From positions 1 through 29,423 of the IMG/VR virus record IMGVR_UViG_3300025154_000323: DNA of 29,423 bases; one strand, written 5' to 3'. The translations under genes and the position numbers were made by a program. The number at the start of each line of letters is the position of its first letter. Position 1 is the stretch's first letter. Positions 1-29,423 of this stretch are shown piece by piece. The notes beneath the pieces are model-generated. The model did not search any database. It was not told where the DNA came from and saw only the letters and a program-made list of their open reading frames with translations. This stretch comes from a virus.

Positions 1-506
1 TTGGTAGCGATCTCGAAAGCCGTGCCGGTGTAGTATCCTCTGGCGAACGGACCATCGGCGCCGCACGCCTTCATGGTCCACCCCACGGCGAGTTGGCCCA
101 CGAACCCGGCCCGGGCGAACCAGCGCGCCTCCGATGGCGATAGGTCGCCGTCCACGATCTCCGATAGACCTTCGTAGTGCCAGTGTTCCCCTGCGATCTC
201 TGCGGCCACGATATGGCTTGCCGTATGAACGATGTAGGAAGTCCCGAAGCCAGCGGCTACGCTGATGAAGTCGCCACCCTGAAAATCTTCGCGTGTTATT
301 CCGTTGTAGGTCCAACCGGAGCAACCGAAGATCGGCAAGAAGAGGAGCAGGGCCAGAAAAGCCGCGAACTTTTGCGGGCAAATTACATCCTGGCAAACGT
401 CCGCGCCCCAGGTCGATGGAGCGTCGCAGATCTCCATGCATTGCGGGTATGGGGTTTCGCGGCGTAGCTTTTGCATTTCTCTTTCCTTGCTTTCTTCGGA
501 TTGCAT
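1..506 (-). CDS. Membrane-anchored or lipoprotein-like protein, 3' end cut by window edge
   Basis: An open frame of 168 codons runs leftward off the window edge from ATG at 506, with AAAGGAGG just upstream. The first 40 residues are charged and cysteine-bearing (QCMEICD, ADVCQDVICP). A hydrophobic stretch then ends in a lipobox-like LPIFGC near residue 60. The rest contains a His-rich stretch (HTASHIVAAEIAGEHWH) and a hydrophobic C-terminal part. The internal position of the lipobox is odd: either the true start is further in, or the segment is a plain membrane anchor. It starts 11 bases after the preceding small gene, in the early leftward operon. I do not recognise the family. Membrane association is what the sequence supports. 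Confidence 0.7.
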   Translation of the reverse strand, partial: MQSEESKEREMQKLRRETPYPQCMEICDAPSTWGADVCQDVICPQKFAAFLALLLFLPIFGCSGWTYNGITREDFQGGDFISVAAGFGTSYIVHTASHIVAAEIAGEHWHYEGLSEIVDGDLSPSEARWFARAGFVGQLAVGWTMKACGADGPFARGYYTGTAFEIAT

Positions 507-516
507 GGGGCCTCCT

Positions 517-678
517 TTACTTTTCCGGACCTCCAAGGCACGACGGCTTGTCGATGTCCATTTTTCCGAACCGTTCCGCGCGCTCCTCCACGATTGCCGA
601 TGCCATCGCTTCGGGAGTGGAAACACATCTCTTTAGGTAGTCCATGGTCTTGTCGCTGACTTCGATGGTGAGTTGCAT
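517..678 (-). CDS. Small hypothetical protein, 53 aa
   Basis: The ATG at 678 is preceded by AAGGAGCGAGCA, a good ribosome binding site, so I chose it over the longer frame that begins at 792. The protein begins MQLTIEVSDKTMDYLKRC. This reads as a short beta strand followed by helices, which is reminiscent of small ribbon-helix-helix regulators, but nothing decisive is visible. The stop is 11 bases before the next gene of the same operon. Function unknown; a small DNA-binding or regulatory protein is a guess. Confidence 0.6.
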   Translation of the reverse strand: MQLTIEVSDKTMDYLKRCVSTPEAMASAIVEERAERFGKMDIDKPSCLGGPEK

Positions 679-776
679 TGCTCGCTCCTTGTGGGGTTGT
701 GATTCCATTCGGCTTCGCGATTTCGCGTGGGGCCTGGTTGAATGCGCAACCTTGTCATTCGCTTTTTTTGTCCCAT
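633..776 (-). CDS. Possible 47-aa ORF reinitiated after a three-codon minigene
   Basis: In the gap between 678 and 840, a strong AGGAGGG precedes an ATG at 787. That frame stops after three codons (ATG CGC GTT TGA), and the stop overlaps another ATG at 776 in the form TGATG. The second frame encodes 47 basic residues beginning MGQKKRMTRLRIQPGP and overlaps the start of the next gene by 46 bases. The arrangement allows termination-reinitiation, but the amino-acid composition in the overlap looks like a shadow frame. Low confidence. Confidence 0.25.
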   Translation of the reverse strand: MGQKKRMTRLRIQPGPTRNREAEWNHNPTRSEQCNSPSKSATRPWTT

Positions 777-839
777 CAAACGCGCATACCAAACCCTCCT
801 GTTTGATGTGGCGGCATCGGGCCGCCGGCCGGTCTTCGT

Positions 840-1526
840 CTATGCCGCCTCGTTGTCGATCCGCATTTGCTTATCTTCTTCCTGCTCTTCGGAGTTTCTG
901 ATAGCCTCCGCGAACGCTTGCAGGTCCGGCTTCCATAGGCCGTAAGCCTCGATCACCCGCACATGCTCTTCCACGGTGTGGCTCTCCAGCTTCCACTGGC
1001 CGCCATCCTTGCAAATGTGGTAAATCTCATGCAGCAGCAGGGCCTCGCGCTGCTCTTGCCGGAACATGGCCCACATGTCCCAAGCGATTTCTATGATGTA
1101 ATCCCAACCGTGAAGCATCTTGTTTTTCCGGCTCTGCTTGGCGCACGAACCGAGCACGATCTTGCCGTTGGTTTCGCCGTGCTTGGCCTTCATGAGGTAG
1201 GCAATTGAGGCGCGTGCGGCATCGTGATGGAAACGCTTGATGAGGTCGTGGGCCATCTGGATCAGGTAGGAGTCGGCCGGCCAGCGCTCGGGAAGGTGCT
1301 TGATCATGATCGGCTTTTTGGCCCTGAGCGCCTCCTCGATGCAATAGAGGCAGGGACCGCCGCCGATGCCGCCGGAAGGGCCGGGCATGGGGCTTTTTTC
1401 GCGTTCGCATTTGGGACATAGCGGGGCATCTTCGTTGCCAAAAATAGCCTTGTAGCGCAGCAGGAGCTGCAACTCTTGCGGGGAAAACTCTCCAAGATCA
1501 TCGTATTTCAGTTTGTGCACACTCAC
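840..1526 (-). CDS. Putative phage metallopeptidase with N-terminal zinc ribbon
   Basis: A 228-residue protein with the zinc-protease motif HEIYH at about 166-170, followed by a conserved-looking HTVEEHVRVIEAYG segment. This pattern matches the putative phage metallopeptidase family, whose substrate is unknown. The N-terminal part has two CxxC pairs (CPKC and CLYC) that could form a zinc ribbon. I chose the GTG at 1526 because AAGGAGG lies 8 bases upstream; an in-frame GTG at 1535 overlaps that site. The gene follows a small membrane-protein gene by 15 bases in the early leftward operon. Whether it is proteolytic, or only uses the fold for regulation, cannot be told from the sequence. Confidence 0.75.
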   Translation of the reverse strand: MSVHKLKYDDLGEFSPQELQLLLRYKAIFGNEDAPLCPKCEREKSPMPGPSGGIGGGPCLYCIEEALRAKKPIMIKHLPERWPADSYLIQMAHDLIKRFHHDAARASIAYLMKAKHGETNGKIVLGSCAKQSRKNKMLHGWDYIIEIAWDMWAMFRQEQREALLLHEIYHICKDGGQWKLESHTVEEHVRVIEAYGLWKPDLQAFAEAIRNSEEQEEDKQMRIDNEAA

Positions 1527-1541
1527 TTCGATCACCTCCTT

Positions 1542-1688
1542 TTAAGGCAGTAGGGCGTTGATCACGCCCCCGATGATAAAAAACACAAGCCCGAGGCCGA
1601 TCACCATGCGGATCAGTTCGGCGGGCGTGTAGGGCGCCTCGTCGATGCGCCGGGCTATTACAACCTTGTTGTTGATTCGGTGGAGCAT
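1542..1688 (-). CDS. Small membrane protein, 48 aa
   Basis: This short gene starts with ATG at 1688 behind GGAGGGTACCA and stops with TAA at 1542. The N-terminal 27 residues are polar (LHRINNKVVIARRIDEAP). Residues 28 to 46 form one hydrophobic helix (MVIGLGLVFFIIGGVINAL), giving a single-pass inner-membrane protein. The next gene's Shine-Dalgarno sequence lies just after its stop. No family recognised. In this position of a phage early operon, such proteins are sometimes exclusion or inhibitory factors, but that is speculation. Confidence 0.65.
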   Translation of the reverse strand: MLHRINNKVVIARRIDEAPYTPAELIRMVIGLGLVFFIIGGVINALLP

Positions 1689-1727
1689 TGGTACCCTCCG
1701 ATTTTATTATGTTAACCTTGGTATCAG

Positions 1728-1745
1728 TTAGGTGGTACTTAGGTG
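1728..1745. promoter_or_regulatory. Direct repeat TTAGGTG-GTAC-TTAGGTG upstream of the 1688 gene
   Basis: Two perfect 7-base copies of TTAGGTG are separated by GTAC, an 11-base period that puts both copies on one face of the helix. They lie about 40 bases upstream of the ATG at 1688. On the leftward strand the repeats are followed by CATAAT, a possible -10 box, with no good -35. This suits an activator site, but no protein can be assigned. Confidence 0.4.
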
Positions 1746-1766
1746 AACTTGCCAACGCAAATTTTT

Positions 1767-2066
1767 TTAGGGTAGAGAATCCAGTAAAGCGACAACTGCT
1801 TTTTGGTACTTCAAAAGTTTTTCTTCAAATGGAAGGATGCGAAGTTGGATCTCGATAGACCTGGAAATGAAGGTGCTCATGCCGATGCCAAGTTCGGAGC
1901 AAACGGATTGCAAGGCGCGCTTTTGGGTTTCAGTCAATTTGACCTGGGAGCCGTCCGTTTTCTTCTCAGTCTTGGGCGCGTCCCGGTAGGCGTCCAGCAT
2001 CTTATTGATCACGATGCTGCCGTGGTTATCGGAGATGTGGGTATCGATGCGGAGTTGTTCAGCCAC
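1767..2066 (-). CDS. Small DNA-binding-like protein, 99 aa
   Basis: The GTG start at 2066 overlaps the stop of the previous gene (CGTGGCTGA) and has GGGGGC upstream, so the two are translationally coupled. The C-terminal half reads as helical: a QKRALQSVCSELGIGMSTFI segment resembles a helix-turn-helix or a ribbon-helix-helix C-terminal part, and a further amphipathic helix follows. Residues 1 to 45 are polar and probably flexible. It is the third gene of the leftward early operon, after the Cro-like protein. A regulator is likely; a specific role cannot be given. Confidence 0.6.
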   Translation of the reverse strand: MAEQLRIDTHISDNHGSIVINKMLDAYRDAPKTEKKTDGSQVKLTETQKRALQSVCSELGIGMSTFISRSIEIQLRILPFEEKLLKYQKAVVALLDSLP

Positions 2067-2238
2067 GTTTGCCCCCTTTTAAAAAACGCTTCCAATCCGT
2101 TACCTTTTTCCACCGCTTCGATTCGGCTTCCTGCATCGTCGCCAGCTCGGCATCCAGCGCTTGAGATTCAGAGATCACGCGGGCCGTGAATGCGGCCAGG
2201 CGCTGGCGGGCATGGGCGATCTTTTGTTCTGCCGTCAT
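2059..2238 (-). CDS. Small helical protein, 59 aa
   Basis: ATG at 2238 overlaps the TGA of the Cro-like gene (ATGA), and the gene ends by overlapping the start of the next one at 2066. The product begins MTAEQKIAHARQRLAAFTAR and is almost entirely charged and amphipathic, with a Trp/Lys-rich C-terminus (KRWKKVTDWKRFLKGGKR). It looks like one long helix or coiled coil. Overlaps on both ends support it as a genuine gene despite its size. Function unknown. Confidence 0.6.
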   Translation of the reverse strand: MTAEQKIAHARQRLAAFTARVISESQALDAELATMQEAESKRWKKVTDWKRFLKGGKRG

Positions 2239-2456
2239 GCCGCCCTCCGCGCTGCTTCGATCATGGCGGCCTTGCGCTCGTCGGGCGTGCCGTAGAGCCA
2301 GATGGTGGCCTCAATGCCGGTGATAGCCTCAAGCTCCTTGGCCCTGGAGCTGCCGACAGGCTTGTGGCCGTTAGCGTAATCGGATAGAAGGCGCGGCTTG
2401 ATGCCGGTCACGTCCGAAAGCTTTGTGAGAATTCCGTCAGGTAGTTTCGTCTGCAT
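2235..2456 (-). CDS. Cro-like HTH transcriptional regulator
   Basis: A 73-residue protein with a helix-turn-helix spread over about residues 9 to 46 (LTKLSDVTGIKPRLLSDYA, then a HKPVGSSRAKELEAITGI helix). It is the first gene read leftward from the divergent control region, the classical place for Cro. The ATG at 2456 follows GGGGGATTAAAAAC, so its ribosome binding site coincides with the outermost operator copy. The protein probably represses one or both switch promoters and commits the phage to lytic growth. It is shorter than most Xre-family regulators and has no second domain. Confidence 0.75.
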   Translation of the reverse strand: MQTKLPDGILTKLSDVTGIKPRLLSDYANGHKPVGSSRAKELEAITGIEATIWLYGTPDERKAAMIEAARRAA

Positions 2457-2460
2457 GTTT

Positions 2461-2570
2461 TTAATCCCCCATTTTTGGGGACTATGTACGAAGATTTAGG
2501 GGATGTCAAGGGCATTTTTTCCTAATTTTTTGGGGATTGCGCTACGGTTACCCCAATGTTAGGGGATTAA
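2461..2570. promoter_or_regulatory. Five-site operator array of the lysis-lysogeny switch
   Basis: The 115-base divergent gap holds repeated copies of a G4 motif: TTAATCCCC at 2461-2469 (reverse orientation), TTAGGGGAT at 2496-2504, TTTGGGGATT at 2529-2538, TTACCCCAAT at 2548-2557 (reverse) and TTAGGGGATTAA at 2559-2570. A further TTGGGGACTA lies at 2475-2484. The first and last copies sit at the ribosome binding sites of the Cro-like and CI-like genes, and the second sits inside the leftward promoter. The density and placement fit operators for the two HTH proteins. The assignment is inferred from position. Confidence 0.65.
2481..2509 (-). promoter_or_regulatory. Leftward sigma70 promoter of the early operon
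   Basis: On the minus strand TTGACA (2509-2504) and CATAGT (2486-2481) are separated by exactly 17 bases, a near-consensus sigma70 promoter reading toward the Cro-like gene. An operator copy covers the spacer next to the -35, and another lies just downstream of the -10. A bound repressor would therefore block it directly. No equally clear promoter is visible for the rightward repressor gene. Confidence 0.75.
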
Positions 2571-2571
2571 T

Positions 2572-2946
2572 ATGGAAAATCCGCAGGATGTGTTCCGCAA
2601 AAAATTATGGGAAATAATCAAGGAAAGGGGGTTGCGGCAGGGGTTTGCGGAAGGCGTGGGGGTCAATAATAAATGGATGAACGATTTTTTGGCAGGTCGA
2701 AAACCATTGAGCCAATCAAAGCAAGCCGATGTGGCGAGGGTGCTCGGCATCCAATATTATGAGATGTTCAAGCCAGATACGGAACCGCTTGAATTGAAAA
2801 CAGACACAGGAGGCGACAACACGATGGATCTCGTGATGGCCATAGAGAGGCTGGCGAAAGAAAACGCACAACTCGAAATGGAAGTTGAGCGGCTAAGGGC
2901 AGAAATCGCAAGTTTCAAGTCAAGGGGGTCCAGCGGCTCCCATTAA
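2572..2946 (+). CDS. CI-like HTH repressor with C-terminal coiled coil
   Basis: A 124-residue protein read rightward from the switch. Residues 8 to 65 form an Xre-type helix-turn-helix (KKLWEIIKERGLRQGFAEGV, then KPLSQSKQADVARVLGI). After a polar linker, residues 86 to 118 form a heptad-patterned helix (IERLAKENAQLEMEVERLR) that should dimerise or tetramerise it. There is no S24/LexA-type peptidase domain, so induction by RecA-stimulated self-cleavage is not expected. The ATG at 2572 follows AGGGGATTAAT, which is both ribosome binding site and operator, suggesting autoregulation. It heads the operon that includes the PAS-like protein, the lipoprotein and the integrase. Confidence 0.75.
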   Translation: MENPQDVFRKKLWEIIKERGLRQGFAEGVGVNNKWMNDFLAGRKPLSQSKQADVARVLGIQYYEMFKPDTEPLELKTDTGGDNTMDLVMAIERLAKENAQLEMEVERLRAEIASFKSRGSSGSH

Positions 2947-2984
2947 CCCGGAGAAGCGATCGTCCGGAACCGCTGGAGAGTTGC

Positions 2985-3365
2985 GTGGCTATAGCCATTC
3001 TCGACCACTCCGGGCGAATTAAAAGCATAACCTATGATCGATTGATGGCCCTCAATCCGTCGCGCCTAAAAACCATACGCGGGCGGCCATTCCACAGACT
3101 GCCGTGGTACGAAGAAAAGGACTCCAAAAAGATAGCCGGAGCGATACGAATGGCGGCGGCGGGAGAGGCGGTAACGATAGAGTTTCGGGCGATAGATATC
3201 AATAATGGAGAGGCCCACCATAGGCGGGCCATATTCGTCCCTCGCGGTGCATTTGTGGCGGTCAAAATTTTTGGGGAGTCAAACCATGGCGCGAATGCTT
3301 TTAGTGGTTCTGGTGCTCGTCGGGTGCGCGGGGTCTCCGATGGCTGTATCCATGATGAGCATTGA
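2985..3365 (+). CDS. Stand-alone PAS-like protein
   Basis: The GTG start at 2985 is preceded by CTGGAGAG. Residues 1 to about 95 read as a compact PAS fold: AIAILDHSGRIKSIT at the start, a PFHRLPWYEEKDSKKIAGAI helix region, then a GEAVTIEFRAID strand and a final VAVKIF strand. No output domain is attached. The last 27 residues overlap the lipoprotein gene by 80 bases and look like out-of-frame extension rather than folded protein. Its place directly after the repressor suggests that it tunes repressor activity in response to a ligand or redox signal; this is inference. The family assignment rests on pattern, without a search. Confidence 0.55.
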   Translation: MAIAILDHSGRIKSITYDRLMALNPSRLKTIRGRPFHRLPWYEEKDSKKIAGAIRMAAAGEAVTIEFRAIDINNGEAHHRRAIFVPRGAFVAVKIFGESNHGANAFSGSGARRVRGVSDGCIHDEH

Positions 3366-3684
3366 CGAACTCGCTCGGCAAGACACCAATTCGATCTGCG
3401 CGGCCTACCATGTCAGCCCATCGGCAAAGATAGAAAGTGAAATCAGGCTGCGCCGGGTCGTGACCGAAGCCGAATGGAAGGAGATCGAGACGCGCAGCAT
3501 CGTGATCGGCATGGGCGAGTGCGCCCTGCTCTGCTCGTGGGGAACTCCTGGGCCGTGGGGCCGCATTCACGATTATGTGCAGGCCGGCGCCAGTATTCGG
3601 CAATACGTTTATAGACCATGCACATCCTGCAGGACCAAATTCGTTTACGTCGAGCGCGGTCGCGTCACGGCGTGGAGCAATTAA
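3286..3684 (+). CDS. Small lipoprotein, BamE/SmpA-like pattern
   Basis: I chose ATG at 3286 because GGGGAG lies 7 bases upstream and it gives a clean lipoprotein signal: MARMLLVVLVLVGCAG, with lipobox LVGC and predicted acylated Cys14. The 132-residue product has a C-terminal part with an IGMGECALLCSWGTPG turn and a final KFVYVERGRVTAW strand. That pattern is typical of small exported proteins resembling BamE/SmpA. It carries a CTSC pair. It lies between the PAS-like gene and the integrase in the repressor operon, so it should be made in the lysogen. Surface lipoproteins in this position of other phages block superinfection; that role is an inference here. Confidence 0.7.
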   Translation: MARMLLVVLVLVGCAGSPMAVSMMSIDELARQDTNSICAAYHVSPSAKIESEIRLRRVVTEAEWKEIETRSIVIGMGECALLCSWGTPGPWGRIHDYVQAGASIRQYVYRPCTSCRTKFVYVERGRVTAWSN

Positions 3685-4779
3685 ATGGCAGTCGGCCAAA
3701 AGGATGACGGCCGCTGGTACGTCGCCGGCCGGAAAGGCTACTGGCCAGATGAGCCGAACCGAACCCGGGAATACTTTGGACGGGGCGCCGTGGCCGAGGC
3801 TCGGGCCCGGGCTCGAGACATGGAGCTCGGCGGCCGGCGGTCGCTTCGGCCAGCACCGGAGGGTCCCAGGTTCGCGGAGATTGCCAAGGATTACCTTGCG
3901 GCCAAGAACTTTAGGGAAAAGAGCCGCAAGGAGCTGGAAATCCGCCTGACGGCCATTATTCTGCCGTCCATCGGCAACCATGTGGCATCCAGCATAACGC
4001 CGGAGGATGTCGATCAGTTCGTGGAAAGTCGCCGCCGGCACATGACTAAAAAAGGTACGTTCGTTCGCGGGTCCACGATCCGGCGCGAGGTGACCGATAT
4101 TAAGTCGATCTTGTCCTGGGCGGCGGATAAGAAACGCCGGCCTCCGCTGATCCCCATACACCCACTGGCCGGGTACGAGTTGCCCGAAGCGGATGATGAT
4201 GTGATCATCCCGCCGACACCAGAAGAGGCTGAGGCGATCTATCAGGCCGCCGTGCCGCATCTGCGGCGGGCGATCATCCTATCTTGGTATCTGGGGTTGC
4301 GCCCCGGGGCCGTGGAGCTGCTTTCGCTCACCTGGGTGGACGTCAGCGAGGCCGCTGGGCTGATCCGCGTCACGTCGGCGCATAAGGGCGGCGCGCGGTT
4401 TCGAGATGTGCCGATCCATGCCGGCCTGCAAGTGCATCTCGATGCGTGGAAAAAAGAGGACGGGGGCAAGGGGCCTTTAATAAGGTATGGGCGCAGGGCT
4501 ATTTTAAAGATCCAAACGTCCTGGGAAAACGCGCTACAGCGGGCAGGTATCCGGAGGAGATTGCGGCCCTATGATCTGCGGCATGCGTTCATCACGAGGG
4601 CGCTCTCGGAGGGCGCAGACATCGGGGCGGTTTCGAACCTGGTGGGGTCGTCGCCGGAGACGATCCGGAGACACTACCAGTATGTGTCCAGGGCTATGGA
4701 GCGGCGGACTGTGGGGATGATTGCGGCTTTGGATGTTGTGCCAAGTGTACCAAGGACCAAGGGCAAAAAAAAGAAATGA
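3685..4779 (+). CDS. int: Tyrosine recombinase, phage integrase
   Basis: A 364-residue site-specific recombinase whose ATG directly follows the stop of the lipoprotein gene. Residues 60 to 145 form the SAM-like core-binding domain, and the catalytic domain covers about 175-345. Visible active-site residues are Arg206 (GLRPG), Lys234 (AHKGG), Arg299 (PYDLRH) and the nucleophile Tyr331 (RRHYQYV). The two positions usually held by His are Tyr296 and, by spacing, Ser322; such replacements occur in many phage integrases. The attachment site lies 25 bases downstream. The enzyme should integrate the phage at a tRNA-Val gene. No excisionase is recognised in the window. Confidence 0.93.
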   Translation: MAVGQKDDGRWYVAGRKGYWPDEPNRTREYFGRGAVAEARARARDMELGGRRSLRPAPEGPRFAEIAKDYLAAKNFREKSRKELEIRLTAIILPSIGNHVASSITPEDVDQFVESRRRHMTKKGTFVRGSTIRREVTDIKSILSWAADKKRRPPLIPIHPLAGYELPEADDDVIIPPTPEEAEAIYQAAVPHLRRAIILSWYLGLRPGAVELLSLTWVDVSEAAGLIRVTSAHKGGARFRDVPIHAGLQVHLDAWKKEDGGKGPLIRYGRRAILKIQTSWENALQRAGIRRRLRPYDLRHAFITRALSEGADIGAVSNLVGSSPETIRRHYQYVSRAMERRTVGMIAALDVVPSVPRTKGKKKK

Positions 4780-4803
4780 TGGTAAGTTGTTGCAAAAACT
4801 AAG

Positions 4804-4855
4804 TATTGCCTTCACACGGTGGAAGTCGGGGGTCCGAATCCCTCACCGCCTACCA
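4804..4855 (+). other. attP: 3' half of a tRNA-Val(CAC) gene
   Basis: The bases fold as the 3' half of a tRNA. The anticodon stem is TTGCC/GGTGG around loop TTCACAC (anticodon CAC, Val), with variable AAGTC. The T-arm is GGGGG/CCCTC around TCCGAAT, followed by the acceptor strand ACCGCCT, discriminator A and CCA at 4853-4855. No D-arm or 5' acceptor strand exists upstream, where the integrase ends at 4779. This is the segment a phage carries to rebuild the tRNA gene on integration. The identity core may start anywhere from about 4804 and may extend past 4855. Confidence 0.85.
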
Positions 4856-4865
4856 AGCGAAATTA

Positions 4866-4895
4866 AAGGGGATTCTGATAAAACGGAATCCCCTT
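4866..4895. terminator. Perfect 10-bp hairpin after attP
   Basis: AAGGGGATTC (4866-4875) and GAATCCCCTT (4886-4895) form a perfect 10-bp stem with a 10-base loop, followed on the plus strand by CACTTTTCCGGTTTT. It can end transcription from the integrase, and perhaps from the tRNA in the lysogen, and it separates the converging integrase and small-gene operons. It may be host tRNA terminator carried with the att core. Confidence 0.7.
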
Positions 4896-4920
4896 CACTT
4901 TTCCGGTTTTGGTACATTTT

Positions 4921-5000
4921 CGTTTGTCAGGGAGCGTCAAACGAGTTGCAGCGTTATCGCTATGCCATTCCTTCGGCACTCTGTTTTGATGGATGCCGAA
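4921..5000. repeat. Two inverted repeats between attP and the small-gene operon
   Basis: CGTTTG (4921-4926) faces CAAACG (4938-4943), and TTCGGCA (4972-4978) faces TGCCGAA (4994-5000). This 160-base stretch shows no convincing gene. The second repeat lies just past the stop of the leftward gene at 5020 and could be a weak terminator without a U-tract. Either could also be an integrase or excisionase arm site, given the distance to attP. Confidence 0.4.
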
Positions 5001-5019
5001 ACCCTCTGTATGCCGGCCA

Positions 5020-5166
5020 TTATCGCTTCTTATCCTCCTTCCGCCGGTGGTCCTCCAGTACTATCCGCGCATAATCAGACGCCGATCGGCGCTCCTTCTC
5101 GGCCCGATCCTCCAGCCACTTTTTAAGCTCAGGCTCGACCCTGATAAACATCGGCACCTTGGGCAT
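5020..5166 (-). CDS. Small ribbon-helix-helix-like DNA-binding protein, 48 aa
   Basis: ATG at 5166 is preceded by AAGGAGGATTT, an excellent ribosome binding site, and the stop is TAA at 5020. The product begins MPKVPMFIRVEPELKKWLED and continues with an ERRSASDYARIVLED helix. This strand-helix-helix pattern is that of Arc/MetJ-type (ribbon-helix-helix) proteins. It is the last of three small genes under a strong promoter and lies beside attP. It could regulate the small operon, or act in excision or control. No toxin partner is obvious. Confidence 0.7.
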   Translation of the reverse strand: MPKVPMFIRVEPELKKWLEDRAEKERRSASDYARIVLEDHRRKEDKKR

Positions 5167-5205
5167 AAATCCTCCTTGTCTGGCCCGGTTGCCCGGGCCT
5201 TGGGG

Positions 5206-5466
5206 TTAATCCGATTCACTGGCGCTCTTGAGCCGCTCCACTGCCGCCAAAGCCCTGGCGTGTGCCTTTGGCGATTGCGACAAAAACCGCATCATGTCCT
5301 CATGGTCTGCTCGCTCCGGGTCTATGTTGACGATGATGTAGGATGCAACCGGCAGGCCGTTGTAGATATCATCTGGCCCGTAGGCTTGACCGTCGATAAT
5401 GGCTACCGGCAGCCCATGGCTTGATGATGGGTGATCGGTTGATAGGGTGATGTCAATCCGTTTCAT
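5206..5466 (-). CDS. Hypothetical phage protein, 86 aa
   Basis: ATG at 5466 follows GGAAAGACCC, and the product begins MKRIDITLSTDHPSSSHGLP. It has an alpha/beta pattern: strands around VAIIDGQAY and ASYIIVNI, then an acidic-start helix and a second helix (SPKAHARALAAVERLKSA). It has no cysteines and no membrane segment. It is the middle gene of the trio between 5699 and 5020. I do not recognise it. Confidence 0.65.
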   Translation of the reverse strand: MKRIDITLSTDHPSSSHGLPVAIIDGQAYGPDDIYNGLPVASYIIVNIDPERADHEDMMRFLSQSPKAHARALAAVERLKSASESD

Positions 5467-5495
5467 GGGTCTTTCCTTTCTGGCCCGAGGGCCGG

Positions 5496-5699
5496 TTAAT
5501 TCCCGAGTTCGTCGTTGATGTATTCGTTCACTGCGGCGCGGTCTGCCTCTGCCCTCTTGTCACAACGCCAACAATTCGCTGTTTTTTGATCTATTCGTCT
5601 TGCAGTGACTTCATGCCCACAATCAAGATGTGCGATTTTATGGAACTTGTTACCTACCATGATTTTCCCGAAGGTGACTTTCAGCACATTGCGTTTCAT
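5496..5699 (-). CDS. Small zinc-ribbon-like protein, 67 aa
   Basis: I chose ATG at 5699 because GGGGGAGGGAAC precedes it; longer in-frame starts fall upstream of or inside the promoter. The 67-residue product has an HLDCGHE motif near residue 26 and a CWRC motif near 43, four ligands spaced as in a zinc ribbon. It is the first gene after the promoter at 5731-5759 and before two other small genes. Nucleic-acid or protein binding is likely; the exact role is unknown. Confidence 0.65.
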   Translation of the reverse strand: MKRNVLKVTFGKIMVGNKFHKIAHLDCGHEVTARRIDQKTANCWRCDKRAEADRAAVNEYINDELGN

Positions 5700-5730
5700 G
5701 TTCCCTCCCCCTGTTTGATTGTTTAGCCTC

Positions 5731-5759
5731 ATAATACATACGAGCGCATACGATGTCAA
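5731..5759 (-). promoter_or_regulatory. Near-consensus sigma70 promoter for the attP-proximal trio
   Basis: On the minus strand a perfect -35 TTGACA (5759-5754) and a -10 TATTAT (5736-5731) are separated by 17 bases. The start point would be about 25 bases upstream of the ATG at 5699. The spacer region contains two CATACGA copies on the plus strand, a possible operator. It lies just past the late-operon terminator, so the trio has its own transcription. Confidence 0.85.
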
Positions 5760-5762
5760 GCA

Positions 5763-5796
5763 CAAAAAGAGGCCCTGAAAAAATAATTTCAGAGCC
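5763..5796 (-). terminator. Intrinsic terminator of the leftward late operon
   Basis: Read leftward, GGCTCTGAAA (5796-5787) pairs with TTTCAGGGCC (5780-5771) in a 10-bp stem with one G-U pair, followed by CTCTTTTTG. It directly follows the stop of the DksA-like gene, the last gene of the long late transcript. Confidence 0.85.
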
Positions 5797-5801
5797 CCTA
5801 T

Positions 5802-6017
5802 CTACCTCGCCCGATAAGCCCGCCCATTCTCCCGGCAAACTTGGCACGAAATGCAAGTCCGGCACCCCGGCACCAACTCCCGACGCTCCTCGGGGATTTC
5901 ATCCCCGCAATCGTCGCAGTGCGTAGCCGCGGGCCGCTCCAGCTCGCGGCGGGCCTCCTTGATTTTTAGGGCCACCCACTCTTCATCCGATTTGGTTGCA
6001 TCGTCGCAGATGTCCAT
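5802..6017 (-). CDS. DksA/TraR-family C4 zinc-finger protein
   Basis: A 71-residue protein ending in a four-cysteine finger: Cys34 and Cys37 (HCDDCGDEIPEERR), then Cys55 and Cys58 (after a conserved LVPG turn). That is the DksA/TraR signature. The N-terminal 30 residues form one helix in place of the long DksA coiled coil, as in short phage and plasmid TraR proteins. Such proteins bind in the RNA polymerase secondary channel and mimic ppGpp effects. The gene starts 3 bases after the holin-like gene, with only a weak ribosome binding site, and is the last of the late operon. Extra cysteines (52, 61) are present. Confidence 0.85.
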   Translation of the reverse strand: MDICDDATKSDEEWVALKIKEARRELERPAATHCDDCGDEIPEERRELVPGCRTCISCQVCRENGRAYRAR

Positions 6018-6020
6018 GGG

Positions 6021-6284
6021 TCACCCGCAATTATTGATGAGCGAAGGCGGCTCCTTGGCTATCGCTTCGGATTTCTTCGCCCGGTATTTGCTCCACAAAG
6101 ATACGATTCCGCCCCAGGCCATGCCGGCCACCACGATCAGGTCGGCAAAGTTGTCGGCCACCTGCTGGATGGTTTCCGGCGCAATGTCAGTTTTGCACAC
6201 CTGGGCGACAAGCCCGATAACCATGGCGATCACCACCGAATAGCGGCCGCGGGCCGCGCTCATCAAAACGCTGTCTTGTTGCAT
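6021..6284 (-). CDS. Holin-like two-helix membrane protein
   Basis: An 87-residue protein starting at ATG 6284 behind AAGGAGGTCCT. Two hydrophobic helices lie at about 15-30 (YSVVIAMVIGLVAQVC) and 47-65 (ADLIVVAGMAWGGIVSLW). A short polar hairpin separates them, and a basic tail (KYRAKKSEA) follows. Size, topology and position near the end of the late operon fit a small holin. No endolysin is recognised next to it, so the lysis role is inferred from shape only. Confidence 0.7.
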   Translation of the reverse strand: MQQDSVLMSAARGRYSVVIAMVIGLVAQVCKTDIAPETIQQVADNFADLIVVAGMAWGGIVSLWSKYRAKKSEAIAKEPPSLINNCG

Positions 6285-6294
6285 AGGACCTCCT

Positions 6295-6699
6295 TTATGG
6301 CGCTACCAGCACCGAATCCTTTTCCTCTGCCGCAAATCCGGCAAACCGATTTAAGCACCAGCGCCAAGCGTCGGCGCGCGGTTTGAGCATTCCATCCTCT
6401 ATCCATATTTTGTGGGCCTCATCGTCGCAGGCGCACCGCATGTCTAACGGCAGTAGGCCCAAGCGTATCAATTGATACAAAGCGTCGTGCACCAGGGACC
6501 CGCGCAATGAGCTTTTTGTGTCGATGGTAGGGCCGCTCGGTCCGTCCCAGGCGTACCCCTCAGAGATAATGAGTAGGCCGGAACGCATCAGAGAAACATA
6601 GGGCGTGACGATATCGGCAGCGGACTTGATGCTGATTGTCGTGGAGTACTCTCCCGCGAGCTGATACTTATAGCCTGATCGGTACCTGATTGATTTCAT
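6295..6699 (-). CDS. DUF1353-family phage protein
   Basis: ATG at 6699 overlaps the stop of the preceding zinc-ribbon gene (ATGA), which fixes the start; the longer frame to 6777 lies inside that gene. The 134-residue product shows the family hallmark GYAWDGPSGPTID near residue 48, followed by SLVHDALYQLIR and a CDDEAHKIW segment. DUF1353 proteins are common in the lysis or fibre end of phage genomes, but their activity is not established. The conserved Asp and His residues would suit a metal site. It lies one gene upstream of the holin-like protein. Confidence 0.8.
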   Translation of the reverse strand: MKSIRYRSGYKYQLAGEYSTTISIKSAADIVTPYVSLMRSGLLIISEGYAWDGPSGPTIDTKSSLRGSLVHDALYQLIRLGLLPLDMRCACDDEAHKIWIEDGMLKPRADAWRWCLNRFAGFAAEEKDSVLVAP

Positions 6700-6848
6700 T
6701 TTATCGCCTTGATGAAGTCGAGCACCTTTTGAAGTATCCCCGGCACCTTCTTTTCGATCCCGCACAGCGCCGTGCATACCGGGCAGACTTCGGCCTTAAA
6801 ACGCAGCTTGCGTCCGCAGCATTTACAGGTGGGTTTTATCCAGAGCAT
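6696..6848 (-). CDS. Small zinc-ribbon protein, 50 aa
   Basis: I chose ATG at 6848 because AGGAGGACCGCC precedes it. The product begins MLWIKPTCKCCGRKLRFKAE and continues with CPVC and a further Cys, so two CxxC pairs form a probable treble-clef or zinc ribbon. The C-terminal 20 residues form a basic amphipathic helix. Its stop overlaps the DUF1353 start. Function unknown. Confidence 0.65.
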   Translation of the reverse strand: MLWIKPTCKCCGRKLRFKAEVCPVCTALCGIEKKVPGILQKVLDFIKAIK

Positions 6849-7005
6849 GGCGGTCCTCCTGCCTGAATGCGAGTTCAAACCGATCTTTCAGGTGAATACA
6901 ATCACCGCACCGATACAGGTAGTTTTCCGGCTTGTGGTGCCGGCCGGTGCAGTCGCGGCACTTGCCCTTCTCTCCGGATTCGTCTTTTTGGTAGTTGTCT
7001 TTCAC
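6823..7005 (-). CDS. Small Cys/His-rich protein, 60 aa
   Basis: A GTG start at 7005 lies 1 base after the stop of the previous gene, with GAGGCGATGAA upstream. The product is highly charged and carries KCRDC and RCGDC pairs around a GRHHKPENYLY segment, a likely zinc-binding knuckle. Its 3' end overlaps the next gene by 26 bases. The charged composition and spacing support a real gene. No known family. Confidence 0.55.
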   Translation of the reverse strand: MKDNYQKDESGEKGKCRDCTGRHHKPENYLYRCGDCIHLKDRFELAFRQEDRHALDKTHL

Positions 7006-7006
7006 T

Positions 7007-7231
7007 TCATCGCCTCACAATCTGCGCATACCAATTTCGCATTTCCTCCGCATCCTCCTCCAGTTCCGGGTAGATCACAGGGGCCTGGGAGGTCTGCGGC
7101 GAGGTAACAGCATACGGGCATCGCTCGCTTTTTTTGTCCGGGTGGTGGCACGTCCAGGGGCGCCCGGTCGGATCGAACGTCCACCCGTAATATTGGCAGT
7201 CTGGTTTTTCGCATCCGTTGCCCTGTGCCAT
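7007..7231 (-). CDS. Small Cys-rich phage protein, 74 aa
   Basis: ATG at 7231 follows the stop of the preceding gene directly (TGAATG). A competing frame at 7002-7235 covers almost the same bases but gives an unlikely Pro/Gly/Arg-rich product. This frame reads CEKPDCQYYGW, then WTCHHPDKKSERC, a CCHC-like metal site, followed by an acidic helix (PELEEDAEEMRNWYAQIVRR). It is the first of three small cysteine-rich genes in tandem. No function known. Confidence 0.6.
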   Translation of the reverse strand: MAQGNGCEKPDCQYYGWTFDPTGRPWTCHHPDKKSERCPYAVTSPQTSQAPVIYPELEEDAEEMRNWYAQIVRR

Positions 7232-7558
7232 TCACGGTCCACTCGGAAGCCTGATAGCCTCCACGATTTTAACAATGCCCATCTTTCCGATGTAGATTAT
7301 GCCGCCCATAACCGACACAACCAGAAATGTTACGATGGCAAGGCCCAGCTTTTCCCCGCGCTTTTTATATCTGGAAATGAACCGATTATTCTCACGCAAG
7401 ATCTCGATGCCGGCAGAATAACCAAGGTTGCCGCCCACGTCCTTGACCATGCCCATCAAGTGACCAAGCTCTTCCTGCGCCTCATGGGGAAGGTTGCAAT
7501 GGCATTGGCCTTTTACTGCTGCCGCGATTCGTTCGATGTCCTGTTCTGTGAGCGCCAT
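7232..7558 (-). CDS. Single-pass membrane protein, 108 aa
   Basis: ATG at 7558 has AAGGGAT upstream. Residues 1 to 70 are polar and helical with a CHCNLPHE cluster near 19-25. Residues 71 to 91 (LGLAIVTFLVVSVMGGIIYIG) form one transmembrane helix, and a short tail follows. It starts the block of small genes after the secreted proteins. Position and topology would allow a lysis accessory role (antiholin or spanin-like), but no motif proves it. Confidence 0.6.
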   Translation of the reverse strand: MALTEQDIERIAAAVKGQCHCNLPHEAQEELGHLMGMVKDVGGNLGYSAGIEILRENNRFISRYKKRGEKLGLAIVTFLVVSVMGGIIYIGKMGIVKIVEAIRLPSGP

Positions 7559-7572
7559 GAATTATCCCTTTG

Positions 7573-8472
7573 CTATTCAAAAATCCATCGGAATCCATTC
7601 GCCATGAATCCCTCACCGATTTTAAACTTTGCCCCCGATGGTGTCGGGGTAGGGGTTGGGGTTGGCGTCGGTGTCGGCGTTGGCGTGGGAGTCGGTGTCG
7701 GTTCACCGTCAACCGCTTCAAGAAGGAAATTATCGGTATATGATACGGCCAATGGAGACGGATCTCCGATGTTACTAGGGATGTAGAACAAATTATAAGC
7801 CGATCCCACCGAACAGCGCATGACGAGGTTATCCCGCGTCAACACCCTGGTACCGTCCATGTCGATGTGGAGATAACCGTTTGCCGAACCTATGTCGTTC
7901 AGCTTGTACGTGATGACGATCAGAACCCAATTGCCCCTATTGAACGTCTGCGCGGAACCGTATGAACCAGATGATGTCAGGGTGCAGCTGCCGTCCAAAT
8001 CTGAATTATGGTAAACCACTCCGCGCACGGTGAGCGGTTCGCTGTTGACGCAAGCCAATCCTGAATCCCAAAAAGCCTCGATCTGTATGGCTTGGTCGGC
8101 CTGTCTGAGCCGAGCGAACTTGACTCCAGCTTCATAACACGATGACCCGCCATCCTGAGGCCACGTGGAGGCGATCTTAAAGCGATAGGATAGCCGGATG
8201 GGAACATTATTTTCAGCGGTCGCATACCCCTGCATGGTCGCCAGAGTGATGGCCTTATAAAGTACCACCGTACCCGAGTGCGTGCATTTAACGGCCCCGG
8301 CACTTCCGTCATAAGTGTCTTCAGAGCTGGCCACGCAGTTACCAACTGTCCAATCGGAGATGTCCAGGTCGTCAAAATTATCCGATGATATGGTTGTATC
8401 GGCGCTGGCCGCGCCAAACAGAGCGAAGCTAATCGCTATTGCTGCCAGTAGATTTCGCATGTGGGCCATCAT
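7573..8472 (-). CDS. Secreted LamG/ConA-like protein with Pro-Thr linker
   Basis: The ATG at 8472 has AAGGGTG 8 bases upstream. A Sec signal peptide spans residues 1 to 25 (MRNLLAAIAISFALFGAASA, cleavage after ASA). The mature part to about residue 260 is a beta-rich jelly-roll of concanavalin/LamG type (DNFDDLDISDW, then IRLSYRFKIAS and YLHIDMDGTRV), with six scattered cysteines. A 21-residue Pro-Thr tract and a 21-residue C-terminal tail (KFKIGEGFMANGFRWIF) follow. It is the last of eight exported proteins downstream of the tail-tip gene. A carbohydrate-binding adhesin is the likely class. Whether it sits on virions or on cells is not clear. Confidence 0.75.
   Translation of the reverse strand: MMAHMRNLLAAIAISFALFGAASADTTISSDNFDDLDISDWTVGNCVASSEDTYDGSAGAVKCTHSGTVVLYKAITLATMQGYATAENNVPIRLSYRFKIASTWPQDGGSSCYEAGVKFARLRQADQAIQIEAFWDSGLACVNSEPLTVRGVVYHNSDLDGSCTLTSSGSYGSAQTFNRGNWVLIVITYKLNDIGSANGYLHIDMDGTRVLTRDNLVMRCSVGSAYNLFYIPSNIGDPSPLAVSYTDNFLLEAVDGEPTPTPTPTPTPTPTPTPTPTPSGAKFKIGEGFMANGFRWIFE
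7639..7701 (-). repeat. Pro-Thr codon repeat (21 codons)
   Basis: Sixty-three bases of alternating Pro and Thr codons (CCN ACN) form an imperfect hexamer repeat inside the 7573-8472 gene. The third codon positions vary, so the amino-acid pattern is conserved more strictly than the DNA. It encodes an extended spacer between the lectin-like domain and the C-terminal tail. Confidence 0.9.
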
Positions 8473-8474
8473 TA

Positions 8475-9044
8475 TCAGCACCCTTCGCTTGATATAAATA
8501 CTCCGAGCTCGCGCGCAGTCGTCGAGGCGCCGTTGAACGGGTCCGACAATGTCGGATATGTGTCGCTGCAACTCCAGCGGGTATTCGTTCCGGCAGTATA
8601 GCCGTACCCGATGGAGGTTCCGCTATCGGCCAGCCAGCCAATGAAGTATGGAGTTCCGGAAACGATGCTCAACGATGCTGTCAGAGCGAGGCAGTTCCAG
8701 GCGTTCGCAACCGTGGTGCCCGTGGATGTCACCGCGAGACGCGCCCCTGGTTCCCCGGCATCATCGGCATAAACCCCGCCGATCCACGACCGGCTGCTGG
8801 CGGTAAAGTACGCCGAAAGCGACACAGCAGAAAAATTCGCCCCGGCCACAAAACGGGCGAACGATCCGACCGCTGTTCCGGTTGAGCCGGGCGTTGTTCC
8901 CGGGTCGTGCCCAAGGGTGCTGACCGCCGAGCCGCCAGAACCGCGCACGAAATCAGCGATGGCCCGTGGAGATAACCCGAAGCCGGCCAGAGCCGCGATA
9001 CCACCAGCCGCGAAGGCCCGCCTTAAAAAGTCGCGCCGGTTCAT
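8475..9044 (-). CDS. Tat-exported adhesin-like protein
   Basis: A 189-residue protein beginning MNRRDFLRRAFAAGGIAALAG. This is a textbook twin-arginine signal (NRRDFLRR, then a mildly hydrophobic Ala/Gly helix and a PRAIA cleavage region near residue 30). The mature part is beta-rich with a YADDAGEPGARLA segment and a TPYFIGWLA strand, resembling small phage or bacterial carbohydrate-binding modules. It has three cysteines (TASLS region 1, C-terminal half 2). ATG overlaps the stop of the upstream fibre-like gene (ATGA) and its own stop lies 2 bases before the next start. A Tat signal implies folding before export, which is exceptional for a protein in a phage tail cluster. Confidence 0.8.
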   Translation of the reverse strand: MNRRDFLRRAFAAGGIAALAGFGLSPRAIADFVRGSGGSAVSTLGHDPGTTPGSTGTAVGSFARFVAGANFSAVSLSAYFTASSRSWIGGVYADDAGEPGARLAVTSTGTTVANAWNCLALTASLSIVSGTPYFIGWLADSGTSIGYGYTAGTNTRWSCSDTYPTLSDPFNGASTTARELGVFISSEGC

Positions 9045-10402
9045 CGCGTGCCCTCCACCTGGACAGTGACCGCCGTAACCGTGCCGCTGGGAGCGCCCAG
9101 GAGGATGCGCAGGGTGCCGTTGGCGGCGATGGCTGTATCAGATACCGTCCCGGCGTCCCAACCTCCATTGCAGGTTATGGCGCCGCTCAAAATGGTTGCG
9201 CAGTTGGCGCCGGCGCTGTCGCACTCCTGTAGGTCGGCCGTGATCGATGGCGTTGATCCTTCTGCGAAGCATTTAACCGCGGAGACCGTGATCGCTTCCG
9301 GGGCCTGGAACCAGTTGTAATCGTCGGCATCTGCCGGGTCGCTGATCGTGCGCGATTGCAGAACTGGGTAGGCCACGGACGGGGTAGGGTTGCCCGCCAC
9401 TCCATCGCCGTTTGTAAAAGTGATGCCGTCGCCGTTGGCGATGGATCTGGCCAGGGGGGAGCCGGAATTGTTTACCACGATACCGCTTGATGACAGCGTT
9501 TGGTAGGCGTCGGGGATATTCAGGGCATACCATTGATCGGTGCCATAAACGAAGTCCAGCACTGTGCCCACAACGCAGGTATAATCCGTGCTCCGATTGG
9601 CCGCCGTGATTTCGGACGAGGTAAGGTCAAATACTGTCGCATAATCGCATCGCACCCGCAGGCGTCGTCCCGCGGTGATCGCACTGCCACCGTGGTCAAA
9701 TCCGGTGATTGTGGTCGTGTCGGCAGTGGAATAATGTTCTGCCGCCGATACATCCGGGGTCGCGTCAGCGGCTCCGAAGGCCGTCCATGCCTGATATAAA
9801 AACGGAACGTCTCCCGAGTCGTCATCCAATATCCCCGTTATGTCGCCTGTCCCGCCGGTTGAATTGCATACGATGCCGACTCCAGCGGTATATGTGCAAT
9901 AAAGGCCGTCCGTCATGGTGCCAGCGTTGAGCGCCGACAGGCTCCCGATAGAATAGGCCGCCTTAAACTCTGCGCCGGTCAGGGTCAAAAACGTGTTGCT
10001 GTCATAGGCCACCATGATCTCATCGGCGTTGATCGTCCCCGTAAGCCGCGCCACTGTCGCCGGAAGCATTTGAATAGGAAGTCCCACGAGTCGCCATACT
10101 CCGGCAGTGGCGAAGTCGTCCGGCCTGATAACCGTGAAATAAGTGGCATCCTCTGCCGTGGTGCCGTCGGCGTCGAAAACGTAGTCATAGCGCGTTCCGG
10201 TCGTTCCGCTCAAAACCGCAACCTGGGCCGTGTCTCCGTCCGCGAGGTTGCTCGGATTGGGATCGCTCGCCCCGGTGATGTCGAGGGCGTCCAGATCGGT
10301 CCCGGATATGCCGCCCAGGTGCGACGTGCATCCGTAGTGTCTGGCGTAAGCCGGGGATGCGATGAGGATTAAAAGGACTGCCGCCGATAAAATTCTTCTC
10401 AT
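9041..10402 (-). CDS. Exported fibre-like protein, 453 aa
   Basis: The Sec signal peptide is residues 1 to 20 (MRRILSAAVLLILIASPAYA). The mature protein has phage-fibre features: a YFTVIRPDDFATAGVWRLVG stretch near 90-110, a DGITFTNGDGVAGNPTPSV segment and low-complexity Thr/Ser/Gly/Asp content. A C-terminal beta domain from about residue 350 (ISDPADADDYNWF onward) has four closely spaced cysteines. The centre also carries cysteine pairs (YCTYTAGVGIVC; VRC/YTC). The gene overlaps both neighbours by ATGA, so it is translationally coupled. It is probably a fibre or receptor-binding protein that passes through the inner membrane; known phage fibres usually assemble in the cytoplasm. Confidence 0.75.
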   Translation of the reverse strand: MRRILSAAVLLILIASPAYARHYGCTSHLGGISGTDLDALDITGASDPNPSNLADGDTAQVAVLSGTTGTRYDYVFDADGTTAEDATYFTVIRPDDFATAGVWRLVGLPIQMLPATVARLTGTINADEIMVAYDSNTFLTLTGAEFKAAYSIGSLSALNAGTMTDGLYCTYTAGVGIVCNSTGGTGDITGILDDDSGDVPFLYQAWTAFGAADATPDVSAAEHYSTADTTTITGFDHGGSAITAGRRLRVRCDYATVFDLTSSEITAANRSTDYTCVVGTVLDFVYGTDQWYALNIPDAYQTLSSSGIVVNNSGSPLARSIANGDGITFTNGDGVAGNPTPSVAYPVLQSRTISDPADADDYNWFQAPEAITVSAVKCFAEGSTPSITADLQECDSAGANCATILSGAITCNGGWDAGTVSDTAIAANGTLRILLGAPSGTVTAVTVQVEGTR

Positions 10403-11052
10403 GGTTTACACACTCCACATGGTTTGTATCCCTGGGCCACAGCCTCTTCAGGTGTGGCAAATCGAGCGGTACAGGAAAGGCAATCGTGATAACGGCAACC
10501 TTCTCGGTGGAATGTCTTCGTGATGATGTTGCCGGAATAGGGCGCCTGGGATTCATCGGGCTGGACGGTCACTATCCACAGTTTGCCCATGTCGTAGACG
10601 AAATATTCCCCGGGGGCCATCTCGTATATCGGGACATCGTTTTTGAGCAGTACGAAGCCCTTTGGCGGCGCTGGCGTGGCCGTGGGTGTTGGCGTAGGCT
10701 CAACGGTCGGCGCTGGGGTAGGCGTTGGGGTCGGGGTCGGCGTTGCGCTCACGAAAAGAACCTCATTGCTGTTGCCGCTCTCCTGGGTCCCGACGTAGGC
10801 CCGGGCTACGAAATAGTACTCCGTGTTGTCGGCCAGATCGTAGATCGTGGCCGTGGTCCTCGTTCCGGTCCAGGACGGCGCGGAATAGTTGTAATTCCCG
10901 CCATGCTCCCGTTGGTAGAGCCGATAGCCGTCAGGCGTGGGGTTGTTCGCGTCCCATTGCAGTGTGACCTGGGCGGCATAAGATAGACCCACCAACCCGA
11001 ACAGCGCCAGGGCTGCGAGGATGCTCCATAGGATCAAGGGCCATTTTTTCAC
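10399..11052 (-). CDS. Secreted FN3 protein with Pro-Thr linker and Ada-like Cys domain
   Basis: The GTG start at 11052 lies behind AGGAGGAAAC. The 217-residue product has a Sec signal (residues 1-27, ending SYAA) and a fibronectin type III domain (about 28-103: TLQWDANNPTPDGYRLYQ, then ATIYDLADNTEYYFVARAY). A Pro-Thr-Ala linker (103-130) and a C-terminal domain ending FHREGC...HDCLSC...GYKPCGVCKP follow. The five cysteines (186, 191, 194, 212, 215) and the PCGVC ending resemble the Ada-type metal-binding fold, usually cytoplasmic in DNA repair but also seen at the C-terminus of some exported proteins. The stop overlaps the next gene. Its role is unknown; a cell-surface or virion-surface adhesin is likely. 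Confidence 0.78.
   Translation of the reverse strand: MKKWPLILWSILAALALFGLVGLSYAAQVTLQWDANNPTPDGYRLYQREHGGNYNYSAPSWTGTRTTATIYDLADNTEYYFVARAYVGTQESGNSNEVLFVSATPTPTPTPTPAPTVEPTPTPTATPAPPKGFVLLKNDVPIYEMAPGEYFVYDMGKLWIVTVQPDESQAPYSGNIITKTFHREGCRYHDCLSCTARFATPEEAVAQGYKPCGVCKP
10663..10746 (-). repeat. Pro-Thr/Ala-rich codon tract (28 codons)
   Basis: A second alternating Pro-Thr tract, interrupted by Ala, Val and Glu, links the FN3 and Ada-like domains. It is less regular than the tract at 7639-7701 but has the same hexamer base pattern, so the two may have a common origin or be prone to recombine with each other. Confidence 0.8.
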
Positions 11053-11060
11053 GTTTCCTC

Positions 11061-12836
11061 CTACTGTAGCGTAAACCCCGGCCCGGTGCCTATCGTTGCG
11101 GATGGGCCGGTGCCGACTGATCTGGCTGGACGTACGTCCTGCCACTCTGCCGCGATAGCGGTCTTATCAAATCCTGCCCGGATATAGTTAATCGCGGCGT
11201 AAGCCGTTAGATCTGTGTCCCAATTATACCGTGCCTGCCCAAGCGCACTGGTCATAAATGCGGCTGTTGTGGCAGTTCCCCCCAGGGATTGGTTGTAGGT
11301 TTTTAGCGTGCGGGTTGCGTCGGTGTATGTGACCTGTGTATTTGATGCCCCAGTCTCTCCGCTGGCTGATACCCACCCGGAAAGGTCACCCCCTGGAGCA
11401 AACCAAGTGCTTTCGGTTTCCGAGCTATAATATCTGTTGTTTGAATAGGTGATTCCAGCAGTTATACTCCCAGATGCGTGCCGGATAATATAATCCGACC
11501 CGTTTACCATCTGAATATCGTTGCCCGAAAAAACACACCCGGACGTGTCCGTTAAATCACTTTCCCAACGAATTGCTTGACTTGCCCCGGCAGCAGTCGA
11601 GCGGCCATACACAATGTTATTTTGAACGGTCAGATTTTTCCCAACGTGGACGGTATCCCCACCGCTGATATAAATTGCAAAACCACCGCCAGCGTCCATG
11701 CCTGTTGGATCGGTCCAGATATTATCACTGATTAAAGAGCCGTCGTTGTTTTTCAACCACAGCCCCCATTCACCATCGCCATCGGTGTTTCCAGCGATTT
11801 CTACGGACTCTAAAAACACATTATCCCTGATTATGCCACTAATGATGCCACCCTCAAGGGTGCTACCGTGCTGTCCGACAAGCACCAGATCATTTTGCAC
11901 GATCAGATTTTTTTCAATCGATCCCCCGGCACGCGCTGAAATGCCCGAACGTTGCGACACATACATGATATTGCCGCGTATGAGCGTGTTGGGGGTTGCG
12001 TTGTTCAGGCCGTTATCAAGATAAAGGTGCCGGTTTCCCTCAACTGGTTTGTAGAAAAGATTCTCTTCGATAAGTAGACCATCGACTCCATATCCTCCAA
12101 GGGTGAATGCTGTCAGTTCGCCACTTTTACCTTCGATGAACTGGCATCTCCTAAAAGCTATGTTCGTGTGCCGACTGCCTTCTGGATACCCTTGAACCAA
12201 GTTCGTGTTGCGGTTAAACACGCAATCTTCAAACAATATTTCTTCTGACGTGCCTAATAGGTTGACACACCGACCCTCAGTGGAAGATTCCCATAGATGG
12301 GCGTAAAATTGGATGCCGGATATAATTACGTTGTTTGCATCCGGCGTGCCTTCCGTCTGCCACCCGCTATATATTCCTATGTTTAAGAGGGGTCTGTCGC
12401 CTGACGAACCGTAAGATGCCAAGATCTGACGGACTGTTGACGATGGGCCTGAGTTATTCCACCGGCCTATACTTCCAGTTGCGAATGCTTCTGTCCAAGT
12501 ATCTCCACGTTTTAGCAATAAAATATCCGGGTATCCATCGCGGACCTGGGCATAGGCGGCAGTGATCGTAAGATATGGGGCAACTCCAACGGGCGCTTGG
12601 AAAATTCCATTTGAGTCGAATGTCACATCTCCGATTCCGTAGATCTGCGCGGTGCCATCATTACCATCGTCGGCAACGAAGATTACTCGCGCCGTCGAGT
12701 AGCCGGTATCTGTCAGGGTGTCGAAATCCGTCCAGCCATCCGACGTTATAGGAAGTCCGGTAAAGTAGTGATTCGCCGCATATGTATCTGGATTAAATAA
12801 AAGAAGTAGTAATATGCAGCACGCGATTTTACGCAT
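11061..12836 (-). CDS. Exported right-handed beta-helix protein
   Basis: A 591-residue protein. I prefer ATG at 12836, with AGGTG 6 bases upstream; in-frame starts at 12842 and 12845 add two or three residues. A Sec signal covers residues 1 to 21 (KIACCILLLLLFNPDTYAA). Residues about 140-450 show the rungs of a parallel beta-helix, with repeats of the form N-x-x-x-x-N-x-I/V (LIEENLFYK, LIRGNIMYV, IIRDNVFLE, TVQNNIVYG). The fold is shared by pectate lyases and phage depolymerase tailspikes. A C-terminal segment follows (TAYAAINYIRAGFDKTAI). The catalytic residues cannot be assigned. It overlaps the upstream gene's end. A polysaccharide-binding or polysaccharide-degrading enzyme is likely. Confidence 0.78.
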   Translation of the reverse strand: MRKIACCILLLLLFNPDTYAANHYFTGLPITSDGWTDFDTLTDTGYSTARVIFVADDGNDGTAQIYGIGDVTFDSNGIFQAPVGVAPYLTITAAYAQVRDGYPDILLLKRGDTWTEAFATGSIGRWNNSGPSSTVRQILASYGSSGDRPLLNIGIYSGWQTEGTPDANNVIISGIQFYAHLWESSTEGRCVNLLGTSEEILFEDCVFNRNTNLVQGYPEGSRHTNIAFRRCQFIEGKSGELTAFTLGGYGVDGLLIEENLFYKPVEGNRHLYLDNGLNNATPNTLIRGNIMYVSQRSGISARAGGSIEKNLIVQNDLVLVGQHGSTLEGGIISGIIRDNVFLESVEIAGNTDGDGEWGLWLKNNDGSLISDNIWTDPTGMDAGGGFAIYISGGDTVHVGKNLTVQNNIVYGRSTAAGASQAIRWESDLTDTSGCVFSGNDIQMVNGSDYIIRHASGSITAGITYSNNRYYSSETESTWFAPGGDLSGWVSASGETGASNTQVTYTDATRTLKTYNQSLGGTATTAAFMTSALGQARYNWDTDLTAYAAINYIRAGFDKTAIAAEWQDVRPARSVGTGPSATIGTGPGFTLQ

Positions 12837-13527
12837 CGACATCACCTATTGTCGCGTCATCCACTATAATTTGGTCGAATATAAAGTTGTGAGCCTCGCC
12901 ATTGTCTTTTAGCAACTTGATGTTGTCAGGATCGCCGGAGGTAGTGCCTGTCGTGACCGATATGGATGGGCTTGCGGGTTTTGTATTATCTGTATCAATA
13001 TACACATCCAGCGTCCCATCTGCCCCTGATCCCGAAGCATACTCAGCCCAAATATAGTATGTGGTGTCAACACTGATTGCGGAGCTTGCCCCGTACGCCG
13101 TGCCATGATAGCCGCGAATTACCCCGGTTCCGGCTATTAATCGAAGATAGCATAACACCGTTGAGCCATCTCTAATTTGCAGAAATGTTGCTGACGAAGA
13201 CGCAGGTATGCTGTCTGTTCGGAAGCGGATAAAAGCGTTTACGTTAGCAGTTGCCGAAAAAGTGGGAGAGGTTGTGGTCCCATAGTTTTCTGTAATAGAT
13301 AACGATTGTGAACCCCTCAAAGCAGTAGTCGTATAATCCCAATCATGAGTTCCTGTATCGGCCCACCCTGATGGGGTCCCAGTGCCTTCTGCATTTTCTT
13401 CCACAAGGTAGGATGTAGCGGGGGCAGCCACCACCACCGGACCCTCAACAATCTGATAGCCGAAATTGGCCCAGGCGAGAGAAGCGAAGCAGAGAAGTGC
13501 GGCCAGGAGTAAAAGCTGTTTTTTCAT
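12829..13527 (-). CDS. Exported LamG-like protein, 232 aa
   Basis: ATG at 13527 follows AAAGGAGGCTTT. The Sec signal is residues 1 to 20 (MKKQLLLLAALLCFASLAWA). The mature part is a single jelly-roll: EENAEGTGTPSGWADTGTHD, then ALRGSQSLSI, NAFIRFRTDS, YYIWAEYASGS and a closing FIFDQIIVDD strand, the order found in LamG/concanavalin-like domains. No enzyme motif is visible. The gene overlaps the following beta-helix gene by 8 bases. A glycan-binding role is the best guess. It resembles the 7573-8472 protein in fold but not in detail. Confidence 0.75.
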   Translation of the reverse strand: MKKQLLLLAALLCFASLAWANFGYQIVEGPVVVAAPATSYLVEENAEGTGTPSGWADTGTHDWDYTTTALRGSQSLSITENYGTTTSPTFSATANVNAFIRFRTDSIPASSSATFLQIRDGSTVLCYLRLIAGTGVIRGYHGTAYGASSAISVDTTYYIWAEYASGSGADGTLDVYIDTDNTKPASPSISVTTGTTSGDPDNIKLLKDNGEAHNFIFDQIIVDDATIGDVDA

Positions 13528-13537
13528 AAAGCCTCCT

Positions 13538-15739
13538 TTACTGCGTGAAGCCGTAACGGATGGTCAGAGGGCCAGAATAAGAATCCACCGTCGAAGCATC
13601 ATCGGTGCCGTCGTCGCCGTCCCTGGTGATTCTAATGATCCACTTGGACCCAGGAGTAAGAGCTGCCGCCCAGCCAGTCAGAGTGTTACCGCCAGCTGTT
13701 TCAACATCTCCGGAAGCGCCACTGCCGTCAGCGGTATAGGCCAGATTCACGGCATCAGCGGCAGCAGTCGCGTTGTCTGCTGAGTCCGCGATGTCGATCA
13801 TAGTGATTACATAATCGTGGTCTGCCGTGTCAGCGCCACCAAGCGTGAACTTGAAGTAAGCCAGAAGATCAACGGACGTATCCAGATCGCGGGGAACTTC
13901 AAGGATGTACTCCACATAGTTATTGGCCTCAACGTCATCAGCAAAGAGCGCTTGGCCGTAGACTCTCGATGTTGCCGTGGTCTGCTGCGTTACGGCAGAA
14001 CCGAAAACCATTGGGGCAGCCAGCGTAATATAGCCGTAGCCCTTGAGCACGTTGCCTGTGCCGTTGGCATCCAAGGTCTTATTAGTCAAAGTCCGTGTCG
14101 CCGCTGGCTCTGCTTCGAATTGATCGCGCACGGCGTTCTTGGTCGGAACGCGGGTGTCTGCGTTCCATGTGCTTTCATTGTATGCGGTATCGTCACCGAG
14201 GGGATGGCCGGAAGCATCTACGTCGGTTGCGAGGACCAACTGGCTGTTGTAATCCCCGGTGTCAAGGGTGCGCGTAGTTCCGGTCGTGATGTTGTCCAGA
14301 ACAATCTGGAGTAATTTGGTCGCGTCGGTGTTGTCGTTGAACTGAGCCGCTGAATCATCGCTTCTGAAGTTGGTATAGAACCCAAGCGTACCAGCACCGT
14401 TCACGCCAAGAACTGAATTATTGGCGCCCTTGGCCAGCCGCGTTGGCGTTCCAGAAGCACCACCATAGATGATGTCTCCGGCTGTGGTCATGGGGTTGGT
14501 CATGCCTTCCCCGGCTGCCATAGACACCCAAACGGCTGCGCCGTCAGTTCCGTCAACAAGCTGGAAGCGGTCATTATCAGTAGTGTTCTGCCAAATGGTG
14601 CCTTCCCGGAAGTTGGTCACATCGTCGTTGACCGTGGGGTCATCTGCGGATTGGTAGAATGGAGTCATCAGCCGCCAGATGGGGGCACCAGCGGTTCCAT
14701 TGCTCTCGATGGAAGTTCCGATTGAGCCGATGGCAAAGTCCTTGACTCCGGCACCACTCCCAGTGCCGCCATCGTTGTAGAACATGCGCCAGGTGCCATG
14801 AGTTCCAAGGCCTTGAAGTCCGCCCGCAGTCTCTTGAATCATCCAAAAACTGGCGGCTCCAGCAGTCCCTAGCAGCGGTTGGCGCTCGCTGTTGACCTCC
14901 TCGATAGCGGCTTGAACGTTCGTGGCCTCGATATTACTGGCAGGAGTAAACACAACCTGGCTACCGTTTGGCGCGGTCCTGCTGATCTCTACCCATCGGT
15001 CTGTGCGGTACTGAACAATAATGCCCTGGTACTGTCCGAGCGAGGCGGCTGCGCCCAACTCCTGAACTCCTGCTGAATCAGCAAAAGTGCAAGCGTTGGC
15101 AGAGACGTTGAGGATGCTCAGTGTCTGGCCGTCCACGATGTTGGTTTCCCCCAGCGTCATCGCGCAGCCTTCCGCGTCCGAGCATGTCAGGGAGAGATGG
15201 GCCAGCATAATCCCGGGTGTCGGAGTAATGGTGCCGGATGCCGGGCCGACCCCGCCGGAATCATCCACGGTCTGAGTCTGCGCGACGGAGGGCGAAACCA
15301 GCTCACCATCGAGTTTATCGTTGTCGGTATCGTCGCCGGGCATACCGTCAAGATCGGTAAATGGTATAAGCTCTACCGTGTCGCCGTCCCAATAGTAGAG
15401 ATCGCCGTTGTCGGTATCGATGCAAAAGCCGTTTGTGATCGTGGCGCAGTTGGCCTGATAGACGATCTCGTCGGTGCCGCCGGCGCTCAGATTTTCTACG
15501 CTATCGCCGTCCCATCGATATACTTGATGGTCGTCGGAATCGATGCACATGCCGCTGGTGATCGTGGAGCAATCGGCTTGCCCGACGATAGGCCCTGAAA
15601 TGCCGATACCTACGGCCCTATCGGTCGTGGTCGTTTCCCCATCATCCACCCATCCGCCGGTCCCGTCCGGAGGCAGCGCGAAGGCGTTGCCGAAGCAAAG
15701 CGCCAGAATCAGCAGAACAAAGAGAAGTATTCTTTTCAT
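13538..15739 (-). CDS. Exported phage tail-fibre protein, 733 aa
   Basis: ATG at 15739 follows AGAGGTGACC. A Sec signal occupies residues 1 to 22 (MKRILLFVLLILALCFGNAF). The mature protein starts with two copies of a 45-residue unit (CSTITSGMCID...YRWDGDSVE and CATITNGFCID...YYWDGDTVE). The rest is typical of phage fibres: NIEATNVQAAIEEVN, the TLTNKTLDANGTGN motif, DTRVPTKNAVRDQFEAE and a C-terminal beta domain ending in an YGFTQ strand. The TLTNKT motif marks tail fibres of many phages. An export signal on a protein of this class is unexpected. The gene lies 9 bases after the next exported gene and 10 bases before the LamG-like one. Confidence 0.82.
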   Translation of the reverse strand: MKRILLFVLLILALCFGNAFALPPDGTGGWVDDGETTTTDRAVGIGISGPIVGQADCSTITSGMCIDSDDHQVYRWDGDSVENLSAGGTDEIVYQANCATITNGFCIDTDNGDLYYWDGDTVELIPFTDLDGMPGDDTDNDKLDGELVSPSVAQTQTVDDSGGVGPASGTITPTPGIMLAHLSLTCSDAEGCAMTLGETNIVDGQTLSILNVSANACTFADSAGVQELGAAASLGQYQGIIVQYRTDRWVEISRTAPNGSQVVFTPASNIEATNVQAAIEEVNSERQPLLGTAGAASFWMIQETAGGLQGLGTHGTWRMFYNDGGTGSGAGVKDFAIGSIGTSIESNGTAGAPIWRLMTPFYQSADDPTVNDDVTNFREGTIWQNTTDNDRFQLVDGTDGAAVWVSMAAGEGMTNPMTTAGDIIYGGASGTPTRLAKGANNSVLGVNGAGTLGFYTNFRSDDSAAQFNDNTDATKLLQIVLDNITTGTTRTLDTGDYNSQLVLATDVDASGHPLGDDTAYNESTWNADTRVPTKNAVRDQFEAEPAATRTLTNKTLDANGTGNVLKGYGYITLAAPMVFGSAVTQQTTATSRVYGQALFADDVEANNYVEYILEVPRDLDTSVDLLAYFKFTLGGADTADHDYVITMIDIADSADNATAAADAVNLAYTADGSGASGDVETAGGNTLTGWAAALTPGSKWIIRITRDGDDGTDDASTVDSYSGPLTIRYGFTQ

Positions 15740-15748
15740 GGTCACCTC

Positions 15749-16216
15749 TTACCGGCCCAATTTAATGTAAATGTCATAGGTCGCGCTGACAGTGGCTTGA
15801 TTCGTCACGGTCAGGGTCAGCACCGAATTAACAGGCTCGGCCTTCGGCACCGTTCCCTTGGCCGTGCCACTTATAGGGATGATGCCCACCTGGGAGTAAA
15901 GCGAAACGCCAAGCGCATCTGTGATGGCGATGTCTGCGACATCCGGCGCGGTCGTGCCCACCACGACATAGACGCCGATCAAATAAAAGCCCATGGCCTG
16001 GTACTCTTTAGGTAGGCCGGCGCTGATCGCCGCCGTGTTGATTGTGGTCGCCGGCACCGAACCATCGTTCGCGTCTCCGACACAGGCCAGCTTGATAACG
16101 AGCTGGTTTTTATCAGCAGATAGCTGATATTGCGTGACCGTTACGGTTCCGGCCGCGAGAGCCGCCGGCACGATAGCCAGGAGCATGATAATCGTGAGAA
16201 GAAATAGCTTTTTCAT
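15749..16216 (-). CDS. Exported small beta protein, 155 aa
   Basis: I chose ATG at 16216 for its GGTGAA/AAGGGATTGG upstream context and because it begins the signal peptide MKKLFLLTIIMLLAIVPAAL, with cleavage after ALAA near residue 22. The mature part is Val/Thr/Ala-rich and beta-stranded (TVTVTQYQLSADKNQLVI; SVLTLTVTNQATVSATYDIYI), like a single immunoglobulin-like or capping domain. It is the first of eight exported proteins after the cytoplasmic-type fibre. It might cap or dock the larger fibre that follows it. No family recognised. Confidence 0.7.
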   Translation of the reverse strand: MKKLFLLTIIMLLAIVPAALAAGTVTVTQYQLSADKNQLVIKLACVGDANDGSVPATTINTAAISAGLPKEYQAMGFYLIGVYVVVGTTAPDVADIAITDALGVSLYSQVGIIPISGTAKGTVPKAEPVNSVLTLTVTNQATVSATYDIYIKLGR

Positions 16217-16230
16217 TTCACCAATCCCTT

Positions 16231-17154
16231 CTATTGTTTTCGCAAAAATACCGCATGGATACCACATGAACCAACTCCCGCGGTTGAATTGCTTCCATCG
16301 CTAACTGAATATAGATTAAGACCGAAAGAGCCGTTACCGGTTATCACGAATATTCCGGTTACGTTTTTATACCAAAACTCTCCTATTGGTATGCTTCCGT
16401 CGCTGCCTATAAATCCCTCTGTTGCCCCCATGTCATAAGTCGCCGTTCCTGTTCCGTAGAGATTTGCACTTACAGCGCCAGCGGTTGCTCCTTTTTCGGC
16501 GGTTATGTTTCCTACTGCTAAAACTATGTCGCCAACCACAAGATTCCCAACAACAAGGCTAACAACGGCTACTCCAGTATTTGGGATTGTAACGCTTCCA
16601 GAATTGGTCGAAGACAGCGCCGCATTCGTCGGCATATTCGCATCGATCTGCGCGGCGCTCTTGGTGATCGCATGCAGCTTTGCAAAGTCAGCGGCCAGCG
16701 CGCCCTGGTTGTGCAATTGAGATACTTCGGCGGCCGTGGCCGTGGCGTCGTCGCAAAGCCGATCGATCTCTGTGGACGTCGATCCTAAAGCCACATCCTC
16801 ATTGAGCCGTGGCCCCGTAAACCGCTTATTGGTTGCAGTCTGCGAGCTGTTGTTGTCGAGGATGTCTCCAGCCGATGTTCCGCCAATGGTGCGGCCACCA
16901 AACGAAAGAACGGCGCCGGTCGTGTCGTTGTACGTGGCGAGCGTCACCCATCCGTAGGTGGCAGAATAAATCCTGATCGATATGACCGGGCTTGCCGAGG
17001 TATCGTTCCAGCACATGCCGGCGAAAGGATTCGATGGCGCGCTGGTTCCGCGGTTCAGGCTGGCGACCGCCGCGAAGTCGTCTTCGAGCGTTTCGGCGAG
17101 GGTCGCCATGTCGAGCGGAGACCCTGGGATTTCAAAGTTAGTTACCTGGCTCAT
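16231..17154 (-). CDS. Tail fibre protein without signal peptide
   Basis: A 307-residue protein whose ATG overlaps the stop of the tip gene (ATGA). It begins polar (MSQVTNFEIPGSPLDMATLA) with no export signal, in contrast to the eight genes that follow. The middle shows the helical linker common in fibres (VALGSTSTEIDRLCDDATAT, EVSQLHNQGALAADFAKLHA). The C-terminal third is a beta-rich tip with many Gly, Ser and Asn residues. Its direct coupling to the tip gene makes it the fibre most likely attached to the tail in the usual way. Confidence 0.78.
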   Translation of the reverse strand: MSQVTNFEIPGSPLDMATLAETLEDDFAAVASLNRGTSAPSNPFAGMCWNDTSASPVISIRIYSATYGWVTLATYNDTTGAVLSFGGRTIGGTSAGDILDNNSSQTATNKRFTGPRLNEDVALGSTSTEIDRLCDDATATAAEVSQLHNQGALAADFAKLHAITKSAAQIDANMPTNAALSSTNSGSVTIPNTGVAVVSLVVGNLVVGDIVLAVGNITAEKGATAGAVSANLYGTGTATYDMGATEGFIGSDGSIPIGEFWYKNVTGIFVITGNGSFGLNLYSVSDGSNSTAGVGSCGIHAVFLRKQ

Positions 17155-20100
17155 GTTTCGAGTACTCCGTATCCTTTGGCGACGCCAGAAATGGTCCGCG
17201 CCACTCCCGCCCCGCCGTTTGTGAAAGCAATATCAAACCCGGTTTCGTCCAGGTTGGTGATGGTGTAGTAATCCGCTTCCTCTCCGTTAAAGACCGATAT
17301 GCCGATCTCTGGTACCGCGAAGAAAGCCGGCGAGAAGGCCACCCTGGAGCCAGCAGACAGCACGTCCGCGCTGAACGGCACCACCCTATCGGGCATGTCG
17401 ATTGTCACGGTCACGGCCTCAAGAATGGGCGTGATGCTCGGGGCCGTACCCGAAAGGCGCGCCATGAACTTGTAGGCCCTGGCAGTATAATCTCCGACCA
17501 AGAACGGCTTCCATGCGCTCCATGTCGGTGTCCCAGCCGGATCGTCTTCGGTCGTTGCCACATAAAGCTCAACGTTGTATTGGCTCTCTTGGGCACCATA
17601 AAGGTTTTCGGCCTCGTAAAGGTCCGTCAGGTCGTAAAGATCGGAGGCGGTGTCTTGTCCGCTGATCGAAAGTGATGCCGTAAGGCGCGAAGTAAAAACG
17701 GCCTCAAGGTCAACGTAGCCGGTAAATTCAAATGTGCCTGTCTCGGTTTCCGGATCGGTGAGCACGAGCCCTCCCATGGCCACCGACGCGGAAACATTTG
17801 TTCCGGTACCACTCCACGATGGGTCGATCTGCGAAAACTCCTCGACAAAATTTAACCCGGCAATACCAGCAATATTGGTGCTGGCGGTCGATGCTGTTGC
17901 GCTCTCGCGGCCCGAGCGGTCAACCGCTTTGATCATGTAGGTGCCCACCATGGCAGCCACGGCAATGCTGGTTGTGGGTCCGGCATTGGCCACCACGTCA
18001 ACCGAATTCGCCCAGGTCGCGCCGACCGTGAGCGGGCTCCATCGGATGCGGTAATGAGATAAATCAAGATCGGTATTTGCCGTCCAGGTCAGCCGCGCTT
18101 CGCTTCCGACGATGTTGCAACCGAAGTCTTCCACATCCGCCGGGTCCTCGCTCTGGCCCTCTACGGCATCAAAGACAGATGAGGACCAGTCCGAAGCCAC
18201 CCCGTAGACACTCACCACCTGGGCGGCAATCTCGTAGGATTCACCCTCTATCACGCCATTGATGATGCCGGTCACACCGACATCTGCCGGCCATTCGACC
18301 TGGCTCCATCTCGTCGTTCCTGTGGCCCGGTAGCGCAGGCGATATTTTCCGATGCGGATTGTGCTGCTGGTGGCCGGGGCTACGGTCGCCAGAATCCGGG
18401 CTCGGATGAGTGCCCCGGTCACCTCAAGTGCCCTGGTCCCGCTCTCCACATTGCTGATCGATGGTGCTGGCGGCGCAAGGCGTGTGATGTCTACCGGGCC
18501 AGTGATTCGCGTGTTGAATGCCGGGATTGATTCCGTGTCGGCGTTGTAAATCGATGGCGCAAGATCCACACAGGTCAAAAGAGCGCAAAAGTCTTTCGTG
18601 CGGGTTATGCTTTTAACCAGCAGCCGGGCGGTCATCAATGTGGCCTCGCCGAACATGGCGAGATCGCCCACCGCCGGGCCGTAGGACGCCGGAACCGATC
18701 CATCAACGTAGAATGTCGATGTCACAGTGTCTTCGGTGACCGACGTGGCCGAAAGAACGACGCTGTCACCGTTTGCCTTGCGGAACCGGCAGGCGTAAGA
18801 GGTGCCGGCCAGCATGGCGAACTCTTCGTCGAGCGTGACACTGATTATGGTCCCGCCAACGGTGCCGCCATCGAATTCAACGCCGCCGGAGTCGTCGAAG
18901 GCCACGCCGCCGGAGTCGTCGAAAAACCCGTCCTCTGTCGTTTCTTCTGTTACCGAAATAGATTTGACGCGGCCCCAGGCCGTACCCCATTTAGGAACGT
19001 CGTGGCCGCAATGGATCATGGACCCGCGCCGACAGGCAAGGTGCTCGAAGTCGCAATAAAAGGAGTACGTCTCGGGCCGGAGGATCATCTGCGCCAGATG
19101 GTAGCGCGCAAATCGATAGATCAAATCCGGGTCCGTCACCCCTGGGAATTCGATGCTCTCGAAAAGCGTTGCATTCGCCTCGGTGTAGCCATCAGAATAA
19201 ACTATGCGCTCGTCCCATTCGTAATCGGCGTCCGCGTTCACAAATTTTACCCGCAGGGCGTGCGGCATATCAAAAAGCATTTTCTCGGAAGAAAAGCCCC
19301 AGGAGTTGCGCGGGGTGAAATGCTGCGAAATGGGCCGGCCATCATAATCATTGATCACCATCCACAGGCCGTCGATGATCGATGGCGCGGCCCTGCCGGC
19401 AACGGCCACGTCCATCAGGGTGTCCCAAATCGATGCGCGGAAATCACGGTACATATTGAAGCTGTACCCGCGATCTTCGCACTCATCGAACCAGTCGGCC
19501 AACTGATCGTCATTTATCTGTGACGCCGTGCGCTTCAAGGCGTTGGCGTTGCCGGTCAAAACGTGGCGGAAAAGAGCTGCCGGATTACTACTATAACCCC
19601 ACGTGCTCCAGGTCGATCCGTCCCAAACCGGAACGAATGAATCACAAACCGCGTTGACGTTGTCGATCACATTGGAAAGTTGTTCGGTGGCCTTGATTCG
19701 AAAAGCCGTTACCGTCAAGTGCTTTTCGAAGTTGATGGGGTTATCGTTGAGCGTGCCGCGCAAGTACTGCCAAGTCATTTCGTCAAAAATCATATCATCG
19801 ACGGAATCTTCGGTCACGCGGCTGATGGCCACCTCATAGGCCTTCGTCCGGTCCACCTTCCAGCGTTGAGAGAATCGTTGCACTTCCGGGCTTTTTGCTG
19901 TCCATGCCGATTCTTCAATCGTTATGGTTCCAGCCGTGATATTGACCTGATCGCCGACCAGCGAGCACACCAGGCCCGTTCGATCTGTGTCGATGATATT
20001 GGTCACAGTATCATACCCCATCACTGGCCAAGCGATGTCGGTGCTGGTATCAACATAAAGCGTCCTGGTCGTGTATTCTCCAATTCGCACAGACAATGGG

Positions 20101-21224
20101 CGCTCTGTTCTGCCTCCGTATGCCCTGATAACCCCATCGTGGCAGGCGTAGATTGAAAATGTTTCCCCTGGCACGAGGTATCCTAATTCATCGTAATAAC
20201 TTCCAGGGACCATGGGGCCGAGCGCATAGGTCGCTGATGATTGCTCGGCGAACGCCACCGTACCGTCTGTGTAGGTCCAGGCCGATGTGCCCACTTCACG
20301 ATAGCGAATCTGCGCGGTCACGGTAGTTTCTGCCCGAAACGCTCCGCTCCGGCTGCTGTTACCGATTCTGACCAGGCCTCGGTTGAAATAAATGTCAACT
20401 GACAACTCATCTACGTTTTCCGGCGCCGTCCTGGTTATCCATCCAGAAGAGTACTCCACGAGTGCTCCGACCGGCGTTTGTTCTACCTGTGATGGAAAAA
20501 GGTCTATCGTGTCTTCGCCGTCATATCCCAGGTAGGTGCGAACCTCGACACCCTCGAAAGACGAAAGTGGGGTATCTCCGATCTTGATCGTTCCGACCCT
20601 TATGGGCGAATATCCCCAAACCAGCAGCAGGCGAAGATATTCGTCGCCGCCCTCTATTTCTGTGAATGTCTTTGCCCCCAGGCGCGGGTAAACCTTATGC
20701 CGTCCAAGAAGTTGAGGGATCGGCCCCCAGGGGTCGGCCACGTTGCGAGCACCGCTTATCGAATAGGTCGGGCTGTCGCTGTACGAAGTATTCCGAGCAT
20801 CGGCCGGCCTCACAGGCGCTATGGCGTTGACCAAGAACATTCCGGCCGTGGATACAGCCGCCGCCGCGAAAGCCCCGGCCATTGGGCCATAGGCAGTTGC
20901 TGCGAGTCCTCCGGTATATGCTGCTGCCGCGATAACAACGATGGTCATAAGCACGTGCAGCGGGTTTTTCCCCTCGCCGCCGTGCAGCTTGGTATAAATC
21001 AGCAGATGATCGTCGGCCTTTGGCGCCACCAGCGCCCAAGACGAGGCCGGAACCGGGTATCCGTTCAGGTCCACGCAAACCGCATCGCTCACGCGCCCAC
21101 GCATGGCCTCAGAGACAATGGCCGCTATGTCTCTGCCGGCCTGGATCTGACGGACGATGGGCGCCGATATTGCGAGCGGCCTCGTCGTTAGCGTGAGGCT
21201 ATTTTGCGTAGCGGTAGATGCCAT
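17151..21224 (-). CDS. J: Tail tip protein, I-J type (TipJ-like), 1357 aa
   Basis: The central host-recognition protein of the tail tip. I chose ATG at 21224, which overlaps the NlpC/P60 gene by 26 bases; the longer frame reads through that gene. Residues 1-80 are a small alpha/beta domain and 89-136 a long Ala/Gly-rich hydrophobic segment, as in lambda gpI. From about 148 (SYSDSPTYSISGARNVADPW, then LGRHKVYPRLG) the J-type tip domains follow. Later parts include FN3-like domains (about 990-1150) and a DLYDLTDLYEAENLYG motif. It also has a duplicated DDSGGV unit. The protein forms the tip and binds the receptor; the fibre genes follow directly. Confidence 0.88.
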   Translation of the reverse strand: MASTATQNSLTLTTRPLAISAPIVRQIQAGRDIAAIVSEAMRGRVSDAVCVDLNGYPVPASSWALVAPKADDHLLIYTKLHGGEGKNPLHVLMTIVVIAAAAYTGGLAATAYGPMAGAFAAAAVSTAGMFLVNAIAPVRPADARNTSYSDSPTYSISGARNVADPWGPIPQLLGRHKVYPRLGAKTFTEIEGGDEYLRLLLVWGYSPIRVGTIKIGDTPLSSFEGVEVRTYLGYDGEDTIDLFPSQVEQTPVGALVEYSSGWITRTAPENVDELSVDIYFNRGLVRIGNSSRSGAFRAETTVTAQIRYREVGTSAWTYTDGTVAFAEQSSATYALGPMVPGSYYDELGYLVPGETFSIYACHDGVIRAYGGRTERPLSVRIGEYTTRTLYVDTSTDIAWPVMGYDTVTNIIDTDRTGLVCSLVGDQVNITAGTITIEESAWTAKSPEVQRFSQRWKVDRTKAYEVAISRVTEDSVDDMIFDEMTWQYLRGTLNDNPINFEKHLTVTAFRIKATEQLSNVIDNVNAVCDSFVPVWDGSTWSTWGYSSNPAALFRHVLTGNANALKRTASQINDDQLADWFDECEDRGYSFNMYRDFRASIWDTLMDVAVAGRAAPSIIDGLWMVINDYDGRPISQHFTPRNSWGFSSEKMLFDMPHALRVKFVNADADYEWDERIVYSDGYTEANATLFESIEFPGVTDPDLIYRFARYHLAQMILRPETYSFYCDFEHLACRRGSMIHCGHDVPKWGTAWGRVKSISVTEETTEDGFFDDSGGVAFDDSGGVEFDGGTVGGTIISVTLDEEFAMLAGTSYACRFRKANGDSVVLSATSVTEDTVTSTFYVDGSVPASYGPAVGDLAMFGEATLMTARLLVKSITRTKDFCALLTCVDLAPSIYNADTESIPAFNTRITGPVDITRLAPPAPSISNVESGTRALEVTGALIRARILATVAPATSSTIRIGKYRLRYRATGTTRWSQVEWPADVGVTGIINGVIEGESYEIAAQVVSVYGVASDWSSSVFDAVEGQSEDPADVEDFGCNIVGSEARLTWTANTDLDLSHYRIRWSPLTVGATWANSVDVVANAGPTTSIAVAAMVGTYMIKAVDRSGRESATASTASTNIAGIAGLNFVEEFSQIDPSWSGTGTNVSASVAMGGLVLTDPETETGTFEFTGYVDLEAVFTSRLTASLSISGQDTASDLYDLTDLYEAENLYGAQESQYNVELYVATTEDDPAGTPTWSAWKPFLVGDYTARAYKFMARLSGTAPSITPILEAVTVTIDMPDRVVPFSADVLSAGSRVAFSPAFFAVPEIGISVFNGEEADYYTITNLDETGFDIAFTNGGAGVARTISGVAKGYGVLET

Positions 21225-21600
21225 AGATCTTCGATTTCCAAACCGGTGCGTTGTAGGGCTCCACGGTGGAGTTGATGCCCTCCATGACGTGAAGCATTTG
21301 GCCGCGGCCACAAACGATTCCAACGTGCGTGTTTACCTGGCCGCGCCGAAAAATAACGATGTCAAAATCTTGTGGATCTCCTACGCGCTCCCAATCGTCC
21401 AGGCCGGCCTTGATCTCGCGTGATACGCGGGCCAGTGAGCCCAATGAGAGGTCCTTTAGGGCACCAGCTACCATGGGTAGTCCCCGACCTAAAACCTCTT
21501 CGTAAACGAGTCGGACAAGCCCCCAACAGTCGCAGCCGAAGCGGTCGCGGCCATCGAAGGCGAAGGGGATGCCGGCGTATAGGTCGGTCCAGTGTCTCAA
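21199..21600 (-). CDS. NlpC/P60 tail peptidase (lambda K-like)
   Basis: A 133-residue papain-like cell-wall peptidase. The catalytic triad is visible: Cys25 in FGCDCWGLVRL, His92 in NTHVGIV and a polar third residue, probably His104 in QMLHVME. Proteins of this type at this place in the tail cassette (before J) cut peptidoglycan during DNA entry or help tip assembly. The start is a TTG at 21600, with AGGATAGGTAG upstream, directly after the stop of a 55-residue gene. The length equals one catalytic domain without the JAB/MPN domain present in lambda K. Confidence 0.88.
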   Translation of the reverse strand: MRHWTDLYAGIPFAFDGRDRFGCDCWGLVRLVYEEVLGRGLPMVAGALKDLSLGSLARVSREIKAGLDDWERVGDPQDFDIVIFRRGQVNTHVGIVCGRGQMLHVMEGINSTVEPYNAPVWKSKIYGIYRYAK

Positions 21601-21768
21601 CTACCTATCCTTTTCCGCGTACTTCGATTTAAGCTGCGCGATTTTCCGTTGGACCATGGAAATCGTACCCTCCCCATAAATGCTCTCGGACATGCTGCAA
21701 GCAGATCCGCGCTCATAGCTTTTGCGCTCTTGCTCCAACCATTCTTCAAGCTCTTTCAATAAATCCAT
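21601..21768 (-). CDS. Small helical protein, 55 aa
   Basis: ATG at 21768 has the very strong site GGAGGAGGATTT upstream and the gene ends one base before the TTG of the NlpC/P60 gene. The product begins MDLLKELEEWLEQERKSYER and ends KIAQLKSKYAEKDR, two amphipathic helices joined by a loop with GSACSMSESIYGEG. It lies between the L-like and K-like tail genes, so it is a candidate assembly factor. No family known. Confidence 0.7.
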   Translation of the reverse strand: MDLLKELEEWLEQERKSYERGSACSMSESIYGEGTISMVQRKIAQLKSKYAEKDR

Positions 21769-21779
21769 AAATCCTCCTC

Positions 21780-22286
21780 CTAAAATAGCCCCGGGAAAGC
21801 CCCCGGCGTAAAACTGCCGGCTGGGTATCCTTCTCTTTCGAGCATTTCCATGATCATCGTGGCCGTTATGATCACCGCGTCATATTTTACAGAGCGAAGC
21901 AAGTATTCAGGCCACTGCGCTTCTACCGTGTCCAGGTCGCTGGCCATGACCATTTCCACCAATACCGTGGGCGGCCCGACAATACTCCGTATGGTCTCAA
22001 TGTAATCCTGATTGACGTTGTCGAACTCGAGCCGCATCTCTCCGGGGCCGTCGTCGGTGTCGTCAGGGAGTTTGAGAGAACATGGGAAAAAGTAAAAATC
22101 ATTGCCCCTACTCTGCGTCCCATAAACGATGTCCGCAGCGGTCTCGACGAGTCGCGCCGTGGGGTCTGTGCTGATCCTGATCGGTGTCGTGAGGTCGGCA
22201 TGGTCGATGGTCACCAAACAAATCGGAAAATCTCCGGTCTCTGCGGCGTAGGCGCTGCCTCTGAAATTTAAGGAAACATCGGTCAA
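21780..22286 (-). CDS. DUF1833-type minor tail protein (lambda L-like position)
   Basis: A 168-residue protein. I chose TTG at 22286 because GGAG lies 8 bases upstream and it overlaps the stop of the preceding gene (TTGA); the longer frame runs back into that gene. Features are ICLVTIDHADLTTPIRISTD near the start, a DIVYGTQSRGNDFYFFPCSL segment, the EMRLEFDNVNQDYIETIRSI motif and a Gly-rich tail (EREGYPAGSFTPGAFPGLF). These match the DUF1833 phage family, found before NlpC/P60 genes. It probably builds the distal tail complex, as lambda L does. Confidence 0.82.
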   Translation of the reverse strand: MTDVSLNFRGSAYAAETGDFPICLVTIDHADLTTPIRISTDPTARLVETAADIVYGTQSRGNDFYFFPCSLKLPDDTDDGPGEMRLEFDNVNQDYIETIRSIVGPPTVLVEMVMASDLDTVEAQWPEYLLRSVKYDAVIITATMIMEMLEREGYPAGSFTPGAFPGLF

Positions 22287-22645
22287 GGCAAAATCTCCAA
22301 TGCCATCGTGACCCGGTAAAGATCTCCGCCGAGCACTGTCCATGATGGCGGCGAAGTGAAACGCATTTCAACGGCAGTGGTGCCGTCGTCCGGGTCCACC
22401 CAATTGAAGCGCAGGGACCCGCCCAAGATGGTGGTGGCGTAAAACGTCTTGAATGTCGCAAGCTGCGTCTCATCCATAATGATCGTGCCGCCGACCGGCC
22501 GCGGCGCGCTGGTGGCCCTGCGGCGCACCTTGGCGGGTCCGGTGTCCATCGAAGTGCGCAGTAGGTTGTCGGCCGCGCTCTGCGAATAGCCGTCGGTAGT
22601 CAACTCCTGGGGCAAAGTGCTTTCCCAATCGATGGTTGTCGTCAT
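22283..22645 (-). CDS. Minor tail protein (lambda M-like position)
   Basis: A 120-residue protein immediately after the tape measure gene. It shows the features of small distal tail proteins: a TGPAKVRRRATSAPRPVGGT stretch near residue 35, a LATFKTFYATTILGGSLRFNW segment and a SWTVLGGDLYRVTMALEIL end. Similar genes sit between tape measure and DUF1833 genes in many phages. It probably connects tube and tip. The stop overlaps the next start (TTGA). Confidence 0.78.
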   Translation of the reverse strand: MTTTIDWESTLPQELTTDGYSQSAADNLLRTSMDTGPAKVRRRATSAPRPVGGTIIMDETQLATFKTFYATTILGGSLRFNWVDPDDGTTAVEMRFTSPPSWTVLGGDLYRVTMALEILP

Positions 22646-22647
22646 TA

Positions 22648-24645
22648 CTACCTCACCGTCAGGGGCGCAGCGCCGCCGTGCTGCCGGAGCGCCCGGTTGC
22701 TGGCCGTTCCGCGCTTGCTCATCTTTGAGGCCACGGCCTGGTCAATCAGCACGTCGATCTCTATGCCGCCGGCTGTCTCGCGCTCTTGTGCGGTTACTTC
22801 GGCGCCCACGTTGTTGATGATGTTGATCGTGGTCCCGCCCCCTGCGGCCGCCACGCCCAGCTTGCCATTGATGCGCTTCAGGGGCATGATCGCTTCTGGT
22901 CCGGCTTCACCGGCCCCGGCCCACGATCCGCCCGAAAGAGGAAATATGGTCGGGCGCCTTACGATGCCGCCGGATGCGTTCCATTTGATTTTTCCGGAAT
23001 CCATTATGAGGCCGTCCGCGCCCCATGCCCCAGGGGTATATCCGGAGGTCGTCGCGGTGCTTGCGGTGGCCGATGATCCGCCGAATAGAGAGCCAAAGAG
23101 AGGTTCGACGATGGCCTTTTGGATCATCATCTGCGTGATCATCTTGCCGAAGGATTCGAGGATGTCGCCGAAGGATGCCTTTGAATTCCAAACCATCTCG
23201 TTGAGCGTCGAAGAAAAGCTCGATGCCCACCCGGACATGGCGTCACGCATATTGTCGGCCATGGTGTCGGTCGTGTCTCTGCTGGCCACTTCCAGCTTGT
23301 CCAGGTCGGCAAAATAGGTATCGAGTTCGAACGTTATCGCGTTATCGGCGGCCGTCTGCTTCATCTCCTTGTAGGCCGCTTCGGTGTCGGCATAGCCGTC
23401 AATTATGGCCTGATCGTAGGCGTTGAGGCCTTCGATTTGGATGGCGAGAAGGTCTTTTTGGAAATCTTCTTCTTCCTTCAGCCGCTTTTCGCGGGCCTTC
23501 TTTTCCTCTTTGGATTCTGATGTCACACCCGGGCGCGGTGGAGGGGGAGATGCGGCATCGCTGGTCGGGTATCCCGGCGTTTGCGGGCCTATCTTGAACC
23601 GCTGGTTGATCGCCGCTTGTTTGGCAAGGATGTCGTCAACCATCTTCTGGCGCTCAGTGAAGCTGAGTCTCGAAAACTCAACAAGGTCAAGCATTCCCTG
23701 CTTGCTCAATTCAACGGCCTGGCCGAATGTCCCGGTTATGCTTCGAAGGCCCGCGTATTTCGCAAGCTCGGCCATGCTGGCGACGATCTCGCCCATGTTC
23801 TTGGCGAAGTCGCGCATGCCCTGCTGGACGTTAGGATCTTTCAGGGCATCGGTAACCGATTTTATCGCCTGGGTGGCGGAATCCATGAAGCCGGATTGGG
23901 TCATGGATTTTTTTATGTCCGTCCAGGCCTCGGCAAGCTTGTTGCTGGCCCTGGTGGCGTCGTCTACGGCGCCGGTGTAGCGGCCCTCGAGCACGGCAGC
24001 CAACTTTGGCAGGGCTTCTTCAGACAGCACCTCGCCGTCTTTAAGCATTTTGTCGAGTTGGGCCGTAGAGACACCCATGGCTTCAGCCATGAGGTTGAAG
24101 GCGCCCGGGAGACGTTCGCCCAGCTGTCCGCGCAACTCCTCGGCGCTCACCTTGCCCTTGCTCATCATCTGTTGGATGGCCGTCAGGGCGCCCCGGGTAT
24201 CGTCGGCCGTGAGCCCGAGCGAGGCGGATGCTTTGGTGATGGCCACGAAGATATCGCGGGTCTGCTGGCCTTCCAAGGTCGTGCCCTTGGATGCTGCGGC
24301 GATGCCCTTGTAAGCGTCGGCCAGGTCGTAGAAGTTCTGCCCGAGTTGATCGGATGTGTCACGCAGAAAAGCAAACTCTTTGTTCGCCGCCGACGTGCTG
24401 CCGGTTATCTCGGCAAAGGATTTTTCGAGGCGAGCGACGTATTTTCCGGTGTTGAAAATTTCGGTGCCGAAGGCTTTGATTTGCGAGACTCCGAAGTAGG
24501 CCACGACACCCTTAAAAGCGTTGCTGACCGCTGTAGCGGTCTCGGTAGACCGCTTGATGGTCATGCTTTTAGCGGTTGATAAATCTTTTTCGAGCTGGTC
24601 GAGGCGTGCTCTGATAGTTACGTAGGCCGTCGCCACTTTGGGCAT
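22648..24645 (-). CDS. Tail tape measure protein, 665 aa
   Basis: The tape measure sets tail length and is ejected on infection. The N-terminal half carries the tape-measure domain (about 70-260: LRDTSDQLGQNFYDLADAY, SAEELRGQLGERLPGAFNLM, EVLSEEALPKLAAVL). A charged coil follows at about 365-395 (ESKEEKKAREKRLKEEED). The C-terminal part is lambda H-like: SFGKMITQMMIQKAIVEPLF, then GEAGPEAIMPLKR near residue 585. At 665 residues it predicts a fairly short tail. ATG at 24645 follows GAGGAAAGAATCA and overlaps the end of the GT reading frame by 77 bases. Confidence 0.92.
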   Translation of the reverse strand: MPKVATAYVTIRARLDQLEKDLSTAKSMTIKRSTETATAVSNAFKGVVAYFGVSQIKAFGTEIFNTGKYVARLEKSFAEITGSTSAANKEFAFLRDTSDQLGQNFYDLADAYKGIAAASKGTTLEGQQTRDIFVAITKASASLGLTADDTRGALTAIQQMMSKGKVSAEELRGQLGERLPGAFNLMAEAMGVSTAQLDKMLKDGEVLSEEALPKLAAVLEGRYTGAVDDATRASNKLAEAWTDIKKSMTQSGFMDSATQAIKSVTDALKDPNVQQGMRDFAKNMGEIVASMAELAKYAGLRSITGTFGQAVELSKQGMLDLVEFSRLSFTERQKMVDDILAKQAAINQRFKIGPQTPGYPTSDAASPPPPRPGVTSESKEEKKAREKRLKEEEDFQKDLLAIQIEGLNAYDQAIIDGYADTEAAYKEMKQTAADNAITFELDTYFADLDKLEVASRDTTDTMADNMRDAMSGWASSFSSTLNEMVWNSKASFGDILESFGKMITQMMIQKAIVEPLFGSLFGGSSATASTATTSGYTPGAWGADGLIMDSGKIKWNASGGIVRRPTIFPLSGGSWAGAGEAGPEAIMPLKRINGKLGVAAAGGGTTINIINNVGAEVTAQERETAGGIEIDVLIDQAVASKMSKRGTASNRALRQHGGAAPLTVR

Positions 24646-25006
24646 TGATTCTTTCCTCTTCCCTTATCGCCCTCATGCGCTGCATGTACTTCCCGGCCAT
24701 AACACTCACGCGCTCGGCGGTCTCTGCCCGATCACGCGCGCGGATGCCGTAAATCCGCATATTGGCTTCCAGGGCCTGCGGCGATATTCCATCTTCGCCG
24801 CCCGTGCGCTGGAACAAGAAAAGAGCCGCTTCGTTTGCCGGTTCGACGTCTGGCATTTTCCCCTTGACGCACGTTCCGCATGGCGGCCCTTTCTTTTTGG
24901 CTTCGAGCGTCGGGCCGTTGTCCCATTGCCCGATTTTGTATTTTTCCTTGCAGGCCTCGCAATCGAGCCGGCCGGCTTCGGCCAGCCACTCGGCCAGCTC
25001 GATCAG
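24569..25006 (-). CDS. T-like extension of the tail chaperone, made by -1 frameshift
   Basis: This is the -1 frame that continues the chaperone after the slippery site. It has no start codon of its own; the frame also extends upstream of 25006, but that part is antisensical overlap of the G gene. The 145-residue extension begins LIELAEWLAEAGRLDCEAC. It has two CxxC pairs (CEAC, CGTC), a LFLFQRTGGEDGISPQALEA helix and a basic end. A GT fusion of about 272 residues would recruit tape measure and tube subunits during assembly, as in lambda. It overlaps the tape measure start. Confidence 0.8.
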   Translation of the reverse strand: MIELAEWLAEAGRLDCEACKEKYKIGQWDNGPTLEAKKKGPPCGTCVKGKMPDVEPANEAALFLFQRTGGEDGISPQALEANMRIYGIRARDRAETAERVSVMAGKYMQRMRAIREEERINAQSGDGLRNYQSTPRPARKRFINR

Positions 25007-25012
25007 TTTTTT
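24962..25012 (-). promoter_or_regulatory. Programmed -1 frameshift signal (A AAA AAC plus hairpin)
   Basis: On the minus strand the G frame ends GTA AAA AAC TGA. This contains the canonical slippery heptamer A AAA AAC at 25012-25006 in the correct phase. A 12-bp stem follows: 25003-24992 (ATCGAGCTGGCC) pairs with 24973-24962 (GGCCGGCTCGAT), with a single G-U pair. The 18-base loop can itself form a GGCT/AGCC stem. The spacer between heptamer and stem is 2 bases, shorter than usual, so the base of the stem probably opens on the ribosome. Confidence 0.85.
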
Positions 25013-25386
25013 ACTTCGGCCTTGACCTGCTTTTCGGCCTGCTTTTCCAACTGCGCCAAGCACTCGTCGATGAACTCGTGGAATCCGGTTTCCTGACACA
25101 TCATCAGGATGTTGGCCCGGTTGCATTCCAGAGGCTTGTGCTCCATGTCGAAAAAGTTCTGCCAATCCTTGACGACTGCGACAGCGACCGCTTCACGATG
25201 CCCGCGCTGACGGAATACGGTCTCGGTCTCCCGAAACGCTTTCACGGCGTAGGTGGCCACTTCGCTGGTCTTTTCACGGATGGACTTCAATTCGCCGCCC
25301 TTGGGTAGCCGAATCAGGGCCTTGCCGCCGAACTCGTCGTCGGGGTAGTCGAACCAGGCTTGAGTCTCTTTTTGGATGATTGGCAC
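25003..25386 (-). CDS. Tail assembly chaperone (lambda G-like)
   Basis: A 127-residue helical protein that starts with a short beta segment (AWFDYPDDEFGGKALIRLPK) and continues through QNFFDMEHKPLECNRANILM to a charged Gln/Lys-rich end. Gene order (after the tube, before the tape measure) and the frameshift at its end identify it as the G component. It wraps the tape measure before tube polymerisation and is absent from mature virions in known systems. The start is ATG at 25386, with GAGGAGATCAAG upstream. Confidence 0.85.
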   Translation of the reverse strand: MPIIQKETQAWFDYPDDEFGGKALIRLPKGGELKSIREKTSEVATYAVKAFRETETVFRQRGHREAVAVAVVKDWQNFFDMEHKPLECNRANILMMCQETGFHEFIDECLAQLEKQAEKQVKAEVKN

Positions 25387-25428
25387 TTGATCTCCTCCTC
25401 TACCGTCTCCCCCGTTATTTTATGAGAA

Positions 25429-25460
25429 GGCCGGCCCCGGGGCGGAGGCCGGGGCCGGCC
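25429..25460. terminator. Perfect 12-bp GC-rich hairpin after the tail tube gene
   Basis: GGCCGGCCCCGG (25429-25440) and CCGGGGCCGGCC (25449-25460) form a perfect 12-bp stem with an 8-base loop, between the tube gene stop (25485) and the chaperone start (25386). Leftward it is followed by TTCTCATAAAATAAC, a poor U-tract. It probably attenuates readthrough, or protects the 3' end of the tube message, so that tube protein exceeds chaperone. Confidence 0.75.
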
Positions 25461-25484
25461 GTTGGCGAGCAAGCAGGGCCTGGA

Positions 25485-26213
25485 CTACTTGCCGCCGTGG
25501 AGCGTGAAAGATGTTCCGGCCGATTCGTCCGCGAGGTCCATGGCCGTGGTTAGCGTGATGGTGCCGGCGATCACAGTATCGATGAGATAAATACCATCAT
25601 TGCTGGCGGTTCCCTCAACGATCAGGGTCATACCGGCGGTGAATCCAGCCGTCACGAATCCGCTGCCGGAATCGGTGATGGTGTCCGCGCCAGCGCCGCC
25701 TTCAACAAAAGCGATGGTTGCGGCAGTCTTGTGGACCGTGAAAAATGCATACCGACCGCCGACCGCGAGACCCGAAGTAAACGGGAAAATGCCTTCGGAA
25801 TCCACGCTCGGGAAGTCGTAGGCCGTGACCTGATAGACCGATTCGGAGTCGTTCGCCGTATCCGGCGCCATGAAGTCAGACGAAAGCAGAGTAGAGGATG
25901 TGCCGTTCAGGTAGATCCGGCATTCCCCGTTGGCGTGACCGACCGGGCCAAACTTTGTGTTCGCGTCGAAGTAGGTCTTCAGTTGGAGTTGGCCCGGGTC
26001 ATTGAAGACGGCCGCGCCGCCGAACTCCAGATTGGTTCGGCTGGCCTGTCCAGCGAACTGGCGAGAGGTCTCGCGGAATTGCTTGACTTCGATGATGTTT
26101 CGCTGGCCGCCGGGGAGTTTCAAGGTATTAAGGCCGGCCACGATAGCCTGGGTTCCGGCTCCGTAGTTTAGCACTACGGCGGCATTTGCAGCTTCTTGAT
26201 AAGATAAAGCCAT
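25485..26213 (-). CDS. Major tail (tube) protein with C-terminal add-on domain
   Basis: A 242-residue protein starting at ATG 26213 behind GGAGTGAACC. Residues 1-165 are the tube fold (NTLKLPGGQRNIIEVKQF, SRQFAGQASRTNLEFGGA, then VYQVTAYDFPSVDSEGIF). Residues 168-240 form a separate beta domain (FVEGGAGADTITDSGSGFV, MTLIVEGTASNDGIYLIDTV), a small add-on that recurs in phage surface proteins and probably projects from the tube. Position before the chaperone and a strong hairpin after the gene agree with high expression. Confidence 0.85.
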   Translation of the reverse strand: MALSYQEAANAAVVLNYGAGTQAIVAGLNTLKLPGGQRNIIEVKQFRETSRQFAGQASRTNLEFGGAAVFNDPGQLQLKTYFDANTKFGPVGHANGECRIYLNGTSSTLLSSDFMAPDTANDSESVYQVTAYDFPSVDSEGIFPFTSGLAVGGRYAFFTVHKTAATIAFVEGGAGADTITDSGSGFVTAGFTAGMTLIVEGTASNDGIYLIDTVIAGTITLTTAMDLADESAGTSFTLHGGK

Positions 26214-26224
26214 GGTTCACTCCT

Positions 26225-26620
26225 TTACGTGTGTTGCAGCCGACACCGAAATTCGATTGTGGCCTGCCAAAGATTGTCTTGCTCGTTCCAGATGGGCGGA
26301 ACGACGTTTTCCTTATGGATCAAGACCGGATAGTGGCTCGTCACGGTCAGGGTTGCGTTGTCAAAAAGCGATGTGGCGTAGGACAGCAGGTCGAAGCACG
26401 TCTCGCGCACAGACGAAAATAGGTTGATCTGCCAGTAGGTTTCATCCATCGAAGTCCGAAAAGCATCGTCGGCGTTCGCGCTGTTGGCCTGGTAGGTCGC
26501 AAAGTTATCGGTCCACCCATCAACGCCCTTTCCGTACTCCAAGCGGCCAGCCGTGGCTGTCTTTAGGCTGTTGGTGCCGGTGGCGAAATGCGAATAGATG
26601 GATTCAATAAGTTCTTTCAT
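26225..26620 (-). CDS. Tail terminator-like protein
   Basis: ATG at 26620 overlaps the stop of the gp10-like gene (ATGA); the longer frame to 26785 is the shadow of that gene. The 131-residue product (MKELIESIYSHFATGTNSLK, then PVLIHKENVVPPIWNEQDNL and a final IEFRCRLQ strand) has the size, fold pattern and place of tail-completion proteins. These cap the tube at the head end. No diagnostic motif is present, so the assignment leans on gene order. Confidence 0.7.
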   Translation of the reverse strand: MKELIESIYSHFATGTNSLKTATAGRLEYGKGVDGWTDNFATYQANSANADDAFRTSMDETYWQINLFSSVRETCFDLLSYATSLFDNATLTVTSHYPVLIHKENVVPPIWNEQDNLWQATIEFRCRLQHT

Positions 26621-26988
26621 CGGACCTCGCCGAATTTCTGCCGGAGCATGGCGCGCATGCGGAACTTGTTGCGGCGCAGGGCGTTGCGAAGGTATCGGAG
26701 ACCTTCCATTTTGCTGGTCCCGAGTTCTACGAAGGAAGCATAAAACTTTGTATAGTTGCCGTGCCCCTGGGCCTCTACGAGCCATCCACCGTTCTTGTAC
26801 TGGCTGGCTTTGACCGCGATCTGGCTTGCGAGCGTGCCGGTGCTGTCGGGGGCCATGCGCTCCAGGTTGCGCTTGGCGTCTTCTTCGGTGCGCAGGGCGC
26901 CTTCGCGGACCACTTCATTGAGAGCAGCCTCAACCTCGCGGGTGTAGGCCCGGGCATCCCAATTTATGGTTACGTTTGCGAGGCTCAT
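26617..26988 (-). CDS. HK97 gp10-like head-tail protein
   Basis: ATG at 26988 follows GGGAGTGGTAAAT, giving 123 residues. Typical features of the HK97 gp10 family are a long N-terminal helix (REVEAALNEVVREGALRTEE), an APDSTGTLASQIAVKA segment, then a FVELGTSKMEGLRYLRNALR motif and a basic helix to the end. The FVELGT motif is characteristic. It lies between head closure and tail terminator genes and joins the tail to the head. Confidence 0.85.
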   Translation of the reverse strand: MSLANVTINWDARAYTREVEAALNEVVREGALRTEEDAKRNLERMAPDSTGTLASQIAVKASQYKNGGWLVEAQGHGNYTKFYASFVELGTSKMEGLRYLRNALRRNKFRMRAMLRQKFGEVR

Positions 26989-26990
26989 AT

Positions 26991-27176
26991 TTACCACTCC
27001 CAGCCGTGATGGCGGTTGTATGCCGGGACACAATCAAAATCTTTGTTTGCCCTGCGCCTTTCGGCCCTGTGCTTACTCTTTTTTTCGTATTTGTGTGACA
27101 TGCGAGCGGCTCTCTTTTTGCCAGCAAGTATGGGGCTAAGTTTATTCTCTATCTTTTCGCCTAAACCGTATGCCAT
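26991..27176 (-). CDS. Small basic protein, 61 aa
   Basis: ATG at 27176 directly follows the TAG of the head-closure gene, with GGAAGAGAAGA upstream. The stop lies 2 bases before the next start. The product is very basic (KKRAARMSHKYEKKSKHRAE, then RRRANKDF) and ends HHGWEW. It has no cysteines and no hydrophobic segment. It could be disordered and bind DNA or acidic capsid surfaces. No family recognised; the tight packing supports translation. Confidence 0.55.
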   Translation of the reverse strand: MAYGLGEKIENKLSPILAGKKRAARMSHKYEKKSKHRAERRRANKDFDCVPAYNRHHGWEW

Positions 27177-27512
27177 CTAAATCTTCTCTTCCGCCAAAAT
27201 CTCAATTTCCCGGTTCTGCTGGTCAAGCGGGTTAACGGCCAGGATCTCCTGGTAGTGCGTGACTCCGGCGTTCACCCATTTAATCCGCATCGTCGGCACT
27301 ATCGCGGCGTTGTGGCGGCAGTGCCAGCGGGCGATGCTGTTCTGTTTGGTGCGGGCGGATTCTACCCGCTCGGCACCGGAGACGTTCCAGCGTTCGGCCC
27401 ACACGGTCATGATGTCGGACCATGTAATGGCCCCGCCTGGTCCCATACCGTCGGAGGTTTCGGATGCGCGCTGAAGCGTGATCCTATGTCGGAGATCTCC
27501 GGCCCTGATCAT
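27177..27512 (-). CDS. Head closure protein (head-tail adaptor)
   Basis: A 111-residue protein with the signature of the phage head-tail adaptor family (SPP1 gp16-like): GDLRHRITLQRASETSDGMG at the start, ITWSDIMTVWAERWNVSGAE in the middle, IARWHCRHNAAI and a MRIKWVNAGVTHYQEILAV strand near the end. It overlaps the upstream connector gene by ATGA. It closes the head after packaging and holds the tail terminator complex. Confidence 0.88.
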   Translation of the reverse strand: MIRAGDLRHRITLQRASETSDGMGPGGAITWSDIMTVWAERWNVSGAERVESARTKQNSIARWHCRHNAAIVPTMRIKWVNAGVTHYQEILAVNPLDQQNREIEILAEEKI

Positions 27513-28468
27513 ACGACCTCATCCCAAAGCCTGGCGCTCGCCAGTAAATCATTGACGGCCACATTCACGCGGTAGTCCGAGCCGGCACCGCCGAACTGCT
27601 TGCCTTCTCTGTTCTGCCAAAGGTCGGTGGCTATCAGCTTGCATGCCGCCCTGATCTTTCGCGGAAGACTTGACGCGGCCGTCCATCCGCAAATAAAGCG
27701 TATCGTGATCGGGTTCGACGGGTAAACCGTGAACGATGGCCAGGATTCGCCATACGGAAGCACGATCCGGCCGCACTGTTCACCATTGGTTTCGACGAGA
27801 TAGTCGGTCGTGACAGTCATCGTGGTGATCGCCCCGGTGCTGTCAGTGTACTTTATATGGGTAACCGATTGCAGGTTCCCGAAGGGCAACTTGATGCTGT
27901 TAGCGCTGGGCCAGCCATCGATGTAAACATCCCAGGTCTGCGTCAGCAGTGCGCGCCTGGTAATGTCTTCGATGTGGTCGCGGGCCTCTTGGATGCAATC
28001 GGTAAGCTGGCTATCCTCTTCGGAGGATGCGGCGAACCTGATGGCCGTGGTGCCGAATACACACGCGCCGACAAGCACCTTCGATGCCGTGCGGATGTAC
28101 CGCATGGACCCAGTGTATGCTTTTTCCTGTATGGCGTTGTCGTTCGCTTCGGTGACCTGAGTAAAGGCGCCGCCGGAAAAGTCCGTCCAATCCGTACCGT
28201 TTTCGCTCTCCTGGATCTTGGTATCGACCGTGCCACCGGCGCCGTTCGTTCCAGAATTAAGGACAACCAAAACGGAGTAACCGAGCGTATCGATTGCCGT
28301 CCCTACGTGAGTAGTGTAGTTGTCGGCGATGGCGTGTGATCCGATGGCAAAGCATTGGAGTTCTCCAATGTTGTCGGCCGTACTGCCAGAATCAAGTCGC
28401 AGGTGAAGCTTGAACTCTGCGAGAGATATCGGCTCTATGACTGGTTCCGCGTATCGGATGGCGCGCAT
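27509..28468 (-). CDS. Head-tail connector (gp6-like) with inserted beta domain
   Basis: A 319-residue protein. Residues 1-27 (EPVIEPISLAEFKLHLRLD) and 148-319 (SSEEDSQLTDCIQEARDHIE, ITRRALLTQTWDVYIDGWP, then VTHIKYTDSTGAITTM) match the HK97 gp6/connector family, normally one continuous domain of about 190-200 residues. Between them residues 28-147 are an extra beta-rich domain (DTLGYSVLVVLNSGTNG, DTKIQESENGTDWTDFSGG, AYTGSMRYIRTASKV). This insert resembles a recurrent phage decoration domain. ATG at 28468 has AAGGAAAGCC upstream. The insertion falls in a loop before the first long helix of the family. Confidence 0.85.
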   Translation of the reverse strand: MRAIRYAEPVIEPISLAEFKLHLRLDSGSTADNIGELQCFAIGSHAIADNYTTHVGTAIDTLGYSVLVVLNSGTNGAGGTVDTKIQESENGTDWTDFSGGAFTQVTEANDNAIQEKAYTGSMRYIRTASKVLVGACVFGTTAIRFAASSEEDSQLTDCIQEARDHIEDITRRALLTQTWDVYIDGWPSANSIKLPFGNLQSVTHIKYTDSTGAITTMTVTTDYLVETNGEQCGRIVLPYGESWPSFTVYPSNPITIRFICGWTAASSLPRKIRAACKLIATDLWQNREGKQFGGAGSDYRVNVAVNDLLASARLWDEVV

Positions 28469-28477
28469 TGGCTTTCC

Positions 28478-28513
28478 TTAAAAACAGGGGCGGACGATCT
28501 TTCGGCCGCCCCT
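28478..28513 (-). terminator. Intrinsic terminator or attenuator before the connector gene
   Basis: Leftward, AGGGGCGG (28513-28506) pairs with CCGCCCCT (28493-28486) over 8 bp, followed by GTTTTTAA. It lies between the head protein gene (stop 28540) and the connector start (28468). It probably reduces transcription of connector genes relative to the abundant head proteins. A degenerate relative of this sequence is seen at about 29082-29116. Confidence 0.7.
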
Positions 28514-28539
28514 CTTGGTATCCACTGTGGAGCAAAAAA

Positions 28540-29064
28540 CTAAAGAACTGCCGTCACATACGCGCCGTCGCTCATCGGCGTGTAGAAGATCGAGAAGCGA
28601 GTGGAGCCGCTGGCCTGGTTCGCCACCGACGTCAGGATACCGATGGTGCCCACGGCGTTCGCCCCGGCGGAGGTCACGCTGCCGACAATCTGCGGGGTAG
28701 CAACGATGTCGCTGATTCCGGGGGTTGCGGTCAGAACTGCGGCAGTCGCTACAGCACCGCCCACCCACCAAACGCGCTCTGCGACGGCCAGTTGAGCCAT
28801 GCTGCCGGACGCGCCGCAAAGGGGTTGCACGGCGATGGACGGGGTTGTGCTGGTGTAGTTGAAGAGCAGCGCGGTGGCGTTGTTGGAGCAGATCACGCAC
28901 ACCTCACCAAAGAGATTGTGGATCTTGACGCGGCCCACGACATTAAAAATCTCAACCTGGGTGCCGGCAAGATAGGTGGCGTTCGCAAGAACTGAGGTAT
29001 CCACACGGATGCCGTTGACCAGATCTCCGATCCTTGCGATGGTGCTTGCGTTGTAGTTGGGCAT
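28540..29064 (-). CDS. Probable head or decoration protein, 174 aa
   Basis: ATG at 29064 follows GGAAGAAAGCC. The product (MPNYNASTIARIGDLVNGIR, then YLAGTQVEIFNVVGRVKIHN, ICSNNATALLFNYTSTTPSI) is small-residue and beta-rich with no charged helices, the look of a virion surface protein. A strong terminator after it suggests high expression. It lies upstream of the connector, where capsid and decoration genes sit. The family was not recognised, so the structural role is inferred from composition and place. Confidence 0.6.
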   Translation of the reverse strand: MPNYNASTIARIGDLVNGIRVDTSVLANATYLAGTQVEIFNVVGRVKIHNLFGEVCVICSNNATALLFNYTSTTPSIAVQPLCGASGSMAQLAVAERVWWVGGAVATAAVLTATPGISDIVATPQIVGSVTSAGANAVGTIGILTSVANQASGSTRFSIFYTPMSDGAYVTAVL

Positions 29065-29147
29065 GGCTTTCTTCCTTTCCGCGGAAGTGGACGATCATCT
29101 TTCCAGACCGCCCGAAAGTGGCGCCGATATGGCCGCCGATTATGGGC

Positions 29148-29423
29148 TTACGCCAGGGCCGTAGCGATCCGGTTGTGGCTGTACCGCGGCTGTAGGATGG
29201 CGGTAATGGTCACATTTCCGGTGGCGCCGGTGCTCGGGTCGGTGAAGTTGATGGTCAGCCAGTCTTCTTTGTTGGCCAGATCCATCGACGCTGCCGGGAC
29301 TTCGATGATCAGCATGTGGTTGTCGTACGTTCCATGAGTGATGGTCAGCGCTGCGCTCGTGGCCCAGGCGGCGAGCACATCACAGTTGGCGGACAGGCAC
29401 GCGGCGCCACCAAAGGCGTAGCA
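29148..29423 (-). CDS. Head-region protein, 5' end outside the window
   Basis: An open frame enters from the right edge and stops at 29148. The 91 visible residues include CYAFGGAACLSANCDVL, LTITHGTYDNHMLIIEVPAA, DWLTINFTDP and PRYSHNRIATALA. The pattern is beta-strand rich, with two clear strands near the end and a closing PRYSHNR element. It probably belongs to a head or decoration protein encoded just after the major capsid gene. The start cannot be seen, and an internal GTG at 29378 is unlikely to be it. Confidence 0.6.
   Translation of the reverse strand, partial: CYAFGGAACLSANCDVLAAWATSAALTITHGTYDNHMLIIEVPAASMDLANKEDWLTINFTDPSTGATGNVTITAILQPRYSHNRIATALA

Follow-up and report, generated by a model that had tools for sequence, protein, structure and literature searches.

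The window, a virus record of 29,423 bases from IMG/VR, encodes on its minus strand a protein of 591 amino acids with a predicted Sec-type signal peptide and a predicted right-handed parallel β-helix fold. Its gene is the fourth of eight in a run located after a homologue of the lambda central tail fibre gene J, and its seven neighbours in this run also bear predicted export signals, one of them of the Tat type. In double-stranded DNA phages, synthesis and assembly of the tail fibres are held to take place in the cytoplasm. Export signals on tail-region proteins are unexpected, since phages normally assemble their fibres within the cell. The β-helix protein may well bind or cleave carbohydrates as one component of a receptor-binding module in a siphophage, with the distal parts of that module exported. 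Its position, its mosaic make-up, the fibre-type proteins encoded around it and the homologues found in tail-type settings argue for a receptor-binding module, and the signal peptides for an exported one.

Gene order and export signals after J

The tail region reads, on the minus strand, from the tape measure gene (22648-24645) through minor tail genes, J and a gene for a 307-amino-acid protein to the eight genes of the run, which ends at position 7573 (Table 1). The run resembles a phage tail-fibre module: it lies after J, on the same strand as the tail genes with frames mostly overlapping or abutting, and contains a mosaic cassette. Relatives of the J protein at 47-52% were found in one Magnetococcales MAG and in virus contigs without host. 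An integrase gene at 3685-4779 (phrog_1, 6.5e-43) points to a temperate phage. Outside the run, a small protein encoded at 3205-3684 was flagged for a signal peptide (MARMLLVVLVLVGCA) and is lipoprotein-like by eye; the product of 840-1535 is called a transposase by PHROG (7.9e-10), yet contains a HEIYH motif, which we take to resemble metallopeptidases.

Table 1. Features of the tail-fibre region of the window (aa, amino acids).
Feature	Position	Strand	Evidence
Central tail fibre, J homologue, lambda-J-like	17151..21323	-	phrog_31, 7.9e-112
J-adjacent fibre-type protein, 307 aa, with anchor domain, without signal peptide	16231..17154	-	
First gene of the eight-gene run, predicted signal peptide MKKLFLLTIIMLLAIVPAALA cleaved before A (start codon inside the ORF)	15749..16267	-	heuristic
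Tail-fibre-like protein, 735 aa, predicted signal peptide	13538..15745	-	heuristic
Protein of 232 aa, predicted signal peptide	12829..13527	-	heuristic
Right-handed parallel β-helix protein, 591 aa, predicted Sec-type export	11061..12836	-	predicted fold and heuristic
Signal-peptide codons of the β-helix gene, 20 aa, predicted cleavage between TYA and AN	12777..12836	-	heuristic
Protein with predicted signal peptide, fn3-like region, Pro-Thr linker and C-terminal Cys motif	10399..11052	-	
Protein of 453 aa, predicted signal peptide	9041..10402	-	heuristic
Protein of 189 aa, predicted Tat signal	8475..9044	-	TIGR01409, 16.9 bits (cut-off 16.7)
Protein with predicted signal peptide and Thr-Pro linker	7573..8472	-	heuristic
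Swappable cassette, not matched at the DNA level in L002 and L005	10977..15689	-	blastn

Signal peptides were called with a home-made heuristic, not SignalP, that scores a positive n-region, a hydrophobic core and an AxA-type site (threshold 5.5) and also misses some signal peptides apparent by eye. All eight genes between 16267 and 7573 were flagged when GTG and TTG starts were allowed, and seven of eight with ATG only. For comparison, 146 loci were collected, of which 122 have a called J gene; the window was excluded from the tally. Upstream of J, 19 of 740 genes were flagged in these 122 loci; the difference from 8/8 gives a Fisher p of about 1e-12 with genes treated as independent. Downstream of J the count was 67 of 469, made up of 19/24 in the window's kin (L002, L003, L005 and L069) and 48/445 elsewhere. 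At least three flagged genes in a row after J occurred in 5 of the 104 loci having downstream genes (L002, L005, L069, L107 and L043); L107 and L043 were not counted as fibre runs since they include lysis-type proteins by eye. One flag, in L018, lies at an internal start and looks like a false positive. The exported proteins of the window are not raised in cysteine (36/2698 vs 48/4364, p 0.43), which counts against a simple oxidative-folding reading.

Phage proteins that use host Sec before lysis are known from the exported endolysins, namely Lys44 of fOg44 and the SAR endolysins (described in an excerpt of PMC6116005). These are lysis enzymes and not receptor-binding proteins; predicted Sec use is what they share with the window. 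Phage tail fibres with signal peptides were not described in any of the excerpts retrieved from the PMC literature (PMC3426561, PMC8144416, PMC12923769, PMC12210884, PMC11101478, PMC4640515, PMC12309495, PMC6116005 and PMC10127595 among them); subscription journals and preprints lay outside this scope.

The β-helix protein and its relatives

The ORF at 11061-12845 (minus strand) encodes 594 amino acids from a GTG start, and the ATG at 12836 gives the 591-amino-acid protein starting with MRKIACC. Its predicted signal MRKIACCILLLLLFNPDTYA, followed by AN, consists of the n-region MRK, the h-region IACCILLLLLF and the cleavage site, and it scored 5.86 or 6.16 in two runs of the heuristic. By this home-made heuristic only, the protein falls into the class of Sec-exported proteins with a cleavable signal peptide, as originally predicted; its homologue in L172 has a signal peptide of its own.

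Searches with the single sequence gave no match in Pfam (E ≤ 1), PHROG (E ≤ 0.1) or NCBIfam (E ≤ 1) and no significant match among PDB sequences; polysaccharide lyase families (PL6, pectate lyase) were not matched above cut-off in Pfam, NCBIfam or PDB. Relatives were found neither by tblastn in phages or plasmids nor when the single sequence was scanned against viral and genome contigs. Homologues in nine loci (L157, L168, L170, L172, L175, L180, L181, L182 and L183) came to light when viral contigs were scanned for the peptide LLKRGDTW and then searched with alignments. Alignment A5 has ten rows, the window and eight of these loci with L182 entered twice, and leaves out L172, a full-length homologue (residues 28-556 aligned, 28% identity, 2e-37). 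Its rows start with GWTxF...IYVS, continue with LLKRGDTW and rungs containing EEN, NxY and R-x-GG, and carry a C-terminal YxRxGF; E258, Y272 and R302 are among the invariant columns.

The original prediction had read a right-handed parallel β-helix from repeating Asn and Val/Ile positions. Structure prediction agrees with the fold, and the pattern by itself is a weak argument: [NDGKE]N[LIVF], a pattern chosen after inspection of the sequence, has 8 occurrences where shuffles have 2.7 (p 0.0035), and for plain N[LIVF] the numbers are 12 and 8.7 (p 0.14). AlphaFold2 reached a pLDDT of 35 with the single sequence, and with A5 it predicted a right-handed parallel β-helix with strands from residues 50 to 471 (pLDDT 67.6, pTM 0.77). 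PF13229 (Beta_helix) was matched by two of the ten alignment rows, at best with 2.8e-10. In VIA-align the best match was the lyase RbmB (Z 22.6, 2.8 Å over 308 residues), followed by PL6 (21.8), the epimerase AlgE4 (21.7), phi29 gp12 (21.4), the Dettilon tailspike (20.8), the adhesin PfbA (20.5), the Sf6 tailspike (20.4) and, both at 19.8, GH136 LnbX and CBA120 TSP3. Foldseek against PDB placed LnbX first (1.6e-6), Pel9A and PL6 within the first eight and also listed the HK620 tailspike; against BFVD it retrieved an uncultured Caudovirales protein (1.5e-9). The modelled fold is thus well supported, and by pTM and Z it belongs to the superfamily of right-handed parallel β-helices, that is, parallel β-solenoids. 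Since lyases, hydrolases, epimerase, tailspikes and adhesin all score between Z 19 and 23, within about 3 Z, no activity is claimed.

The tailspike depolymerases of Sf6, Dettilon, CBA120 (TSP3) and HK620 are like the window protein in fold, in their place in the tail module and in cassette variation; the window protein differs by its predicted signal peptide and the lack of a virion-binding head domain. RbmB, PL6, AlgE4 and LnbX have the same fold, but in the structural alignments the window protein is 14-16% identical to them, has no family match by sequence and is encoded in a phage tail region. Many β-helix polysaccharide lyases, epimerases and hydrolases are secreted.

Signal peptides are unevenly distributed in the family: four of ten members (window, L172, L180 and L183) pass the threshold, L157 lies just under it, and L168, L170, L175, L181 and L182 do not pass. 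The L175 protein, encoded near a portal gene, has no signal peptide by the heuristic, and none is present in the partial ORF of L170. In L182 (909-8621), a protein of 2570 amino acids without signal peptide opens with two tandem copies of the β-helix family, and its gene adjoins a tail tube gene (phrog_45). This protein begins with MSNAWTN, within about ten residues of the point at which the mature window protein starts in the alignment.

The mature window protein starts near the family core and, as predicted, lacks an N-terminal virion-attachment domain. From this lack and the Sec signal a released, diffusible enzyme had been proposed, a step that does not follow, because the L182 protein likewise has no such domain and is encoded beside a tail tube gene without any signal peptide. 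A free depolymerase, released from the infected or lysogenic cell and stripping capsule or exopolysaccharide apart from the particle, is rather unlikely in our judgement. It would account for a signal peptide that is followed by no extra domain, and polysaccharide lyases and GH136 are among the best fold matches; furthermore, the product of 7573-8472 weakly resembles polysaccharide lyase 14 (Polysacc_lyase_14, 4.2e-5, 23.8 bits, below the cut-off of 27), and Pro-Thr linkers such as those in the run occur in extracellular enzymes. However, export signals are common to the fibre-type neighbours, the homologues without signal peptide sit in tail-type settings, tailspikes and the PfbA adhesin score nearly alike, and the candidate catalysis comes without an assigned catalytic residue.

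A5 was also run against 398 genomes from the same phylum as the Magnetococcales locus and gave 8 places in 6 genomes at E ≤ 0.001, each matching part of the profile. None of the called ORFs at these eight loci contains RGDT[WF], and from their first residues they were judged by eye to be other β-helix or fibre proteins and rejected as family members. The β-helix family occurred in 0 of 7 genomes with J loci.

Cassette exchange with sister phages

The 45.9-kb contig L002 shares 96.9% identity with window positions 15689-29422 and 95.9% with 6891-10977, and blastn found no match in L002 for the cassette between these segments. In its place L002 has, arranged in a similar order, genes for a fibre-like protein of 788 amino acids and for proteins of 202 and 440 amino acids. 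All three were flagged for a signal peptide, and all three are also present in L005. The three cassette proteins of the window had no blastp match in L002 at 1e-3, and the 440-amino-acid protein weakly matched PF13229 (9.7e-4, below cut-off).

The left junction of the cassette lies among the codons for the signal peptide of the fibre protein. At the right junction, which coincides with the predicted cleavage site of the fn3 gene product, the window has MKKWPLILWSILAALALFGLVGLSYA and L002 has MKKALLIALLITCAFCAVAQA, and the same AQVTLQWD follows both. The two phages thus have different sequences here, each still a predicted signal peptide, before a conserved mature part. Between the window and L002, the first gene of the run is 75% identical.

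L069, with a J protein 49% identical to that of the window, carries the same kind of flagged run. DNA identity of 78% over 15603-16168 indicates that the run's first gene is present there too. The first 65 amino acids of its 706-amino-acid protein are 65% identical to the 735-amino-acid fibre of the window, and the remainder has no match; the window's 453-amino-acid protein has its post-signal domain in common with a 462-amino-acid protein of L069. Another L069 protein, of 588 amino acids, weakly matched PF13229 (6.7e-4, below cut-off).

Some smaller features of the run were noted. The Tat-signal protein lies within the exported run, and its L002 copy is 100% identical. Family searches with the 232-amino-acid protein gave no match. 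The fn3 gene product ends in a Cys-rich motif, CRYHDCLSC...CGVC, for which Ada/sunset matches were weak and below cut-off. The products of window 7573-8472, L002 18559-19881 and L069 21557-22771 all end in a Pro-Thr linker and a short tail (FRWIFE, GLSIR and GGKALR, respectively), which is perhaps a C-terminal tag.

The J-adjacent anchor domain

A profile of the anchor domain was built from that of the 307-amino-acid protein, with six seeds bearing a signal peptide and two without; because of this seeding, the proportions below are no frequencies. Among 66 proteins matched in the collected loci, 8 have a predicted signal peptide directly before the domain and 58, including that of the window, do not. 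The eight come from five loci, namely Bradyrhizobium phage ppBdUSDA122-1, Bradyrhizobium YR681, a Bradyrhizobiaceae MAG, Nitrobacter and Devosia. With added loci, and identical domains counted once, there were 9 anchors with and 52 without signal peptide. Two cysteines are present in 6 of the 9 and in 0 of the 52 (Fisher p 1.5e-6, which overstates independence because the nine are relatives of one another and supplied most seeds of the profile); two of the remaining three have no cysteine and one has one. The pair could be what a protein folding in an oxidising compartment would gain.

Within the bacterial family to which YR681 belongs, one and the same N-terminus reads MSQGSTVLPTTGVF without signal (L232, L233) and ...PQGRA followed, after the predicted cleavage, by AQSSLSLPTTGVF with signal (L226). 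Among the 14 loci taken into this check, 5 were flagged (only L236 being new), 4 were not, 4 have a start outside the locus and 1 has no suitable ORF. The L012 anchor was matched in 4 of the 297 genomes searched from the order and in 7 of the 296 searched from the family.

These data bear on two further explanations. That the hydrophobic N-termini are assembly or membrane-anchor helices of ordinary tail fibres, and not export signals, would fit the normal assembly of tail fibres in the cytoplasm. The nearest precedent is a putative tail fibre of cyanophage P-SSM2, for which an excerpt of PMC3426561 gives a predicted transmembrane stretch at residues 1-31. This reading is nevertheless very improbable: the signals are tripartite with AxA-type sites, one is a Tat signal, a signal sequence is replaced while the mature part is kept, and the same domain occurs without signal in 52 anchors and with paired cysteines in 6 of the 9 that have one.

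Alternatively, the run could encode host-surface proteins acting in lysogenic conversion, superinfection exclusion or adhesion, like Lom of lambda, an exported protein whose gene lies between J and those for the fibres (according to an excerpt of PMC12309495). The temperate nature of the phage and the place after J would suit such proteins, as would the signal-peptide β-helix homologue of L172 (1350-3221), which adjoins an integrase gene in a cargo-like position. Lom is a single outer-membrane β-barrel, whereas the run comprises eight genes that are fibre- and adhesin-like, mostly overlap or abut and share the strand of the tail genes. Two run members have their post-signal domain in common with L069 fibre-region proteins, the J-adjacent anchor has a signal peptide in other phages, and untargeted family scans gave no β-barrel or surface-anchor match. 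Hence, we regard host-surface proteins as unlikely.

Proposed route to the virion

From the computed fold, signal peptides, position after J and cassette exchange we infer the following course for an exported receptor-binding module. The late tail operon would be translated, and Sec, or Tat for one member, would carry the fibres and adhesins into the periplasm, there to lose their signal peptides and fold. At lysis, the exported proteins would meet virions or the cell surface, and the β-helix would engage, and possibly cleave, a host surface polysaccharide. We think that the exported parts most likely end up joined to the tail tip and rank this before a free enzyme, because the signal-bearing anchors still look like anchors; the account as a whole we judge about as likely as not. 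It counts against the exported module that tail assembly in the cytoplasm could not reach an exported fibre, so that a later step would have to join the two.

A broader generalization, which we consider doubtful, is that a class of phages exports fibres, spikes and adhesins through Sec or Tat, with periplasmic disulfides, virion attachment at or after lysis, and signal-peptide codons as the joints of cassette swaps. Signals on fibre domains, the cysteine pair and signals on both sides of the exchange would mean either that virions are finished outside the cytoplasm or that fibre-derived proteins are deployed on or around the host, and either outcome would change the annotation and expression of receptor-binding proteins.

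The feature is present in a phage produced by a cultured strain and is hence testable. Bradyrhizobium diazoefficiens USDA 122 spontaneously releases a siphophage (stated in an excerpt of PMC10127595). The genome of ppBdUSDA122-1 (OP596612) has, like the window, a J homologue followed by fibre-type signal-peptide genes; it differs in having two such genes only, whose products are WAX24263.1 and WAX24264.1, and in that the anchor domain itself bears the signal peptide.

Flagged genes in further loci

Four loci reached through the β-helix motif, and therefore examples and not a survey, contain further flagged genes. L180 has seven in succession, the β-helix gene last, adjoining terminase and portal genes; one product carries Peptidase_S74 (43.3 bits, cut-off 22). 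In L178, which also encodes major head and head-tail adaptor proteins, five lie near a β-helix gene that itself is not flagged, and one product matches the pectate-lyase-like PF12708 (30.7 bits, cut-off 27). In L162, four flagged genes, two with PHROG tail matches, lie beside terminase genes, and the β-helix is just below the threshold. L158, with the same sample number as L069, has a flagged fibre-like protein of 334 amino acids and an open-ended β-helix ORF whose signal peptide was judged by eye.

As a control, S74 was searched in 398 Pseudomonadota genomes and matched in 53. Thirty loci were fetched, 24 of which were readable, and 3 ORFs were flagged; two more (L214 and L223) look like signal peptides by eye. 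Exported S74 proteins are therefore not special to these phages. Finally, the terminase large subunit of L180 (9584-12049) looks interrupted after GGRGGMK by a stretch ending in VTHN before T, which we presume to be intein-like from these motifs.
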